From positions 1-64,000 of IMG/VR virus record IMGVR_UViG_3300042893_001103: a DNA stretch of 64,000 nucleotides. The stretch is one strand, 5' to 3'. The position numbers and the translations under genes are program-made. Source of the DNA: a virus. This document shows, piece by piece, positions 1-64,000 of the stretch. The notes under the pieces were generated by a model that ran no database searches, had not been told where the DNA came from, and worked only from the letters and a program-made list of their open reading frames with translations. The stretch's first letter is position 1, and each line of letters starts with the position of its first letter.

Positions 1-1066
1 TATAAGAGAATGTTGCTCCACCAAATGAACCAGTAAGACCAGTTGCACCAGCAACGCCACTTACACCAGAAACTCCTGAGACGCCCGAGACTCCGCTTAC
101 TCCAGATACGCCCGAGACTCCGCTTACCCCAGATACACCACTAGCACCTTGCGGACCAGAAGGACCACTAACACCGCTGACTCCGCTTACGCCAGAGACC
201 CCCGAAGGTCCTGTAGGACCAGAAACTGTTGAGTCGGCACCGCTTACACCGCTTGCACCGCTTACTCCCTGAGGTCCGCTTGGACCGCTTGGTCCGGTAG
301 CACCAGTTGGTCCAATATTTGCGTTACCAAACTCAACCCATTGAGAAGTATTGCCATCATTATAGTAAATATAGGTTCTGCCGTTGTCAGAGTTAAACCA
401 AACATCGTTTACTGACGGTGAAACTGGAGCAGTTGCGGAAACAATATAGGAACCAGAAGCGCCTATAGGACCAGAAGGTCCAGATGGACCAGACGGACCA
501 GTGGGTCCAATCTGTCCTAGAGGCTGTGCTCCAATTTCAATCCACTGGGAATCGTAATAAACAAAAGTTTTACCAGAGTCGGACTCAAACCAAATCTGGC
601 CAGCAAACGGGGTGCCTGGGGCACTATCAGAGACCGTTGCGCCACCTGCAGCATTGGAGTTAACCCACGCAGTTCCGTTGTATTGCAGAACTTGGTTGGT
701 AGCAATGCTTGTTATGGTTACGTCTGTTAGGTCATCAAGGGAAGCGACTGTTGATGCGACTCCTGGAACAAACTTTGTTCCGTTGAATTTAAGTACTTGG
801 TCGCTTGCCGCGCCGGTTGTGTCTACTTCAATGCCATCAATGAAAAGAGTAGGAACCTTGAAGGTGTCGTCTGTTTTAAGGACGTTCGCTGCATCGCGGT
901 AGAGGTTTACGTCTCCACCGCCAGTTCCGTCACCCCAGACAAGACGACCGCCTCCTTGAATCTGGAGTCTTGCAAAAGTTTCTTGGTCTACAAAAATTGT
1001 CAACCCATCGGAGCCAGCAGAGGACAACTGCTTAATGGCGATAGGGGTTATAAATTTTTGAGCCAT
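1..1066 (-). CDS. Collagen-like tail fibre protein (3' end outside window)
   Basis: This leftward frame is open from an ATG at 1064-1066 to the window edge, so the protein is at least 354 residues and lacks its C-terminus here. The N-terminus (MAQKFI) resembles that of the next fibre gene upstream (MAQKFL), suggesting a common attachment module. Two related modules follow with the pattern W-F-x-S-D-x-G-x-T-Y/F-x-Y-Y, each ending in GPTGPSGP-type triplets; a long run of G-V-S-G triplets reaches the edge. Gly-X-Y triplets are typical of trimeric phage fibres. It probably encodes a distal tail fibre or receptor-binding protein attached to the baseplate. The triplet DNA nearly matches that in the gene at 6571-8631, so recombination between them is likely. 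Confidence 0.75.
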   Translation of the reverse strand, partial: MAQKFITPIAIKQLSSAGSDGLTIFVDQETFARLQIQGGGRLVWGDGTGGGDVNLYRDAANVLKTDDTFKVPTLFIDGIEVDTTGAASDQVLKFNGTKFVPGVASTVASLDDLTDVTITSIATNQVLQYNGTAWVNSNAAGGATVSDSAPGTPFAGQIWFESDSGKTFVYYDSQWIEIGAQPLGQIGPTGPSGPSGPSGPIGASGSYIVSATAPVSPSVNDVWFNSDNGRTYIYYNDGNTSQWVEFGNANIGPTGATGPSGPSGPQGVSGASGVSGADSTVSGPTGPSGVSGVSGVSGVSGPSGPQGASGVSGVSGVSGVSGVSGVSGVSGVSGVSGVAGATGLTGSFGGATFSY

Positions 1067-1109
1067 GACCTCAGTCGTTTCTCTTGTTAGTGCCCCTCAG
1101 GGCTAAGCA

Positions 1110-1298
1110 TTAAGCCTTTTTGCCGAATGCTTTGTCGTTTGGATTCAGGTAACGCATAATAACAGGAAGACCTGCTGCCCAGAGAGCATTCGCTGCCATC
1201 TTGATGTCTCCTGTTGAAGCGTAAACCGCGACTGCTGCGCCAAGGACGCTTCTTGCGTACGATGCTGCCATTGCTTTTTGTTCTGCTGTAATTTTCAT
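1110..1298 (-). CDS. Small holin-like membrane protein
   Basis: A 62-residue protein with a hydrophobic Ala-rich first half (ARSVLGAAVAVYAS), a second hydrophobic stretch (AANALWAAGLPVIM) and a polar basic tail (LNPNDKAFGKKA). The pattern of A-R-S-x-L-G-A near the start and R-Y-L-N-P-N-D-x-A-F-G near the end is shared by small proteins placed among tail-fibre and lysis genes in many actinobacterial phages and often labelled holin-like. It lies between two tail-fibre genes, 6 bases after the upstream one. A role in lysis is inferred from size, membrane character and position; no endolysin gene is visible beside it within the window. Confidence 0.5.
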   Translation of the reverse strand: MKITAEQKAMAASYARSVLGAAVAVYASTGDIKMAANALWAAGLPVIMRYLNPNDKAFGKKA

Positions 1299-1303
1299 AT
1301 TTC

Positions 1304-2611
1304 CTATCCGGTCACTACGATTGTGTAGTCGCCTGCGCCGATTGCCCCTTGTAGGACTACGGTTACTGTGTCTGTTGTTCTGTTTGTGACATCCCCAATA
1401 ACTATTTCCCCAGTTGACACTTGAAAAATTTGCACCATTACAACAGTGGTATTAAAGTTATGTGTAACTACGGTAGTTGAAACGTTGCCAGAGTGCGCCA
1501 GACATGCTTTGCTTGCAATGCGAGCGAGCGTAGGAGTTGTGCTGGTGCGACCGGTGGCTTCAGCAGACGATGACGCTAAGTTGGTACGAGCACCAGATTC
1601 TGTTGAGGCGTTGGTACCACCGTGTGCTACGGCAACATCTGTTGCTGCCCAAGTACCAGTTCCGATTGTTCCGAGTGTCGTAATTGAGTCTTGACCAACG
1701 TAAGTTGATGCAATGTCAATCGCATCTGCGGTAATTGCTGTTCTGTTAGCAGTTACGTTGACATTGATTGTGTTTCCAGATTGACTAATCCCGTCACCAG
1801 CAGTAAATGAACCAGCACCAGAGAACTGAGTCCACGCAATGCCTGTTGAGTCAATTGTGATTGTTCCGTTTGTAGAAACAACAAATCCCTTATCTGAGTG
1901 AGTAGAACCTTCTTCAACAAAAGTGAACGTCCCAGGCTTTAGTTCGCCCGTATCGGCTGTTCCATTGGCGTCAGAAGAACGAGAAGCAGCCCCAGAAGCA
2001 ACAGCGACATAAATGCCGTTTTCTGTCGCAGTACTTTGGTCCTTTACGAGAACGCGGTTACCAGCAACAAGCGTTACCCCGTCAATTACCTGTCCAGCGG
2101 CAAGGTCAGAAGCAATGTTAATTGCTCCAGTTGTGGCAACCCTTACCGACTGTTTGACATCAAGACCCTGACGGGCAGCGTCTACATATCCCTTGGTGGC
2201 AATGTGTGCGGCATCCGTTGGGGTAGCAACTTTAGCATTTCCGTTTGCGTCTCTTTTGACCAACTTGGAGGCAGTTGCATCTGAAGTTGCGTCTGTAAGC
2301 ATTTGCCACATTGCCGCAGGCAGCAGACCGGCACTGTCTGTATCTGCAACATTAAGAGTGAGAGTTACCGTACCATTTGACTCGGAAACCGTAAGCGCTT
2401 CTGCGATTCCAGCACCGCCACCAGAAACAATCGTGTGAGGAAGAGATTTAAATGCAGAACCTGTGTACACCTTGATGGTGTCGGTAGCCGTATCGTATAT
2501 AAGACGACCTTCAAAATTGCCCGATGCTGGTTCGGTGGCCAGTTTTTCAAAAGTGGCATTGACTAGTTGATTTTGATTAAGGTCAATATTTGTTAAAAAT
2601 TTTTGTGCCAT
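1304..2611 (-). CDS. Tail fibre protein with repeated fibre-type domains
   Basis: A 435-residue virion protein. After an N-terminal module (MAQKFLTNIDLNQNQ, then a G-x-L-I-Y-D-T-x-T-D-T motif) comes a T-K-G-Y-V-D motif typical of fibre shafts. Residues about 150-270 form a domain with I-D-G-V-x-L-V-A-G-N-R-V-L-V-K-D-Q-S-T, known from many phage fibres. A second domain of the same type is in the gene at 3364-4866. The C-terminal 70 residues (T-H-N-F-N-T... I-G-D-V) resemble a small beta-rich fibre tip, also seen in the protein at 2624-2938. It likely forms part of the adhesion apparatus; the host receptor cannot be predicted. Confidence 0.75.
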   Translation of the reverse strand: MAQKFLTNIDLNQNQLVNATFEKLATEPASGNFEGRLIYDTATDTIKVYTGSAFKSLPHTIVSGGGAGIAEALTVSESNGTVTLTLNVADTDSAGLLPAAMWQMLTDATSDATASKLVKRDANGNAKVATPTDAAHIATKGYVDAARQGLDVKQSVRVATTGAINIASDLAAGQVIDGVTLVAGNRVLVKDQSTATENGIYVAVASGAASRSSDANGTADTGELKPGTFTFVEEGSTHSDKGFVVSTNGTITIDSTGIAWTQFSGAGSFTAGDGISQSGNTINVNVTANRTAITADAIDIASTYVGQDSITTLGTIGTGTWAATDVAVAHGGTNASTESGARTNLASSSAEATGRTSTTPTLARIASKACLAHSGNVSTTVVTHNFNTTVVMVQIFQVSTGEIVIGDVTNRTTDTVTVVLQGAIGAGDYTIVVTG

Positions 2612-2623
2612 TTTTCCTCCACC

Positions 2624-2938
2624 TTACGTGAGATATGCTTTTCCAGAAAACGCCGCAGAAAACGTCACCGTAATCCGAGTATTACTATTGTATTGTACCT
2701 CACCAAATACATGTGTATCTGCAGAGTCCACAATGGTTACCTGTGGCCTGCCCCCGAGTGTGTGGTCTATTACCCAAGTTGCCGCTGCGGTTGCCTGAGT
2801 AAATTCAAGTCTGTTTGTAAGAGTGTTAGAAGGAGAGGTTGAGCGAACAATAACAAGGTTCGGCGTATCTTGGTCAACGGTTACATTGTTTGGAGTATCT
2901 TGATAAACATTTACATTGTTTGGAACTGTGTTGCTCAT
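2624..2938 (-). CDS. Small fibre-tip-like virion protein
   Basis: A 104-residue protein. Its first part has imperfect tandem repeats of T-P-N-x-V-x-V-x-Q-D (residues about 5-32). The C-terminal 60 residues (A-T-W-V-I-D-H-T-L-G-G-R-P-x-V-T-I-V-D-S ... F-S-A-A-F-S-G-K-A-Y-L) match a beta-rich module often found at the C-termini of phage tail fibres. It overlaps the upstream gene by 4 bases (stop and start interlocked), indicating translational coupling. It is most likely a free-standing fibre tip or baseplate accessory protein. No enzymatic motif is visible. Confidence 0.6.
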   Translation of the reverse strand: MSNTVPNNVNVYQDTPNNVTVDQDTPNLVIVRSTSPSNTLTNRLEFTQATAAATWVIDHTLGGRPQVTIVDSADTHVFGEVQYNSNTRITVTFSAAFSGKAYLT

Positions 2939-3309
2939 CGTGTTACCTCAAGAGAAAGGGTAAATGTTCCCTGAATAACTCTTGATACGAGTCCACCAGA
3001 AGAAATAATTTCAAGGTCATAGACCCCACTAGAAGTAAGAGCCGCAGTGTCCGCAGCGCTTATACTTAGGCTTATTAAGCCAGCAGCACCGTTGAGGGTT
3101 ATTCTTCCATTCTCTGTTGTCAATGTAATAAGTGGAGTTGTTGACTCAATTGTTCTCCTGACCTGCATTCGTGCCGTGTGATTGGTTAGCGGGTAAGCCT
3201 CGTATTCATCTGGATTTTGTTCTGTTGGAGTCCTTGGTTGCTCAAGGGCTATGGTGCGCGCAAAACTAGACCCTTGCTGACAAAGCATGTTGTAATTTCC
3301 TGCAATCAT
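2935..3309 (-). CDS. Conserved phage tail-region protein, beta-rich
   Basis: A 124-residue protein with the family pattern of a conserved tail-region product: an N-terminal Q-G-S-S-F-x-R-T-I segment, then A-R-M-Q-V-R-R, then L-x-T-x-N-G-R-I-T-L, then I-S-A-A-D-T-A-A-L, and a C-terminal Y-D-L-E-I...G-x-V-x-R-V-I-Q-G-x-F-x-L-S-x-E-V-T-R. Proteins of this type are common beside fibre and baseplate genes of phages and prophages, and their function is unknown. The order here (gpI-like, this gene, then fibres) suggests a baseplate-fibre adaptor. No signal peptide, membrane segment or catalytic motif is visible. Confidence 0.6.
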   Translation of the reverse strand: MIAGNYNMLCQQGSSFARTIALEQPRTPTEQNPDEYEAYPLTNHTARMQVRRTIESTTPLITLTTENGRITLNGAAGLISLSISAADTAALTSSGVYDLEIISSGGLVSRVIQGTFTLSLEVTR

Positions 3310-3363
3310 TTTTCCGCCCGCATTACGTTTATTTGGATATACATATTGTGCCTCATTAAGTCA

Positions 3364-4866
3364 TCACAGAACAGCAGTCTTTAACACGCCGTAAATAGGG
3401 TCTCCAAGGATTAATGTAAATCTTTCTACTATTACATGCGTAATTGAATAACCCATAGGTCTTGCTGGTTCAACGACAGCCAATACTTCCGGTGAGCCAG
3501 AAAACTCGGCAAAGACTAGACTTGTGCTATTTAGGGTGATTGTTCCCGTTGTTGTCAAAGTAAACGCTTTACCGTTGTTTGCGGTTCCTCCACTAACGAA
3601 GAACAGCGCACCGCTGGCAACCTCCAATGCAGAAACTGCGTCAAAGTTGGTCGCACGACTCCAAGTACTAGCACCAACAATATAGACACCGTTTTGCGAC
3701 TGAGTGCTCTGATTCTTTACAAGAACACGGTCGCCAGCAACAAGGGCTACGCCATCAATGGTTTGTGTACCCGAGAGCGTAATGTTGGCTGTAGTTGCCG
3801 CTTTAACGTTTGGTCTAATGTCAAGACCCGGAGTTTCACTACCAACCGTAGTGATTCTCATAGCCCAAGGGTTGTTGCCGTATCTTTGGCTAATGATTAA
3901 AGACTTTGTCCCAGTAAGAACAAATTCAGCAGCCTCCCGTATCGCCGACTGAGTTCCAGCGCCACGACCATATCCAGCAGGGTAAAGTTGCCAAGTTTTA
4001 AAATCAGCCAAATTATTGTTGTCTACTACCCCGGTATTGTTTAGATATATCTGATTTTTAATTTTATTTCCAGAAAATTGAGTTAGCCATTCAGTATTTT
4101 CGTTTCTAACATGTTCATAATCAACGAGCCTGCTTCTGCTCTCATAGGTGTTTAAGCCAACATTTGATGGTATTTCTCTTCTGTCGTACCTAAACCATTC
4201 ACTGTACAAATTCATGGTGTCAGATACCGCATCGGTTAAAACGTCTACAAATCTAAAAAACGGATACGTCGGGTCCACTTCTTTACTATCGTAATCTTGG
4301 TAAAAATCAGGAATAAAAGGACGCATGCTTTGTATGACTGGAGAGTTTGCCCACGCAATATCATTTACTAAGTTAGGTGTTGATATGCGAACGTTTTTAG
4401 TGTTGTGATTTGAAATAGTCAAAACAACTTTGTAGTCAGTACTTGCTGGAGTATTGACGGAAAGGGTTATCTGATTTGACCTTGCCGCACCCCATGCTCC
4501 GCCCTGAATTGTCCGAGTGTTTCCAGCGTCAACTACTCCATTGTCGTCATAAATAGCAGCGTTTATAGTAAAACTTTCGTCTATTGAAAAGGCAACGCAA
4601 GTAAACACAAAAACACCAGCAGCGTCGGCTGCCTCAAAAACGTCATTGACATTTAGTGTCAGGACCATTGGGTTGGCTGAACTCGGGGAGGCTTCCAAAA
4701 CGTAATGAGACGACCAGTAGTAGTCGTTTCCAGTCATTGTTATAGCGCCGTTAGAAATAGTCCAGTTATGGTTGGCGTTTATGTAACTTAAAGGTATTGC
4801 GCGTTGATTCTCAAGACTATAAGTTCTTAGCGCATCTTCGTCTAATAGTCTCTGTAGAGTTTTCAT
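3364..4866 (-). CDS. Tail protein I-like baseplate protein with inserted fibre domain
   Basis: A 500-residue protein directly downstream of baseplate J, starting within its end (4-base overlap), which is the usual place of the gpI baseplate wedge protein. The stretch around residues 180-250 (M-R-P-F-I-P-D-F-Y, then F-F-R-F-V-D-V-L-T-D, then W-F-R-Y-D-R-R-E-I-P) fits gpI-like proteins that link wedge to fibre. The N-terminal 170 residues look like an added beta-sandwich. Residues about 350-460 carry the domain I-D-G-V-A-L-V-A-G-D-R-V-L-V-K-N-Q-S-T, homologous to that in the fibre at 1304-2611. The protein is much longer than typical gpI because of these additions. Confidence 0.65.
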   Translation of the reverse strand: MKTLQRLLDEDALRTYSLENQRAIPLSYINANHNWTISNGAITMTGNDYYWSSHYVLEASPSSANPMVLTLNVNDVFEAADAAGVFVFTCVAFSIDESFTINAAIYDDNGVVDAGNTRTIQGGAWGAARSNQITLSVNTPASTDYKVVLTISNHNTKNVRISTPNLVNDIAWANSPVIQSMRPFIPDFYQDYDSKEVDPTYPFFRFVDVLTDAVSDTMNLYSEWFRYDRREIPSNVGLNTYESRSRLVDYEHVRNENTEWLTQFSGNKIKNQIYLNNTGVVDNNNLADFKTWQLYPAGYGRGAGTQSAIREAAEFVLTGTKSLIISQRYGNNPWAMRITTVGSETPGLDIRPNVKAATTANITLSGTQTIDGVALVAGDRVLVKNQSTQSQNGVYIVGASTWSRATNFDAVSALEVASGALFFVSGGTANNGKAFTLTTTGTITLNSTSLVFAEFSGSPEVLAVVEPARPMGYSITHVIVERFTLILGDPIYGVLKTAVL

Positions 4867-6068
4867 TCATCTACCGACACCAAGGTAACGGTTGTTCCCG
4901 CAATAGTCAAAGACGGCAAAGAACCTTTTTTTGTAAACAAAACGTTTTCATCAACGTCGCTTGTTCCACCAGAACCAGGAGTTACGGTCAAAGACTGAAC
5001 ATACAAAACTCCAGGAACGGAAGATGCTATAGAATAAAATTCTGAAAGTTTTATTCCTTCTGCAAATCTGTAGTTAACTGGGGAGAAGTAATTTGTCAAA
5101 ACAGTTTCAACGTTTTCCTGAACTACTGTGCTTTCGTACGAAGAAGAATACGCAACCTGAATACTTACGGTAAGAGTGACTATGCTTGCATCACGAACTT
5201 CAAGTTCAAGACCAGCAACAGTTCTATTTTGAACATCAATTAGAATATCTGATTTTTGGTCAATGGTTAAAGTTGTGTTTATGCCGTATACGAATATTGT
5301 TACATATCCAGGTTCGTCGGCGTCTGCCCACTCAAGTCCGCTTGCAGAATTTGTAAGGTCGTATGCTTTGCATCTACTGACCGTTGTGGCAAAAGTTGAT
5401 AATACATAGCCGTCAATTTGAGATGCGCGAGCAAAAGAAGAAGACAGAGAACCAAGAAATTGAACGGCTCTATTTAAAAACTGTTCAGTTGTTTCAGGGC
5501 TCGTGCCGTTGCTAATAAATTCATTAACAGTCGCCCCACTTATGCTTGACGTTGGGGTGTCAATCCCCAGAGCAGTGTTTACTGGAACAGGTAGAGTTGC
5601 ACCTACGTCAATTGCTCGTGCTTCCACAATAACCGTGGGTAGTGCTTCCGTTCCGGTGTAGACAACCACAGGAATAGTTCCCTCTTCTATCGTCTCAAAG
5701 TAAATAGATTTTTGTTCACCAAGAAATTCATAGTCATATCTGACGATTGTGCCCTGAGGGACGATTGTTCCGTCATAGTCAATACATGTGAACTTCACGT
5801 CAATCACTGCCTGAGTGCCTTCGTTTATCTCAACACCCATCATTGCTACTAGACCCGCCATGAGCCTGTCTGGCAGTCTGTTGATTGCCGAAATATTCAA
5901 GGCTGATATGTACGAGACAGCCTGAAGTATTGCATCTTCTGGTGTTCCCTGTCTTGGCTGAAATTCAGGTAGCGCAATTTTTGCGTACTCAATTGAGTCT
6001 AAATAAACATCGGTTGGAGAGACGTCAAAAGGGACTAAGTAAACATATTCTGAAAAATCTATTGGCAT
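4863..6068 (-). CDS. Baseplate J-like wedge protein
   Basis: A 401-residue baseplate assembly protein of the J family (T4 gp6 / P2 gpJ-like). Visible family features are the N-terminal P-R-x-G-T-P-E-D-A-I-L-Q-A-V segment, the V-P-Q-G-T-I-V-R region in the first third, the middle segment I-S-N-G-T-S-P-E-T-T-E-Q-F-L-N-R-A, and the C-terminal G-V-L-Y-V-Q-S-L-T-V near-end motif. It forms part of the wedge ring surrounding the hub in contractile tails. It lies between the gp25-like gene and the gpI-like gene, the canonical order. Confidence 0.9.
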   Translation of the reverse strand: MPIDFSEYVYLVPFDVSPTDVYLDSIEYAKIALPEFQPRQGTPEDAILQAVSYISALNISAINRLPDRLMAGLVAMMGVEINEGTQAVIDVKFTCIDYDGTIVPQGTIVRYDYEFLGEQKSIYFETIEEGTIPVVVYTGTEALPTVIVEARAIDVGATLPVPVNTALGIDTPTSSISGATVNEFISNGTSPETTEQFLNRAVQFLGSLSSSFARASQIDGYVLSTFATTVSRCKAYDLTNSASGLEWADADEPGYVTIFVYGINTTLTIDQKSDILIDVQNRTVAGLELEVRDASIVTLTVSIQVAYSSSYESTVVQENVETVLTNYFSPVNYRFAEGIKLSEFYSIASSVPGVLYVQSLTVTPGSGGTSDVDENVLFTKKGSLPSLTIAGTTVTLVSVDE

Positions 6069-6073
6069 ACCAA

Positions 6074-6370
6074 TTACCCACGCAACTTAAAAGAAAATTC
6101 TACACTAAGCCCACCGTTTGCGGTAAACGATGGGCTTATACCAGTTATATCTACTTCGGGAACAAATCTCGCAGCATTGATTATAAAGTCTTCCGGCTCA
6201 ATCGGCGTAAAAGATGGGTCAAGAACGCCGAACTCTGGAGTTATTGGGTGCTCCCCTGGCTCTGTGAGTAAAGAAATTGTCAAGATTTGTTTGTAGAAAT
6301 CAAAGGTTCCCTCTTCTACTCGCCTGAGTCCGGTATCGGTAAATTTAATTGGGAAGGAAAGACAGTCCAT
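6074..6370 (-). CDS. Baseplate wedge protein, gp25-like
   Basis: A 98-residue protein of the GPW/gp25 type that joins the baseplate wedge to the first sheath ring in contractile injection systems. Its size matches the family; it contains the early G-L-R-R-V-E-E-G segment, a T-x-P-G-E-H-P-I-T-P-E-F-G-V core close to the family's G-x-R-x-x-x-P-x-F-G motif, and a C-terminal beta strand with E-F-S-F-K-L. It is five bases upstream of the J-like gene in transcription order. Its presence together with a sheath gene is strong evidence for a contractile tail. Confidence 0.8.
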   Translation of the reverse strand: MDCLSFPIKFTDTGLRRVEEGTFDFYKQILTISLLTEPGEHPITPEFGVLDPSFTPIEPEDFIINAARFVPEVDITGISPSFTANGGLSVEFSFKLRG

Positions 6371-6388
6371 CTCTGTATTATCCCATAC

Positions 6389-6571
6389 TCATGAGCCTGT
6401 TGGTCCATTGTTGAGGGACTGCTGATTGGCCACTCGCTGAGCAACGCTCTCAATTTCTGCCTGTTCTAACAATGCCTCAAGTAACGCAATTTTTTGGGCT
6501 GCTTCTGTAATTTGACGAAGTAACGAGTTAATCACCTTCTGGGCATCTACCTGTTGACCTTGTTCTTCCAT
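6389..6571 (-). CDS. Small coiled-coil protein in baseplate cluster
   Basis: A 60-residue protein that is predominantly helical: residues about 8-50 show heptad-like spacing of Ile/Leu/Val (V-I-N-S-L-L-R-Q-I-T-E-A, then I-A-L-L-E-A-L-L-E-Q-A-E-I). Its start codon shares a base with the end of the large spike/fibre gene upstream, so it is translationally coupled. It could be a chaperone or a trimerisation partner for the neighbouring fibre-spike protein. I do not recognise a family. Confidence 0.5.
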   Translation of the reverse strand: MEEQGQQVDAQKVINSLLRQITEAAQKIALLEALLEQAEIESVAQRVANQQSLNNGPTGS

Positions 6572-8631
6572 TATTGTTCTCCTTCTAGGGCTTTTACCTT
6601 ATCGCTAAGTTCTTTAATAGCCTGCACCATTGGTGCAATGAACTCAGTAATACCAATGTATTGACGGTCATAAACTGCATCTTCCGTACAAGCAACCAGG
6701 CCCATGTCAGGACCACCAATGTCGTGTATTCGTACATCTCTTGTTTCGCCAACAGCGTCTAATGCTGACCGTACATTCTGCGCAGTAAACCCGTAGTAGT
6801 AACCCTCTTGTGTTGCCTCAGGGTCGTCATCAGTTCTTTCTGTTAAACGCAAATACGAAATCGGTTCTAGAGATTCAATAAAGTTCAAGCCAACACTCAA
6901 TGGTTCTATTTCTCGCTTGAATCTTTCGTCTGAACCAACTTCTAAGGTGCTGAAGTTCCATAACCAGTTCCAAGTACTGTTGTCCGTGTACATACCTGAG
7001 TAGTTGTATTGTTTCACCATGAGGGTTTGACCTTCGGGCGAAACAAATTCAATACCGCCCCAGTCTCCTGAACGACCATTAGAACCAACAGTTATTGAAC
7101 CGTATGAGCCACGCTGTCTGCTTGCATTAGACGAGAAAGAACCATTAGCACGAATTTCAGCGTCAACGTAGAAGTTTTTACTGCCATAAGTACGAATCCA
7201 TGAGGAGTCCGTCATGTGTATACCACCACCATGGGTTTGGTTATACCAACCTGTGTCACCCCATGAACGAAACCAATCTTTTGCGTAAATTTGATTAGCG
7301 CCGTGGTCTTGTGAGGTTGAAGTACCAATATTATTAGCATTCAAAAACATTGTTCCATAAAGCCAGTTATTACCTGTGGAGTAAATACCTGACGGATGGT
7401 ATGAGGCGTTTCCTGTACCAGCAACGTTGGCATTGCCAGAAATTGAATACGCATTCAAGGCACCAGATACACCCATGCCTCCAGTTACCGAGGCTGACGA
7501 TGAGCCAACAGACAGGGTGTTGTTGCCATTTCCCCCAATGTGAACACTGGAGTTATGATAAGTACGGACATAAACATTATAATCACTACCCGTGTTACCT
7601 ACAAGTACATAACCATTCCTGCCTCTTACGCTTGCCCAAGTAGCATCTGCTGTCCACGCACCAAGTATTGCACCACCATTACCACTCGCAGTTACTGTTC
7701 CAGTAGCAGTAATAGACGCAAAGGTAGGAGATGCGCTTGTAGCAACAGATTGTCCAATACTTATAGTAACTGCACCAGTACCACTGGATACTCCCACCCC
7801 AGTACCTGCTACGGCTGAAGTAACGCCAGTATTGGTAATTGTTACGGCTCCCGTTGCTCCCGTGTTTGTACTTAAACCAGAAGAAGTAGTAATGCTTGTG
7901 ACGCCACTTGAAGGACCAGTTGCGCCAGTTGTTCCGCTAACACCTGAGACGCCACTTACGCCTGAAACTCCGCTTACGCCCGAGACACCGGAAACACCAG
8001 AAACACCAGAAACACCAGAAACACCACTGACACCCTGAGGTCCAGAAGGTCCTCCAGAAGGACCGGTAGCGCCCGTTAATCCTGTCGGACCAGTTGCGCC
8101 AATGACTCCCGAAACTCCAGATACGCCCGAAACTCCAGAAACTCCGCTGACCCCCTGCGGTCCACTGGGTCCAGTAGCACCTATAACACCGCTAACTCCA
8201 GAAACACCACTAATACCAGATACGCCCGATGGTCCAGTTGGTCCACCGGCAGGACCAGAAGGACCGGCAGGACCAGAAGGACCCACTACTGTTGCGTTAA
8301 CCCATTCCGTTCCATTGTAAGAAAGTAATTGACCGGGAGACGGTGTAGTTATTATCGGTGTAAATATGTCTCTTGCGTTTACGTAGCCAAGTACGTACAT
8401 TTCGTCGTTGGACATGCTTGTAAAAGCGCAAAGAACCTGCTCGTCAACTAACAGGGGGCTATTAATGTTTGAATTAGCAACTCGTAGTGGACCTATCGTA
8501 TTGCCGAGTTTTGGTATTGATACAAACACTCTTCCATCGGCAGCAATTGTTTTTACAATACCGACATAAATACCACCCATTGGGCTTGGGTGTGAAGAAG
8601 CCTTGCTTCTATTGACTACGTTAACCACCAC
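6571..8631 (-). CDS. Baseplate spike/fibre protein with collagen-like shaft and S74 chaperone
   Basis: A 686-residue protein. Residues about 15-95 look like an OB-fold spike module (G-I-Y-V-G-I-V-K-T-I-x-A-D-G-R-V-F-V-S-I-P). Residues about 120-235 are collagen-like Gly-X-Y triplets dominated by G-V-S-G. A beta-rich receptor-binding region follows. The last 120 residues resemble the peptidase S74 intramolecular chaperone: S-D-E-R-F-K-R-E-I-E-P-L, then a Y-Y-G-F-T-A-Q-N-V core, ending in a coiled coil. In that family the Ser/Asp pair cleaves the chaperone off after trimer folding; the Ser of S-D-E-R-F is present. It overlaps the hub gene by 11 bases. It is likely a cell-contacting spike or fibre. 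Confidence 0.8.
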   Translation of the reverse strand: MVVNVVNRSKASSHPSPMGGIYVGIVKTIAADGRVFVSIPKLGNTIGPLRVANSNINSPLLVDEQVLCAFTSMSNDEMYVLGYVNARDIFTPIITTPSPGQLLSYNGTEWVNATVVGPSGPAGPSGPAGGPTGPSGVSGISGVSGVSGVIGATGPSGPQGVSGVSGVSGVSGVSGVIGATGPTGLTGATGPSGGPSGPQGVSGVSGVSGVSGVSGVSGVSGVSGVSGVSGVSGTTGATGPSSGVTSITTSSGLSTNTGATGAVTITNTGVTSAVAGTGVGVSSGTGAVTISIGQSVATSASPTFASITATGTVTASGNGGAILGAWTADATWASVRGRNGYVLVGNTGSDYNVYVRTYHNSSVHIGGNGNNTLSVGSSSASVTGGMGVSGALNAYSISGNANVAGTGNASYHPSGIYSTGNNWLYGTMFLNANNIGTSTSQDHGANQIYAKDWFRSWGDTGWYNQTHGGGIHMTDSSWIRTYGSKNFYVDAEIRANGSFSSNASRQRGSYGSITVGSNGRSGDWGGIEFVSPEGQTLMVKQYNYSGMYTDNSTWNWLWNFSTLEVGSDERFKREIEPLSVGLNFIESLEPISYLRLTERTDDDPEATQEGYYYGFTAQNVRSALDAVGETRDVRIHDIGGPDMGLVACTEDAVYDRQYIGITEFIAPMVQAIKELSDKVKALEGEQ
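7938..8290. repeat. Collagen-type triplet DNA repeat tract
   Basis: This tract encodes the G-V-S-G and G-P-S-G triplets of the spike/fibre gene. On the plus strand it reads as a degenerate 9-base unit built of ACGCCCGAG, ACTCCGCTT and ACACCAGAA variants. A very similar tract is present at about 35-330. Slippage or exchange between the two tracts would change shaft length. Confidence 0.8.
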
Positions 8632-10930
8632 AAACTCCTATGTATGGGACCGGCGCTGGTCCGTATGTGACCAGGTTTAACCATGTTACCTGAATGGTAT
8701 TAAGGTTTTGAATATATGTAACTGCATCAGCAGTATTACCACTAGCAAATTTTCCCAAATGCTTTCCTGTGGTCAAGTAATAATCCCGAGCGTCTGCATC
8801 TGAATAAATTCTTCCGTTAATAACTGGGGTGTACACAACTTCATTGGCTCCGTCGTTAAAATAAGAACTCAACAAAGTGCTAATTGAACCATCAGTATTC
8901 TTTACTAAAGGTCTAGAAGTTAGCGTAATGTTTCCAGCCACAAGCGGAGTTGGTCCAGATGACGGGTAAAGGGTGGAAGGAAGTCCTGCTGCCGATATCT
9001 GCCCACTCGTTGGGTATATAGGCATGTCAACCGTCCATGGCTTAGCAGTCCTATTCAGTATACTTTCTACTGATTTTGGAAATCTGTATTCAAGAACTTC
9101 TTTTTGTATTAAAACCAATAGTTCTATATATTTATTTGCCTTTTCTCTACTAAGAAATATTCCATGATGCAAGTCTTCTGATTCATATTTTGTTTCTGCT
9201 TGGGCTGTTGTTAGTACCGTTGGTACGTTGTCGCACCAAAGGCGTTCCGTTACAACAAATACGCCAGCAATAGAAAATACCCACGAAGCAAGAGTTCCAG
9301 AACCACCAAATGCAGTGCAATCCATTGTCAAAGTTGTGCCCACAACAGTAATAATACCTTCCATGTAGTTTGCTGCGTTTGCCGTGCTGGAAGCGCGAAC
9401 TTTTTGACCAGTTGCAAAAGAATTGACTGATGGTGTGATTGTAAACACTTTTGAGCCAGTTCCTATTGCTCGTGAGGTTGTTGACACAGCCAAAATAAAA
9501 CCAGCATCTAAAGGAATTCCTGTTGCTGCTATTGGATAAACGTGAGGATTTAAGGTTGGACCTGCCAATGCTCCGTATTCATACTCAAGACTGATAGGCC
9601 TGTTGTAGCAATCAATATTTCCAGCAACTAAAATATCCGCAGGAATTAATCCAGAACCTTTAAAAGAAAGTAGTTCCGATTTTGAAATTGGATAAGTTTT
9701 GAGTCTTCTTGAGTTTGGAATTTTTGCAACATTCTGAGGGCCGACAGGATTTATCGTTGTGCCAACTCCAACAAATTCTGGAGTTCTTTCACCGAAAATT
9801 GGAAGACCAATACTTGTTGCTCCAAGTTTTGGTGAAGGCTGAAAATAGGAACTCTCAAATTTTTTACCTACTGGTAGTTGAGGTATCTTAGGCTCTTTTC
9901 CATTTACCTTCAAACGCTCTGGTGTTCTAAATTCAACAGAAACTGGGTCTGTTATCTGTTCCCCAAAAGAAACGCTGGTAATCAAATAAAAACTACTCAT
10001 GTTGGGAACGTTGTTTATTCTGATTGTCATTCCGGGTCTTAGTTGAACACCGTTGTCTCTGGCAACAAGGAGGTTCCCCTGACCTTCAAGCGGGTCGTTA
10101 CCCGAGTCTCGCAACGAAGGAAGACTCAATACTTCAAATTTTCTAGTATTTGACCTAAGAGATAGACCAGAAGAACTGTTGTAATAATCAGTTGGAGCGT
10201 ATTCCATTGGAATAAAAAATCTGTCTGCATATTTTTCAGGAAGTTTATTTGCGCCAATTATTGGCTTACCATTTTTTAATTTTATTCTTCCTTCAATTTT
10301 TTCAGTTCCCCATTTATACATAAGCCATTTATGTGTACCAAAATATAAAGTTCCATCAGCAACAAATACTACATATTGAGAATTATCTGCAATACTTTTA
10401 ATTACTGTCCATACTGAGTCCTGTTGATTATCGCCAGAGTTTTTGGAAGCACTTTTTATTCTTGCACTTTTTTCACCAACAAAACGAAGACCATAAAAGT
10501 TTGCCGCTTTTTGAACAAAAGCATAACCAGAGCCACCAATAGCGCTCGGTTTCTTGTCTCTCTTCATTTGCTGAATTGCTTTTGGCATAGCCTCAATTGA
10601 CCATTGAGGAGACGCACTTCCTTGCTGCTGAACACTTACAGAAGCAATCTCGTAAATATGTCTTTGTCTGTTTATGATTGGTTCTCCAGTCGTTCCTGGA
10701 GAGTTAGCAATTTTTATTTTTGACACTGAAGTCGTTTCATAAACTACATCACGGCCAATAATGAAATAATTACTAGAAGCCATTTCAAAACCAGGGTCAA
10801 TTACGGTAAACGATAACTGACTAGCCATATCCATTGTGTAACTAATGTTTAGTGTCAATAAGTTTGACGCTACTGAAGACATTTGTTTTGTTGTTAAGTC
10901 ACCTATTTGTAGTGATGTTGATGTAAACAT
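8621..10930 (-). CDS. Baseplate hub protein (gpD/gp27-like)
   Basis: A 769-residue protein in the hub position between the tape-measure/tether genes and the spike gene. The N-terminal 370 residues have the character of late-control-D-type hub proteins: a beta-rich start with I-S-Y-T-M-D-M-A-S-Q-L-S-F-T, then A-F-V-Q-K-A-A-N-F-Y-G-L-R-F, then V-W-T-V-I-K-S-I-A-D and L-Y-F-G-T-H, and a L-R-P-G-M-T-I-R-I segment. The C-terminal 400 residues are not conserved in simple hubs; residues about 480-560 resemble a short inserted beta domain (G-S-K-V-F-T-I-T ... G-Q-K-V-R-A) similar in type to one in the connector gene at 21468-22355. It is likely the central trimeric hub at the tube tip. Confidence 0.65.
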   Translation of the reverse strand: MFTSTSLQIGDLTTKQMSSVASNLLTLNISYTMDMASQLSFTVIDPGFEMASSNYFIIGRDVVYETTSVSKIKIANSPGTTGEPIINRQRHIYEIASVSVQQQGSASPQWSIEAMPKAIQQMKRDKKPSAIGGSGYAFVQKAANFYGLRFVGEKSARIKSASKNSGDNQQDSVWTVIKSIADNSQYVVFVADGTLYFGTHKWLMYKWGTEKIEGRIKLKNGKPIIGANKLPEKYADRFFIPMEYAPTDYYNSSSGLSLRSNTRKFEVLSLPSLRDSGNDPLEGQGNLLVARDNGVQLRPGMTIRINNVPNMSSFYLITSVSFGEQITDPVSVEFRTPERLKVNGKEPKIPQLPVGKKFESSYFQPSPKLGATSIGLPIFGERTPEFVGVGTTINPVGPQNVAKIPNSRRLKTYPISKSELLSFKGSGLIPADILVAGNIDCYNRPISLEYEYGALAGPTLNPHVYPIAATGIPLDAGFILAVSTTSRAIGTGSKVFTITPSVNSFATGQKVRASSTANAANYMEGIITVVGTTLTMDCTAFGGSGTLASWVFSIAGVFVVTERLWCDNVPTVLTTAQAETKYESEDLHHGIFLSREKANKYIELLVLIQKEVLEYRFPKSVESILNRTAKPWTVDMPIYPTSGQISAAGLPSTLYPSSGPTPLVAGNITLTSRPLVKNTDGSISTLLSSYFNDGANEVVYTPVINGRIYSDADARDYYLTTGKHLGKFASGNTADAVTYIQNLNTIQVTWLNLVTYGPAPVPYIGVCGG

Positions 10931-10932
10931 TC

Positions 10933-12546
10933 TTAACCTACGGTGGGTGTTTTTTCTGGAAGAGCAATTGAGGGCTGATTTCCCATAGGGGTAGGAGTAA
11001 GAAAATTTTTCCCGGTTAAAAGATTATTTTTTGGGTTTGCGGGCGTGCACGGTTTTGGTTTACATGCCTTGGGCACCGGGTTGTCTGGAGCCAATGGTGG
11101 GAGGGGAATAATGTCTCTGGCAATAATTGGGTATTCGTTCAAAGTTATTGAAACTTCTGCTGCTGCCATTTTGCGACCATTTGGTGTCATTCTTGTTGCT
11201 GTAATTGACATGTCGGCAATTACCCATTGGATATTGCGAGTGTTGTTTACATATGGAAATCTAAAAGAGGTAGACGTCAATGTGTTTAAGTTATGCAAGA
11301 TAACTGGATATGGCCCACCACCCATTGCTCTCAGGTTTTCTATTTGTCCTTCAATATCAACATCAAGTCCATCGTTTACCACTACTGATTTTACATTAGC
11401 GGTGCCGGCGTCAATTGTGTCCGTTCTTTTGCCAGCAATTAAAAATCTAAAAGTACACTTAGTTAAGTTATATTTAGACCAATCAACCATTGCGTAGTTT
11501 CCACTTCTTTCAACCTCGTTCCAGACTGAAGAAAGTTGACTAAATTCAAAACTATTAGGAATTATATTAAACACGTGAGTTCTAATTATTCTTTCACGGG
11601 TATTGGTAACTGAATTAAAATCCGTAATAGTCTGCTGCATATATGGAAGATTAGTATTCTGTCCACCTATTTTTCTATCCGGCAAAAAATTAAGAACGGC
11701 TGTTGATTCGCCGTAAGATGGGTTCCCTCTTGCTATGGCATATCCATTTGGATTTTTTTTACCACCGGATACGCTTGGGTTGCTTCCGCCACCAGGCGAT
11801 GCGACGGTGCCAACACCGAAACCTAATGCTTCTTCCGCTTCGCGTGCTGAGGTGAATCTTCTGGTGGCGGCTCCTGCGCCAAATCCACTGTTTCCATTTG
11901 CGTCTGTTCTGTTCATTTGAGCAGGAGTCAGTCCGGCACCAAATCCACTATTTCCGTTTGCGTCTGTTCTGTTAATGGCTGAAGCACCGCTTCTACCATT
12001 TGATTCGGTGTACAAATAACTGTACATCTCTTCCATTTCTCTAAATGATTTAGTAAGAACGCTTACTAATTTAGAGTCAGCACCAGTTGAAGCAACGGTA
12101 GTTGTTGACTCAGCAGAAGTTACTGGTTCACCTTTTATGAACTTATAATCAGAGTCAGTAATGCTTATAAATATAAACGACCCCCAGTTCTTTACACTGT
12201 ATTGACCACCTCTGTTGAGTCTTTTTATTACAACGGCACTGGAGTAAGTAATTTTTGCTCCGCTAGAAGAAACGGCTGATGGTTCGTTTCCGGATTTACC
12301 CATGTTTACAAGAACTTTATAAACAGTTGTTGGTTTTTGTGTTGCTGTGTTAAAAAGCGCCCATACTGGTTCATCGTTCAATGACTTGTATGAAGTACAA
12401 ACGTACGTATCTCCACTTATTGGGTCGTCTGCGTATTTTCCTGCAATCTGACTGTCAAATGCCTTTTTCCCTTTTTCCCACAAAAGAGAACCGCTAGACG
12501 AATAAAACCTAATTGGGTTTTGATAAGAGTTTCCTTCTTTTGACAT
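10933..12546 (-). CDS. Baseplate/tube-initiator-like protein (XkdP-type position)
   Basis: A 537-residue protein between tape measure and hub, where contractile phages encode the hub tether (gp53/XkdP class). Residues about 330-480 contain P-N-S-F-E-F-S-Q-L-S-S-V-W-N-E-V-E-R, T-F-R-F-L-I-A-G, I-E-N-L-R-A-M-G-G-G-P-Y-P and a closing A-A-A-E-V-S-I-T-L-N-E-Y, which fits this class in my judgement. I see no LysM domain. Residues about 190-235 hold two copies of N-R-T-D-A-N-G-N-S-G-F-G-A-G. The C-terminus is Pro-rich (P-K-P-C-T-P) and probably disordered. Its stop overlaps no gene; its start overlaps the tape-measure stop by one base. Confidence 0.5.
   Translation of the reverse strand: MSKEGNSYQNPIRFYSSSGSLLWEKGKKAFDSQIAGKYADDPISGDTYVCTSYKSLNDEPVWALFNTATQKPTTVYKVLVNMGKSGNEPSAVSSSGAKITYSSAVVIKRLNRGGQYSVKNWGSFIFISITDSDYKFIKGEPVTSAESTTTVASTGADSKLVSVLTKSFREMEEMYSYLYTESNGRSGASAINRTDANGNSGFGAGLTPAQMNRTDANGNSGFGAGAATRRFTSAREAEEALGFGVGTVASPGGGSNPSVSGGKKNPNGYAIARGNPSYGESTAVLNFLPDRKIGGQNTNLPYMQQTITDFNSVTNTRERIIRTHVFNIIPNSFEFSQLSSVWNEVERSGNYAMVDWSKYNLTKCTFRFLIAGKRTDTIDAGTANVKSVVVNDGLDVDIEGQIENLRAMGGGPYPVILHNLNTLTSTSFRFPYVNNTRNIQWVIADMSITATRMTPNGRKMAAAEVSITLNEYPIIARDIIPLPPLAPDNPVPKACKPKPCTPANPKNNLLTGKNFLTPTPMGNQPSIALPEKTPTVG
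11876..11974. repeat. Two-copy direct repeat, about 39 bp with 60-bp period
   Basis: Two near-identical copies at about 11876-11914 and 11936-11974 encode the duplicated N-R-T-D-A-N-G-N-S-G-F-G-A-G segment of the protein above. Mismatches are at synonymous positions, so the repeat is retained at protein level. Confidence 0.75.
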
Positions 12547-15500
12547 TACATTCTCTCCGAGTTAGAACGTTCTGTGTCCTTAACTCTTTGCATAACTATG
12601 TTTGCTATCTCATTAGCCGAAGCGTTTTGGCTACCAGTTACATAGAAGTTGTACTGATTACCCTTACCGCCTGAACCCATAACCATAGGTTGCTGAGGCA
12701 AACCGGCAACTGGCATTCCAGTGTCGCCCATTGCACCAGAACCAGGAACAACATGAAGGTGTCTTGATTTGTTAACTCCGTGGAATTCAGCAAAACCACC
12801 AGTTGACCTTACAAGGGATTGGTACTGTCCGAGGTTTTGTCCAACAAGGTCATATGCTCTTCCGGTCACATGGTCGGAGTTCATTGAGCCAAGACCGTAG
12901 TTTCTGTATCCGGAAGTAACAGTTCTCTTTCCAGTTAGCATTCCGTTCATTGACGCATGGCGACTCATTGTCTGAGAAAGACGACTTGACGTTGTGTCGC
13001 CAAACGCCTGTCCACGTGGGGTGGAAGTGTCGTTCTTTTCCCACCAAGATGGTGGCGTGTTGTACCAAGAAGGAACTGCCTTGTCTGTCTCGGAGAAAAA
13101 GATTTTCATTTGGTCAATGAGTTGCGTTGTTTTGTTTGCCATTTCTTCAGGAAGTTTAGCCAGGTCTATGTTGTCTTGTTTTGCTGCTGCTGTTGATGTG
13201 ACCAGGTCGCCCATACCAATCATTGTTAACAACGCTTTTGTAGCATCTCCACCTGCTGCTTCAACCAGGTCCATACCGGCTCGCCCGGAAGGTAATGCAA
13301 AACCTGACGCTGATGCTTCCTGAAGTTTTGCTTGTTGTTCCGGAGAAAGCGTTTTGAATCTTTTTGTAAATTCGTTTGCGTCAATTGACTTGCCGGACTT
13401 CAATAGTTTTGTATTCAGGTTTCCACCATATTCGTTGCCTAGTTCTGTTCCTGTTTTATCAAGATATTCCAAGAACGCAGGGCTCTTCATGAAGTCAAGT
13501 TGTTTAGGGTCAATATTTTGAAAAGTTCTACCTTTATTAAAAGCCCCACCTTGCTCATAGTCTATACGCATTTGCGCAAACGCTTTTCCGCCTTCACCAA
13601 AGTAAGCGGTGTAATTTTTGGCCTGGTCAGAAAGATATGTATTTATATCTTCTTCTTTTACTTTTCCGCCACCTGCGGCAAGTTCTCTCAAAGACTCTGC
13701 TCGTTCGTCAATTATTTTGGGAGCAGCAAGAGATTTGTTACGTGCATCAAAAATTGATGTATTATCTATCACTATGCTTGTTGTGGCTGCTGCTATTTGC
13801 TGAGCAGTTTTAACTGTTGTCAAGCCAAGTTCTTTAAGAACTTCAGTAAAGTCTTTAGTGCTGTCCATCAAGTTGACGCCCATTGTTTTAGCAAGGGCTA
13901 TGTTCTCTTGGTCAGATTTTCCTGTTATTTTTGCCAGAGCATCAAGACGACTGTTGTAGTTCTTTTGAAGTGGAGCCATCGCTGCTTCGCTGACTTCCAT
14001 ATCTTTTCGCATTTTTCTCAAAGCCTCTCCAGGCTTCTTCATCATGTCTTTGTATTGCTTTTCTGAAATTGATGTTCCGTACTTGGATTGATTTCTATAA
14101 ACATTAGTTAATGTTGATTCTTGCTTCTGCCTGTCAACGTCTTTTTTGTTATTTGTTCCATAGCCGAGAGGATTCAAAACCCTGTTATCCAAAAGGCTCT
14201 TACCACCAAGTTTGGAAACAATACCAGCAGTAACGTTTCCTATTATGTCCATGTTTGTAGTTATGCCACCAAGAAGTTTTCTTGCAATTTTTGGCATTCT
14301 TTTACCAGTTAGGTTTTCAAATGCAAGTCCTGCTTGTCCACCAGTAGCGCCACGGTTAAGAACATCGGGAACTATTCCAGCGTAGTTCTTTCTATTTAGT
14401 GGAACCCCTTCCGTGTCTGCAAGGAGTTGTTTATTGTATTTTGATGCAGTTCCAAAAGCGTCTCTAGTTGCGCTTCTGCCAACCCCAGTTTCTTTACGTA
14501 CGGCATCAAGAGTAAACGAAAGCGAGTTATTAATAATGCTCTGTACTGCTTCACCAGCAGCGGCTTTTGATGCTTTGACTTCTAGTTTTTTCTTATTGAG
14601 GGTTCCCATGATTGCGCCAGAAACAGAACCAATAAGACCACCAATAATTGCACCTGCCGCTATTCCTAGAGGGCCACCCATCGTGCCAATCATTGCACCA
14701 GCCGCAGCACCGCCAGCAAGACCACTAACCGCACCGCCTGTTGCCGTTCTTGATTTAAATGCAGTTCCAAGACCTGCTACAGCAATACCTGCAAGTGGGT
14801 TAACTGAACCTACGGCACCACCTAAAGCAAGCGCACCCTGTGCCTCTTCTGGGGCAAACTGAGACATTGCACCGAGAGCAAGACCTGTTCCCATCCTTGC
14901 TCCTGCCGAACCTTGGAACTTTTCCATTCTTTTATAGCCCTTGGACTGTCTGTCTCCAGAACGAGCAGCACGTTGCGCCGCTGTTCTTCTTGCCAGTTTT
15001 GCTCTTGTTGTTAATTCACCTTTTTTGTTGGTTCGGTTCATTTTGTTGGTTAGTGCTTTTTCACCCGTGGGGTCTCCGGCATCCGCAGTAAAAGTGTCGT
15101 ATGAAGCCTGTCTTGCGAGAGTTGAAAGCATGGCCAATTTAGGATTTTTAAATTTTGAAACGCCAACTTTATAATCACGCGAGTTGTAAATTATGTTCCC
15201 GCTTGGGGATGTTTGTTGTGAACTATACGTTCCGGAAGGAACTGCCATTCTTCCACCAAGTGAAGACGATGGACCAACAGGACCAGTGAATCCCACTCTT
15301 CCTAAAGCGCTAGGACCAGCAATTCCAAAAGCAGGACTGCCAGGCCCACGTGGACCGTAAACGCCACCAGGTCCACCTGTTGCCGATGAAAAACTACCGC
15401 CACGCAAAGGCATGACCCCACCACCTCCGGGAAGCACGCCGCCCGAAGGAGCAACACGGGTTCCGGGAAATACAGGACCACCAGGACCGTAATGAGCCCC

Positions 15501-17267
15501 AGTTGTTCCCAGTCCACCGCCACCAGTTACTCCGCCTGCTCCGCCACCTGGAGCATAACCACCAGGTCTTGAGTTAGTAACTATTGTTGCATTCGGAGCA
15601 TTGATAGTTGCGTTTTTTGTAACGGCACTGGCGACCATTCCGCCTTTTGTGTTCTTCATTGCGTTCAGTCCGCCACGCATACCAAGCATCATCGCAAGCG
15701 CGCCTATGGTTCCTCCGCCACTTAATGAACGCATACCCTTCATGAAACTTGTCATTTGGCTAACCATCGCAGAAATACCATTGACAACATCGTTAATAAA
15801 AGGCATTAAGTCTTGTAGCAACTTTTTCATTTCTGCTTGAAACTTCATTATCTCGCCAATGAGTTCACCAATTCTATCTCCGAACTCAATTACGGTTGCT
15901 TTGTTATTTACTAGCCAATCATTGAACTGTCCAAAACTTGATGCGGCAACATTCTTTACATGCACCCAAATTGCGCCAAACATGCTTTCAATTACACGCG
16001 CACCATCTATGAATGGTCTTAGTCTGTCAAGCGTGGCATCCCAGCCGTATCTAAACTCTTTCCACCATCCAGCCATCTTGTTAAACATTCCAGTAACAGA
16101 GCCAAGGTTTTCGTTAATCAAGTTAACTGAAAGGTCTGTAAGTTTTTGAACCATGCTTACAAGACCATCAAGCATTGACGTCATGCCGAATCTTTGTGTG
16201 CTTCCTGAAATCTTTGCAAACCCACGACTAAGAATATTGAAAATCTTAAACATTGATTCTTTAATTGGCTCCAGAAGCGGTTGACCCATGTCTCCAAATT
16301 GAACTTTAAGAAGATTAAAGTATCCTTTAAGTTTGCTAATCAACGTTCCGGACACTGCTTCAAACTGACCTTCAAGACCAGCAGCCTTTGAAAGTTCACC
16401 AGAGGTGATTGCTGCTTCAAGAGATTTCTTGTTAGTTATTTTTAACTTCTTAAACGCTTCGTCAACTTTTGCTTTATCAGGAAATAGTTTTTGTGCGGAA
16501 ACTTTTGCTTCAGAGAATGATTTCTTTGAATCTTGAAGAAGCGCAACCAGGTCTGCTGCTTTTTTAATTCCTTCTTCAATCGGCTGACCTGCTGAAGCGA
16601 AGTCCATGAGTCCTTTAAGAAGCCCTTGGCTTTTTCCTGTGAAGGTTGAAGTTTTTGAGATGGTGGCAAAAGCAACGTTTAGATTTTCTACGCCAACAGA
16701 AGCAAGGTCCACGTCAGCATGAAGACCACGCATGACTTGTCTTGTTTGGTTGAGGCTAGAACCGAACTGACCTTTGCTGGTCGTTTTGTACGCAAACATT
16801 GCGGCTTGCTGTTCACGTATTGCAGCCGACGCAGCAGCCGCAGCAGCCACTACAGCGGCCATACCAGCAGCAAGTGGACCCATAGTAGACCTCATGAGTT
16901 TCATGGCTCCATTACCCAGCAGGAACGCAGCATGAACACCTAGCATTGCAGCACCCATGAGTGCCATTTCTATTGTGGCACCTTTTAGGGAAAGACTCAA
17001 ACCTTTTAATCCGACGGTTCCAACCATCTTGATTGCTTTGTCAAATTGGTCAAAAGAGCGTTTCCATTTAACGAGGGTTTTTGTAATAGGACTAGAACCG
17101 CCAGCACCCCCGCCTGCGCCCCCGCCAGTGCTTGACGCAAAACCAGAACCAATTTTATTGATTCTTCTCTCAAGTTTGTCAACAGAACTTTCAACGCTCT
17201 TGAGTTGTGCTTTAGCCCTAGCAGCACCGTCTACATCAATCTGTAGTTCAATTTTCGCTTCGGCCAT
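12546..17267 (-). CDS. Tape measure protein with C-terminal M15-type peptidase domain
   Basis: A 1573-residue protein, the largest tail gene, directly after the tail assembly chaperone. It begins with a coiled coil (residues about 1-50). Hydrophobic Ala/Gly-rich segments lie at about 80-145 and 800-880 and could cross the membrane during DNA entry. A Gly/Pro-rich low-complexity region spans about 555-670, followed by helical domains. Residues about 1430-1510 show an M15/VanY-type zinc peptidase pattern: S-G-Y-R, then S-D-H-V-T-G-R-A-Y-D (His and Asp ligands), then H-L-H-V-V. It sets tail length and the peptidase probably cuts host cell-wall peptide crosslinks locally during infection. Confidence 0.9.
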   Translation of the reverse strand: MAEAKIELQIDVDGAARAKAQLKSVESSVDKLERRINKIGSGFASSTGGGAGGGAGGSSPITKTLVKWKRSFDQFDKAIKMVGTVGLKGLSLSLKGATIEMALMGAAMLGVHAAFLLGNGAMKLMRSTMGPLAAGMAAVVAAAAAASAAIREQQAAMFAYKTTSKGQFGSSLNQTRQVMRGLHADVDLASVGVENLNVAFATISKTSTFTGKSQGLLKGLMDFASAGQPIEEGIKKAADLVALLQDSKKSFSEAKVSAQKLFPDKAKVDEAFKKLKITNKKSLEAAITSGELSKAAGLEGQFEAVSGTLISKLKGYFNLLKVQFGDMGQPLLEPIKESMFKIFNILSRGFAKISGSTQRFGMTSMLDGLVSMVQKLTDLSVNLINENLGSVTGMFNKMAGWWKEFRYGWDATLDRLRPFIDGARVIESMFGAIWVHVKNVAASSFGQFNDWLVNNKATVIEFGDRIGELIGEIMKFQAEMKKLLQDLMPFINDVVNGISAMVSQMTSFMKGMRSLSGGGTIGALAMMLGMRGGLNAMKNTKGGMVASAVTKNATINAPNATIVTNSRPGGYAPGGGAGGVTGGGGLGTTGAHYGPGGPVFPGTRVAPSGGVLPGGGGVMPLRGGSFSSATGGPGGVYGPRGPGSPAFGIAGPSALGRVGFTGPVGPSSSLGGRMAVPSGTYSSQQTSPSGNIIYNSRDYKVGVSKFKNPKLAMLSTLARQASYDTFTADAGDPTGEKALTNKMNRTNKKGELTTRAKLARRTAAQRAARSGDRQSKGYKRMEKFQGSAGARMGTGLALGAMSQFAPEEAQGALALGGAVGSVNPLAGIAVAGLGTAFKSRTATGGAVSGLAGGAAAGAMIGTMGGPLGIAAGAIIGGLIGSVSGAIMGTLNKKKLEVKASKAAAGEAVQSIINNSLSFTLDAVRKETGVGRSATRDAFGTASKYNKQLLADTEGVPLNRKNYAGIVPDVLNRGATGGQAGLAFENLTGKRMPKIARKLLGGITTNMDIIGNVTAGIVSKLGGKSLLDNRVLNPLGYGTNNKKDVDRQKQESTLTNVYRNQSKYGTSISEKQYKDMMKKPGEALRKMRKDMEVSEAAMAPLQKNYNSRLDALAKITGKSDQENIALAKTMGVNLMDSTKDFTEVLKELGLTTVKTAQQIAAATTSIVIDNTSIFDARNKSLAAPKIIDERAESLRELAAGGGKVKEEDINTYLSDQAKNYTAYFGEGGKAFAQMRIDYEQGGAFNKGRTFQNIDPKQLDFMKSPAFLEYLDKTGTELGNEYGGNLNTKLLKSGKSIDANEFTKRFKTLSPEQQAKLQEASASGFALPSGRAGMDLVEAAGGDATKALLTMIGMGDLVTSTAAAKQDNIDLAKLPEEMANKTTQLIDQMKIFFSETDKAVPSWYNTPPSWWEKNDTSTPRGQAFGDTTSSRLSQTMSRHASMNGMLTGKRTVTSGYRNYGLGSMNSDHVTGRAYDLVGQNLGQYQSLVRSTGGFAEFHGVNKSRHLHVVPGSGAMGDTGMPVAGLPQQPMVMGSGGKGNQYNFYVTGSQNASANEIANIVMQRVKDTERSNSERM

Positions 17268-17303
17268 GGGCTACTCCAGAATTACATGAGCGACCAAAGG
17301 TTT

Positions 17304-18007
17304 TTACGCTTTTTGCGCTTTTTGTTGTTCTTCGCGGTCGTTAGAAACCACTTTAGCACAAGCAAGGCGTATCAACCATTCATCATCGCTACAATCAAGG
17401 AGTCTTACAGGGTCTGTTCCAAACAGTTCACCTAATCGCGCAGCAGAGACGATTAGGGGGTCATTTACTAACTCCCCGAAGACTCCGTCGTAGGGTCCGA
17501 GGTGTCAATTGTATCCGAGTAACCGGAAGCGTCAAGAATCGCCAAAGCGGCGGCTTCAAGGTGAGGGTCTACACCAAAGAAGGCACGAACTGCTTCTGGG
17601 ATTGGTCTAGTTGTATCTGTCATCGCAAGAATGTCGGCTGCTGCGAAGTTCATCGTGTAGCCATTCTCGTCATAAACTTCTTCGTTATCAAAAACGATAC
17701 CTACGGTGGTGCTTCCGATTACGTAGCAGGAGAACTTAATGGAGTCCATTCCGGCCTTGCTGTCTTCTCCGGAGTTCTTACGCCACTGACGCAATTGGTG
17801 TTGCGTAATGTTTGGGCTGATTCGCAAAGAAACACCTGGACGTTCTGGCACGTCAAGACGAACGACTGGTCGTTCAACTTTCTTTTGAATCACTTCTTTA
17901 AGGCGTGAAAGGACATTTGGTTCTTCAATCTTTTGAATTGATGAAGTCTTTGGCTCAGCCTTTTTCGGGGAATCAGGCTCGGTATAAAGGGAGTTATTTT
18001 CTGTCAT
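17304..18007 (-). CDS. Tail assembly chaperone, long -1 frameshift product (gpGT-like)
   Basis: The frame of the 179-residue chaperone can be extended by a -1 shift on the GGG codon at 17474-17476. The minus-one frame then reads GELVNDPLIVSAARLGELFG and continues to a TAA at 17304-17306. This adds 56 residues after 178 shared ones, 234 in total, with base 17474 read twice. The extension has a typical chaperone T-domain look (A-A-R-L-G-E-L-F-G-T-D-P ... D-E-W-L-I-R-L-A-C-A) with a charged end. It lies immediately before the tape measure, where contractile and long-tailed phages nearly always encode two overlapping chaperones by frameshift. The extension's frame is open and well conserved in character, so I think it is real. 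Confidence 0.8.
17468..18007 (-). CDS. Tail assembly chaperone, short form (gpG-like)
   Basis: A 179-residue protein made when no frameshift occurs. The first 60 residues are polar and Lys/Glu-rich and probably disordered; the middle (about residues 55-150) is a compact domain with L-R-Q-W-R-K-N-S-G-E-D, C-Y-V-I-G-S-T-T-V-G-I-V-F and A-D-I-L-A-M-T. The C-terminus is Ser/Thr-rich. Chaperones of this kind bind the tape measure protein and help tube polymerisation, and are absent from mature virions. The assignment rests on position between tube and tape measure and on the frameshift. Confidence 0.75.
   Translation of the reverse strand: MTENNSLYTEPDSPKKAEPKTSSIQKIEEPNVLSRLKEVIQKKVERPVVRLDVPERPGVSLRISPNITQHQLRQWRKNSGEDSKAGMDSIKFSCYVIGSTTVGIVFDNEEVYDENGYTMNFAAADILAMTDTTRPIPEAVRAFFGVDPHLEAAALAILDASGYSDTIDTSDPTTESSGS
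17473..17479 (-). promoter_or_regulatory. Slippery site TCGGGGA for -1 frameshift
   Basis: Read on the minus strand the site is TCG GGG A, three codons before the short form's TAG. The P-site Gly tRNA on GGG (17476-17474) can re-pair perfectly with the overlapping GGG one base upstream, after which GAG is read in the -1 frame. The four-G run is what makes the slip possible. Confidence 0.7.
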
Positions 18008-18071
18008 GACAGCACATTAGCACAACATCACATGGATGGCGCAACTAGGCTGTAAAACGTTTATTTAATTT

Positions 18072-18527
18072 TTAGACAACGCCTTGAACAGCAAATGTGA
18101 GAGCAAACGTTGCTGGAGCACCAGATGATGAATCACCGTCTGGTTCAGTCATTCCAACGAGAAGGCAATTTGCATAGGTGCGGTCAAGACCTTGAACTTT
18201 GATGTCGCAGTCGTACGTTGTGACAGTTACGTCGTAGTACACGCGACCAATAAGCGGTCTCAATGTCTTAATCTTGGCTGCGATACCGGTTTGGGTGTCT
18301 GATTCCACTCTGTCGTCATCGTAGTGAGCAGTAAGTGTAATGTCACCAATCTCTGCTGGTGCACAAAGAACTTCCGGGAACTTTGCTCCACCTGGGTAGA
18401 TTTTCTCAACGGATGCGGTGATTTCTCCACCTGAAACCTGGGCAAATCTAAAACCTGTCCATTTTGGTGAATTAGCGCCAATTGGCGCAATTTCTGCGAG
18501 GATTTGCCTCTGTGATACTTTAGCCAT
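18072..18527 (-). CDS. Tail tube protein
   Basis: A 151-residue protein immediately downstream of the sheath gene, the standard tube position in contractile-tail phages, and of the usual length for this fold. It has short alternating beta-strand segments (I-G-D-I-T-L-T-A-H-Y-D, V-Y-Y-D-V-T-V-T-T-Y-D, F-A-L-T-F-A-V-Q-G-V) compatible with the tube beta-barrel. Tube hexamers stack inside the sheath and form the channel for DNA. No cysteine-rich or enzymatic motif. It starts 13 bases after the sheath stop with a GGAG-type ribosome site. Confidence 0.8.
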   Translation of the reverse strand: MAKVSQRQILAEIAPIGANSPKWTGFRFAQVSGGEITASVEKIYPGGAKFPEVLCAPAEIGDITLTAHYDDDRVESDTQTGIAAKIKTLRPLIGRVYYDVTVTTYDCDIKVQGLDRTYANCLLVGMTEPDGDSSSGAPATFALTFAVQGVV

Positions 18528-18540
18528 CGCTTACTCCTGA

Positions 18541-20016
18541 TTATACTGTAACAGTTGCTGTTAGATTTGATTTGACAATTGTAACTTCAATCTTGTCACC
18601 GATTGGCGAAACTCGTACACCGAGTTGCGCTTTCACTGTTCCTCCTGCAAGTTGTGCAGTCGTATTGATTGAAGCGTCGCACTTGACCGAGTAACCAGGG
18701 TCAATAAGTTTTCCGTTGACATCAAGTGCTTCGTAAAGAGCACCGATAGCCTTCATTCTTTCGCAGATTCCGGTCAGTCTTCCCTCAATTGAGGAGAACA
18801 AACCACCGCGACCATCAACAACGGCGAAGATTAGGTCTTCCATTGAAGCGTTAGCCTCAGCGACAACGCTGTTGACCGTATCTTGAGTCGTAATAAATCT
18901 GAAGTTTTCTGTGTCTAGTGAAAGAGAGCGCGCTCCGTAGATTCTTACCGTGTTGGCAATAATTCTGATTGCGTTTACGTAGTCTGTATCAAGCGAGTCT
19001 CCAAGAGTTCTATTGACATCAACTTCAACACCAGTAACAAAACGAGCAGCAGAGATGAGACCAGCATATGGCTGATGAGGGCCAGTCTGGTTGTGTGCAA
19101 GTGCACGCTTTCCAGCAGCGTAACCATCTGGTGGAATCAATCTTGTTACACCAGCAACGTCTGTTGGAACGTAAACCCAAGGATAGTAGAGGGCGGCATG
19201 CTCAGAACCCGTTTCAGCAGCAAGTGATGCTGCTGCTGCGGTAATTCCCGTTGCTGCTTCTGCAAGGTGGCAGATTGCAATTCTGTTGTATGTGTTTGCG
19301 TGAGCAATTAGGTCTGCGTTGATTGCGTTTGTCTCTGGGCAAGAAACTGCACCAGGTCCAAAAGAATCGTTGAACAAAGAAAGAGCAGTAGAAAATGCTG
19401 TGAATGTAGTATCAACCGTGTTTTCAGTTCTGTCGTCATCACCATCAACAAAAGTTCCAGCACCAAACGCTGTTACTGCACTGACTTCTGGCATTCCGTC
19501 TGTCAACTTTACAGCCGTCATGTACTTTGAGGCAATGGCACTACTATTAATTGCGGTAACTAGTTGCAACGTTGTTGACTTGAGTCCTGTTGCAAAAACA
19601 AGAACATCGTTGTAGTACAACTTAATATTTTTACTTGAGCCACTAGCAACAACTTCAATATCCATATCGTGTGCCCATGTACCAGGGCCATTTGCCGTAA
19701 GGCGAATACAGTTAGCACCACCTACACCACCTACGTTAAGAAGGACTTGTGCCGAAGTTGCGCCAGGTCCTACGACTCTTGCGATGTAGCACTGTGTGCC
19801 ACCTTCTTCAAAGAAGGTTTGAACGGTTGGGTGAAGGTATGCATATGTTACATATCCACCGAATGTTTCTTCAAACTCTGCAAGGCTTGTTACGAGAACT
19901 GCCTCATCAGCAGGACCGCGCTCAGCGAGTCCAACGAAAAATGCCTGCGACGAAGCGCGCACTGTTGTGCTTGTAGGACCTGTTCTAACTGCTGTAGTAA
20001 TTGTTACGCCTGGCAT
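18541..20016 (-). CDS. Contractile tail sheath protein
   Basis: A 491-residue protein with clear sheath hallmarks: the N-terminal M-P-G-V-T-I-T-T and F-F-V-G-L-A-E-R-G-P, then V-x-S-L-A-E-F-E-E-T-F-G-G and F-F-E-E-G-G-T-Q-C-Y-I-A-R-V-V-G, and a C-terminal region with the insertion-domain and handshake strand (V-R-V-S-P-I-G-D-K-I-E-V-T-I-V). The sheath contracts to drive the tube through the cell envelope. This gene is the main evidence that the phage is a myovirus. It is followed 13 bases later by the tube gene. Confidence 0.95.
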   Translation of the reverse strand: MPGVTITTAVRTGPTSTTVRASSQAFFVGLAERGPADEAVLVTSLAEFEETFGGYVTYAYLHPTVQTFFEEGGTQCYIARVVGPGATSAQVLLNVGGVGGANCIRLTANGPGTWAHDMDIEVVASGSSKNIKLYYNDVLVFATGLKSTTLQLVTAINSSAIASKYMTAVKLTDGMPEVSAVTAFGAGTFVDGDDDRTENTVDTTFTAFSTALSLFNDSFGPGAVSCPETNAINADLIAHANTYNRIAICHLAEAATGITAAAASLAAETGSEHAALYYPWVYVPTDVAGVTRLIPPDGYAAGKRALAHNQTGPHQPYAGLISAARFVTGVEVDVNRTLGDSLDTDYVNAIRIIANTVRIYGARSLSLDTENFRFITTQDTVNSVVAEANASMEDLIFAVVDGRGGLFSSIEGRLTGICERMKAIGALYEALDVNGKLIDPGYSVKCDASINTTAQLAGGTVKAQLGVRVSPIGDKIEVTIVKSNLTATVTV

Positions 20017-20030
20017 GTGACCTCCGTGTC

Positions 20031-20408
20031 TTAAAGTTCGTCGCTGTTAAGCGTCTTACTGTCGTCTGGCAAGTCTAATTGTACAGAAACTTGCTCGGTA
20101 GAATCTGCAACTGTTGTTAAAGTTTCTTCTTTTACTTTTTCAACTTTTGTTTCTTCAATTTTTGTTTTTTTGGACTTTTCTTTTGTTTCTTCTGTCTTGA
20201 CAATTTCAAGTTTGTAAGACTTTACGGCAGAAAGGATTTCCGGGTTATCGTCGCAAGAAAATGCTTCATCCTCCGGGTATAGCAAAACAGGGGGCAAACC
20301 AATAGTTATATTTCTTCCGGAAATATTCTTGACAACAATATGTCCAGAGCCGTCATTTTCAAAGTCGGATTGGCCTTTGATTTTTTCAACTTTGTGTGAA
20401 TGGGTCAT
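20031..20408 (-). CDS. Unknown protein between tail terminator and sheath
   Basis: A 125-residue protein. Residues 1-70 look folded (H-I-V-V-K-N-I-S-G-R-N-I-T-I, then P-P-V-L-L-Y-P-E-D-E-A-F); residues about 70-125 are a Lys/Glu-rich charged tail (E-E-T-K-E-K-S-K-K-T-K) and acidic end. The N-terminal part resembles small head-tail joining or virion proteins with an R-N-x-T-I-G-L motif, but I do not recognise a named family. It sits upstream of the sheath by 14 bases in the same operon. Confidence 0.5.
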   Translation of the reverse strand: MTHSHKVEKIKGQSDFENDGSGHIVVKNISGRNITIGLPPVLLYPEDEAFSCDDNPEILSAVKSYKLEIVKTEETKEKSKKTKIEETKVEKVKEETLTTVADSTEQVSVQLDLPDDSKTLNSDEL

Positions 20409-20447
20409 TTTTGCTCCTGATTGACTTTAATTAGTGTACATCACTAT

Positions 20448-21032
20448 TTACGGCGTTAAGTCTAGATTACTAAATTCAATTACAACAGAAGATGCATCAG
20501 CGAGTGGTCTTCTGTCAACAACTTCGTCAATAGATAAGTCATAAGATATGTATGCCCCAGCAAGGACTCTGTCCCCCTTGAGGAGCGTTAAGTCAGAAAA
20601 TTGTTCCTGCATTGAGCCTTCGTCTATCTGCAAGCGAAACGTTTCTTGTGGGTCTGTTGCTTTTAGACATGGGTAATCTAAAAGAGCCGACCTAACGACC
20701 GTCGTGAATCTGTCTCTCATTAGTGTTGTTTCTGCGGAACCAACATCTCTAACCCATACGTAGGTGCGCATTGTGTAGTTAACCCTGTAGAGGGGGTTGG
20801 AGTCGGAATACCCGATTCTTTCAATTCTGTTGGTTGACATGACAACGGTTATTATTGTTGGCCATTCGTCTAAAGCAATCGGCTCGTAAGTAAGAAACTT
20901 GACCGGAGTTGGGAGTTGCTCATCGTCTGCGTTCCAGCCATTTCTGTAGTCAATAATTCTTATAGGAATATCGTCACTAAGGTAAGAATTAACATAAGCC
21001 TTGGCAAATTGAGCACCGTACATCAGTTCCAT
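20448..21032 (-). CDS. Tail terminator/completion-like protein
   Basis: A 194-residue protein between the gp10-like morphogenesis gene and the sheath region, the usual place of a tail terminator. Its pattern of alternating short strands (V-N-Y-T-M-R-T-Y-V-W-V-R), a helix with R-D-R-F-T-T-V-V-R-S-A-L-L-D, and a late beta stretch (A-G-A-Y-I-S-Y-D-L-S-I-D-E-V) fits tail-completion proteins. The start overlaps the stop of the upstream gene by one base. Such proteins cap the tail and bind the head connector. The call is mostly by position. Confidence 0.5.
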   Translation of the reverse strand: MELMYGAQFAKAYVNSYLSDDIPIRIIDYRNGWNADDEQLPTPVKFLTYEPIALDEWPTIITVVMSTNRIERIGYSDSNPLYRVNYTMRTYVWVRDVGSAETTLMRDRFTTVVRSALLDYPCLKATDPQETFRLQIDEGSMQEQFSDLTLLKGDRVLAGAYISYDLSIDEVVDRRPLADASSVVIEFSNLDLTP

Positions 21033-21475
21033 TAGTTGCCCTCGGCGATGTAGCGCTCAGCATCTTTGGCTAGTTTCTTTGCAAACATAGGAGGTTCAAA
21101 AATAATCTCACGTTTTGGCATGCTCCAGGTTCCATATTGATGAAATTTTGCCACTGGTGCGTCGGTACCAAATCTCGCTGATTGACGATTTATTTCGCTA
21201 ACTGAAAATGTTTCAATACTTTTAAACAATCCGCCAGACCTAACAAGTGTTGGTGCACCTGGAAAACGAACAGACTTCCATGCCCCATATTCGGCATCTA
21301 GCGGAGCCCATTTACCACTGCCGTTAGATAAGAAATGTTTTGTGTAGATGTCTGATAAATCTTTTTTTGCTCTTCTAAAAACAGGGCGCAAGTCTTCCAC
21401 TCTGTCTCTTACGTCTTGCAGGAGTTCCTGTGCATCGTTCGTGTTTACTTCAACCCGTACGCGCATTTTACGCAA
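21032..21475 (-). CDS. Head-tail/tail morphogenesis protein (gp10 / Mu gpG-like)
   Basis: A 147-residue protein with features of phage virion morphogenesis proteins: an N-terminal helix (L-L-Q-D-V-R-D-R-V-E-D-L-R-P), then W-A-P-L-D-A-E-Y-G-A-W-K, P-T-L-V-R-S-G-G-L-F-K-S-I, and the typical H-Q-Y-G-T-W-S-M-P-K-R-E-I-I-F. Proteins of this type act at the head-tail interface or in tail completion. It overlaps the connector gene by 8 bases and the next gene by one base, so the set is tightly coupled. Confidence 0.65.
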   Translation of the reverse strand: MRKMRVRVEVNTNDAQELLQDVRDRVEDLRPVFRRAKKDLSDIYTKHFLSNGSGKWAPLDAEYGAWKSVRFPGAPTLVRSGGLFKSIETFSVSEINRQSARFGTDAPVAKFHQYGTWSMPKREIIFEPPMFAKKLAKDAERYIAEGN

Positions 21476-22355
21476 CCCTGACTCTTCTGTATTTTTTAAC
21501 AGACATTAGTTCTCTGTCGGTAAATCCTGTTTCAAGTGGAGCGACATTTCTTGGCTCTAAATCTTTAATACCGACAACGTCATCATGCATGTTCTGCATT
21601 TCCCTAGTTGCTGCTCTAAGAATCAAAAGTTTGAATACTGGTATTGAGGCTCCATCCAATCCGGCCTCATAGGTAATCGTTACAGTATCGTCAGCAACAA
21701 TGTTGAAAATGTCTATTCCGTATCTTCTTACTGTGTAGTTGCTACCTATTGCCTCTGCAAAACCTCCAGAAACATAGGCGGATAAAGCGCCAGCCTCAAC
21801 TACAACAACAAACGTATTCGCAGTAACTTCTGTTATTTTTTTATTTAGAACATTGTAACCAATAGGCGTAATTCCCGTAACTGTTACATATTGACCAACT
21901 GTAAATTTATGATTAGCAGAGGTAAACGTTATTTTTGTTCCGACTTTAGTAGCCGAAGTAACAGTTGCTTCCCTGCTCACCGCTTCACCCAGGTATGTAG
22001 GTGTTGTCCATTGGTTTTGTATCTGAACACTTAATACTCGGGCAACGGGAGAATTACGAAGATAGATAGTTTCTGGCGGCATTGCGTAGTTCATTGAAGA
22101 TTGACTTGAGTTGCCGTTGGCGGTATAAAAAGAAGACTCAAGACTACTTTGGTAAAAAAATGAAGACATTGGTATGGCGTTGTGAGTAGTGGGAACTTTA
22201 TACTCCTCAACAAATTCAACTACCTCAATTGGTCTTCTTAGGTATGATTCCAGTTCGCTTTGAAGACCGGACAGCACAATTTCAGCAGCATCTTGCTGCC
22301 TTAGGGACAGCGATATGTCCATGTATGTTACGAGGTCTCGTACTTCAACTAGCAT
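21468..22355 (-). CDS. Head-tail connector (gp6-like) with inserted beta domain
   Basis: A 295-residue protein. The N-terminus (T-Y-M-D-I-S-L-S-L-R-Q-Q-D-A-A-E-I-V-L-S-G-L-Q-S-E-L spaced as helices, then Y-L-R-R-P-I-E) and C-terminal helix (F-K-L-L-I-L-R-A-A-T-R-E-M) are those of HK97 gp6-type adaptors, normally about 100-200 residues. Between them, residues about 125-200 form an added beta domain (I-T-F-T-S-A-N-H-K-F-T-V-G-Q-Y-V-T-V-T) of a type seen at virion surfaces. The connector forms a ring below the portal. Confidence 0.65.
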   Translation of the reverse strand: MLVEVRDLVTYMDISLSLRQQDAAEIVLSGLQSELESYLRRPIEVVEFVEEYKVPTTHNAIPMSSFFYQSSLESSFYTANGNSSQSSMNYAMPPETIYLRNSPVARVLSVQIQNQWTTPTYLGEAVSREATVTSATKVGTKITFTSANHKFTVGQYVTVTGITPIGYNVLNKKITEVTANTFVVVVEAGALSAYVSGGFAEAIGSNYTVRRYGIDIFNIVADDTVTITYEAGLDGASIPVFKLLILRAATREMQNMHDDVVGIKDLEPRNVAPLETGFTDRELMSVKKYRRVRVA

Positions 22356-22380
22356 TGATTCCCCCTCGGGGATGTATTAA

Positions 22381-22578
22381 TTATCTTCCAGGACGACCAC
22401 GACGGAAAAGGGCGTTAGCACCTTCTCTTACAATGTCTCTGGCTCGTTCGCCCTGAACTCCGCCTCTACCCAAGCGCCTGCGACCTGTCTGGAGAATGGA
22501 GCGAGCAGTACGGCGAACACGGCCGGCGCGTTCGGCTCCTAGAACTCTTCTTAAAAAACCAGTTTTTGGTACGTCCAT
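22381..22578 (-). CDS. Small arginine-rich protein
   Basis: A 65-residue protein with nearly one Arg in three to four residues (R-R-T-A-R-S-I-L, G-R-R-R-L-G-R-G-G, R-R-G-R-P-G-R). It has more G+C than its neighbours. It lies between a ParB-like gene and the connector, in the same orientation, with an AAGGAG-like ribosome site (TCAAGGAGTTAAGC). It may bind nucleic acid in the head or assist packaging, but no family is recognised. Confidence 0.5.
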   Translation of the reverse strand: MDVPKTGFLRRVLGAERAGRVRRTARSILQTGRRRLGRGGVQGERARDIVREGANALFRRGRPGR

Positions 22579-22622
22579 TGCTTAACTCCTTGAATTGGGT
22601 GCTCGGCAAATTGTACCATTAA

Positions 22623-23174
22623 TCACCTATCGGCATTTGGTGGACGCTCAATAGCGACCTGTAATTCCGTTGCTTTCGCGTCTGCTTCAACTGGAACCCA
22701 TGCACGAGAATAGTTGTGTTCTGAAATTTTACGATGTTTAAGCAGGGACCCATCAAGCATTAAGTGAAACTCGTCGTGATGCATCTGTAGGAGTTCTTGA
22801 AAATCTTCTTTACAGTATTTTTTTGAATTAATTAAATTCCTAACAATGCTAGATACTGGCTTAGCAAGAAGATTTCCCCGAGAACGGTTAAGCCTAAGAT
22901 GCATGAATTGAGCGTCAAGACTGTCGCATTCAACATAAATGACAGGACAATCATCCTTCATGAGGCTCTTTACGTGCTTGTTTTTGGTAGCAAGCATAAA
23001 TCGCTCGTTTCCATCAATAATGATATTTGTGTCTTTTTGTACAACTATTGGCAACATAAACCCAAAATCCATCAAAGACCTAGAAAGCGCAAGAAGGTCA
23101 GGTCGCAGCATGTACGTAGCCTTAAATGAGGCCACTTGTAACTCCGAGAATGGAACCATCTCAATATTGTTCAT
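22623..23174 (-). CDS. ParB-like domain protein (IbrB-type)
   Basis: A 183-residue protein. The first 100 residues resemble a ParB/Srx nuclease-fold domain: V-P-F-S-E-L at the start, then L-M-D-F-G-F-M-L-P-I-V-V-Q, I-I-I-D-G-N-E-R-F, and the C-P-V-I-Y-V-E-C. The D-G-N-E-R-F segment corresponds to the family's G-x-x-R phosphate-binding box. The start at 23174 is preferred over a second Met because GGAG precedes it and it overlaps the PAPS-reductase-like gene by 14 bases. ParB-like partners of PAPS-reductase-like proteins are known from the IbrA/IbrB pair, whose action is unclear. Confidence 0.6.
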   Translation of the reverse strand: MNNIEMVPFSELQVASFKATYMLRPDLLALSRSLMDFGFMLPIVVQKDTNIIIDGNERFMLATKNKHVKSLMKDDCPVIYVECDSLDAQFMHLRLNRSRGNLLAKPVSSIVRNLINSKKYCKEDFQELLQMHHDEFHLMLDGSLLKHRKISEHNYSRAWVPVEADAKATELQVAIERPPNADR

Positions 23175-24303
23175 TATTTAACTCCTGCTCGGCTGCTTTC
23201 GCCCTAAGTGTATGTGCTTTAGTTTTTGGCCCCACTGGTGCTGCTGCGGAAACTGTTATCTCATTAAGAATCAGGTTTCTAATAAGCCAGTTGATTGGGT
23301 ATGAGTATGGGTCCTTGATGTGCTTTTTTCTAAAATCTGCCGTATACGCCCGAGCGCGTCGTTTGTCAATCTCGTCAAGCATGTTTTCGTTAATGCAGCG
23401 TTTAGCACCTTCAAAACCATCAATTGCATAACTTTCAATAAACTTCTCAATATTAAAATCCGGCCACCAGCGCCTCTGCGCGTCAATGTTGGGCCATATG
23501 TCGCAAAGGGTGTCATAGAAGCCTGGCTCTGTTGCAACTAGGTCACCGATGCGCCTGATGGCCACTGCGTGCAATGGTACGCCAACTCGGGTATTGGAGC
23601 CGGTCATGGCGGCAAGGTCGTAGTACTCGCAGTACTCGGCATCGTGCTCTTCTGATATGAATTTAAGAACATCATCCATTTGCCAGTCGTAAATGACTTT
23701 AGCAAATTTAAGAGGTATTGACTTTTTCATTTTATAGGGAGAGACGATGTAGTTTTCATGTATCTTCTGAACTAGCGACCTATACCGAACCATTGATTCG
23801 TTTGCCCTGACTCCAGTTATGAAAGCAATGCTTCCAGTCTTTCCCTGCATTGTGTAGTAGTCAATGCCTTCTGGCATCACTTCGTCACCAGGAAGACCGA
23901 AATGTCCAGCATGAATTGCCCATTCTGGCATTTCTCTGACTAGACGACCTTCTCGTTTTCTAAAAGAATCCCATGAAAGGATATTTTCCCTAACACCAAG
24001 AACCCACACTTCTTGCGGATACGGAAGGCAGTACCACTCCATGTCAACCCAGTCGTACTGTCTGACCTTATTGACATAGTCATGAACGAGCGGACTGACC
24101 ATTTCTTGGTCTCTGAAAATTACTTTTACAGGACCAAGACCACGCTCTTCGTGAATTTCTTTAGCAAGATACAAGACGGCAGTTGAGTCTTTTCCACCAG
24201 AAAACTGGACACATACAGTGTCAAAGTTGTCATAGACATGGCGAATTCTCTGACGAGCAGCATCAACGCACGATATGTCCAAGAACATTCTCTGCTTAGT
24301 CAT
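23161..24303 (-). CDS. PAPS-reductase-like / ATP-pyrophosphatase family protein (IbrA-type)
   Basis: A 380-residue protein of the adenine-nucleotide alpha hydrolase fold. The PP-loop is F-S-G-G-K-D-S at residues 34-40. The protein also has a V-R-A-N-E-S-M segment and P-L-x-F-A-K-V-I-Y-D-W-Q-M-D-D-V, typical of phage and IbrA-like members; the latter is the usual site for ordering the catalytic loop. Members activate a substrate with ATP. The chemistry in phages is not known; sulfur transfer or a nucleotide modification are possible. ParB-like genes lie on both sides. It overlaps the downstream ParB-like gene, so all three are likely co-expressed. Confidence 0.75.
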   Translation of the reverse strand: MTKQRMFLDISCVDAARQRIRHVYDNFDTVCVQFSGGKDSTAVLYLAKEIHEERGLGPVKVIFRDQEMVSPLVHDYVNKVRQYDWVDMEWYCLPYPQEVWVLGVRENILSWDSFRKREGRLVREMPEWAIHAGHFGLPGDEVMPEGIDYYTMQGKTGSIAFITGVRANESMVRYRSLVQKIHENYIVSPYKMKKSIPLKFAKVIYDWQMDDVLKFISEEHDAEYCEYYDLAAMTGSNTRVGVPLHAVAIRRIGDLVATEPGFYDTLCDIWPNIDAQRRWWPDFNIEKFIESYAIDGFEGAKRCINENMLDEIDKRRARAYTADFRKKHIKDPYSYPINWLIRNLILNEITVSAAAPVGPKTKAHTLRAKAAEQELNNEQY

Positions 24304-24473
24304 TAGTATTTTGCAATCTGCGATAGGCGAGAAACTTCTGCCTGAAGTTCGTCTACTTGACGAAGTAGAGAATCACGTTCTTCGGTCATCTTTTGAAGTT
24401 CTTCCCAATAAGAAGGAACACCAGTGACGGTATGGGCTCTATTGATACGGTTTTTGTATTCGTCTATGTTCAT
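24303..24473 (-). CDS. Small coiled-coil protein
   Basis: A 56-residue protein starting at the ATG at 24471-24473, one base after the stop of the ParB-like gene upstream and with GAGG a few bases earlier. A longer start at 24506 would overlap that gene by 32 bases and is less likely. Residues about 22-54 form a heptad coiled coil (L-Q-K-M-T-E-E-R-D-S-L-L-R-Q-V-D-E-L). Its last base is shared with the start of the PAPS-reductase-like gene. No function recognised. Confidence 0.5.
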   Translation of the reverse strand: MNIDEYKNRINRAHTVTGVPSYWEELQKMTEERDSLLRQVDELQAEVSRLSQIAKY

Positions 24474-24474
24474 C

Positions 24475-25266
24475 TCAAACCTCGGTATGCATGTCAATAA
24501 AGTCAATTAATTTTTCTGCTGTAGTAACTCCAGATATTCCTGGGTCATTTCGGAGATAGCGTACAAAGTCATACCATCTACGCTGCTGGTCTGGGTTGTC
24601 AAAAACTATTGTGTACTGAACCACTGCTTGCGGTGAAGAGCCAGGAGAAACAAGAGTGCTTCCGCTAACTGCCACTTGGTTGTGGTCAACGTTGTTGCCA
24701 GCAACAATTCGTCTAACACCATCTTCCGATTCTTCAATATTTATATTGATTGGAGTACTGATAGGAATGTTTCCGTCTGGGTTCTGGATTGTTGGAGTGA
24801 AGTACGCATCTGCAATGGGGGAAATAATTTCTGATGAAATCTGAGTCTCCTCCATTGCTGCCACTTCAAACTCGTCCCATCCAAGACCCTCAAAGAGTTC
24901 GGGGTAGTCTTGATACAGGTCAATCACCATGTCGTTAAGCAGCGACGGGTCAGTGTGTCCCAATTCCATCGTCCTGTTGTCGGCAAGTGCAAACGCAATC
25001 GCTTCGTCGTTATTGGCGTCCATTTTGACGACAGCAATCTTGCTCCACCCAAGACGCCTAGCAGCCTCCAGTTGGTGGTTTCCAGCAATGACTGTAAATG
25101 TTCCGTTGTCGTTAGGGCGAGCAACTATTGGCTTCATCTGCCCGAACTCTTCGTAGGAAGCCATAATTGCTTCAATGTTTCCCTTGCGAGGATTTTTCTC
25201 TAAAGGGATAAGAGAATCCATCTCTACAGCAAGGGGTTTAAGGTCTTCCGAAATGTTATTTTTCAT
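24475..25266 (-). CDS. ParB-like nuclease-domain protein
   Basis: A 263-residue protein with a clear ParB N-terminal domain: L-I-P-L-E-K-N-P-R-K-G, then F-G-Q-M-K-P-I-V-A-R, V-I-A-G-N-H-Q-L-E-A-A-R-R-L-G-W (the G-N-H-x-L-x-A-A box) and F-A-L-A-D-N-R-T. This arrangement is that of ParB-like proteins found in phages near modification and recombination genes, many of which have NTP-dependent DNA binding or nuclease activity. Residues after about 150 are less conserved (a Pro/Ser-rich middle, then a helical end). It is the first gene of the ParB/PAPS/ParB set and overlaps the upstream gene by 4 bases. Confidence 0.8.
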   Translation of the reverse strand: MKNNISEDLKPLAVEMDSLIPLEKNPRKGNIEAIMASYEEFGQMKPIVARPNDNGTFTVIAGNHQLEAARRLGWSKIAVVKMDANNDEAIAFALADNRTMELGHTDPSLLNDMVIDLYQDYPELFEGLGWDEFEVAAMEETQISSEIISPIADAYFTPTIQNPDGNIPISTPININIEESEDGVRRIVAGNNVDHNQVAVSGSTLVSPGSSPQAVVQYTIVFDNPDQQRRWYDFVRYLRNDPGISGVTTAEKLIDFIDMHTEV

Positions 25267-25610
25267 TGTCCTACCTGAACTCTGACGTTAGCGTTTAGGG
25301 TTCGCATAGCATCAATAGAAGTGCGGAGAGAAAGAAGTTTCTCTCGTTTAGCCTTCAAGAGAGCCTCGGCAATTTTGTAATCAAAGTTTTCGTCAGCAAG
25401 TTTGTAATCTGCCCATGCTTCACGTTCTTTGATTGAGCCTTTTGCTGATAGATATTCTTTAGCCCAATTTGCTTTGTAGAGAGATTCTTTTTTTGCAGAA
25501 TCTTCCGCAAGTGACTCAAACGCTTCTGTTTCTTCTTCCAACATCTCAAGGAGTCGCATTAACTCGTGTTCAATATCTACTTGACTAATAGGACTATTTC
25601 GCGAAATCAT
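25263..25610 (-). CDS. Coiled-coil protein next to resolvase
   Basis: A 115-residue, mostly helical and charged protein: V-D-I-E-H-E-L-M-R-L-L-E-M-L, K-E-S-L-Y-K-A-N-W-A-K, and a C-terminal R-T-S-I-D-A-M-R-T-L-N-A-N-V-R. The end motif S-I-D-A-L/M-R-T-L is common to small phage proteins placed beside recombination genes; function unknown. It overlaps both neighbours (17 and 4 bases). Confidence 0.55.
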   Translation of the reverse strand: MISRNSPISQVDIEHELMRLLEMLEEETEAFESLAEDSAKKESLYKANWAKEYLSAKGSIKEREAWADYKLADENFDYKIAEALLKAKREKLLSLRTSIDAMRTLNANVRVQVGQ

Positions 25611-26142
25611 TATTCTCCATTAAGTGTTCCATTGGTGACCAATCTATCTTTTCAAAAGAAGAAAGTTGCTCTTTGGTCCATTGATATGCAGATAATCCTA
25701 CTTTAGTAATGGCCATCTGTTCAAGCACCCATGCATCACATTCGTCATTGCCCGAAGCGCCGCTAAAAATAATTCCAGTCTTTGCCGAGATTGCCGAGAT
25801 TACTTCTCCCTTTGATGCATTTCCTCGTCCAGTTGCAAACTTTGCTCGGCAGGTAGGCGGTATTTCAACAATCGGAATACTGCATTCAAACAGCGTCATT
25901 CTGATACAGCCACCCAATTCACCAATACTGAACGCTTGACCACTACGGGAGGCAAACGAGTACCCCTCAATTACCACGCAGTCAATTTCGTTTTCTAGAC
26001 ACTCATGCAATACGCTCTTTGTAACCTCGGACAAACGCTCGGCACCTCGTGCTTTGGAGCGGACAACGCTAGTTACGCCGTCCATGGACATACCCGTAGA
26101 TGTAAGCGAAAGGTCAAGACCCATGAGTCTCATCTCTCCCAA
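25594..26142 (-). CDS. RuvC-like Holliday junction resolvase
   Basis: A 182-residue protein with a ribonuclease-H-like fold pattern: G-L-D-L-S-L-T-S-T-G near the start (catalytic Asp about residue 10), C-V-V-I-E-G-Y with the catalytic Glu, and G-N-D-E-C-D-A-W with the C-terminal acidic pair. A conserved F-A-x-R-S-G-Q segment follows the Glu. Such enzymes cut branched DNA made by recombination and packaging. It overlaps the HNH gene upstream by 13 bases and the coiled-coil gene downstream by 17. Confidence 0.8.
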   Translation of the reverse strand: MGEMRLMGLDLSLTSTGMSMDGVTSVVRSKARGAERLSEVTKSVLHECLENEIDCVVIEGYSFASRSGQAFSIGELGGCIRMTLFECSIPIVEIPPTCRAKFATGRGNASKGEVISAISAKTGIIFSGASGNDECDAWVLEQMAITKVGLSAYQWTKEQLSSFEKIDWSPMEHLMENNDFAK

Positions 26143-26432
26143 CCTCTTTTGGCTAAACCCAGGTCAAATGCAAGTTGAGGATAGTTTCCTATACGGGTGT
26201 GACAGGGGCGACATACAGCCATCAGATTATCTTCTTCAAGAATAGAGCCACCCTGGGAGCGGCGAACTATTTCGTGAATATCCTGCGAAGAACGACGCAC
26301 ATACGTTGCAAGTCCGTCATGTTCGGCAAATACTGGACAGGCTTCGCATAGTGGTCTCTCTTCAAGAAGTTTCTCCACAAGGGGCCTACGGAGTCTATAT
26401 TCCGCTTCTTTTTTCTTTGACCTGTGACGCAC
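26130..26432 (-). CDS. HNH endonuclease
   Basis: A 100-residue protein with the HNH pattern: C-E-A-C after residue 30, then D-I-H-E-I-V-R-R-S-Q-G-G (first His), E-D-N-L-M-A-V-C (Asn), and C-R-P-C-H-T-R-I-G-N-Y-P (last His with a C-x-x-C zinc pair). Small HNH nucleases near the terminase help DNA packaging in several phages, which fits the location about 2.6 kb from the terminase. It may equally be a junction- or homing-type enzyme. Confidence 0.8.
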   Translation of the reverse strand: MRHRSKKKEAEYRLRRPLVEKLLEERPLCEACPVFAEHDGLATYVRRSSQDIHEIVRRSQGGSILEEDNLMAVCRPCHTRIGNYPQLAFDLGLAKRGWER

Positions 26433-26476
26433 GGACAGAGTCTAGTTCAATTTATAACCAGTAGACGAGATGCGTA

Positions 26477-26983
26477 CTACAAATTTCTTTCATTAATGTC
26501 ATCAAATTCCCAGTTGCCATTTATTGCAGCCCATAAAGCCCTGTCAATTGATGTGTCCTCAAGGTCGTATTCTCGTAAAAGGTTTTTATGTTTAATGATT
26601 GCATTTTCAAGAAACGAAGCCCTACCCCAGCCGTCGGAAGATACTGTTTCTCCGGTTTCTATCATTGTCATAACTTCATCAAGGCGATGATTTACATAGA
26701 ATTTAAATCTGTCAATCTTTTTTATTCGGTGCTGATATTCACGAGCCGCTTCAGCAGCAAGTCTCTCGCCACTCCTGCCCATTGACAAATATCTTTCAGC
26801 ATCGGCATCGGCATCGTCCTTTATGCCCTCAATCTGAATGTCAAGGTTTTCAACCAAAAGAAGCAAACCGTCTTTCCATCTGTGCCAATTTTCAGGCTCA
26901 AGAAGGATTTGTTTCTGAACGGAAGAAAGTTTGTTTTTAACTTCCTCAGATACCATTCGTGCGAATACGTCGTCGTTAATCAT
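26477..26983 (-). CDS. Unknown helical protein in recombination cluster
   Basis: A 168-residue protein starting at the ATG at 26981-26983, which forms an ATGA overlap with the stop of the upstream nuclease gene. Two further upstream Met codons (26992, 27001) are in frame but would increase the overlap. The protein is helical, with R-L-A-A-E-A-A-R-E-Y-Q-H-R-I-K-K-I-D-R and a C-terminal acidic L-E-D-T-S-I-D-R-A-L-W-A-A-I. No domain is recognised; position between a Cas4-like nuclease and HNH suggests a DNA-handling partner. Confidence 0.5.
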   Translation of the reverse strand: MINDDVFARMVSEEVKNKLSSVQKQILLEPENWHRWKDGLLLLVENLDIQIEGIKDDADADAERYLSMGRSGERLAAEAAREYQHRIKKIDRFKFYVNHRLDEVMTMIETGETVSSDGWGRASFLENAIIKHKNLLREYDLEDTSIDRALWAAINGNWEFDDINERNL

Positions 26984-27738
26984 GACCGCCATGCAGGACA
27001 TATCTTTTTAAAGGAACACCAATTACAGAGTATTGATTTGTTTGGTTCAAACTCGCCAGTCTCGCACTTTATGTCTATTTTCTTTTTTGTCTCAGTCACG
27101 GTTGCTTCAACTTTGTAAAGGTCTTCCTCGGTTACTGCCTGACTAAACTGAACGCCGTCTTTTAGATACAGGAGTTCAACTGTAGTTGCTTTACCAACGC
27201 CTGTTGATTCAAGCAAATGAGAGTAAATCAAGAGTTGAAAAAACTTATCGCTAATCCAGTTTTTCTTTGGGGTTTTACCAGTTTTATAGTCCGAAATAGT
27301 AAAACCAGTTTCGTTCTTGTCAAATCTATCTATAAACCCCTTGATACGAACTCCGCCTATTTCGCCATTTAGTTCATGCTCAAGACCTATTGGGGCAACA
27401 AGGGTAGGTTCTTCTATTCTCCACAGGTTCTGAATGCACCACCAGGATTTCCACCTAAACATACGCAATGCTTCGTCGCCACGAACCCACGGCTTAACTC
27501 TGTCGCTCCACCCATTTTCCCATAGTTGGGCCGCTATGAGTTTTGCTTCGTCCTGCGTTCTCTCTTCGTGATTGCAGTGATAAAGAGTTTCTAGAACATC
27601 GTGCACAAAGTTACCCATCAGGGTTGCTTCTGTTGGGTCGTCTTTAAGCATGTCAATTTTTGAATACTTAAATTTTAATGGACACTGCTCAAAGGTCCCC
27701 ATTGACGATGGGGACAAATGTGGCGGAGGGGTAAACAT
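26980..27738 (-). CDS. PD-(D/E)XK nuclease, Cas4/RecB-like
   Basis: A 252-residue protein. It has a Cas4/RecB-type core: L-S-P-S-S-M-G-T-F-E-Q-C-P-L-K-F-K-Y at the start (first Cys), G-N-F-V-H-D-V-L-E, then I-K-G-F-I-D-R-F-D with a motif-II Asp, and I-S-D-Y-K-T-G-K (motif III with the catalytic Lys), followed by Q-L-L-I-Y-S. The end C-N-W-C-S-F-K-K-I-C supplies the remaining Cys residues of a 4Fe-4S site. Such proteins act as 5'-3' exonucleases that pair with single-strand annealing proteins; the next gene upstream is a Rad52-type annealer, one base away. Confidence 0.85.
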   Translation of the reverse strand: MFTPPPHLSPSSMGTFEQCPLKFKYSKIDMLKDDPTEATLMGNFVHDVLETLYHCNHEERTQDEAKLIAAQLWENGWSDRVKPWVRGDEALRMFRWKSWWCIQNLWRIEEPTLVAPIGLEHELNGEIGGVRIKGFIDRFDKNETGFTISDYKTGKTPKKNWISDKFFQLLIYSHLLESTGVGKATTVELLYLKDGVQFSQAVTEEDLYKVEATVTETKKKIDIKCETGEFEPNKSILCNWCSFKKICPAWRS

Positions 27739-28479
27739 TTATTGACCGTCGTTAATGCTGTACAAAATACACTGCTCAATAAGGGCGTGTAGGTCAACAA
27801 CGGTTGCTGTTGTCTTTGTTGGTTTTGGTCTATCCCCAGCATGCTCAATCCAGAAAGAATTCAGTTTTGTCTTCATTTCTGAAGTCAAACCCTTAGACAG
27901 GCTGACGAACTGTTCCCACAATTCTTCAATCATCGGGTCAATAGAAACTTCTGCTTCAATTTCCATTGCCTCTTCTGAGCGAGCAAGGTAAAGACCAATG
28001 CCAAGCGCTTGAGCGGCTTTTTTCAATGCGTCAGAAACAGCCCCCTTGAATTCGTCACCGAGGTCAACAATATCGCCAGCCTTTGTACGCTTAATCTTCT
28101 GACCACCAAATCCGTCTTTCACAACGTTGATAAAGTCGTCTTTTGAAAGCACGCTGAGACGTACGTGAGCAACAATAAATTCTGGGTCAAGAGCATCACG
28201 TTCACACTTGATGATTTCATATGCCCAACCGTCAAATCCAAGAACTTTATTAAGTCGTGAAATTACTTCGCTGACAGGAATGTAAGTTAGGGAAGTTCCG
28301 CCTTTTTTGAGTTGACGTTCAACTTCTTTGGGAAACGGCTCGTTTAAAGATGCTTGAATATCGTTTCTCCCAGCAATTGCCTTAATGCGAAGTTCTTCTT
28401 GACGACGCAACCACACATCTACATCAATCATATTTTCTTCAGTCTCAGTATTGTCTAGAGCAATTTTTTTAGCAGTCAT
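27739..28479 (-). CDS. Rad52/Rad22-type single-strand annealing protein
   Basis: A 246-residue protein whose residues about 45-170 match the Rad52 core: Y-I-P-V-S-E-V-I-S-R-L-N-K-V-L-G-F-D-G-W-A-Y-E-I spaced over the first helix and strand, then V-A-H-V-R-L-S-V-L, then G-D-E-F-K-G-A-V-S-D-A-L-K-K-A-A-Q-A-L-G-I-G-L-Y-L. It is likely a ring-forming annealase for phage recombination and repair, working with the adjacent nuclease. The C-terminal part (residues 170-246) is a less conserved helical tail. Confidence 0.85.
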   Translation of the reverse strand: MTAKKIALDNTETEENMIDVDVWLRRQEELRIKAIAGRNDIQASLNEPFPKEVERQLKKGGTSLTYIPVSEVISRLNKVLGFDGWAYEIIKCERDALDPEFIVAHVRLSVLSKDDFINVVKDGFGGQKIKRTKAGDIVDLGDEFKGAVSDALKKAAQALGIGLYLARSEEAMEIEAEVSIDPMIEELWEQFVSLSKGLTSEMKTKLNSFWIEHAGDRPKPTKTTATVVDLHALIEQCILYSINDGQ

Positions 28480-28481
28480 TG

Positions 28482-28979
28482 TTATTTTTCACCTTTTGTA
28501 TAGATAGCGATATTTGTTTTTGGTTCACCAACTTCGCAGTACTGGTCTGCGTTGATGCCTAAGTCGTTTAGTGCGCCAACACGCCAGTACGAGGGTTGGA
28601 CATAATCAAGTATTCTATTGACAATTTCTTCAGTTGACAACGTCACTTCGCCAGTATCCATATCAACGGAAGACTGCTGAAGTCGTTCAAACACTTGCAT
28701 CATAAGGCCTTTGCTGTCCCATGATTTACGAGCAGAGCCAACTTTGCATTTGATTTCAGCACCGGTACTAAGTGTTAATTCTGTCTTCTTTTCGGACTGC
28801 ATTTTGTCAACCATCTTGGTTGCAAACGAATCGTAAATTGAAGCAATATCTTTCTTTACGTGGTTAAGCATTACAAGATGCTCAGACCAGACGTCAAGGT
28901 CGGCTTCGGTGACGCCTTCGCTATTGAGGAAGTTGTCAAGGGTTACGAGCATGATTCGTAAATCCGCTGGAGTTATCAT
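28482..28979 (-). CDS. Conserved phage protein upstream of Rad52-type gene
   Basis: A 165-residue protein with a helical N-terminal half (L-N-H-V-K-K-D-I-A-S-I-Y-D-S-F-A-T-K-M), a small central segment E-I-K-C-K-V-G-S-A-R-K-S-W-D-S-K-G, and a C-terminal P-S-Y-W-R-V-G-A-L. The combination is seen in phage proteins located near recombination genes. Function unknown. Its start lies about 12 bases from the tandem GGTACC repeat at 28992-29027. Confidence 0.5.
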   Translation of the reverse strand: MITPADLRIMLVTLDNFLNSEGVTEADLDVWSEHLVMLNHVKKDIASIYDSFATKMVDKMQSEKKTELTLSTGAEIKCKVGSARKSWDSKGLMMQVFERLQQSSVDMDTGEVTLSTEEIVNRILDYVQPSYWRVGALNDLGINADQYCEVGEPKTNIAIYTKGEK

Positions 28980-28991
28980 TTTGTTTCCGTC

Positions 28992-29027
28992 TAGTAGTAG
29001 GTACCTATGGTTAGTAGTGGGTACCTA
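28992..29027. repeat. Tandem 16-bp direct repeat with GGTACC core
   Basis: Two copies of TAGTAGTRGGTACCTA at 28992-29007 and 29012-29027 differ at one base and are spaced 20 bases apart start to start. The first contains the perfect 10-bp palindrome TAGGTACCTA. They lie between the terminase stop (which the second copy includes) and the start of the next leftward gene. They could be a binding site for a regulator of the recombination genes or part of a packaging-related signal; the sequence alone cannot decide. Confidence 0.6.
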
Positions 29028-30332
29028 GACGATGATACTGACGATTTTCCTCTGTGGCAACCCCAGGCCAGTCAAATGTGTAAATGCCCCAACAACCGAG
29101 TCAACCTGGTCGTCGTGGTCGCAAGCCTCTGGAAACGACGACATTTCGTCCAACCAGTCGCTCAACCACGTACCCCTTACAACTCTTACGTTTCCATTGG
29201 CTACAGCAGCCGCAAAGGGTCTAGCACGAGTCAATTTATCGCCAGTTGCCCGTATTCCTGAAAAATCAAACCCTGGAACAACGTATCTGGCGTATTGGTC
29301 CACGAGGGCTTTTCCTGACGAACCAGGCTCTTGCTCCATCCTAATGGCAACTCCTCTTCCGTCCTCGTAGGCAGTCTGGGCAACTAGTTGCTCCACCTTC
29401 TCTCCCTTCACACGAGCCCTCTTAACGTCCAAGACGTAAGCAACCCCACCGTCAAAAAGGACCAAAGTTCCAACTGTCCAGTCGGGGTTGGGTGTCTGTG
29501 GGGAAGGTTCGGTGGCTGCAAGGTCCCAGAAACGCACAGCCCTGGCCGCTGACGTGACGGTTGGCACCTCAATACTGTCAATTATTACGATGTTTTCTCT
29601 CTCAAATAGAGTTCCCAAGGTGGTGCTCCACCAGTCTCCCTCTTCAAGCCTGCGCCGTTCAATTGGGTCAAGAGCCTGCAGGGCTTGGCGATAGGAGTCA
29701 GCGTCAATTCCAGGGTTGTCCGTCAGTTTACTGGGAACGAAAATTCTTCCTTTTTCGGTTCCCTCAACGATAAATCTCTGCCTAACCCAGTTTGGAGCAG
29801 GGTTTGAGGCACACCGCATTCTCAATGGAACCTGAGATAACGGTCCTGAGTTGGGGCGGCGCAAACGGGAGAACATGTACCGATAGTCCGATTCACGGAT
29901 TTCGGTGACCTCATCCATTCCAATAAACTGAAATTCTGACCCTTTATAACGAAGGTAGTCGTTTGTGTTGTTTAGGTACCCAAAAGATATTCTTGCTCCA
30001 GAAGGAAATGTCGCTACGTAACTGTTTGCGTTCCAGTGAATATCGTCATGACCGTCTATCCATGTCTTGAATCTATCCATGAGGGCACCAGGGAGCGCCA
30101 AGTCAGCATATGTACGACGAAACAAAATGGCTGAATATCCAGGAACATCAACATATTGCAGGGCTGACATTAAAAGTGCTGAACTTTTTCCACCGCCTGC
30201 GGCACCACCGAATAATGCTTCAATACCATTCGTTCTCAAAAAAACTCTTTGAGTGATAGATGCCTCTTCTGGACAGAATTCAGGTTTCTTTGGTTCTAAG
30301 TATTCAAGAACTTTTATCCAGTCAGTAGTCAT
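29025..30332 (-). CDS. terL: Terminase large subunit
   Basis: A 435-residue packaging ATPase-nuclease. The ATG at 30330-30332 is chosen because AGAAAG precedes it; an in-frame ATG at 30368 exists. Walker A is G-G-A-A-G-G-G-K-S-S at residues 42-51, Walker B-like F-I-G-M-D-E-V-T-E follows the S-E-F-Q segment, and the C-terminal nuclease shows F-W-D-L-A-A-T-E, E-Q-E-P-G-S-S-G-K and D-H-D-D-Q-V-D-S. No small-subunit gene is recognised in the window. It begins the leftward unit, 61 bases from the rightward gene at 30394, so the packaging motor and portal are on opposite strands. Confidence 0.95.
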   Translation of the reverse strand: MTTDWIKVLEYLEPKKPEFCPEEASITQRVFLRTNGIEALFGGAAGGGKSSALLMSALQYVDVPGYSAILFRRTYADLALPGALMDRFKTWIDGHDDIHWNANSYVATFPSGARISFGYLNNTNDYLRYKGSEFQFIGMDEVTEIRESDYRYMFSRLRRPNSGPLSQVPLRMRCASNPAPNWVRQRFIVEGTEKGRIFVPSKLTDNPGIDADSYRQALQALDPIERRRLEEGDWWSTTLGTLFERENIVIIDSIEVPTVTSAARAVRFWDLAATEPSPQTPNPDWTVGTLVLFDGGVAYVLDVKRARVKGEKVEQLVAQTAYEDGRGVAIRMEQEPGSSGKALVDQYARYVVPGFDFSGIRATGDKLTRARPFAAAVANGNVRVVRGTWLSDWLDEMSSFPEACDHDDQVDSVVGAFTHLTGLGLPQRKIVSIIV

Positions 30333-30393
30333 GGTTTTCTTTCTATAAGGCAATTGCACACTAGGCATGTTTTATGCGCTACGGTGTGAGCAT
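30333..30393. promoter_or_regulatory. Divergent promoter region between leftward and rightward units
   Basis: The two long transcription units start here in opposite directions with only 61 bases between start codons. It must hold or overlap both promoters unless leaderless transcripts or distal promoters are used. A TTGCAC at 30354-30359 is the only fair -35-like element, and I find no well-spaced -10, so the exact promoters are not assigned. Confidence 0.4.
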
Positions 30394-30618
30394 ATGAATA
30401 ATTTCATCACTAAAACGAAGTCTGCAAGTGTAAAGAGTATTAAGTTTTTATGGGGGGCGATAAAAGAATTAGCGACTCGCCCATTCTTTGCCAACGTTTT
30501 AATGGTAGGATTTATATTATTTACAAGTATAGGGGCGAGCATGGTTTCGCCTGCTTTGGGTTTCATTTCGGCGGGTGTTACATGCGGAATTTTAGGTTTC
30601 TTGCTAGGTCTTGAGTAG
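30394..30618 (+). CDS. Small two-segment membrane protein
   Basis: A 74-residue protein. The ATG at 30394 (M-N-N-F-I-T-K) is favoured over the ATG at 30367, as GGTGTGAG lies close before it and the extra residues (F-Y-A-L-R-C-E-H) are unlike a normal start. After a basic start, residues about 30-72 give two hydrophobic spans (V-L-M-V-G-F-I-L-F-T-S-I-G-A and G-F-I-S-A-G-V-T-C-G-I-L-G-F-L-L-G) likely to cross the membrane. It starts the rightward unit and ends just before the portal gene. Function unknown. Confidence 0.6.
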   Translation: MNNFITKTKSASVKSIKFLWGAIKELATRPFFANVLMVGFILFTSIGASMVSPALGFISAGVTCGILGFLLGLE

Positions 30619-30621
30619 AAA

Positions 30622-32676
30622 ATGGCTTGGAATAACTTTAATAATAAATCACTGAACAATCAGTCCACAAAGAGCGTCGGTCCTGGCGCTCCAATTGCGC
30701 ACAACCCTGGCTATGCCGGAAAAGCGTATTCTGACTCGTGGGATATTGAGCGTGTTTATAAAGAAGGAATGCAGAAGGTAACTTGGGTTGCTCGTTGTAT
30801 TGACGCAATTGCTGGAAACCAAGCAAGACTCCCAGTGATTCTTAGGAAAGACAACTCTCCGCAGGGTGAGATTATTGTAGGTTCAAAAGCAAAAAATTCA
30901 GAGATATTAAAAATTCTGAACACAAAATCCAATATAGGTGAAAATTCATTTATATTTAGATACAGGCTTTCTTCTCAACTCTTAATGAGCACACGAGGGG
31001 TGTTTATTGAAAAAATTTATGGCAGGGACGGCGGAGTAATTGCTCTCAACCTTCTACCCCCACAAAGCACTTCACCAATTCCTGACCCAAGAAATTTTGT
31101 TGCTGGTTACGAAGTGAAGATGCCAAACGGCGGCACCATAATCATGAAACCAAAAGATGTTATTTGGATTCGCAAACCACATCCATTAGACCCATACCTA
31201 TCAATGACCCCATTAGAGGCTGCTGGTATTGCTGTTGAGATTGAAAACTTGGCAAAGGTTTACAATAGAAACTACCTTCTAAACGATGGTCGTCCAGGAG
31301 GTCTTCTTGTTCTTCGTGGAGAAATTGACGATGATGACAAAGAAGAACTAAAGAGCAGATTCAGGGGAAACATTGCTCGTGCTGGAGCAACGACCGTTAT
31401 CTCTTCTGACGATGGTGCTGACTTTGTTGATACATCCGCCAGTCCTCGTGACGCTGCATATATTCAAATGCGTCAAATTACTAAGGAAGAAATTCTTGCA
31501 TCTTTTGGTGTTCCGGAATCAGTTATCGGAAACGCTGCTGGCAGAACATTCTCTAACGCTGGTGAAGAAATCCGAGTCTTTTGGAACGAAACAATGCTTC
31601 CGCATTTAGAGCCAATTGCTCGTGCCTTAGATGAACTTGACGACCAGCATTACATTGACTTTGACGTCAGGAATGTTCCTGTTCTTATTCTTTACGAACA
31701 GGAAAGAAACAGATACCTCAAGGATGAACTTGGTCAAGGTCTAATCAGCACAAACGAATACAGAACTGGAACTGGCAGAAAAGAAGTTGAGAGCGACCTT
31801 GCCGATTCTCTTTTATGGAACCCAAACCTCACTCCGATTGCAAACACGAAGAAGAAGATGGAAGAGCCTGCTCAGGCCGGTGTAATGGGGGCTCCAGGAG
31901 TCCCTGGGGCACCAGGAATGCCCGGAATGCCAGGAATGCCAGGAATGCCTCCAGGTGCAGAGGGAATGCCTCCAGACCCAACAACCATGCAGGGTGCTAT
32001 GGAACTCGCAACACAGGGTGAACAGATGGCTCAAAACGCAGGAATGCCACCAGTTGACGGTGTCATGTCTCCAGAGCAGGGAGCCATGCCAACCGCGCCA
32101 GCGCAAGCATCCGCAAACTACTCGGCGCTTCAAAGCAAGAGCGAACAAGAGTGGCAAACAAAAGTTGACACAACATTTAACCGATGGACAGAGATTCTTG
32201 ATAGAAGCCTGGAAAGAGTATTTGAGAGACAACAGAGAGTTGTTCTTGAGAAAGCCTCTGGTATTAAATCTAGAAAACTATTGGCAACAGGAGCGCTTGA
32301 TGTGGAAAGCATTTTCAGCGCAGATGTATGGGCTAAACAGATGGACGAAGACATTAGGCCTGTTCTTAACGCAATTATCAATGATGCACAAACAACATAT
32401 TCCGAAAAAAATCTTGTCAAGATGCCGTTAAAAAAAGAAGATATCGTCGCTCATGTCAACTCGCAAATAACCAGAATCAAGTCAGTCAACGATGAAACTG
32501 CACAGGAAATCAACAATGCCGTGTTTGCAACACTTGGCGTACATGGCGAAGAAGACAAGGTAACTACTTTGCGCACTGCTCTTGTTGGAACATTTACCAA
32601 TCTCCTAGCAAAAAAGAAATCGCAAATTGCTGAAGACGAAACGCGTCGGGCGTGGTCAATGGGTTCAAACATCTAA
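30622..32676 (+). CDS. Portal protein
   Basis: A 684-residue portal of the HK97-like family: V-T-W-V-A-R-C-I-D-A-I-A-G-N early, then P-L-D-P-Y-L-S-M-T-P-L-E-A-A-G-I-A-V-E, the typical L-N-D-G-R-P-G-G-L-L-V-L segment, and L-A-S-F-G-V-P-E-S-V-I-G-N-A. Residues about 420-460 are a collagen-like Gly/Met/Pro tract (P-G-M-P-G-M-P-G-M-P). The C-terminal 180 residues are an addition, helical and charged (W-T-E-I-L-D-R-S-L-E-R-V-F-E-R), probably inside the capsid. It forms the 12-fold ring for DNA passage. Confidence 0.9.
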   Translation: MAWNNFNNKSLNNQSTKSVGPGAPIAHNPGYAGKAYSDSWDIERVYKEGMQKVTWVARCIDAIAGNQARLPVILRKDNSPQGEIIVGSKAKNSEILKILNTKSNIGENSFIFRYRLSSQLLMSTRGVFIEKIYGRDGGVIALNLLPPQSTSPIPDPRNFVAGYEVKMPNGGTIIMKPKDVIWIRKPHPLDPYLSMTPLEAAGIAVEIENLAKVYNRNYLLNDGRPGGLLVLRGEIDDDDKEELKSRFRGNIARAGATTVISSDDGADFVDTSASPRDAAYIQMRQITKEEILASFGVPESVIGNAAGRTFSNAGEEIRVFWNETMLPHLEPIARALDELDDQHYIDFDVRNVPVLILYEQERNRYLKDELGQGLISTNEYRTGTGRKEVESDLADSLLWNPNLTPIANTKKKMEEPAQAGVMGAPGVPGAPGMPGMPGMPGMPPGAEGMPPDPTTMQGAMELATQGEQMAQNAGMPPVDGVMSPEQGAMPTAPAQASANYSALQSKSEQEWQTKVDTTFNRWTEILDRSLERVFERQQRVVLEKASGIKSRKLLATGALDVESIFSADVWAKQMDEDIRPVLNAIINDAQTTYSEKNLVKMPLKKEDIVAHVNSQITRIKSVNDETAQEINNAVFATLGVHGEEDKVTTLRTALVGTFTNLLAKKKSQIAEDETRRAWSMGSNI

Positions 32677-32730
32677 TTTCTGTAAATAGCAAAACCTATT
32701 TAAAGAAACGTTAATATCTGTATTCAATAC

Positions 32731-32760
32731 TTGCAATCGTTTGACTCCTTATCCTTTATT
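32731..32760 (+). promoter_or_regulatory. Possible promoter upstream of protease-polyprotein gene
   Basis: In the 108-base gap after the portal, TTGCAA (32731-32736) and TTTATT (32755-32760) are separated by 18 bases and match the sigma-70-type elements at four of six positions each. The gene's ribosome site is TTAGGAGCGAC just before the ATG at 32785. No terminator hairpin is seen in this gap, so it may only strengthen transcription coming from the portal. Confidence 0.3.
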
Positions 32761-32784
32761 ATCAATTAAGACATTAGGAGCGAC

Positions 32785-35700
32785 ATGAGTCAGCAAGATA
32801 TTCAATTTAAAGCCATTCCAGGCCAATTCAACATTGACGAGGCCCAAGGCGTCGTTGAGTGTTTCGTCGCCGGCATCGGCAATAAGGACTCAGTAGGAGA
32901 CGTTCTAATTACTGGAGCATTCACCAAAAGCCTTACCCGCCGCAAGCCCCGTGTTGTTTGGGGACACAACTGGAACGACCCAATCGGTAAAGTTCTTGAG
33001 ATTTACGAAGTTGCCCCAGGGGACAGAAGACTTCCAACAAAGATGCTCAACGCCGGTATTGGTGGCTTGTACGCAAAGGTTCAATTCAATCTCAACTCAG
33101 AAAAAGGTCGGGAAGCCTTCGCCAACGTCGCGTTCTTCGGACAAGAACAAGAGTGGTCAATCGGATACAAAACGCTTGATTCAATTTTTGACCCGAACAT
33201 CCAAGCAAACATTCTAAAAGAAGTTGAACTTTACGAAGTATCGCCAGTACTACATGGTGCCAATCAATTGACTGGAACAATTTCTGTAAAGTCTGACGAA
33301 ACAGCCGAAAAGCACATGCCCGGAATGATGATGCCTCACCATACTGGAATGAACCAAGGTCCAAAAATTATCGTCGTTAGACAGGGTGATGATGACGACG
33401 ATGACGACGACAAACCAATTTTCTCAGAGGGTCTTGCTCGGGCGCTTGGTGACAATGAAAAAGAAAGATTGACACGCGAACTACAAAGCAGAAGCGGTTC
33501 CTCAATTCAACTAGTTTCCGCTACTGAAAGCACGGCAAAGTTCAGAAGAATGACCTCTGATGGTCGTTCTGTAATGTACAGAATCGGATATCACACTCCA
33601 GACAATTACGTTACCTTTATGTTTGGCAAGCCTGAACTGGCAGACGGACAACAACCGAGTGGTTCACGTACGGTTGTTCCGTCACAGATGCCTTCAATGC
33701 CAATGCAGGTCAAGCCTGGCGTGCCAACTGGCGCAACGAACTTCGTTGTTAGTCCTGAATACGTAATGCCTAAAGGTGAGGATTATGAAAAATCAGCCTT
33801 TGACGAAGAACTAGAAAATCTTGCTCAGATTCTTGACGAGACATTTGATGTAAAAGTTGGAAGAACGCTTAGTTCCCGCAATATGTCAAAACTAAAAACA
33901 GTCCTAGAGACACTTCAAGACATTGTTTCATCAGCGGAAAAAGATGTTGAATCAAAAAGTGATTACCTAATTCCTGTCAAACTGGAAAACGCGTTTGAGA
34001 CCAAGCAATTACTTGACCCAATTTTTGATTATCACAGGGTTGAATCTCACGTGACGGAAGATGGCATTGTCATCACAACCGAAGTAACACAAGAATTTAT
34101 AGAGGCTATTGGCGTAGCCGAAAAAGCCCTGGGGCGAACGCTAAGCGGGGGCCTGGGAAAATTAGGCCGCGCCGGTAGGGGCGCGGTAAACTTTGACCCA
34201 AAAGCATGGGACGGTGACGGAGACGGAATCGTACAAGAAGGAACGCCGTACTCACGTCCTGCAATTCCTGGAGTAAACGACCGTGCATCTGGTGGAAGAG
34301 TTGACACCAATGCTGCAACCCGCGCATGGCAAAATCAACGCAGAAGCGGAATGGCTTCCCGTATGGGTAGCGATGACAACGCAGATGAATACGACGAAGC
34401 AATGGGACCACCAATGCGACGCCCAAGCAGAGGTATGGCTGACGACCCAGTTGGTGACGCTGCTTCAGAAAACCTTGATAGAGACAGAAACGCTGGCGCT
34501 GTAAGAAGTGGACTTAGTTCAAGCACTGCAGGTGTTGTCAAAATTGATATTCCTCAAATTGACAATGCCATAGAAGAATTGGCAGCCAAAGACATAGGAA
34601 TGTCTCTTAAAAGATTCAGAGAACTAACAGACGAGGGTCGTCTTCCGGAACGTTATCAAAAAGCATTTTCGGACAGAGTTAAAGTTCTTAATGATATTTT
34701 TTCTAATTTAAGCAAAGAAAAACTAGACGAAAGTCCTGGAAAAGTGCTTTCAGAAATTAGAAAAAAATTAGTTGACACTCTTTCTTCTGACGACAAAGAA
34801 GGCGACGGTTTCATTAGCCAATTTAACGATAGAAGAGAAATACAAAACTTTATAGACGGAATTGAAGAAGTTCTTAACTTGGCTTTTGACGACTATGTTG
34901 ACAGGGCTAGAGAAAATGGAACAGGCGAAGAAGCGGACGACCTTCAGGCCGAGTTGTTGTCTGACTTCACACAATCTTTAAAAAAAATATCCGAAAAATC
35001 AAAGAACCTTTTTGATGCAAGAACAAAATCCTTCCGTGGAACAGAACCAGCAAAAGCCAAAAAGGAATCAGAATCAGAAAAAGAAAGATTATTTGACTTG
35101 CTCAAAAATCTTCTTGACATGGAAGAACTTGCTAGGTACCTAGACAGCACAGAGGGCGTTGTTCCTACGGATGCATTTATTGACAGAATCAGAAAGGGAA
35201 ACATAAGTGACGAAGACCTAGTACAACTAAATGGCTTTTTTGAAGATGCACTAGAAAATATTATTACCCTTGACCCAAGCCTTGACCCAGAAAAATTAGC
35301 AAAAGAATTTTCTGATGCAATTAGAGAAGGTGCAAAAAATGATGAATCAGGAGTAATTCAGCGTATTGCAAAAGAACTGGGTGACGATGGCGTCAGTGAG
35401 GACCTCGTTCAATACCTCAAGGATGGTAGAGAAGGTTCTCCATTCCTTCCGAATAGAGGTAAAAAGGAAAGAGAAATACTTCGCGGCTTTGCTTCCAGAA
35501 CCGGCGGTGGTGACTCAAAAGGTAAAAAATTTGATGTTAGGGATAGAAAACAAAGAGAAGACAAAATCGTTGAAATGTACAACGACGGTGAAACTGTTGG
35601 CGACATATCTCGCTTTTTAAGTTCCCAGCCTGGTTCAAATGGTATTTTTACGGAACTTGCTAACATTCGCAATGTTATAGATAAAAGAAGAAAAGCGGGA

Positions 35701-38700
35701 GACGTTCCTCTTCGTTCCGTCAATCCAAACAAGGAAAGACAAGCAACAACTAACCTACGTAATGAAATCATTAGACTTTATAACGATAATGATGAATTGT
35801 CGTATCGTGAAATAGCAAAACTTACTGGTACAACCCAAGCCAATGTTACAAACACCCTTTCTTCAATGCGTAGAGGAAATGATTCTCGCATTAGAAGCGG
35901 GGACAAAGTAAGAGGCTTTTCGTCTTCTACCGGTAGTGATGGAGAGAGTGGACTTGGTTCCTCATCTGACAAGCGCGAAATGGACATGACGCTTGCTGAA
36001 TATGCAGAACTAAATGAAGTTCTTAAAAAATATATGGATGAAAGCCAACTAGACGGCATCGGTGCCGACGAAGACATGCAAGTCATCCAGAACATTCTGG
36101 ACAAACTTGATGAGAGTTCAGCCGCAAACGACTCAATCCCTCTTACGGATAAAGAAATTGACGACTACATGGACACTCTCACAAGAATGAGAGACAATGG
36201 TCCGGTTGAAGATTCAGACGATAAAGAATCAATAGATAAATTGATTGACTCTTTGAAGAAAACAAAAGACTCAAAAGATGGAACCTACGAATCAGATGCT
36301 CTTCAGCAGGCTGGAACCAGGCTTTCCCGTCCTTCTCGTGATGGACAAGGTGGCGGTCGTGGAAGAACAGCAAAACGCCCTCGCGGCTTTAAGAGTTCCA
36401 ATGGAACAATAAACCCACACAAAAAACTTGATATAGAACTAGATGATTCTGAAATCGGCGAACTTCGTGACGAACTTCAGGGTTTTATGAAAATGACAGA
36501 CAACCCTGCTCCGCTCAGGGCCATTGCTGAAAAACTTGAAAAAGCCACAAACGGCAAATTTTCAGTTGATAAAGACGAATACGAAGCAGTCATAAAAGAA
36601 ATAGACAAAATGCGAACCGACAGAGGAGTGGTCACGTCTGATGTGGTTGGGGTTCTTGAGCAAGCAGCAGAATCTCAAAAAGGAAAATACTCCAGTATTG
36701 ATGTTCGTGGTGGACGAGGCTTTGAATCATCTACTGGTGGTGGCAAAAACAACGGAGCACCATCCGACATTCCTGAGACAATGCAAAAGCAACTCATCAT
36801 GTGGGGTAGACAGCAGGGCGGACTCAGACTTGTCCAAGAAGCAATTCAGAGGTTTGACAAAGACAAGGGAACAATGCCGGCGTCGTACTGGAAGAGATTG
36901 CGCACCATGTATGAAAACATGGGGCCAGGTTCCGCTAGTGGTGCTGCTCGCAGAACTGGACGTAGGGGCATATTCGGTCGCGGAAAAGATACAGACACTT
37001 CACCACGTGGTAGTGCTGGATTTATAATTGACGACAGACCAGTACCTAAAGGCTTGCTTGATAACACAATGTCAAACAACCCGATTGTTACAGATGACTT
37101 CGTAGACACCAATTCTGGCCCCATGGGTGGCTCACAGGGTGGCGGCGTATTCAAGGACCCCAAGACTGGTAAGGAATATTACATCAAGCCGCCAAAGTCA
37201 CAAACTCATGCAGAAAACGAATCACTAATGTCTCGTTTCTATGAAAGATTAGGTATTCCTGCTGGAAAAGTAAAAGTAGGAACCTACAAAGGTCGTCCAA
37301 AAATTGTTAGCGAAATGGTTCCAGGGGCAAAACAGGTTGACCATGAATCCGAAATAAAGAACTCAGCATGGAAGAAGGCAGTTCAAGACACTTTTGTGGC
37401 TAATGCATGGCTTGCAAACTGGGACGCTGTTTCAAACTCGGGAAACACCATTAAGGGCGGAGACGGTAAAGCGTACGTCATTGATGTTGGTGGTGCTGGT
37501 CTTTTCCGAGCAAGAGGAGAAGCAAAGGGCTCGGCGTTCGGTCCTATCGTCGGGGAAATGGAATCCTTGAGAGACCCAAATCAGTCGGGCGCTAGACGTG
37601 GTGTTGCATACTGGGGAGACATTCCTCCAGCAGAAATTGCTCGTCAGGTAAAAGCAATTGGAGCAGTATCAGATTCTGAAATCAAAGAAATGGTTGATGC
37701 TGTAATTTCCGACAAAGGTGAAGCAAAGAAACTTTCTGACACCCTTATTGCGCGACGTGACTATCTGGTACAAAACTGGTCCACTGGCAAAAATAGTGGA
37801 ACTGGCAGAAGAGGTCGTACTGGCTTTTCTTCGGAAACCGATAATTACGAAAGAAGAAACAAGAGGCCTGGCGTAGCGCCAGCAATGAGACCTGCCGACT
37901 TTGAAGTACGTCCTCGTGACGGCGAGCCTACGGGTGTTGGCAAGGGTGGAGTAATGGGAACAAAGCCCGACCCCAAGTTCACTGGAGACTCTTTTGACCA
38001 AGCCAAACCAGAAGAATGGGAAAAACTTACAATTGATGAAAAATGGGGTTGGATGCTTGGGGAAGGAAACCCTGAAAAGGGTGGAACGATGTCCCCTGCC
38101 GCCTATCAGGGTGCAATGAGGAAACTTGGCGAAGAAGAAGCCAGGGAAGAAACAAAGCGCATGACTCCAGAAGAACGAAGAAAATCCCGTTCAGAATCAA
38201 GACAAAGCGCCATGGATGAACGTTCTGACAACGAGAAAGAAAGACTCACTTCCGAAAGAGAAGAGCGTCAAAAAGAAGCACAAGAATCATCTAAGCGAGT
38301 TAAGGAAGAAGCAACTGCGGAGCAAGCGAAAGCCAAGAGACAGGCGCGTCTTGATGCTTTCAATGAATGGATTGATGACTCAATTCGTGAACTTTCAGGA
38401 ATGGAATACGACGAAACAGACATCAATCCTGATTCTGAAGACATCTGGGACACTGTTTCCACAATCCTTGGCGTTGAAGACATCACTCCAAAGTCGCTAA
38501 AAGAAGCAATTGACGAACTTTCATCATATATTGACATTACTTCAGGAGAAAATGCTTACGAAAAGAAGAGTGTCGCTCGTGCTAACGCACTATTGAAGAA
38601 ACTCTTAAAGATGCAATCAGAGTATTCGGAAGACAAGTGGTTTAACGACAGAGAGGGTGGAGTGTCTGGATTCCAGTCTTCAACTGGCGACAAACCTCGC

Positions 38701-39309
38701 CCTCCAAGAGACGGTAGACCGGCACGTCCTGGAACACCAGAAACGCCTCAATCAAATGCCAAACGCGAAGGGGAAATTAAAAAACTATCTACGCTGATTG
38801 AGCAGGTTGTTGCAGAACTTGATGAAAAACGTCAAAACCCTTCACCAAAAAAGGGAAGAATGGGATTCTCCTCATCAACCGGCAAAACGATGATTACTGA
38901 CGAAGCAACCTTTTTTAAGGACATTGAGAATTCTCTTGCAAAAGAGATTAGAGCCGCGCAAAAGGCTAGAAACACTAAAGCAGCATCAGGATTAACAAAA
39001 CTTCAAGAGATTATAAAAAGAAGTGAAGCCTCAAAAACAGGCGACAGAAGAACAAACGTCGGAAGTATCTACATGACGATGGATGAAGTTGACTTAATTC
39101 TTGACGGTCTTCAATTTGCCCTTGACCAACAGGTACAGGCTGGTGGAGATAAAAGAATTGGCTGGTACTCAAGACTAATTGAAAAAGTTGCCGGCGCAGC
39201 CATGTCTACATTTATTGATAAAAGTACATCAGAAATTGGTTCAACAAGAAGAACAGTCACAAACAAAGACGGCGTGAAGAAAAAAATCAATATTGTCCCA
39301 GAAGCATAA
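32785..39309 (+). CDS. Prohead protease fused to a giant multidomain polyprotein
   Basis: A 2174-residue protein. Residues 1-180 match the U35 prohead protease: V-V-W-G-H-N-W with H61, Q-E-W-S-I-G-Y with S125, and E-L-Y-E-V-S-P-V. These normally are 150-250 residues; here about 2000 follow. They include an acidic D-rich stretch near 206, an excalibur-like loop at 470-485 (D476, D478, D480, E485), helical regions, two HTH-like modules (about 920-972 and 991-1032, with Y-R-E-I-A-K-L-T-G-T-T-Q-A-N-V) and a kinase-like domain at about 1443-1667 (N-W-D...I-D-V-G-G-A-G). A G-F-x-S-S-T-G-like motif recurs at 576, 901, 1044, 1201, 1312, 1680, 1962 and 2027. The motifs may be processing sites; the modules resemble 'polyvalent' injected proteins. 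Confidence 0.85.
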   Translation: MSQQDIQFKAIPGQFNIDEAQGVVECFVAGIGNKDSVGDVLITGAFTKSLTRRKPRVVWGHNWNDPIGKVLEIYEVAPGDRRLPTKMLNAGIGGLYAKVQFNLNSEKGREAFANVAFFGQEQEWSIGYKTLDSIFDPNIQANILKEVELYEVSPVLHGANQLTGTISVKSDETAEKHMPGMMMPHHTGMNQGPKIIVVRQGDDDDDDDDKPIFSEGLARALGDNEKERLTRELQSRSGSSIQLVSATESTAKFRRMTSDGRSVMYRIGYHTPDNYVTFMFGKPELADGQQPSGSRTVVPSQMPSMPMQVKPGVPTGATNFVVSPEYVMPKGEDYEKSAFDEELENLAQILDETFDVKVGRTLSSRNMSKLKTVLETLQDIVSSAEKDVESKSDYLIPVKLENAFETKQLLDPIFDYHRVESHVTEDGIVITTEVTQEFIEAIGVAEKALGRTLSGGLGKLGRAGRGAVNFDPKAWDGDGDGIVQEGTPYSRPAIPGVNDRASGGRVDTNAATRAWQNQRRSGMASRMGSDDNADEYDEAMGPPMRRPSRGMADDPVGDAASENLDRDRNAGAVRSGLSSSTAGVVKIDIPQIDNAIEELAAKDIGMSLKRFRELTDEGRLPERYQKAFSDRVKVLNDIFSNLSKEKLDESPGKVLSEIRKKLVDTLSSDDKEGDGFISQFNDRREIQNFIDGIEEVLNLAFDDYVDRARENGTGEEADDLQAELLSDFTQSLKKISEKSKNLFDARTKSFRGTEPAKAKKESESEKERLFDLLKNLLDMEELARYLDSTEGVVPTDAFIDRIRKGNISDEDLVQLNGFFEDALENIITLDPSLDPEKLAKEFSDAIREGAKNDESGVIQRIAKELGDDGVSEDLVQYLKDGREGSPFLPNRGKKEREILRGFASRTGGGDSKGKKFDVRDRKQREDKIVEMYNDGETVGDISRFLSSQPGSNGIFTELANIRNVIDKRRKAGDVPLRSVNPNKERQATTNLRNEIIRLYNDNDELSYREIAKLTGTTQANVTNTLSSMRRGNDSRIRSGDKVRGFSSSTGSDGESGLGSSSDKREMDMTLAEYAELNEVLKKYMDESQLDGIGADEDMQVIQNILDKLDESSAANDSIPLTDKEIDDYMDTLTRMRDNGPVEDSDDKESIDKLIDSLKKTKDSKDGTYESDALQQAGTRLSRPSRDGQGGGRGRTAKRPRGFKSSNGTINPHKKLDIELDDSEIGELRDELQGFMKMTDNPAPLRAIAEKLEKATNGKFSVDKDEYEAVIKEIDKMRTDRGVVTSDVVGVLEQAAESQKGKYSSIDVRGGRGFESSTGGGKNNGAPSDIPETMQKQLIMWGRQQGGLRLVQEAIQRFDKDKGTMPASYWKRLRTMYENMGPGSASGAARRTGRRGIFGRGKDTDTSPRGSAGFIIDDRPVPKGLLDNTMSNNPIVTDDFVDTNSGPMGGSQGGGVFKDPKTGKEYYIKPPKSQTHAENESLMSRFYERLGIPAGKVKVGTYKGRPKIVSEMVPGAKQVDHESEIKNSAWKKAVQDTFVANAWLANWDAVSNSGNTIKGGDGKAYVIDVGGAGLFRARGEAKGSAFGPIVGEMESLRDPNQSGARRGVAYWGDIPPAEIARQVKAIGAVSDSEIKEMVDAVISDKGEAKKLSDTLIARRDYLVQNWSTGKNSGTGRRGRTGFSSETDNYERRNKRPGVAPAMRPADFEVRPRDGEPTGVGKGGVMGTKPDPKFTGDSFDQAKPEEWEKLTIDEKWGWMLGEGNPEKGGTMSPAAYQGAMRKLGEEEAREETKRMTPEERRKSRSESRQSAMDERSDNEKERLTSEREERQKEAQESSKRVKEEATAEQAKAKRQARLDAFNEWIDDSIRELSGMEYDETDINPDSEDIWDTVSTILGVEDITPKSLKEAIDELSSYIDITSGENAYEKKSVARANALLKKLLKMQSEYSEDKWFNDREGGVSGFQSSTGDKPRPPRDGRPARPGTPETPQSNAKREGEIKKLSTLIEQVVAELDEKRQNPSPKKGRMGFSSSTGKTMITDEATFFKDIENSLAKEIRAAQKARNTKAASGLTKLQEIIKRSEASKTGDRRTNVGSIYMTMDEVDLILDGLQFALDQQVQAGGDKRIGWYSRLIEKVAGAAMSTFIDKSTSEIGSTRRTVTNKDGVKKKINIVPEA

Positions 39310-39378
39310 ATAGTATGCGTTCTCGCTCAGAGGCGCATGCTAAGTTATACTTTTATAAACTATTCATAATGTGATATT

Positions 39379-39390
39379 GACACTCGTGTC
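39379..39390. promoter_or_regulatory. Inverted repeat GACAC-TC-GTGTC with TTGACA
   Basis: A 5-bp inverted repeat with a two-base centre lies 29 bases before the ATG at 39419 and includes most of a perfect TTGACA (39377-39382). No good -10 follows within 15-19 bases other than TAAAAA at 39400, which would place the start over the AGGAG ribosome site. It could be an operator or chance. A weak ATGCG/CGCAT hairpin is at 39316-39339. Confidence 0.25.
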
Positions 39391-39418
39391 TTTACTCGCT
39401 AAAAAACAGGAGTTACCA

Positions 39419-40795
39419 ATGAGCGAAAAAGTTGAAGTCAGTGTTGATGCGGACGGCAATGTTCTTAAGTGTGCCAAGGGCGCAAATGTTGCCGACTGCG
39501 GGTTTACCCCAGGTGCAAAAGTGTGCGGTAAGTGCGGAGCAATGCCTATCCAGATGAAGATGGTTCCAGTCACCGATGATGACTATGAAGTCAAGGGTGG
39601 AGACAAATGGGACGATAGTGAAATGTTTGACGCTATGAAAAAGCGTCAAAAGGGCACGGGCATGGGAATGCCTGGCGAAGAAGATGATGACGAAGAGATG
39701 GATGACGAAGACGAGATGGCGTCAATGCCGTCATCCAAGAAGAAAATGTCTCTTGAAATTGAAGAAGACGACGAAGAAGAATACGACGAAGACGACGAAG
39801 AAGAAGACGACGAAGACGCCGAGATGAAAATGTACGACGGAGAAGTTGACCTAGAAGCAGCAAGAAAGAAACGTCTTGCCAACATGGGTGAAAAAGTCGC
39901 AGAACTTGGAAGAAACGCATACATGTGTGCTGTTGAAAGAAAAGTTTACCCAGGTGGTTCAGGCGTCTGTGACGATTGTCCTGGTGGATGCTTGCCAGAG
40001 CGCGGAATGCCAGGTCTTCTTTCTGTTGAAGGAATTGCCGAAGAAATGTTTAAGGGCAAGGTTCTTGACTCTGGATATTCTTCAGATGCAGACATGTTCG
40101 TGGTTGACATTCAATCAAAGAGCGGCCGTGCGGTTGAAGTCTTTATTGATGGTACAACTGCAGAAGTTCTCGGTTTCCACAAACTTGATGACAATGCCTT
40201 TGAGCAGAAGTCAGCACTTGATTCAATGATGGTAATTGACTTCCACGAAGCAGCAGAGATTGCAGTTAAGTCCATTCAGGGTGACGTTGTTGCTGTTGAG
40301 CCAGACATCTTTGAAGGCTTTGATGCATACGCAGTTGAAATTGAAGGAATTGACGGAAAGTCTTACGACGTATTCGTTTCACTTGACGGTGAAGTTCTTG
40401 GATACGACAAGTATGAGCCAGAAGAAGCAGAAGCCATTGAAGCAGAAGCCGCAGAGATTGCATTAAAGCGTGCATTCAATGAAGACATGCGCACACAAAT
40501 GGCAGAAGAAGGAAAAGCACTTCCAGACGGTTCCTTTCCTATTTCTAACGTAGAAGACCTCAAGAACGCAATCAGCGCATACGGTCGTGCAAAAGACAAA
40601 GAAGCAGCAAAGAATCACATTATGAAGCAAGCCAAGGCTATGGGTCAGGAAAAACTTATCCCCGCCAACTGGGTAACCGGTGGAGCAAAACTTGTTGAAG
40701 AAAAATCCGGAGAAGTTGACTCTGACCTTATGGCATCGCTTGTTGAGTTTGAACTCCTTGAGGCCGAGGTCAAAGACTCAGAACCAACAATCTAG
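39419..40795 (+). CDS. Acidic PepSY-like, Cys-motif protein of head cluster
   Basis: A 458-residue protein. The ATG at 39419 follows AGGAG by 6 bases; an upstream GTG at 39371 is unsupported. Residues about 12-45 have a zinc-ribbon-like set (C-A-K-G ... C-G ... V-C-G-K-C). A long Asp/Glu tract (E-E-D-D-E-E-E-Y-D-E-D) lies at about 100-150. Then comes a second Cys set (M-C-A-V-E-R ... V-C-D-D-C-P-G-G-C) and two PepSY-like repeats with F-I-D-G-T-T-A-E-V-L-G and V-S-L-D-G-E-V-L-G. A phage-typical L-P-D-G-S-F-P-I-S-N-V-E-D-L-x-N-A-I segment with a closing P-A-N-W is near 375-425. It could be a scaffold or packaged protein. Confidence 0.6.
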   Translation: MSEKVEVSVDADGNVLKCAKGANVADCGFTPGAKVCGKCGAMPIQMKMVPVTDDDYEVKGGDKWDDSEMFDAMKKRQKGTGMGMPGEEDDDEEMDDEDEMASMPSSKKKMSLEIEEDDEEEYDEDDEEEDDEDAEMKMYDGEVDLEAARKKRLANMGEKVAELGRNAYMCAVERKVYPGGSGVCDDCPGGCLPERGMPGLLSVEGIAEEMFKGKVLDSGYSSDADMFVVDIQSKSGRAVEVFIDGTTAEVLGFHKLDDNAFEQKSALDSMMVIDFHEAAEIAVKSIQGDVVAVEPDIFEGFDAYAVEIEGIDGKSYDVFVSLDGEVLGYDKYEPEEAEAIEAEAAEIALKRAFNEDMRTQMAEEGKALPDGSFPISNVEDLKNAISAYGRAKDKEAAKNHIMKQAKAMGQEKLIPANWVTGGAKLVEEKSGEVDSDLMASLVEFELLEAEVKDSEPTI

Positions 40796-40811
40796 AGAAA
40801 GCGTGGCCCGT

Positions 40812-43800
40812 ATGACGGGGGTGGACATTAATAAAATTCGCCATTACGCGCCTGGATTCAATAATAGAACAACGCGTCTTGATGCGGATATGTCTGCATT
40901 GCTTTTCAAGGCCGGAACAAGGATTATTTCATCATCGGAAAGATTAATAGCCGACGTCTCTATTAAGGCAGCAATGGGAGCGGGTGCTCCTGCCGAAGAT
41001 AAAAAAAGAGGACTTCAAAGCGCTGGAAAATCCAAGTACATAAACATCAATGGTCTTGTCTATGACCCAGAAGCCAAAAAACAAGAGGGCCAATTCTTTA
41101 AGCCGTGGGTTACGGAAAGAGAAAGAATTAACGCAATGCGCTCAAACGACCCAGTTCCCAACTGGGGATGGGTTGACAGGAATCCGGAGAATCAAAATAG
41201 ACTCCAAGAGCCAAAAAACGCAAAAGGCAAAGTAACAAGGTATCCAGTAAACCCCAAAACTGGTGAACCAATGAAAAATTACGGAGTTGAACAAGAGTTT
41301 AAATCTCTTGGACCAACGCTTGCTGAAAGAAATCCTGGCGGAAAACTTCTTGCACGAACAGCAAAGTCTTTCGGTGTGGTAGTTGATGCTCTTGGAAAAT
41401 TTAGATGCCCTCCTGGGACGCCAGCAGCAAACAGATTTACTAACTTCAGAGGTGAAGGATGTTTTGACATTTCAGTAGCCCAGGTACGTAACTTGATTGG
41501 TTCTCTAACTCAATCAATGCAGGCACCACAGAGCGGGTCTCAAACAATATCCTCCCTTACTTCTGCAGGGGTAAGTATCGCCGAAATTAGAAAATCATTT
41601 AAAGAAAATGGAATTGCTGGCCTTGCCAGTCTTGCAAAGCGGGTTGGAATTGCTCATGTCGGTGATAAATGGAACGACATGTCTTACGTATCGCAAATAG
41701 CGGTAAGACTTAGAGAAGTTTCTGGCTTGACAATGGGTGCGCAGTCAAGAATGGAAAAAATTGCTCAGAAAAAAGCAGACACAATTAATTTTCTTGCTGA
41801 ATATTATGGAATAACAGAACCCAATGAATATAAAAAAATTGCACAAATAATTGAAAAAATGTCTGCTGACCCAGACTCTCCATTGGACCCAAATCAATTT
41901 AAACTTTTGTTTAGAGGTGGCTCTTTAGAAAGCCACGAAGAATGGGCCGTAGAAGCAATTATTAAAACACACATTGGGGCAATTGGCAGCAAACTTGGTA
42001 TTGATGCAACTGATGCACTGGAAGCATACGAAGAAGCCAAGCGTAACGGAGAAATAACTCCGCTTACCCGATTTGTTGATGCCGCTTTAGATAGAGAAAG
42101 AGATTTTAGGCTTGGAGCATTTGAAGACATGCTTGTTGCTGCGTACGAGCAACCACACACATTCACATTGCCCGGAGGCAAGAAAAGAATTTATACTGCT
42201 GGACCAATTCCAGACGGACCAGACGGAGAGAAATACAACGTTCCCCGATGGGACAGATACGACCTAAACGGATACGCGGAGCCAGAATTTATTTTAATTA
42301 ACTCTGGACCAGCAATTCTAGGATTTAGGGGAGGAGTTCCACCAAGTGGATATATGGACCTGTACGAAGCAACCGGAGGAGACATTGACGACCAGTGGAG
42401 AGCGGTTGCTTCAGAGATGGACAAAGACGAGCGTCTAAGGGCATATTCAGCACTGTGGAGTGTTGACCTGGCGGCAACAGAAGGAAGAGGTTGGAGAGAT
42501 TTTGGTGCACAAACATCTGCTCACGAAAGAGCCCACTGGGGTCAGATGGATGCAATTTTTCAATACCATGCAGAAACTAGTCCTGGTGTAGCCATGAAGG
42601 ATTTAAACAACCGTGAATTGATGGAATTAACTAACGAGTTCTTAACGAAAGCAACACCAGAGATATTACGAGATGTTTTTGGTGCCGATATTGAAGACTT
42701 GATTGATAAGCGTTTTGATGCACTTGCCGGTGCATACAGTCAAAAAGCACAGCAAGAGGCGCTTGAAGAACTAACAGGAGGAGGCAGCAGGGAAGACTTT
42801 AACTATTCTAGAAGCATTGCGCTACTAGAGACGCTCTCGGAATTAAAAGCAAACAAATCTGTCGGCCTCATAGGTGACGACCCCGAGTTGGATGCAATTC
42901 TTGACAAGATGACACCACTTCCTCCAATGTCTCCTGGTTCAATATCTCCATCTGGTGGAATCGTGCCATCACCCCCCGGTGGTTCACCAAGGCCAGTTAG
43001 GCCATCGCTGCCAAGTTCGGCACCATCGCTCCCTGCGAACGCCGGGAAGGTCGTTACCGTGATTCCAGGAAGAGGAAGCGGTCGTGGCGGTCGTGGCGCA
43101 CGAGGACCTGTTGACCCGTTTGAGCGAGACAGATATGGAAAAGTTCCGACAATGATTAAAGAGGGTCGTTTTACTCTTGAAGACATTGATGAGTTCTTGT
43201 ACGGAGAAGACGGCAAGGGTGGACTAAGGCAAACGCTTGCACAAATTGCAAACATGAAAACTAAAAAGAACGGCTATTCAGAGCCTGCTTTAGTTGAAAG
43301 AAAACGGCTACTTAATGAACTTATTAACACGATGGGTATTTCGTTTCCTGAACTTGAAGCAATAGCGCTTAAAGCAAAGAGAGGAGAAGCATTAACCCCA
43401 GAAGAAAAATCAAAACTTGTTAATGCTGTTTCACATTTAAGAAATGGTGCAAATGAGTTTAAGGCCAAATCTGTTGAAGCAAGAAAAAAATTTGAAGACT
43501 ATCGGAGTGTTGATGTATCAAGGGCAACTGGTGACGGTTCTGAATATGACGACAAAGATACAAACAGCCTGAATCTTGAAAGAATACAAGCCGAAATTGA
43601 AATGTACGAATCACTCTTTCAAAGAGTTGGGCGCGGCATAGCGCCAGCAGTGCATGACATTCTTACAATTAGTGAAAATGGTCCATATCCTCCACGTCTA
43701 ACCGCAAGAAAACCAGGTCCTCAACCTCTGGTTGGAATAGAAATTGACGGCGCTGACGGGATTGCAATTAAACAAGCGTCAAAACTTAATCCTCAAGAAC

Positions 43801-46475
43801 TTGCGGCACTATCTGAAGCGGTCACAAATCCACCAAGAATAATTTCATCTTTAAGTCCGCAAAACGTTTCTGAACTAACTTCAACTCTGGAAGATATTGA
43901 AAATGTTAGACAAGTTTTTGAACGTAATAACTTGACACCACCAACTACAGTTGCTGACGATGAACTTAAAAATGCAGCGCCTGTTATGTCGGGATTGGAT
44001 AAATCAATTATCCCAGAAGACATGGTCGTTGAACTTGAGATTGATATGCCGGAGGATACCTCACCTGGCTCAATACATGAAATTCCTCAAATATCATCTG
44101 CTCAATTAATAACAGATTCAAACACGGAAGAAGTTAACATTCCAAGTTCAGGTTTTTCTTCAACAACTGGCGCTAGAACTAAGGCCGGAATTGCTGGAAG
44201 ACTTATCGCAAGCCAGAGAACTAGAAAGTTGCTTGAAAAAGCAGGAATTGATGCAGAAAGAACAGACGTTGTTCAGTTAATGAGCGAAGTTGCTATTGGT
44301 TTTTCTATTGGAGGGCCGTACGGTGCCCTCTTGCCAATAGCACGACGCGGAAGTCGTGACGCTGCAGAGCAAGCACTAAGAATGATGGTTGAACGCGGAT
44401 GGATTGAGCAAGACATTGCTGACAAAATTGAAAAATACGGTCTTGACAGGATTGCTACAGAAGGTTTACCAGACGAAATACTTAATTTAGCAGAATCAGC
44501 CAAAGGTAAACTTTTGACAGACGATTCAAAACGTAAGGCTCTTGAATTTGGTTCAGTCCTACAGGATAGAAGTATTGAATTATCCGACGTCGCTCGTGAG
44601 AAAGCATCAGCAATGGCTGCCTCCGGAAAAGAAAAGGCTCGTGAACTTACTGGTGCTGGAAGAGAAACGGCAAGAAGATTAAGAAATCGTCTTGGTGGTG
44701 GTTCCGAAGAAATAGACGCAACTGACGCATTCTCGCTCCCTCCGTCTGGTAGTCCTTTTGATATACCAGCACCAGATATTGACCCGTTTAAGTCCGCATT
44801 TGTTGACATTGAATTCAAGCAACTCGGAACTTCCCTTATGGAACAAAAGCAGGGAAAGAAAACTAAAGTTAGAATTGCTGTACCTGCTGGCTCAAAAGGA
44901 AAAATTGAAGCAGGAAAAACAAAAGCAAGCAATATGATTCTTCCCCCAGGAAAAGTAAAATTTACTGGAGTTGGCGAAGACGGAGTTCCTGAAGCAGAGA
45001 TTTTTGACCAAATGTCCGCTGAACAATACATGAAAAACGTTGAAAAGATATCTCTAGAAGTTTCCTCATCTTCCAATAAACCAAGTATCAAAAAATCAGC
45101 AAAATTGAGAGCAGACACTGCTAAAAAAATGCGCCAAGAAATGGTTGCCAAGTCAGGAACACCCCAGTCAATGTCTGGTATTTCAAAAATTGTATTTGAT
45201 AAATCAAACTCAATAATGGAAAGAGGCGAAGCGGCTGGAATTAATTTCTTTACTTTAGAGAAGATAAAAAATAACGATACGGATATTGACGTATCGGAGT
45301 ATGTGCGCCTCTACCAAGAAAAACTCATATCAACAATTAATAATTACAGCAAATCTTTACCAACCCGTCTTTTTGATGACGGAATAAGTGCGGATACCAA
45401 AAAGTTTATTTATGGAACTCCTATTAAAGAAGTGGTAAAAGCAGTTAACGAAGTAGCCGTGTTGATTCATAATGACATAGACAGAAGAGCACGTGTTTCA
45501 ATGTCTAAATCGTCATTAGAACAATTTGTTGGTTCTGGAAAAATTGCAAACATTGATGTTGATAGTGAATCTTTAAAGATTTTAAAAACCAAACGAGACG
45601 CAATGCTTGGAAATGCCCCCGGGATTAAAGAATTTTCATTTACGCCTATTGAGTTGATACACGGAATACTTATTGAAAAAGTTGAAGAAAATCTTTACAA
45701 AAACGGAACACACGTTGGCTCTGAAGAATTTACAGATTACGGAAGAGGCATAGAATTGGTGCTTCGCGCAGAAAATTCTCCAAGAATTGGATACGGAAGA
45801 AAAGAGTCATACAAAAATGGTGGAATTTTTGTACAGATAAACGAAGAAGACGAACAAATTATTCAAGCAGCAATTTTTGGACAAATGTTTATGTCAACAA
45901 GTGGTGCAGAAGAATATCTAGCGGAGATTATTGAAGCAAGCCTTTCAAAAGACTATTCAAAACTTATAAAGAAAAACGACGAAGATATATTTGAGGCGTT
46001 TATAGTTGGTGAAATATCACTCAACGATGTTGAGCACATTAAAATACCTTTGTCAATATTCAACATCAGAAAGAAAAGAGTCTCCAAGAGCAGTATGATT
46101 GGTGGGGCAGACTCAATAAATATGATATTTATGAACAGAAGCGTTCCAAAAGAAAAAATCAAAGACTTCTTTGACGGTGAAGGAACCATAGGTGGAGGGT
46201 ATACGCCTAAGCATCTGTCTTATTTAAACGAACTAGAGGCTGCAGAAGAATTCAAAGAAAATCTAATATCTCTTGGCATTGATGAAGTGTTATTTACGAA
46301 TAAAGATGGAATTGACATCATGAGCGAAGATACATGGAGGACCCCTCCTCCAACAAAGAAAAAGGGCAAGGACGCACTAAGAGAGATAGCAAGACGAGAA
46401 GTTATGTCAATTATTGACAAAATTGCTCCTGCACCTAAAAAAGCAGAACCCAAAAAGGAAACTGTAAAGAAATGA
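40812..46475 (+). CDS. Giant virion-associated protein with HExxH metallopeptidase signature
   Basis: A 1887-residue protein. The ATG at 40812 is preferred (GAGAAAG about 10 bases before; a GTG at 40803 is too close to it, and the longer frame would overlap the previous gene). A C-P-P-G...R-F-T-N...C-F-D-I Cys motif lies near residues 198-220. Residues about 565-620 contain S-A-H-E-R-A-H-W-G-Q with H571, E572 and H575, a zincin pattern. A Pro-rich linker is near 700-770; a G-F-S-S-T-T-G motif is at 1114. Residues about 1560-1860 form a further large domain I do not recognise. It likely enters or is packaged with DNA. The C-terminus is Lys-rich. Confidence 0.65.
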   Translation: MTGVDINKIRHYAPGFNNRTTRLDADMSALLFKAGTRIISSSERLIADVSIKAAMGAGAPAEDKKRGLQSAGKSKYININGLVYDPEAKKQEGQFFKPWVTERERINAMRSNDPVPNWGWVDRNPENQNRLQEPKNAKGKVTRYPVNPKTGEPMKNYGVEQEFKSLGPTLAERNPGGKLLARTAKSFGVVVDALGKFRCPPGTPAANRFTNFRGEGCFDISVAQVRNLIGSLTQSMQAPQSGSQTISSLTSAGVSIAEIRKSFKENGIAGLASLAKRVGIAHVGDKWNDMSYVSQIAVRLREVSGLTMGAQSRMEKIAQKKADTINFLAEYYGITEPNEYKKIAQIIEKMSADPDSPLDPNQFKLLFRGGSLESHEEWAVEAIIKTHIGAIGSKLGIDATDALEAYEEAKRNGEITPLTRFVDAALDRERDFRLGAFEDMLVAAYEQPHTFTLPGGKKRIYTAGPIPDGPDGEKYNVPRWDRYDLNGYAEPEFILINSGPAILGFRGGVPPSGYMDLYEATGGDIDDQWRAVASEMDKDERLRAYSALWSVDLAATEGRGWRDFGAQTSAHERAHWGQMDAIFQYHAETSPGVAMKDLNNRELMELTNEFLTKATPEILRDVFGADIEDLIDKRFDALAGAYSQKAQQEALEELTGGGSREDFNYSRSIALLETLSELKANKSVGLIGDDPELDAILDKMTPLPPMSPGSISPSGGIVPSPPGGSPRPVRPSLPSSAPSLPANAGKVVTVIPGRGSGRGGRGARGPVDPFERDRYGKVPTMIKEGRFTLEDIDEFLYGEDGKGGLRQTLAQIANMKTKKNGYSEPALVERKRLLNELINTMGISFPELEAIALKAKRGEALTPEEKSKLVNAVSHLRNGANEFKAKSVEARKKFEDYRSVDVSRATGDGSEYDDKDTNSLNLERIQAEIEMYESLFQRVGRGIAPAVHDILTISENGPYPPRLTARKPGPQPLVGIEIDGADGIAIKQASKLNPQELAALSEAVTNPPRIISSLSPQNVSELTSTLEDIENVRQVFERNNLTPPTTVADDELKNAAPVMSGLDKSIIPEDMVVELEIDMPEDTSPGSIHEIPQISSAQLITDSNTEEVNIPSSGFSSTTGARTKAGIAGRLIASQRTRKLLEKAGIDAERTDVVQLMSEVAIGFSIGGPYGALLPIARRGSRDAAEQALRMMVERGWIEQDIADKIEKYGLDRIATEGLPDEILNLAESAKGKLLTDDSKRKALEFGSVLQDRSIELSDVAREKASAMAASGKEKARELTGAGRETARRLRNRLGGGSEEIDATDAFSLPPSGSPFDIPAPDIDPFKSAFVDIEFKQLGTSLMEQKQGKKTKVRIAVPAGSKGKIEAGKTKASNMILPPGKVKFTGVGEDGVPEAEIFDQMSAEQYMKNVEKISLEVSSSSNKPSIKKSAKLRADTAKKMRQEMVAKSGTPQSMSGISKIVFDKSNSIMERGEAAGINFFTLEKIKNNDTDIDVSEYVRLYQEKLISTINNYSKSLPTRLFDDGISADTKKFIYGTPIKEVVKAVNEVAVLIHNDIDRRARVSMSKSSLEQFVGSGKIANIDVDSESLKILKTKRDAMLGNAPGIKEFSFTPIELIHGILIEKVEENLYKNGTHVGSEEFTDYGRGIELVLRAENSPRIGYGRKESYKNGGIFVQINEEDEQIIQAAIFGQMFMSTSGAEEYLAEIIEASLSKDYSKLIKKNDEDIFEAFIVGEISLNDVEHIKIPLSIFNIRKKRVSKSSMIGGADSINMIFMNRSVPKEKIKDFFDGEGTIGGGYTPKHLSYLNELEAAEEFKENLISLGIDEVLFTNKDGIDIMSEDTWRTPPPTKKKGKDALREIARREVMSIIDKIAPAPKKAEPKKETVKK

Positions 46476-46882
46476 AAGCGGTATTGGTAGGGACCGTTTT
46501 TGGAGACAAAAAACTGTTTTATGTAATTGATGCAAAAGACGAAAAAACCGATGGAATACTTGATGATGGCGTCAAACCAAAGGTTGTTAATTTTTGGGCA
46601 ACCGCTATGAATGCCAGAAATCTAGTACCATTACGTTCAACGAAGTTTCATGATTTTTTATGGGATGGAGCGTCTTGGGATAATAGCGATGAATGGGAAA
46701 GGGTTTTCATAAGAAAAACTCAGGTTGTTTCCCCAAGAATGTCTTCTGGTGTTGTTTTTTCCTCAGATGCAATGAAATCAAAAGCAAAAGAAAAATCAAT
46801 CAATCATCGTGCTACAGAATTTAAAACACTGATGCAGACGCAAAACATAAATATAGTACGCTCCAGAACGGGTAAACAATGA
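46472..46882 (+). CDS. Unknown protein in head cluster
   Basis: A 136-residue protein starting in an ATGA overlap with the previous stop. The first half has strands (A-V-L-V-G-T-V-F-G, L-F-Y-V-I-D-A) and a W-A-T-A-M-N-A-R-N-L segment; the second half is basic and polar, rich in Ser and Lys. No domain is recognised. Its close coupling with the giant genes on both sides (4-base overlaps) suggests it works with them, perhaps as a chaperone or packaged partner. Confidence 0.5.
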   Translation: MKAVLVGTVFGDKKLFYVIDAKDEKTDGILDDGVKPKVVNFWATAMNARNLVPLRSTKFHDFLWDGASWDNSDEWERVFIRKTQVVSPRMSSGVVFSSDAMKSKAKEKSINHRATEFKTLMQTQNINIVRSRTGKQ

Positions 46883-47478
46883 ACAGCAGAGACATTAAGG
46901 CAGACCCCCTTGGTGGGATAATCCCGCAGGAACTGGTTACTGGAGACCTACTCAAAGGTCGCGGACCAAGAAGAGGAAATCTTGAGCGCCTTCTTCGCTA
47001 TTGGCGGCCAATCATGAAAAAACCAGGCGGCTTTAGGCGTTGCAAAGTCATCCTTGCCGACCATCCAGAGTTGTACCCGTTGAACAATATCTGTGCTTGG
47101 TTGCATCACGAAACTACTGGTCTTTGGCCAAACGAGGGATGTCATCACCCTGGCATGAAAAACTGCCGCAAGAAAATTAAAAAAGGAATAAACGGTACTC
47201 TTTTCTCTGACTCTCAATTTGATAACAGAGTAAGGAAACTTGCTGGAAATAGCAAGAAATCTTTACAACAAGAAACCGAACGATACGAAGACTCGGTAGT
47301 AACTAATGCCGACGAAAAACACTCAGTCTTGGTGATGCGTGACTTTTCTGAGATGGAACCAGATTTCTGTAAAACCATGTCCGACGATTCAAGTTGGGAA
47401 ATAGAAGGCGAAGACGAAATGGGGAATACCAAGTCCGTTCCCTACGATTCTGAACAGGATGACGACGTTGAGCAATAG
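46879..47478 (+). CDS. Conserved head-cluster protein with His/Cys motif
   Basis: A 199-residue protein. Its middle has a conserved-looking R-G-N-L-E-R-L-L-R-Y-W-R-P-I-M-K-K-P-G-G-F-R spaced by basic residues, then I-C-A-W-L-H-H-E-T-T-G-L-W-P-N-E-G-C-H-H and a Lys/Arg-rich segment. The R-G-N-L-x-R-L-L-x-Y-W-R-P and L-H-H-E segments occur in phage proteins near head genes; function unknown. The His/Cys set could bind a metal. The C-terminal 70 residues are acidic. Confidence 0.55.
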   Translation: MNSRDIKADPLGGIIPQELVTGDLLKGRGPRRGNLERLLRYWRPIMKKPGGFRRCKVILADHPELYPLNNICAWLHHETTGLWPNEGCHHPGMKNCRKKIKKGINGTLFSDSQFDNRVRKLAGNSKKSLQQETERYEDSVVTNADEKHSVLVMRDFSEMEPDFCKTMSDDSSWEIEGEDEMGNTKSVPYDSEQDDDVEQ

Positions 47479-49465
47479 AGAAATAAATTTCGTCAAAAGA
47501 AGAATTACTCTTCTTTCCGTAAAAACGGTTCGTAAGGTAAATCCCGTAATAACCATGCGCTTAAACGGCCAACAAAACGTAATAGATTACAAGGCTTTAG
47601 CAAAGCGCTCCGGTCTGACACGCAAGTACAGTGTGAAGGTCGGAATACTTGGTACGCATTCTACAATTGGTCAAGGAGCGCAGGCCATCGGTTCGGCAGC
47701 CATTCCGGGCAACCTGAGCCCTCTACGAAGCCCTATCAGGTCTGGTGCGTGGGGTGCCCTAACTCCCGGAAAACCAAGAATCCCTGGCGGTACTGGTGGA
47801 GCAAATCGTGCTAGTCGTTGCCCAGAGGGGTATCAATACGGCGGTCGTTTTACCGACTCGCGTTTTTCCACATGTGGCGCAAAACTGTTTGACATACCTT
47901 CTGCTATTGGTGTGGCAATCGGAGCACTAAGAAGAATAGCCCGTGGCGCTAGAGCAATTGCAGGACAGTCAACCCCAATCACTGGCGAGACTCCACAAGA
48001 TTCAATAGTTGATTCAAGACGTCCCCAGATTCCGAGAGTCGGAAACCCCAACCCAGTAGCACGCGCGGCTGCAGCAAAAAACATTGTCTCTCAAATCGGG
48101 CAGTCTGATGCGGCTGTCGTAAGAATGGTCAGAAAAGACGGGTTTGCGTTAGAACCAGTAGTTCCAGCACAGGTACTAAGAGCGATTCCAGACAACAGAG
48201 ACATGGAAGGCGCTGATTACATATTGTCAGTTCAGGGCCTTCCTCAACTAGGCGGAGAAGAACTTGGACTCCTCTCAAATACTGGGGTAACAAAACTTAC
48301 GTACGTTCTTCCAGGAGGCTCAACGCTGTCCCTTGAAAAGAAGAGACAACTAACTGTTGGTGAAAGAAGAAAACTTGGACGCACGGTTAATGCTGCGTCA
48401 AAAATTGACATTACCAATGACCCAACTGCACGATTAAAAGAAGTGGTTGCTCAAACTGGTGACGGAATAGGTTATTCAGAAAATTTCATAAATGTAAAAA
48501 ACCCCAATGAAGTTGTTTCCGCAGGTGGGAAATCACTCCCACGATGGGCTGATGAATTGTTTGGTAAGGGCAGAAAAGCGAAGCCACTAGCCAATGCAGA
48601 AAGAGCAACAGACTCAAATAGCGCCGTAGGAAAAAACATAACAAGCGTTGACGCTGCAGTTGACCAAATAATGTCTGGAAGACCACTTTCGGAAATTGAC
48701 CCAATGATTTTACAGCAAGCACTTACAAAGGCAAACGTATTCAAGAGACAAAAATTGGACCAAAGAAGAGAATTGCTTGAAACGCCTAATGGCAATAAGT
48801 ACATGCTCTATTCCTCGTCTGGAAAATATGAGCACCTTGGTCAAAAACTTGCAAGCGATATCCAGCAGCATCTTGGTCTTGAGTCGCCAGACGTTTTCTT
48901 TGTCGGTGAAGGAGATAAGAGAAAATACATAGTTGAGGATGCCTCTTCTCTAATTAGAGGATTTCAGGTTGACCGCAGGCGCAAATTCTCTGACTACAAA
49001 CCAGAAGATGTGGCAAAAATGCTTGTATCCGACTGGCTCACAGACCAGAGAGACAGAGACCCTGGTTCTATAGTTCCAGTTTCAAATGGAACAGACACGA
49101 AACCGGTTGTTACCAATAACTTCACTTCCGGACTTGCGGACCTTGATGAAGTGTCAATTGTTGAGCGTCAAAAACTGACCTTCTCTCAATTCATGGATGT
49201 AAAAAGAACTGAAACATACTCACAGTATTTTCAAAACCTGCAGCAACAGCAAAGATTTGCCTTCAGAAGAGAGATTGACGCTCTACTATTAAGAGCAAGA
49301 CAATTTAACTTTACACAATTCAAAAATCGCCTTTACAGTGATGGTCGCTTAACTGATGCTGAAAAAGCCCACCTAAATATTATTGGGCGTATTTTAGAAA
49401 CAAGAATTCAAAACTACGCAGGTAGTAGGGAAAATTTAATGGAAATCCTCGGAGTCAAAAAATGA
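47459..49465 (+). CDS. Kinase-like domain protein of head cluster
   Basis: A 668-residue protein overlapping the previous gene by 20 bases; an internal Met at 47555 is an alternative start. Residues about 120-145 carry C-P-E-G...R-F-T-D...C-G-A-K-L-F-D-I, matching the Cys motif of the giant protein upstream. Residues about 440-560 resemble the kinase-like domain in the polyprotein: a substrate-holding strand (P-N-G-N-K-Y-M-L-Y), a helix leading to G-L-E-S-P-D-V-F-F-V-G, then V-S-D-W-L-T-D-Q-R-D-R-D-P-G in the place of N-W-D. The C-terminal 100 residues are helical. It probably belongs to the packaged set; activity is uncertain because the catalytic residues are not all evident. Confidence 0.6.
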   Translation: MTTLSNREINFVKRRITLLSVKTVRKVNPVITMRLNGQQNVIDYKALAKRSGLTRKYSVKVGILGTHSTIGQGAQAIGSAAIPGNLSPLRSPIRSGAWGALTPGKPRIPGGTGGANRASRCPEGYQYGGRFTDSRFSTCGAKLFDIPSAIGVAIGALRRIARGARAIAGQSTPITGETPQDSIVDSRRPQIPRVGNPNPVARAAAAKNIVSQIGQSDAAVVRMVRKDGFALEPVVPAQVLRAIPDNRDMEGADYILSVQGLPQLGGEELGLLSNTGVTKLTYVLPGGSTLSLEKKRQLTVGERRKLGRTVNAASKIDITNDPTARLKEVVAQTGDGIGYSENFINVKNPNEVVSAGGKSLPRWADELFGKGRKAKPLANAERATDSNSAVGKNITSVDAAVDQIMSGRPLSEIDPMILQQALTKANVFKRQKLDQRRELLETPNGNKYMLYSSSGKYEHLGQKLASDIQQHLGLESPDVFFVGEGDKRKYIVEDASSLIRGFQVDRRRKFSDYKPEDVAKMLVSDWLTDQRDRDPGSIVPVSNGTDTKPVVTNNFTSGLADLDEVSIVERQKLTFSQFMDVKRTETYSQYFQNLQQQQRFAFRREIDALLLRARQFNFTQFKNRLYSDGRLTDAEKAHLNIIGRILETRIQNYAGSRENLMEILGVKK

Positions 49466-52400
49466 AAAAAGTATCTACCCTATTTGATGCGTTGCGTAAT
49501 GAAAAGTTTGCTATTGCTGTTCAGGACGACTATGGAGTTAAATACTACGGCTCTGAAGGTCAAGCAAGAGAATGGGCGGACTGGGCAAACTCTTTTAATA
49601 CCAAGACACTTGACACAAATAATCTTCCAGCAGGAATTATTCAGGGTCCATATAAAAACGTTAGTGAGCATTCTCTCAAGTCCTTACTGAATGCTTTTGG
49701 TAACAACGTTACGGAAATTAACAACTCTTTCACCGACTCTAAGGCGTACTCATATAAAAGTTCCATGAAGATGGATAATGGCGCTCGCGTTCCAGCAGTA
49801 ATGGACACACCAATTGGGCACTTTACTAAATCCCAATACGCAAGCGCAGTAAATTACAAAGGTCTAGTTATTCGTACTCAAATCAAAGAAGGAAGTTTTC
49901 TTTTTGAGGCAAAAGTAAATAATTATGCATTTAACTTTGAAAACTGGATGTACAACTCAACTCCTTCAAAAGCGGAGATTAAATCCCTTCGCAACAGAAT
50001 TGATACAAACGTAGGTCGTTCTTCGGAAAGACGTTTAGGAATGAAACTGAAGGCCGCCCTCGTTGAAAGAGACGGACGCTACAGAATTGGGTATGCACAA
50101 ACCCTAGAAACCAAGTCGCTTGAAGATTCTCTTGAGGTAAAAGGAATTGGCGAAAGAATAGGCGGAGGAGCACGCATCGGAAGAAGAGCGGCTCGTAGTA
50201 TGGCCATGTTTGACCCAAAGGCTTGGGACGGCGATGGTGACGGCGTAGTTCAAGAAGGTACTCCTTTTGAGAGACCAGCAATTCCTGGAGTCAACGACAA
50301 AACAACTGGTGGAGTTGTTGATGCAGATGCTGCAAAAAAGGCATGGAAAGAATCTCAGAAGACTCCAGGCAGTTCAACGCCTTCAAGAGAGTCAAGCCCT
50401 AGACGCAGGGTTTCCAACGCAGCAGGCTCAGCAGATAGACAAGTTTTTACTACTCGCACGCCAGCCGCAGCAGGTCGCAAAATACCTGACTCAAAGCCGA
50501 TAAGTAGAAGCGGTCTAGCGTCACGAACACAGGCTGATATTGATAAAGAAGTATCAAAGCAAGTCACAGACACGGCAAAAGAAGTTCTTACCAAGAAATC
50601 AACGTCCACCGATTTACGTTCACTGATTAGTGGCCTCGGTCCTGACGGAGCAACAGAACTAAGCAGAGACCAGCAAGACAGAATTAACGACATTATTGAT
50701 GCGTTTGATAATGACGAATATGAAAATAATGAAGATTTTATTTCGGAAATTGCAAATGTTTTGCAAAAAAAGATTCCCGTAAATCAAAAACCAAAACAAA
50801 CAGGCATGCGTTCACGTGTTGGTAAAGCACAAATGGATAGACAGGTTCAGGGTCTTGCGTCACGTAGTGGTCGTTCAAAAACAAAATCAAAACTTAAAGC
50901 AACACCAGGCCGTGATGCTGTTGACGAAAAAGATGGTTCCCTTTGGGCTTCACTTACTCCGGAACAACAGGATGTTGTAAAGAAAAACACACAAGCAGCG
51001 TACGACGGACTTCAGACATACATCAAGAAAGATAAATACCTAAGCACGTGGTGGAATGACTTTTTGAGTCTTAATCGCAAAAAGAAAGCAACTGACGCAG
51101 ACGGAAAACCCTGGTCCGACCAGTCAAGAATTTCTGGAGAAGCATTTACTTCTTTTGAAGTTGCGTTAAACGGTGCTCTTTCTGGTGAAAATTCAGACAT
51201 AGCGTCTGCAGAGTCTGGTCTTGCAGCAATGAGGGCCACTCTGTCCGATGCTGAAATCAAAAAAGCAGAAAATAGAATTGCAGCACAGAAAAAAAGAGTT
51301 GAAAGACTTCAAAAAGTCTTAGACGACCTTAGAACTTATGACCAAATGGATAAATCTGACGACTGGTCGCTTCTTGAGCACCTTCACCCAGAACAAAGAA
51401 AAAAGTCTTTTGGTCTTGGACTTAGCAAGAGTGAAGCCGACATGACGGTAAGTCCTTTTGCTGATGGAAAACTTCCAAAGGGAATGAAGGTTGGGGAGCC
51501 ATCAACCATCTTTGAAGAAGTTGGTGGAATGAAGAGAGCCGCTCCACGACTCATCGGAGAAAAAGGTGACGCAAAACTTGAAGACCTTGCAAACAGAATT
51601 CTTCGCCCGAATCCGCAAAGAGCAGCACGTCGCGCTGTTAGAAAACAGAAAAAGGCTGGTCGTTCAGGTTTCAGAATTGAACAAGAAGACAAACCTGATA
51701 TTACAAGCAAGATTAAAAAAAGAATTAAAAAAGCCAAACGAGCAGTCAAAAGAACCTTTGGAAAACAAAGAAACGAATCAAAAATTCTTAACGGAATCAG
51801 AAGAGAACAAACTGTTAGAATTTTTGAAAGAGACCCAGATGGAAAAATTGTTATTGGAAAAGAAACAATTCAACTACTTGACGAAGTCGTTAATAAGGCA
51901 CGCCAGAATAACGGTCGTGGAGAATTCAAGGGTCAAGCAGACGCAAACATGCTCCTTGGTTTCTTGTGGGAAAACAATGGCTTCAACAGACAGCCAGCCC
52001 GCTTATCGGAAGATGAAGCAATGGCTTTGATTGATGCTGGATGGCACCCAATCAAGAGAGGCGTTTCTGCTGAAGAATATGCGGATGAATATTTAACAGA
52101 ATCTCGCAGAAGAATTACTGGTTCCAACGGAGAAATGGAAGGACCTGGAGAATACTGGTCAAATGCTGTTTCAACAAACTGGGATGACCCAAGATATTGG
52201 GGTAAACCGACCGAAAGCAATGGATTGTTTGGATTTCTAAGTCCTGATTATAGGGTTGCTTCAAGAGTTGATAGAGAACGTATGGCTTCGGAATATCAAA
52301 AGTTTGCACAAGCATTTGAAAATGTAATTTCTGTAATGCCCAAAGGCGAAGCAGAAAAAATGGAACCCGCAGATTTCATGAGAGAACTACGTACCGCTCT

Positions 52401-52749
52401 TTCAAGGAACGTTGCAGACGGCGACCCAGTATGGGATGGCGAAGTTGGACAAATGTGGTCTTCGTTGATGAGTGCTTACGAATCATCCAGTGGACCAGAA
52501 AAAACACAACTATGGAATGTAATTAATTTTATGTCTACTCAACTTACAAGACAAACAAGATGGGAAAACTATGTTCCTTTAATTTTAGGCTACGATGGCA
52601 TTGATACCGGAGACAACACAGTAAGAACTGGTGGAACGGCCGCTGGAAAACAAGTCCTTATTTTCAATAGACAGGGCCTTGCTGTTCTTGACACGCCAAT
52701 AAGCATTAAGGGAATTAATGACATTCTTAAGGAAGCAGATAAAAAATGA
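49462..52749 (+). CDS. Large head-cluster protein with excalibur-like loop
   Basis: A 1095-residue protein starting in an ATGA overlap. The first 240 residues form a globular part, followed by an Arg-rich G-R-R-A-A-R-S segment and F-D-P-K-A-W-D-G-D-G-D-G-V-V-Q-E at F250, the same excalibur-like loop as in the polyprotein at 32785 and the zeta-like protein at 53078. Long Ser/Lys-rich linkers follow, with G-L-A-S-R-T and G-L-A-S-R-S motifs at about 351 and 464 related to the recurring G-F-x-S-S-T-G. Residues about 850-1090 make a further domain (D-D-P-R-Y-W-G-K-P near 912). No enzyme is recognised. Confidence 0.6.
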   Translation: MKKVSTLFDALRNEKFAIAVQDDYGVKYYGSEGQAREWADWANSFNTKTLDTNNLPAGIIQGPYKNVSEHSLKSLLNAFGNNVTEINNSFTDSKAYSYKSSMKMDNGARVPAVMDTPIGHFTKSQYASAVNYKGLVIRTQIKEGSFLFEAKVNNYAFNFENWMYNSTPSKAEIKSLRNRIDTNVGRSSERRLGMKLKAALVERDGRYRIGYAQTLETKSLEDSLEVKGIGERIGGGARIGRRAARSMAMFDPKAWDGDGDGVVQEGTPFERPAIPGVNDKTTGGVVDADAAKKAWKESQKTPGSSTPSRESSPRRRVSNAAGSADRQVFTTRTPAAAGRKIPDSKPISRSGLASRTQADIDKEVSKQVTDTAKEVLTKKSTSTDLRSLISGLGPDGATELSRDQQDRINDIIDAFDNDEYENNEDFISEIANVLQKKIPVNQKPKQTGMRSRVGKAQMDRQVQGLASRSGRSKTKSKLKATPGRDAVDEKDGSLWASLTPEQQDVVKKNTQAAYDGLQTYIKKDKYLSTWWNDFLSLNRKKKATDADGKPWSDQSRISGEAFTSFEVALNGALSGENSDIASAESGLAAMRATLSDAEIKKAENRIAAQKKRVERLQKVLDDLRTYDQMDKSDDWSLLEHLHPEQRKKSFGLGLSKSEADMTVSPFADGKLPKGMKVGEPSTIFEEVGGMKRAAPRLIGEKGDAKLEDLANRILRPNPQRAARRAVRKQKKAGRSGFRIEQEDKPDITSKIKKRIKKAKRAVKRTFGKQRNESKILNGIRREQTVRIFERDPDGKIVIGKETIQLLDEVVNKARQNNGRGEFKGQADANMLLGFLWENNGFNRQPARLSEDEAMALIDAGWHPIKRGVSAEEYADEYLTESRRRITGSNGEMEGPGEYWSNAVSTNWDDPRYWGKPTESNGLFGFLSPDYRVASRVDRERMASEYQKFAQAFENVISVMPKGEAEKMEPADFMRELRTALSRNVADGDPVWDGEVGQMWSSLMSAYESSSGPEKTQLWNVINFMSTQLTRQTRWENYVPLILGYDGIDTGDNTVRTGGTAAGKQVLIFNRQGLAVLDTPISIKGINDILKEADKK

Positions 52750-53075
52750 GTGACAAAGATACGTTTCATGAAAAACACTTGGAGTATTCAAAACTAACAA
52801 AATACCCTCCCTTTACAATTAGTTTGAAAAAGGCTCGCGAATTTGGGAATGACTTTTTAAAAGAAGAAGACAGGATTTTTTCTGAAGTTGATTCCGGTAA
52901 CGAAGATGCATGGGCTCGCGCATTTTCAACAATGGAAGTAAAATGGGATGACGATATTGAGGAAGCACGTCTTTACCAAAAACGATACGGTGACAATATT
53001 CTTGAGGCAAGAAAAGCAGCAATGAAATTAAACAACCTAACCGAAGACGACAAAGACGTTCCTCTGTTTATTTAA
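52746..53075 (+). CDS. Small protein coupled to giant head genes
   Basis: A 109-residue acidic, helical protein starting in an ATGA overlap with the large gene upstream and ending two bases before the next. It contains W-A-R-A-F-S-T-M-E-V-K-W-D-D-D-I-E-E-A-R and an end D-D-K-D-V-P-L-F-I. No family recognised. By coupling it may be a chaperone, or an antitoxin-like partner of the zeta-like kinase that follows, but there is no sequence match to known epsilon antitoxins. Confidence 0.45.
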   Translation: MSDKDTFHEKHLEYSKLTKYPPFTISLKKAREFGNDFLKEEDRIFSEVDSGNEDAWARAFSTMEVKWDDDIEEARLYQKRYGDNILEARKAAMKLNNLTEDDKDVPLFI

Positions 53076-53077
53076 TT

Positions 53078-55453
53078 ATGGAAGATTCGCTTGTTGGTAA
53101 AATTGCTGCCGTTAGGCAAGCAGCGGACATGGGCTGCTTCGGCGCGCATCAAATTTCAAATGGCGATTGGCTTCCATGCTCATCAACTAAACAGTTTTTG
53201 ACAATTATGAACGGATTTGATGTCAAGTCAAGAATTTCTCTTGACGAGATGGAGAACTGGTCTTCAATAAGAAAGTCAAAAGGCAAAAAACGCAAGAAGC
53301 GTTGGGAAAAACTTCGCGAGAGAAGAATTCTAGGAATTGAATCACTTGACAACGGTGGTCTTGTTTCTCCAAGAAATTCAATGAATATGGTTAATGGTGG
53401 CACTAACCCCCCAATAACTTATGGTGCTTCAAATCCTTCAAGCATGTCTACGAAGAGCATTCAGCCAGCATTCATGCCCAGAGACAATGACCCTGACGTA
53501 TTTGTGGACATTGAATCAGCAAGAAAAAGAGCACAACAACTTGGATGCATCGGTATAAGTAGAAGAATGTCAAAAGGCGGCAAAACCGTATGGATGCCAT
53601 GTACCAACATTACCGACTACAACAATTTGACAGGAATGACTGCTCTTGGAAGAAATAATCTTCAGAAAAGAAATGAAAAAATAGTCAGAACCGTTATAAA
53701 AGAAAATCTTAAAAAGAAAAAAACAACGATTCAAGAAGATATATACGGCAAGGCTCTTGGCCCAAGAATACGAGGCATAGCCCGTGCGGCAATGTCTAGA
53801 TTTGACCCTGATGCTTTTGACGGAGACGAAGATGGAATTATCCAGGACGGAACAGCGTTTGAAAGACCCAACACTCCGAATGCTCGCATCCCCAAGACTG
53901 TAGATAGGGAAGTTTCTCCCTCCGAAGTTTCGGCAGTACGCAAGTGGATGAGTGCCATGACTTCTTCAGATATGGATTCCTTCCGAGGCGAACCGATTGA
54001 AGCATACGATGGTGTTCCTGGTTCAAGACGTGGCTTGGCATCTAGTGGGCCCGGTTTCATTATTGACCCCAAGGGTCCAAAACAAATGGGCGGAAGAATG
54101 GCACCAAAGCCATTGGCCATAACAGAACTAAGAAACCCAGAAGCCAGTCCGACCAATCCGTTTAGAAATCTTGGTGGAAGATTGATGAGCAAATTGATTA
54201 GAGGAATGGTAAAGCCCGAACACAGACGTAAGCAAGAGAGAACAACCTATCTAATTGGAGGCAATACTGGTTCCGGAAAAACCACCGTACTTGACGAACA
54301 CTTAATACCAAAAGGATTGGTTCCTTCACACGAAGAGGCTGCCCTTATTGACCCAGACTTTATTAAGAAAGGTCTTGTTGGATATGACGATGGACAAGGC
54401 GCTGGTCGTGTTCACAGAGAGTCTCAAGCATCAACCGACAAGACAATCAGGGATGCCGTTTTGGACGAACTGGACATGGTAATTACGGGTTCTGGGGCAT
54501 CAAGACAAATCCAACACATGCGTGAAGCGTCTGAGCGTGGTGAAAAAGTAGTGGGCCACTGGGTTCATGTTCCGCAACGAGAAGCATCTAGACGCATTAA
54601 GAAGAGAGTGGATGAGACCAACAGGTATATACCTGACAACACCGCCCACATGGCACAAAGCATTCCTAAGGTTATTTCAACAGGCTTTGAAGAAGACTTA
54701 CTAGACGAGTTCTATTTATGGGACAACGATGTTCCAGCAGGTTCACCACCAAAACTAATTGCAAAAAAATCCAAAGGAAAAGATTTTGAGATATTTGACC
54801 AGTCAAAATTTGAAGAATTTGCTGGAAGTAAAAAATGGGCAGACACGTGGGTGGAAACGTCAGAAGACAGAGACGTGTCAAGAAAAGGTTTTGAGTCCTC
54901 AAGTTACACAGGCAAAGAAGCCGCAGTTGCTTTAAGAGAGTCTGGTTTTGAAGTAATCATTGACAAAAATATAGAAGTTCGTCTTCCTGCAGGAAGTGAT
55001 GCAGAAAAATTCTTTATAGAACGAGTTCTACCATATATGCCAAACAAATTTGGAAGAACGAACACACACGCGTCACGACTTACCCTGCCAGGGATTCCAA
55101 TTGTTGAAGACGTACAAAAGTTGCTCGGGGTGAGTATTGATAAAAGAAAAATTGTTGACAAAAACTATCGTAAAAAATTTAAAATGCAACTCATGTCAAA
55201 CGACCTAGAAGTTTTAGCAGAACTTTTTGCTAAAGCCCCTATTGTTGGTCCAAACGGCGAATCAAGGTTTGGCGATATGTTGCTTACTAACGTTGGTGTT
55301 GAGTTTGATGAAACAGTAAAGCAAATTGCTAAAAAGGCTGGTTTTTTGGAAAAAGAAATTTCAATGTTGATAAGTGAAGGGTTCACGAAAGAAGATATTG
55401 AGAAAATGTCAAAAGAAGAAATACAAGAACTACTAGACGCGCTTCCGGAATGA
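53078..55453 (+). CDS. Zeta-toxin-like P-loop kinase protein with Cys-repeat N-terminus
   Basis: A 791-residue protein. The N-terminal 200 residues contain two copies of a Cys motif: G-C-F-G...N-G-D-W-L-P-C (about 20-36) and G-C-I-G...T-V-W-M-P-C (about 150-175). The excalibur-like loop starts at F242 (D-G-D-E-D-G-I-I-Q-D). Residues about 390-560 resemble zeta toxin/UDP-GlcNAc kinases: Walker A G-G-N-T-G-S-G-K-T-T, then I-D-P-D-F-I-K-K-G, H-R-E-S, and D-M-V-I-T-G-S-G. A G-F-E-S-S-S-Y-T-G motif is at 604, then a helical domain. If active it would phosphorylate a nucleotide sugar or other small substrate; in polyvalent proteins such domains are thought to help against host defences. Confidence 0.75.
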   Translation: MEDSLVGKIAAVRQAADMGCFGAHQISNGDWLPCSSTKQFLTIMNGFDVKSRISLDEMENWSSIRKSKGKKRKKRWEKLRERRILGIESLDNGGLVSPRNSMNMVNGGTNPPITYGASNPSSMSTKSIQPAFMPRDNDPDVFVDIESARKRAQQLGCIGISRRMSKGGKTVWMPCTNITDYNNLTGMTALGRNNLQKRNEKIVRTVIKENLKKKKTTIQEDIYGKALGPRIRGIARAAMSRFDPDAFDGDEDGIIQDGTAFERPNTPNARIPKTVDREVSPSEVSAVRKWMSAMTSSDMDSFRGEPIEAYDGVPGSRRGLASSGPGFIIDPKGPKQMGGRMAPKPLAITELRNPEASPTNPFRNLGGRLMSKLIRGMVKPEHRRKQERTTYLIGGNTGSGKTTVLDEHLIPKGLVPSHEEAALIDPDFIKKGLVGYDDGQGAGRVHRESQASTDKTIRDAVLDELDMVITGSGASRQIQHMREASERGEKVVGHWVHVPQREASRRIKKRVDETNRYIPDNTAHMAQSIPKVISTGFEEDLLDEFYLWDNDVPAGSPPKLIAKKSKGKDFEIFDQSKFEEFAGSKKWADTWVETSEDRDVSRKGFESSSYTGKEAAVALRESGFEVIIDKNIEVRLPAGSDAEKFFIERVLPYMPNKFGRTNTHASRLTLPGIPIVEDVQKLLGVSIDKRKIVDKNYRKKFKMQLMSNDLEVLAELFAKAPIVGPNGESRFGDMLLTNVGVEFDETVKQIAKKAGFLEKEISMLISEGFTKEDIEKMSKEEIQELLDALPE

Positions 55454-55499
55454 AAGTTTCAACAATTACAACAAACATGTGATACCTCCACTACAGCCC

Positions 55500-55527
55500 T
55501 TGAAATAAGGTTATTATTTTTTAATAG
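55500..55527 (+). promoter_or_regulatory. Probable promoter of major capsid gene
   Basis: TTGAAA (55500-55505) and TAATAG (55522-55527) are 16 bases apart, in a 139-base AT-rich gap that follows the giant-gene operon and precedes the capsid gene. A separate strong promoter is expected because capsid protein is needed in much greater amount than the giant proteins, and a terminator follows the gene. Confidence 0.4.
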
Positions 55528-55592
55528 GGCTTGGTGCTTACCTGGGCCGTCCAATCAATAAACAAAAATAATTCCAACCAGGAGAAAATACA

Positions 55593-56954
55593 ATGTCAGA
55601 CCAAGCAAGACTTACAGAATTGCAATCAACCCTTCGTGCCAAGATGGCAGACAACAAGGCGATTGCAGACTCATTCCGTATTGAAGAAGGAACCGTTGTT
55701 GTCAACGCTCAGCAAAAGAGCGCATTTGACAAAAACATGACCGACATCAAGGAAATCAAGGGACTCATTGAGGGCCTTGAGGCAATGAACACAGTTGAAT
55801 CATGGGGCTCACAAGCACCAGCAGAATCAGTTGCAGTTGCTGCAGCAGCAGGCTATTCATTGAAGGGCCTCGGCGCTTCATACTCAATCGGTGACTTGTT
55901 CCTCAACTCACCAGAGTTCAAGACCCTTTTGGGTGGTAAGAATGGCGCAAACATGCCTTCCCCATTCCAACTCGGAGCATCACTCACAACTCACGGCGCA
56001 TACGGCGTTAAGGACGTTTACTCAGCACTTCCATCAGGCACACTAGCCCGTGGTGCATCTGCTGACTTCGGTTCAATCCAGCGCGACCCAATGGTCATGT
56101 CACCACAGCGTGTAAAGCGTGTTCGTGACTTGTTCCCAAGCCGCACCACTTCAGCAGCAGTTATTGAATACTTCCGCATGCTTGGTTTCACCGCAACAGG
56201 CGGCGGAACCAACAATGCAGGAGTTGTTGCTGAGCGTAACGCAGGAAACACCGCGTTTGCCGCTAAGCCACAGTCCTCAATGGTATTTGAAGGCCACCAG
56301 GCCCCAGTACGCACCATTGCTCACTGGGAAGCAGCACACCGTAACGTCCTTGCGGACGAGCCACAGTTGCGTTCAATCATTGACAACGAATTGATGTACG
56401 GTCTCCGTCTTCAAGAAGATGCTCAAATCCTCAACGGTGATGGAACTGGCGAAAACCTTACTGGTGTTCTTCAGACTTCAGGTATCCAGAACTACTCATG
56501 GTCAAGCGGTTTGTACTCAGCAACCGCAGGAATGTCAGACACAAAGGCAGACGCAATCCGTCGCGCCGCTACACTGTCGTTCCTCGCTTACTACGAGCCA
56601 TCTGGTGTCGTTCTTCACCCGAACGATTGGGAAGACATTGAGTTGACCAAGGATGGCAATGGCCAGTATCTCGTTGCAGTTTCGGTTGCAATGGGCGGCG
56701 AGCCAAAGGTATGGCGTTTGCCAGTCGTTGAGACCCCTGCAATTCCAGAAGGCACCGCACTTGTCGGCGCATTCGGTACGGGCGCACAGTTGTACGACCG
56801 TGAGCAGGCTTCAATCCGCATCTCAGAGCAGCACTCGGACTTCTTCGTTCGCAACGCAATCGTTGTACTCGCAGAACAGCGCCTCGCCCTTGCGGTTAAG
56901 CGCCCAGAGTCATTCGTCAAAGTTACATTTGACAACGCTCCAACAGCCGAATAA
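55593..56954 (+). CDS. Major capsid protein, HK97 fold
   Basis: A 453-residue capsid protein with strong AGGAG ribosome site 9 bases before the ATG. The N-terminal about 80 residues are charged and helical (a delta/scaffold-like domain, ending near N-T-V-E-S-W), consistent with removal by the protease. The HK97 core then shows R-V-R-D-L-F-P, A-H-W-E-A-A-H-R-N-V-L-A-D-E, L-N-G-D-G-T-G-E-N-L-T-G-V-L, the S-G-V-V-L-H-P-N-D-W segment, and a C-terminal R-N-A-I-V-V-L-A-E-Q-R-L-A-L-A-V-K-R-P-E. Its G+C content and codon use are higher than in the giant genes, fitting high expression. Confidence 0.95.
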   Translation: MSDQARLTELQSTLRAKMADNKAIADSFRIEEGTVVVNAQQKSAFDKNMTDIKEIKGLIEGLEAMNTVESWGSQAPAESVAVAAAAGYSLKGLGASYSIGDLFLNSPEFKTLLGGKNGANMPSPFQLGASLTTHGAYGVKDVYSALPSGTLARGASADFGSIQRDPMVMSPQRVKRVRDLFPSRTTSAAVIEYFRMLGFTATGGGTNNAGVVAERNAGNTAFAAKPQSSMVFEGHQAPVRTIAHWEAAHRNVLADEPQLRSIIDNELMYGLRLQEDAQILNGDGTGENLTGVLQTSGIQNYSWSSGLYSATAGMSDTKADAIRRAATLSFLAYYEPSGVVLHPNDWEDIELTKDGNGQYLVAVSVAMGGEPKVWRLPVVETPAIPEGTALVGAFGTGAQLYDREQASIRISEQHSDFFVRNAIVVLAEQRLALAVKRPESFVKVTFDNAPTAE

Positions 56955-56965
56955 CTACTAAGCGG

Positions 56966-57004
56966 AACCCCGCTCGTTCCTTTGGGGATGGGCGGGGTTT
57001 TTGC
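56966..57004 (+). terminator. Rho-independent terminator after capsid gene
   Basis: AACCCCGC at 56966-56973 pairs with GCGGGGTT at 56992-56999 around an 18-base loop, followed by TTTTTG. It lies 12 bases after the capsid stop and should end the capsid mRNA. Confidence 0.85.
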
Positions 57005-57024
57005 TATATATGGGATAATTCATT

Positions 57025-57573
57025 ATGAAGGAAAACGATGCGTTTAAATTTATTGGAGACATGCCATCTTTCAATGAACTTCTCGGTGATGTCTCGTCCC
57101 TAACCCCAGAAGACTGGTTGAAATACGTGCAACGTAAAAAAATTGGCGGTGCAGCAGGGGGTAATACTGACACCATCCCATTGGTCTATGACGTGATGCA
57201 AAAACTCAACTCGGACGTAGTGCACGAACATTACAGACAATTTAGTAAGTATCTAGATGAAGTCGTTCTTGCCACGATGGAAACAATTGGAGAAGTAAAA
57301 ATTCAACAATCAATACTGGCAAGACTTAGGGCAAAAACAACTATTCCCAAACATAAAGATGTCGGAAATCCATTAACCGCAAAAATCCATAGCCAGACTC
57401 ACAGAATACACGTTCCAGTTATAACCAATGAAAATTGCATATTTACCATTGGTGATGAATCAAAGAACCTAAAGCCTGGCCAAATATGGATTGTAGACAA
57501 CGTAGGAAGACACCATGGTGTCAAGAATAGTGGAGACGAAGACCGAGTGCACCTAATCATAGACGCCATCTGA
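57025..57573 (+). CDS. Asp/Asn beta-hydroxylase-like Fe(II)/2-oxoglutarate oxygenase
   Basis: A 182-residue protein. The cupin-like core is seen from residue about 95: I-P-K-H-K-D with H110 and D112 as iron ligands, H-R-I-H-V-P-V, then G-Q-I-W-I-V-D-N-V-G-R-H-H-G-V-K-N-S-G-D with the distal His (H163 or H164), and R174 positioned for 2-oxoglutarate. This is the pattern of aspartyl/asparaginyl beta-hydroxylases found in cyanophages and other phages. The substrate in phages is unknown; a virion or host protein is possible. It has its own terminators on either side, so it is probably separately transcribed or partly read through. Confidence 0.75.
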   Translation: MKENDAFKFIGDMPSFNELLGDVSSLTPEDWLKYVQRKKIGGAAGGNTDTIPLVYDVMQKLNSDVVHEHYRQFSKYLDEVVLATMETIGEVKIQQSILARLRAKTTIPKHKDVGNPLTAKIHSQTHRIHVPVITNENCIFTIGDESKNLKPGQIWIVDNVGRHHGVKNSGDEDRVHLIIDAI

Positions 57574-57615
57574 ACTGTGGGACAATTAAGACATGCCACC
57601 TTAGGGCTAATCCAG

Positions 57616-57658
57616 GAAATCTCTCGTCCTTGTTTTGAAGGCGGGGGATTTCTTGTTT
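57616..57658 (+). terminator. Probable Rho-independent terminator after hydroxylase gene
   Basis: GAAATC at 57616-57621 pairs with GATTTC at 57647-57652; the arm continues inward with CG and GU pairs to a stem of about 12 bp (loop around TTGTTTTGAA), followed by TTGTTT. The T run is interrupted, so strength is uncertain. Confidence 0.6.
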
Positions 57659-57686
57659 AATAGGGTTATCTGGGCGTTTTGCGTTT

Positions 57687-57706
57687 ATGAACTACAATTT
57701 GTTCAT
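57687..57706. repeat. Inverted repeat ATGAAC-N8-GTTCAT
   Basis: Perfect 6-bp arms (57687-57692 and 57701-57706) around eight bases lie 20 bases before the GTG at 57727. It could be an operator or an mRNA hairpin affecting the small gene cluster; chance cannot be excluded. Confidence 0.3.
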
Positions 57707-57726
57707 GACATATAAAGTTGATTGTT

Positions 57727-57891
57727 GTGCCTAGAAGAGACGAAGACGAGCCACTGGACAAATACATCCAATACGTCAGTAAACTAAGAGGCGCGCCCGA
57801 CGATTTTGAAGATTGGGCAGTAGACAACAATGTAAAGTTGCCTGCAAAAAAGAAAACAAACAAACCAGAGGATAATTATGACGATACCTAG
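57727..57891 (+). CDS. Small acidic-basic protein with GTG start
   Basis: A 54-residue frame beginning with GTG and reading P-R-R-D-E-D-E-P-L-D-K-Y-I-Q-Y-V-S-K-L-R, a W in D-F-E-D-W-A-V-D-N, and a Lys-rich end. It ends at TAG 57889-57891, overlapping the next gene by 14 bases. The coding character and coupling support it although no good ribosome site is seen. A TTG at 57718 is an alternative start. Function unknown, and the frame fills an otherwise empty 300-base gap. Confidence 0.45.
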   Translation: MPRRDEDEPLDKYIQYVSKLRGAPDDFEDWAVDNNVKLPAKKKTNKPEDNYDDT

Positions 57892-58075
57892 TCCGGACGC
57901 ATTCAAAGATAAGGGAACATGGGAAAGATGGAAGAAAAGAAACTCTCCCGGAATGTCACCTGAAGAAATAATTAAGTCAATGGAAGCAGCGCCGCATCCT
58001 TTTACAAAAGACCCAAATAATCCCTTCACAATTCTCAAGAGAGAACGAGAAATAAGAGAAGCCGGCGAACAGTGA
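57878..58075 (+). CDS. Small charged virion-region protein
   Basis: A 65-residue protein with K-G-T-W-E-R-W-K-K-R-N-S-P-G, then P-E-E-I-I-K-S-M-E-A-A and a C-terminal helix. The ATG follows GAGGATAATT. Its stop overlaps the GTG of the next gene. No family recognised; position downstream of the capsid suggests a head-related role. Confidence 0.5.
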   Translation: MTIPSPDAFKDKGTWERWKKRNSPGMSPEEIIKSMEAAPHPFTKDPNNPFTILKREREIREAGEQ

Positions 58076-58338
58076 TACTCAAGCCAGGAACAGACCCAGA
58101 AGAAGCCGCAAAACTGAGGGCTTCAATGAATAAAATTCATCAGCAGATTGATGACTTCTTAACACTCAAAGACACTATTGAGTCAGACAATCCTGCAAAG
58201 GATGCGTGGAAAGCGGTATATGGGTGGGACAATCCAGCGCTTGACGAGAACACAAAAGAAGGCAAAGCGTTGAAAGCCAGAATAGCAAGAATGTTCGGTA
58301 AAGATATTGATACTCAAGAAAAAGACGAGAAAAACTAA
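58072..58338 (+). CDS. Small helical protein downstream of capsid gene
   Basis: An 88-residue protein starting with GTG at 58072, in a GTGA overlap with the previous stop. It is helical with an N-terminal K-L-R-A-S-M-N-K-I-H-Q-Q-I-D-D-F, a central A-W-K-A-V-Y-G-W-D-N-P and a charged end. The stop shares its last base with the next start. Function unknown. Confidence 0.5.
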   Translation: MILKPGTDPEEAAKLRASMNKIHQQIDDFLTLKDTIESDNPAKDAWKAVYGWDNPALDENTKEGKALKARIARMFGKDIDTQEKDEKN

Positions 58339-59342
58339 TGGATTCAATTTTTTCTTTTGACGAAAGCAAATGGTCTGTTTTTGATGTTTCGTACTCTATT
58401 GAACTCAAAGAACAGTACCCAGAGATTTGGGCTATGTCTGGTGGCTCCAAGTCAGACTACATACATGAAGTCTTGTTAGAGATATTTGAAAGTGGTGGAG
58501 TGGCGACAACACCGGAACAAGTGGAAGTTCTTGAACTGAGAGAATCATGGATTAACAGGCATGTTTACGACAGTCAGCCAGCAGGTTACGTGGCTCAAGT
58601 TAAGTGGCTTGCCGTATCTTCAAATGGCGAAGCGTGGCAGAAAAGAAAAATCAACGAAGAAGTTTCAAAATTCCACACAAGAACAGAATGGATTCTTGAA
58701 AAAGGTCTTCCCTGCTGGAAGGGCTACGAGCAAGTCGGAATGAAGATGGGGAAAAAGGGGAAAATGGTTCCCAACTGTGTCCCCATTAAGACCAAGAGCG
58801 CTCAACTCAAAGACCCCAAAGGCGGCCTTACCGCCGCAGGACGAAAGTTCTTTAAACGCACGGAGGGGGCAGACCTGAAACCTGGAGTAAAAGGCGCTGC
58901 CAACACCCCAGAGAAGATGCGCAGAAAAGGGTCGTTCCTCACCAGATTCTTCACCAACCCGTCTGGGCCAATGAAGGACGACAGGGGACGCCCTACGCGT
59001 CTTGCTTTGTCGGCTGCAGCGTGGGGGGAACCTGTCCCTCAGGACGCCTCAGACGCTGCTGCGCTGGCTGCTAAGGGCCGCAGAATGCTTGATAGGTACG
59101 AGAGAGCCAAGAAAAAAGATTCTTTTGAAAACATTGAAACAAAAGTATTTACTGATTCTTCTAATGAAGGAAAATTCAAGAGTTATATTGATTCTTTAGA
59201 CGACAAAAAGTTTGAAGAATTATTTCCAGACGATGACCAAAGTAGTTGGAATATACCAACGGAAGAAAAGTGGATATTTGATGTTGCTGGTGCTTTCCTG
59301 AGAAGGTCAATAACAAACAGACGGCGCAAAAGAAGAAGGTAA
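58338..59342 (+). CDS. DUF6321-like protein of the head cluster
   Basis: A 334-residue protein. Residues about 125-160 contain G-L-P-C-W-K-G-Y-E-Q-V-G with a following K-M-V-P-N-C-V-P, a motif common in phage head-region proteins. Residues about 155-250 match a DUF6321-like unit: G-G-L-T-A-A-G-R-K-F-F, then L-K-P-G-V-K, T-P-E-K-M-R-R-K-G-S-F-L-T-R-F-F, and G-R-P-T-R-L-A-L-S-A-A-A-W-G-E-P-V-P. The end is very basic (R-R-K-R-R-R). The role is unknown, although DUF6321 is often found near capsid genes. Confidence 0.65.
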   Translation: MDSIFSFDESKWSVFDVSYSIELKEQYPEIWAMSGGSKSDYIHEVLLEIFESGGVATTPEQVEVLELRESWINRHVYDSQPAGYVAQVKWLAVSSNGEAWQKRKINEEVSKFHTRTEWILEKGLPCWKGYEQVGMKMGKKGKMVPNCVPIKTKSAQLKDPKGGLTAAGRKFFKRTEGADLKPGVKGAANTPEKMRRKGSFLTRFFTNPSGPMKDDRGRPTRLALSAAAWGEPVPQDASDAAALAAKGRRMLDRYERAKKKDSFENIETKVFTDSSNEGKFKSYIDSLDDKKFEELFPDDDQSSWNIPTEEKWIFDVAGAFLRRSITNRRRKRRR

Positions 59343-59345
59343 ATA

Positions 59346-59798
59346 ATGACCACATGGGGAGAATACAAGGGCGAAATAAAGGGTTTCAGGTTTGAAACAA
59401 AGGCGGATAAGAAATGCCCTCCAGCGACACAAGACATTGCTATAAACATAAAGAACCGTCAGAAGGCTATTCAGTCCGCAGCGTATGGACCCCTCAACCC
59501 CAAGCAGCCAAACGATAAGTTTTGGCAGGATAAAGCAGATAGATGGGACGTATCTATCCCTTCGGCAAAGAAGCAGAAATGTGGAAACTGCATTCTTTTC
59601 GTACGTTCGCCAAGAATTCTTGACTGCATTGAAACAGGACTCGGGAACGAGTCTGGCGCAGCGTGGGACGTAATTGAAGCAGGAAAGATTGGCTACTGCG
59701 AAGCATTTGACTTCAAGTGCCACGCCGAACGCACCTGCGACGCATGGGTCGTGGGTGGGCCAACCGTAACGGACAACGACAGTCGGAAACCAGACTAA
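59346..59798 (+). CDS. Conserved Cys-rich phage protein
   Basis: A 150-residue protein with Y-G-P-L-N-P-K-Q-P-N-D-K-F-W-Q-D-K-A-D-R-W-D in the middle and a Cys set C-G-N-C ... D-C ... G-Y-C ... K-C ... R-T-C-D-A-W toward the end, a pattern conserved in a small phage family. The Cys residues could bind zinc or an iron-sulfur cluster. It is followed by the nuclease gene with an overlap of one base. Confidence 0.6.
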   Translation: MTTWGEYKGEIKGFRFETKADKKCPPATQDIAINIKNRQKAIQSAAYGPLNPKQPNDKFWQDKADRWDVSIPSAKKQKCGNCILFVRSPRILDCIETGLGNESGAAWDVIEAGKIGYCEAFDFKCHAERTCDAWVVGGPTVTDNDSRKPD

Positions 59799-60202
59799 TG
59801 ACAAACGAAAGATTCTGGTACGGAGCAACCCTGTTAAAAGTTATTGATGGTGACACAATTGAACTCATGATTGACCTTGGGTTTAATATCCATCACAAAA
59901 TTCGTGTTCGTCTTTACGGAGTAAACACTCCAGAATCACGCACCAAAGACCTTGCCGAAAAAGCAATGGGTCTTAAAGCAAAGGCTTATACGCAGGATTG
60001 GCTAACCAATCATAAGTGGGTATTTGTTAATACGATTCCCGATAAGAACGACAAATACGGGCGTATTTTGGCTCGTATTTTTTCTTCGGACGATATTGAT
60101 GACCCGACCACCGCTTGTCTCAACAAAGACATTATCCAGTCTGGCTACGCTCGTGAATATTTTGGCGTAGGCGACAAAACTTGGACTGAGTTTAAGAAAT
60201 AA
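59798..60202 (+). CDS. Staphylococcal-nuclease homologue
   Basis: A 134-residue SNase-type nuclease. Catalytic features are V-I-D-G-D-T (residues 15-20), R-V-R-L-Y-G-V-N-T-P-E with the Arg and Glu of the active site, and D-K-Y-G-R-I-L-A-R-I with the second Arg. The ATG at 59798 is preferred over the upstream in-frame Met at 59717, which would lie inside the previous gene. No signal peptide, so it acts in the cytoplasm or virion. It could degrade host DNA or help process phage DNA. Confidence 0.85.
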   Translation: MTNERFWYGATLLKVIDGDTIELMIDLGFNIHHKIRVRLYGVNTPESRTKDLAEKAMGLKAKAYTQDWLTNHKWVFVNTIPDKNDKYGRILARIFSSDDIDDPTTACLNKDIIQSGYAREYFGVGDKTWTEFKK

Positions 60203-60203
60203 A

Positions 60204-60236
60204 AAACCCCACCCCAATTAAGGAGCGGGGTTTCTT
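60204..60236. terminator. Bidirectional Rho-independent terminator between convergent genes
   Basis: AAACCCC at 60204-60210 pairs with GGGGTTT at 60227-60233 with a short spacer. Runs of A precede and T follow (TTTCTT), so it can act on both strands. It separates the rightward nuclease gene from the leftward gene ending at 60256. Confidence 0.8.
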
Positions 60237-60255
60237 ACTACTTAGGAGGTAATGA

Positions 60256-60648
60256 TTAGTCGTTTACGCCGTCGGCTTGAATGTGTGTTGCGTCTGATAC
60301 TTCAGAAACAGTGAAAGTTGCTGTTGCACCAGTTCCTGCTGTACCAGAACCAACGGTCAAGATATCAAGGTGAACAAGTGCGCCCTTTGCAAAAGCGAGG
60401 TTTGATGCAGTTGCCGAGAGTGTTCCATCTGCTGAAGTTCCAGAGGCTGCTACCGAGAAGGTTGCTGCAGTGTTTGCTCCAACAAGAAGTCCTGCGGTAA
60501 GTGCTGAACCTGCTGGTGCGCCAGTAACTGCCAATGTAGCACCAGTGATTACGCCCTTGTAAGGCATTCTCATGGTTACGACGCTGGTTGTTGCAAGCGT
60601 TCCTGGGATTGTCAGAGTGATTGTCTGTGGTGCGATAATTGCTGTCAT
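60256..60648 (-). CDS. Small Ala/Gly/Thr-rich virion-like protein
   Basis: A 130-residue protein of beta character with T-I-T-L-T-I-P-G-T-L-A, then K-G-V-I-T-G-A-T-L-A-V, and an end with T-F-T-V-S-E-V. It has no charged enzymatic motif and its composition (Ala, Gly, Thr, Val) is that of phage decoration or minor fibre proteins. It has a strong GGAG ribosome site and a leader hairpin (60662-60687). It may be a head decoration protein, judged only by composition, size and position. Confidence 0.5.
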   Translation of the reverse strand: MTAIIAPQTITLTIPGTLATTSVVTMRMPYKGVITGATLAVTGAPAGSALTAGLLVGANTAATFSVAASGTSADGTLSATASNLAFAKGALVHLDILTVGSGTAGTGATATFTVSEVSDATHIQADGVND

Positions 60649-60661
60649 TTTGTTCTCCTAT

Positions 60662-60687
60662 GCCGAACTGTTTTTTTGCCTTTCGGC
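60662..60687 (-). promoter_or_regulatory. Leader inverted repeat before the 130-aa gene
   Basis: GCCGAA and TTCGGC (60662-60667 and 60682-60687) enclose 14 bases, just before the GGAG ribosome site of the leftward gene. A hairpin of the mRNA could control translation. Not a classical terminator, since no T run follows it on either strand. Confidence 0.35.
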
Positions 60688-60730
60688 GCTTAATGTAAAT
60701 AATACATCATGGGTGACCCCGTGTGCGGAA

Positions 60731-62776
60731 TTACCCCTGATTGTCCTTAATAAATTTTATTTCGCATGAATCCGTTGTGCAGTAAGACTCCCCGATTGCA
60801 TCGGCAGCCATTCCTGCATATACGCCCGTGAAGTCAATAGGAAATAATGATTTACCTGCCTCTTCATATACGCTCTGCTCTATCTGTGTGTACGGCATTT
60901 GCGGATAGGTGAAGTTTCCTTGGGGCAAGAACGACACAGTTTTAAGTTGACCGTCATACATGTGGAGTACGGTGCCGATGTGTTCTTTTTCTTTCTCTGC
61001 GTCAAAGGAAATCGTAACTGACACCGAGTTGTCCGACCAGTAGCGTTGTGCAACTGCTGCTAGTGACATCTTTTCAAAGATTGTTACGTCCTTTTCGGAG
61101 CGACGTGCGTCTGACTTGATTGGGAAGAACACTACGGATGTTGTATCTGGAGATTCCGAGGCAGGCTCAACTCTATAGTTGGCCATTCTGAACAATGGAA
61201 GCATTGGGTCTTCATTAGAGAATCTAATCGCTCTATCAAAATACTCACCGCCTGGAGTCCAATGAACACCAGGAGATTCGCCGGCAAGGATAGAAACTGT
61301 TCCAGATGGTTTTACTGTTGTCATCTTGATTGACTCACGAATTCCGAGCCACTCCGAGTAAGAAACATCATAATTCTTTACCGTGTTGTACCCAGTGTCC
61401 ATCCACTCACGAAGAACTGGCATTCCCACGCGGTCAGCGAAGTTAGCAACACCGGACATTGAAGTACCGATGCGACGATTGCGTTGCATGATTGCGTTTG
61501 TCTCTTCCCAGTGGGTAGGAAGAAGCGTTACGGTCTTTGCGTAAAGATATGCAAACTTCAAGGTTCGCTTGTAATCATCCAAAGAATCATGGCGATTGAG
61601 GTATGTCTCCACGAGAGTACAGCACTCATATGACTCAAGAGATTGTTCTGCACATGGGTTATATCCAGCAACACGCCAGTCTTTGTTGTTTGCAGGGTCT
61701 GCAAGACGACCGTATTTACGAGACATGTCAAGCCAGATAACTCCTGGCTCTCCATTGAGCGCAATTCCGTCAACAATCTTAGAAAGGTCCTTGCCTACAG
61801 AGGTTTCAACGGAGTTGTTTGACATCCATCCCCAACCAAGTGATTCTGGGTCGTATGAGTTGCGCTCAGGAAATACTGATGAGTTTTTCAAGTTAAGAAA
61901 TTCATCATCATCCAAACTACCAATCAGCAATTCTGCGGAGCGACGAACGTTTCCAGAAACAACACAAACACCAATCATGTTTCCAATGTCTGCAATATCA
62001 ACCTTTGTAATTAATTGACCATTGCGGTTTTCAAACATCTTTCTAATGTATTTATGCAGTCGTTCTAACGAAGCGTGACCAGCAGCAGTACCACCAAATG
62101 TTTTGATAGGTGTTCCTGCAGGGCGAATTAGTGAATAATCAAAGATGATTGGTGACTGGTCTTGCTTTAAGTAAGAATTAATCAACATGCTGACAGAAGA
62201 AACCCAGCCTTCTCGGCTGTCTTCAATGACTTCTGTAACTGGTGGCTTTGTTGGCTCATAGATAGTGAATTCTTTTTCTGCACCCTTGTTGTCAAAACCA
62301 ACACCGACACCAAGCATTGATGCTTCCATAAGAAACGCAAAAGGCTTTGCAGGATTGTTCTTTGTCATTTCAGATGTTGATACAAATGCACAGTTCTGCA
62401 ACGCAGCAGAGTTTTTCTGAACATTGACTAACGGAGTTCCCATAACCCACAAGCCACGACCAGGTGGAGTCCACTTCAGGTTAAACAAACGGTCAAACGC
62501 TTCTTTTGCAGATGCTTGTGCTTTGGAATCGTTCCAGGGTAGACGATTTGTTTTGCAGTGGTCTTTCTGCAGGGAGTACATACCGTTGATTACGCGTTCA
62601 CAAACATCTGACCATGTTTCTTTTGTTCCGTCTTCTTTTAAGCGCGAATAAGTACGCAAAAAAGTTATTTCTCCTACAGAGTTACCGCCGGCATCAACAT
62701 AACCAAATGGTGCTTTTTTTGTTCTGTAAGAACTAATAAAATCTTCTGATAGGCGGAATGTGAAAAATGAAGACAC
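60731..62776 (-). CDS. Adenosylcobalamin-dependent ribonucleoside-triphosphate reductase (class II)
   Basis: A 681-residue monomeric class II RNR of the RTPR type. Active-site features include a C-A-F-V-S segment, N-P-C-A-E-Q with the radical-site Cys and Glu, then E-S-Y-E-C-C-T-L-V-E-T, V-K-P-S-G-T-V-S-I-L, and C-T-T-D-S-C near the end as the redox pair. The start is GTG at 62774-62776, 7 bases after GAGGAG. It makes dNTPs for phage replication and needs cobalamin but no oxygen or tyrosyl radical. The gene starts a leftward pair with the Ala/Gly-rich gene downstream, separated by 82 bases. Confidence 0.9.
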   Translation of the reverse strand: MSSFFTFRLSEDFISSYRTKKAPFGYVDAGGNSVGEITFLRTYSRLKEDGTKETWSDVCERVINGMYSLQKDHCKTNRLPWNDSKAQASAKEAFDRLFNLKWTPPGRGLWVMGTPLVNVQKNSAALQNCAFVSTSEMTKNNPAKPFAFLMEASMLGVGVGFDNKGAEKEFTIYEPTKPPVTEVIEDSREGWVSSVSMLINSYLKQDQSPIIFDYSLIRPAGTPIKTFGGTAAGHASLERLHKYIRKMFENRNGQLITKVDIADIGNMIGVCVVSGNVRRSAELLIGSLDDDEFLNLKNSSVFPERNSYDPESLGWGWMSNNSVETSVGKDLSKIVDGIALNGEPGVIWLDMSRKYGRLADPANNKDWRVAGYNPCAEQSLESYECCTLVETYLNRHDSLDDYKRTLKFAYLYAKTVTLLPTHWEETNAIMQRNRRIGTSMSGVANFADRVGMPVLREWMDTGYNTVKNYDVSYSEWLGIRESIKMTTVKPSGTVSILAGESPGVHWTPGGEYFDRAIRFSNEDPMLPLFRMANYRVEPASESPDTTSVVFFPIKSDARRSEKDVTIFEKMSLAAVAQRYWSDNSVSVTISFDAEKEKEHIGTVLHMYDGQLKTVSFLPQGNFTYPQMPYTQIEQSVYEEAGKSLFPIDFTGVYAGMAADAIGESYCTTDSCEIKFIKDNQG

Positions 62777-62846
62777 TTACTCGCTCCTCTTTCTATTTGT
62801 ATGTTTAGGAAATCAATCATACAACCAACACCCTGTTTACACCCGT

Positions 62847-63149
62847 CTAAGCAATGCCCAAATTTTTTGCTTTCTCAAGTGTTACGTATGAACCTTTATG
62901 ATGAATAATCACACGTGCTTTTGTGAATGGAGTGATTTGCCTATCTTCGTAGATGTCTTCTTCTACTAAAAATGTCTGCAGTTCTTTTAATGTTTCAATA
63001 ACTCCGGTAAGACCAACAATTTTTTTTGGTGGACCATCTTCTCCGTCGCAATCACCTGTAGGGTGACCGCAAACTGGACAAGGTTCACGAGTTGCTCTTA
63101 GAATAGATATTCCGTCGCCAAGTTTTTCAGTTGCGGAATCTCTAAACAT
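62847..63149 (-). CDS. Small zinc-ribbon-like phage protein
   Basis: A 100-residue protein. The ATG at 63147-63149 is chosen; a TTG two codons upstream is nearer to GAGG and is an alternative. An early C-P-V-C-G-H-P-T-G-D-C segment is likely to bind zinc. The middle contains E-D-I-Y-E-D-R-Q-I-T-P, and the end has a K-G-S-Y-V-T-L-E-K-A-K-N-L-G. Function unknown. The region between it and the RNR start (about 70 bases) has no clear signal. The ribosome site overlaps the complement of the tRNA. Confidence 0.5.
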   Translation of the reverse strand: MFRDSATEKLGDGISILRATREPCPVCGHPTGDCDGEDGPPKKIVGLTGVIETLKELQTFLVEEDIYEDRQITPFTKARVIIHHKGSYVTLEKAKNLGIA

Positions 63150-63160
63150 ACTCAATTTTA

Positions 63161-63239
63161 CCTCGCCTGGTTCACCTGGTCGGTGAACTGTGTCTTATAA
63201 ACACAGTCTAAACATAAGGTTCAATTCCTTAGGCGAGGA
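63161..63239 (+). tRNA. Probable tRNA-Ile (anticodon UAU)
   Basis: A 79-base cloverleaf: acceptor CCTCGCC/GGCGAGG (63161-63167, 63232-63238), D-stem GTTC/GAAC, anticodon stem TGTGT/ACACA around loop CTTATAA (anticodon TAT at 63196-63198), and T-arm TAAGG-TTCAATT-CCTTA. The T-loop is canonical. Odd points are no base between D and anticodon stems and a nine-base variable region. CCA is not encoded. It lies on the strand opposite to both neighbouring genes and fills the gap between them. Confidence 0.7.
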
Positions 63240-63869
63240 CTAATAGAAAACCTGAAGGTGAAAACCGAGGTTATTAATTGCTTCCGCTGCATCGTCTTCA
63301 TCTTTTTCGTTGACAATATATTGTTCCATTATTGTCTTGTACAAAAGTGCTGGATAACTCTTGTCACGCAATGTTCTTACCGCTCCGTCTGGATAAACAG
63401 TAATCGGCTTAAAAATCATCCTATTTTGGGCTAGATATTCATAAGAAATTGAAACAAGCGTTAGTTCTGCTCCTCCCATTTCGTCACTTTCGGCGTGAGT
63501 TACAGTAATGCACTCATTTACTCCGGTAGTTTCGTCAAGAAATGCTTTCTGAAGGTCAAGTCCTCGTGTTTTTTCTATATCCGGAGAACAGTACCCCTCG
63601 GCCACCATGGAGAGGCTGTCAATATCCCAGAAACCCTTAAGAATCCCAAGCATTGCCGCGCATCTTTGAAGCCTGTCTATTGGTTTTTCCTGCATGTGCT
63701 TCTTACTTAACTGCACAATGGCGAGAACCTTGCCATCTTTCCATCCAATAAAATTGAATGCCAAATCTTCCCCGACTCCTAACTCACTAACAAAACCTTG
63801 TTTTGCTAATTGAGCAGATGTCAAGGCTAATGCTATTTTTGAAAATTCGTCTGGGTATAAATCATCCAC
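63240..63869 (-). CDS. Unknown phage protein near RNR
   Basis: A 209-residue protein. It has M-D-D-L-Y-P-D-E-F-S-K-I-A at the start, a beta-rich core (L-A-F-N-F-I-G-W-K-D-G-K-V-L-A-I-V-Q-L), a Cys-containing R-L-Q-R-C-A-A-M-L-G segment, then C-I-T-V-T-H-A-E-S-D and an acidic end. I do not recognise a family. Its stop abuts the tRNA 3' end. It is probably transcribed leftward from the region before 63948. Confidence 0.45.
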   Translation of the reverse strand: MDDLYPDEFSKIALALTSAQLAKQGFVSELGVGEDLAFNFIGWKDGKVLAIVQLSKKHMQEKPIDRLQRCAAMLGILKGFWDIDSLSMVAEGYCSPDIEKTRGLDLQKAFLDETTGVNECITVTHAESDEMGGAELTLVSISYEYLAQNRMIFKPITVYPDGAVRTLRDKSYPALLYKTIMEQYIVNEKDEDDAAEAINNLGFHLQVFY

Positions 63870-63947
63870 ACGCCCACATTAGTGCACTTAATGCTATAGT
63901 CGGGGATGTCCTATGGGGCCAAAAATCTTAACAAAGAAAGACAAGAC
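63870..63947. promoter_or_regulatory. Divergent intergenic region
   Basis: This 78-base gap separates the leftward gene at 63869 from the rightward gene at 63948 and should hold promoters in both directions. TATAGT at 63895-63900 is a fair -10 for the rightward gene but no good -35 lies 16-18 bases upstream. AAAGAAAG precedes the ATG at 63948 as a possible ribosome site. Confidence 0.35.
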
Positions 63948-64000
63948 ATGAGTAAGCAACCAGCAAAGAAAACAGCAGCGAAGAAGACGGCAACAAAAAA
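63948..64000 (+). CDS. Lysine-rich histone H1-like protein, 5' part
   Basis: The frame starts at ATG 63948 and continues beyond the window; the visible 17 residues are M-S-K-Q-P followed by A-K-K-T repeats. Such Lys/Ala-rich tails occur in H1-like and HU-like nucleoid proteins of bacteria and phages. Function cannot be decided from the fragment. Confidence 0.5.
   Translation, partial: MSKQPAKKTAAKKTATK

What the first reader, a model, noticed from the sequence alone, without database searches (positions are those of the whole stretch)
32785..39309. Prohead protease fused to a 2000-residue polyprotein with eight recurring G-F-x-S-S-T-G motifs
The first 180 residues are a U35 protease with H61 and S125. 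G-F/L-x-S-S/R-T-G-like motifs then recur at 576, 901, 1044, 1201, 1312, 1680, 1962 and 2027, most preceded by Arg/Lys/Gly. They fall between, not within, recognisable modules. A related motif is at residue 1114 of the 1887-aa protein and 604 of the zeta-like protein, and G-L-A-S-R variants occur in the 1095-aa protein. One explanation is that the motifs are cleavage sites for the fused protease, so one gene yields several small head-packaged proteins. An alternative is that they are docking tags or flexible linkers copied by recombination. I know of no described system with this layout.
Basis: partly seen in the sequence, partly recalled or inferred. Interest (0 to 1): 0.88.

Follow-up and report, generated by a model that had tools for sequence, protein, structure and literature searches.

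The report
Phage polyproteins with lineage-specific processing motifs
A family of aquatic phages encodes giant multi-enzyme proteins, one fused to the capsid protease, in which nearly every domain is separated by a short motif whose spelling is uniform within each phage but differs between phages; this looks like a set of protease cut sites for releasing proteins carried in the virus head, which would be a polyprotein strategy in a DNA phage.

Summary
The 2174-aa ORF starts with an S78/U35 prohead-protease domain (H61 and S125 invariant in 31 relatives) and carries ten G-[FLM]-x-S motifs (two more than listed). GF.S.T occurs 6 times against 0.03 expected.

Most large relatives examined have their own repeated version: RGMASR, GLAS, GFASRG, GLRSS, GLSSG, RLSSG, GMRSR, STRS, ISGRM. 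At orthologous junctions the motif's hydrophobic residue matches between phages only 28% of the time, but copies within one phage match 75% of the time. Synonymous codons are random, so the copies are not recent DNA duplicates. Homology breakpoints cluster at motifs. In AlphaFold models nine of ten sites lie in disordered linkers and the tenth at a linker edge. The motifs also occur in separate ORFs, including a second polyprotein just outside the window with three HExxH domains and an ART-like domain. They almost always follow an FDPxA-DGDxDG module.

Best reading: processing sites read by a trans-acting phage protease, most likely the S78 prohead protease, releasing head-packaged enzymes. 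Cleavage itself is not shown. The expected matching site in the major capsid protein was tested and not found, so a docking tag remains possible.

The parts
32785..39309 (+). 2174-aa polyprotein ORF (P0001): N-terminal S78 protease, DGDGDG module, modules separated by G-[FLM]-x-S motifs
32851..33291 (+). Peptidase_S78 (prohead protease) domain, residues 23-169; H61 at 32965-32967, S125 at 33157-33159
   Evidence: Pfam 2.5e-11; H61 and S125 invariant in 31 relatives
34192..34269 (+). FDPKAW-DGDGDG-IVQEGTPYSRP module (residues about 470-495), recurring N-terminal to the first motif in nearly every long ORF that has it
34510..34530 (+). motif, residue 576 (R-SGLSSSTA)
35485..35505 (+). motif, residue 901 (RGFASRTG)
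35497..35889 (+). helix-turn-helix-like module between motifs 901 and 1044
   Evidence: Pfam Sigma70_r4_2 2.4e-4 and several HTH families, all below their curated cut-offs
35914..35934 (+). motif, residue 1044 (RGFSSSTG)
36385..36405 (+). motif, residue 1201 (RGFKSSNG), at the edge of a linker
36718..36738 (+). motif, residue 1312 (RGFESSTG)
37078..37800 (+). CtkA/HipA/PI4K-fold kinase-like module (residues about 1432-1672)
   Evidence: Foldseek E 3.1e-5 to H. pylori CtkA; VIA Z 16.1, 3.6 A over 227 residues; sits in other ORFs in other phages
37822..37842 (+). motif, residue 1680 (TGFSSETD)
38668..38688 (+). motif, residue 1962 (SGFQSSTG)
38863..38883 (+). motif, residue 2027 (MGFSSSTG)
38884..39228 (+). 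C-terminal domain, residues 2034-2148, found in 40 protease ORFs of relatives
30622..32676 (+). portal protein, immediately upstream
   Evidence: Pfam Phage_portal 3.8e-48
40680..46475 (+). 1931-aa ORF (1887 aa from a later start) with HERAH at 615 and one motif at residue 1158 (44151-44171, SGFSSTTG)
49462..52749 (+). 1095-aa ORF: DGDGDG module then motifs at 351 (SGLASRTQ) and 464 (GLASRSG)
53078..55453 (+). 791-aa ORF: DUF3721 repeats, DGDEDG module, motif 319 (RGLASSG), zeta-toxin-like domain, motif 604 (KGFESSS)
55593..56954 (+). HK97-fold major capsid protein with N-terminal extension; linker AAAAGYSLKGLGASYSIGD; no clear copy of the motif
   Evidence: PHROG 1.4e-62; HK97 gp5 2.4e-52

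Best explanation
The G-[FLM]-x-S motifs are proteolytic processing sites. The phage makes several giant proteins, each with an N-terminal part and an FDPxA-DGDxDG module that I infer recruits it to the prohead, followed by folded cargo modules joined by disordered linkers. Each linker carries one (sometimes two) copies of a short sequence recognised by one trans-acting phage protease, most likely the S78 prohead protease that opens the polyprotein itself. During head maturation the linkers are cut, freeing kinase-like, HTH-like, metallopeptidase-like, ART-like and zeta-like modules inside the capsid for ejection with the DNA. Because one enzyme reads all sites in a genome, sites stay uniform within a phage and change together between phages. 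Shown here: motif, positions, linker context, module mobility, within-phage uniformity, amino-acid-level selection, N-to-C polarity. Inferred: that cutting happens, that the S78 protease cuts, that cargo is packaged and ejected.
For: (1) Phage-specific repeated motifs recovered de novo in most large relatives examined: GF.S.T, GLAS, RGM.SR, GFASRG (13-15 copies), GLSSG (up to 22), GLRSS, GMRSR, STRS, ISGRM. (2) Hydrophobic residue identical in 75% of within-phage pairs, 28% at orthologous junctions between phages, 28% for any between-phage pair; permutation maximum 47%. (3) Synonymous third positions at motif copies match 0.333 vs 0.334 expected, flanks 28-30% identical: selection on protein, not DNA copying. 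(4) 109 of 337 homology breakpoints lie within 15 aa of a motif vs 35.6 +/- 6.1, 0 of 5000; modules change order or ORF with motifs at the joints. (5) Nine of ten sites in low-pLDDT linkers between folded modules. (6) In 29 ORFs with the DGDxDG module, 165 motifs lie after it and 2 before it. (7) Second polyproteins of two phages (36% identical) have the same three-HExxH-then-ART order with a motif at the joints, GF/GL in one and GL in the other. (8) The protease is present with conserved catalytic residues.
Against: The major capsid protein, the expected main substrate, has no clear copy: own-phage motif profiles do not score its linker better than other classes' profiles (class permutation p = 0.68; best window in the linker in 4 of 31 phages). 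Motif divergence correlates with protease and with capsid divergence about equally (partial Spearman 0.53 and 0.46), so it does not single out the protease. Some copies are tandem (e.g. GLSSGEGLSSG), which fits docking as well. At least one long linker in the 2174-aa protein (about 1380-1430) lacks a canonical copy. No relative has published virion proteomics that I could find. Breakpoints and low pLDDT both mark any flexible linker, so points 4 and 5 show position, not cleavage.
Confidence: 0.62

Rival explanations
1. The motifs are docking (cargo-loading) tags that bind capsid, scaffold or core proteins inside the prohead; the polyprotein stays intact and each copy adds avidity. Within-phage uniformity then reflects co-evolution with one binding surface.
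For: Short motif in disordered linkers, several copies per protein, tandem doublets in some linkers, motif divergence also correlates with capsid divergence after controlling for protease (partial 0.46), no motif copy in the capsid protein itself.
Against: Placement at nearly every module joint and the near absence of copies before the DGDxDG module (2 vs 165) is not needed for docking; small ORFs have the motif between N-terminal module and cargo.
Confidence: 0.2
2. The motifs are cleavage sites, but for another protease, for example the zincin-like metallopeptidase domains encoded in the second polyprotein, as proposed for polyvalent proteins by Iyer et al. 2017 (PMC5512222).
For: Three HExxH domains in the second polyprotein just beyond the window and one HERAH in the 1931-aa ORF; capsid linker does not match the motif.
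Against: The HExxH domains themselves sit between motifs like cargo. I did not test whether every phage with motifs encodes one.
Confidence: 0.1
3. The repeats are flexible linkers spread by duplication or recombination and have no recognition function.
For: Gly/Ser-rich sequence in linkers; breakpoints of homology near them.
Against: Copies are not related at DNA level: random synonymous codons (including TCN and AGY serines) and unrelated flanks; different phages have different fixed motifs with conserved hydrophobic and serine positions.
Confidence: 0.04
4. The motifs are modification sites (R-x-x-S-like) for the encoded CtkA/HipA-fold kinases or another modifying enzyme.
For: Serine invariant in most classes, upstream Arg frequent, kinase-like module present.
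Against: The kinase module is itself mobile between ORFs and found by sequence in only some relatives; the ISGRM class has a different layout.
Confidence: 0.03

Closest known systems
Polyvalent proteins of phages and conjugative elements (Iyer et al. 2017, PMC5512222)
   Same: Many effector-like domains (zincins, ARTs, kinases and others) in one polypeptide, predicted to enter the host with DNA; embedded peptidase; the authors themselves draw the analogy to RNA-virus polyproteins.
   Different: They report assemblin-like peptidases always at C-termini; here the S78 protease is N-terminal. A recurring lineage-specific motif at domain joints did not appear in the passages I read.
Prohead proteolysis of head and ejection proteins in T4- and phiKZ-type phages (SPN3US gp245: PMC10052503)
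   Same: One prohead protease reading one short motif in many head proteins, some ejected with DNA; N-terminal propeptides removed, some cut several times.
   Different: There the products are single proteins with propeptides, the capsid protein is itself a substrate, and the protease is a separate protein. Here multi-domain polyproteins appear to be segmented, the protease is fused, and the motif differs from phage to phage.
HK97/D3 capsid maturation protease and major capsid protein
   Same: Homologous protease family and capsid with N-terminal extension. The HK97 chain reads FNK-SLGSD around its known cut (sequence; cut at 103/104 from general knowledge), which resembles K/R-[GS]-[LFM]-x-S.
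   Different: No multi-site polyprotein in HK97 or D3; the D3 sequence near its N-arm start does not obviously fit the motif.
Phage P1 DarA/DarB/DdrB antirestriction proteins
   Same: Large head-packaged proteins, a capsid localisation signal and proteolytic processing (PMC9024508; PMC5512222).
   Different: Separate genes, no repeated cut motif known to me, different protease.
Gordonia phages of the GMA6/Gray/DalanDe group
   Same: Closest protease among deposited phages (about 40-45% identity); genes annotated as ART-like, HTH and RNA ligase lie between portal and protease in Gray.
   Different: Such genes are separate and ordinary in size, and no repeated motif was found in the large ORFs tested.

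Membership tests
S78/U35 prohead protease | sequence match to Peptidase_S78 | tested here: met
   E 2.5e-11, 44.4 bits vs cut-off 21
S78/U35 prohead protease | conserved catalytic His and Ser | tested here: met
   H61 and S125 invariant in 31 relatives
S78/U35 prohead protease | gene between portal and major capsid protein | tested here: met
   portal 30622-32676, capsid 55593-56954; about 16 kb of other ORFs lie between polyprotein and capsid gene
S78/U35 prohead protease | cuts the capsid protein and other head proteins | not testable with these tools
   needs virion proteomics or an enzyme assay
Polyvalent proteins | several unrelated effector-type domains in one phage polypeptide | tested here: met
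   kinase fold and HTH-like modules in the 2174-aa ORF; three HExxH domains and an ART-like motif in the second polyprotein; NUDIX 1.6e-12 in its relative
Polyvalent proteins | delivered into the host with DNA | not testable with these tools
   no virion or ejection data
Polyvalent proteins | assemblin-like peptidase at the C-terminus, when present | tested here: not met
   S78 domain is N-terminal
Motif-guided prohead proteolysis (T4/phiKZ type) | one short motif shared by many head-region proteins of a phage | tested here: met
   record-wide scans of four phages
Motif-guided prohead proteolysis (T4/phiKZ type) | motif present at the cut site of the major capsid protein | tested here: not met
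   no class-level match, p = 0.68; best window in linker in 4 of 31
Motif-guided prohead proteolysis (T4/phiKZ type) | N-terminal region separated from mature protein by a motif | tested here: inconclusive
   in 28 of 29 ORFs with the DGDxDG module a motif follows it; 2 motifs in all lie before it; removal not shown
Docking or cargo-loading tags of HK97-fold shells | short motif in disordered cargo segment | tested here: met
Docking or cargo-loading tags of HK97-fold shells | binds the shell interior | not testable with these tools
   needs binding assay or structure

The most novel reading that the evidence does not exclude
A widespread lineage of DNA phages uses true polyproteins: capsid-targeted, protease-containing precursors cut at many phage-specific sites that co-evolve with the protease, releasing a cassette of injected enzymes, analogous to retroviral or picornaviral polyprotein processing. 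Cargo modules are exchangeable because every joint carries the same cut site.
Probability: 0.5. Interest if true: 0.9.

Novelty: new variant of a known kind. Interest (0 to 1): 0.76.

Why it matters
If correct, each phage genome writes out its own protease specificity many times over (about 5 to 25 copies), so substrate preferences of hundreds of capsid proteases could be read from sequence and tested. It would explain how phages of this group load many enzymes into the head from a few genes, provide motif-delimited boundaries for finding new injected effectors, and supply a set of orthogonal viral proteases. Even under the docking alternative, it gives a readable cargo-loading code for HK97-fold capsids.

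Tried and rejected
Capsid covariation: profiles built from each phage's motif were scanned over its own capsid protein; no class-level signal (one search failed on a zero frequency and was rerun). By eye QLSSRE beside LSSG phages and KGLGSS beside GL.S phages look suggestive, but the test does not support it. Partial Mantel tests of motif against protease and capsid distances do not separate the two. The single copy in the 1573-aa tail-region protein (residue 42) is not kept at the same place in two relatives, so I treat it as incidental. Gordonia and Brevibacterium relatives and the lake phage DSL-LC01 have no repeated motif in the large ORFs tested. Some relatives with the same protease also gave no motif or only low-complexity patterns (G045, G047, G051, G057, G069, G072, G078). 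Foldseek on residues 490-1330 gave nothing significant, so those helical modules stay unidentified. A first version of the homogeneity test had an index error and was replaced. tblastn of the second polyprotein finds nothing in deposited phages. Literature searches found no description of this layout, but most subscription papers are not held.
Full report
What is there. The window is part of a 72,189-base virus record. A tail-sheath gene (PHROG 6.9e-43), portal and HK97-fold capsid genes indicate a contractile-tailed phage. Between portal and capsid lie several very large ORFs. The first, 32785-39309, is a single open frame of 2174 residues. Residues 23-169 match Peptidase_S78, and H61 and S125 are invariant in 31 relatives. 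The rest has almost no family matches.

The motif. The pattern GF.S.T is seen 6 times against 0.027 expected, and the top motif score (26.5) exceeds the maximum of 40 shuffles within 50-residue blocks (15.8). Further copies sit in the 1931-, 1095- and 791-aa ORFs. A DNA-level pattern for GFxS.TG hits the record seven times and its reversed control never.

Relatives. I searched the polyproteins of 80 protease loci, and later 31 further 20-kb stretches, for any enriched short pattern without supplying the motif. Most large ones have one dominant repeated motif, and it differs by phage: GF.S.T, GFAS, GLAS (9-10 copies), RGM.SR (11-13), GLRSS (12), GFASRG (13-15), GLSSG (up to 22), RLSSG, GMRSR, STRS, ISGRM. 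Seven phages with the protease gave no motif or only low-complexity patterns. Most classes share a form small-hydrophobic-x-S-(S/R/G). The protease need not be fused: in L044, L062 and L076 it is a short ORF of roughly 470-515 residues and the motif-bearing polyprotein is a separate gene.

Concerted change without DNA copying. Among nine polyproteins of the G-[FLM]-x-S type, the hydrophobic residue is the same in 75% of within-phage pairs but in 28% of pairs at orthologous junctions of different phages, equal to the 28% for arbitrary between-phage pairs; label shuffling reaches at most 47%. For instance it is M in 13 of 13 copies in L028, F in 8 of 8 in L011, and L in 9 of 10 in L022. In the window the copies are not DNA duplicates: third codon positions agree in 33.3% of same-residue comparisons against 33.4% expected from the gene's codon usage, serines use both codon families, and flanks are about 28-30% identical. 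Uniformity therefore has to be maintained by selection on the protein, which points to one trans-acting partner reading all copies (inference).

Position. Homology breakpoints between relatives' polyproteins fall within 15 residues of a motif 109 times in 337, against 35.6 +/- 6.1 for rotated motif positions (0 of 5000). Modules move with motifs at the joints: in L027 the kinase-like module and its neighbour are in swapped order, in L022 the 520-579 segment sits elsewhere between two motifs, and in L112 and L114 the kinase-like module ends another ORF. AlphaFold models of residues 490-1330 and 1300-2174, built with relatives only, put nine of ten sites in low-confidence linkers between folded modules and the tenth (1201) at a linker edge. 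Shallow alignments and linkers both lower pLDDT, so this shows context, not function. The linker near 1380-1430 lacks a canonical copy in the window, although relatives have one in about that place.

A common N-terminal module. FDPxA-DGDxDG-xxQ-GTPFxRP recurs in many long motif ORFs. In 29 such ORFs there are 2 motifs before it (11,219 residues) and 165 after it (45,381 residues), median 75 residues to the first. This holds for the protease polyprotein, the 1095-aa and the zeta-like ORFs, and for a second polyprotein at 67460-72187 of the record, beyond the window. That one, cut by the contig end, reads module - motif - HExxH domain - motif - HExxH domain - motif - HExxH domain - motif - ART-like - motif. 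Its 36%-identical counterpart in another phage keeps the same order and joints with GLAS instead of GF/GL, and adds a Nudix domain (1.6e-12) between motifs. The HExxH and ART labels rest on short sequence motifs read by eye and script, not on family matches.

Cargo. The module at about 1432-1672 has the CtkA/HipA/PI4K kinase fold (Foldseek E 3.1e-5, VIA Z 16.1 over 227 residues). The 901-1044 module has weak helix-turn-helix matches below curated cut-offs. The 791-aa ORF has a zeta-toxin-like domain (2.1e-8).

Mechanism. The best single account is proteolytic segmentation: module-tagged precursors enter the prohead, and a phage protease cuts at the motif, releasing cargo to be ejected with DNA. 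The S78 protease is the likeliest cutter, since it lies in the same polypeptide or head operon and its family acts on packaged head proteins (general knowledge). Weighing against this, the capsid protein, which the same protease should cut, lacks a copy of each phage's motif. Own-class profiles do no better than others on the capsid linker (p = 0.68) and the best window falls in the linker in only 4 of 31 phages. Motif divergence tracks protease and capsid about equally. The capsid site may be degenerate, the cutter may be another protease, or the motif may dock rather than be cut. I therefore put cleavage of some kind at about 0.7, with the S78 protease as the most likely cutter at about 0.6, and docking at about 0.2.

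Comparison. Polyvalent proteins (PMC5512222) supply the class of cargo and the idea of embedded peptidases, with assemblin-like peptidases reported only at C-termini. SPN3US and T4 (PMC10052503) supply the precedent of one prohead protease reading one motif in many packaged proteins. The combination of serial sites at nearly every joint, fusion to the protease, and lineage-specific motif spelling was not found in the literature available here. Closest deposited phages (Gordonia, about 40-45% protease identity) keep such genes separate and lack the motif in the large ORFs tested.

Noticed in passing
record G000 67460-72187 (L200 7460-12187), beyond the window: Second motif-bearing polyprotein with three HExxH metallopeptidase-like domains and an ART-like motif, cut by the contig end; no tblastn match in deposited phages.
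   Followed up: partly
window 34192-34269, about 50210-50290, about 53800-53880: FDPxA-DGDxDG-xxQ-GTPFxRP module, EF-hand-like in look, recurs in three window ORFs and in many long ORFs of relatives, near the start and before the first motif; a candidate head-targeting element.
   Followed up: partly
window 39371-40795: 474-aa very acidic ORF with a weak PepSY match (below cut-off) and what looks like an internal repeat, between the polyprotein and the 1931-aa ORF.
   Followed up: no
window 53078-55453 (residues 10-36 and a second copy): DUF3721 occurs twice near the start of the zeta-toxin-like protein (1.3e-11).
   Followed up: no
window 40680-46475 and 47459-49465: Cys-containing segment C-P-x-G-...-R-F-T-(N/D)-...-C recurs in two ORFs (RCPPGTPAANRFTN..GCF and RCPEGYQYGGRFTD..C).
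   Followed up: no
window 23161-24303 (-): Phosphoadenosine phosphosulfate reductase gene (PHROG 8.6e-74), an auxiliary metabolic gene.
   Followed up: no
window 17125-17144 (-), residue 42 of the 1573-aa tail-region protein: One exact GFASSTGGG copy outside the head genes; not kept at the same place in two relatives.
   Followed up: yes
[quoted passage not shown] it may be a second assembly or targeting domain.
   Followed up: partly
L157, L163, L128 and L135: Phages with clearly different repeated motifs (ISGRM and GP-x-G-x-M) in ORFs of up to about 3200 aa upstream of the capsid gene; they do not fit the small-hydrophobic-x-S form well.
   Followed up: partly
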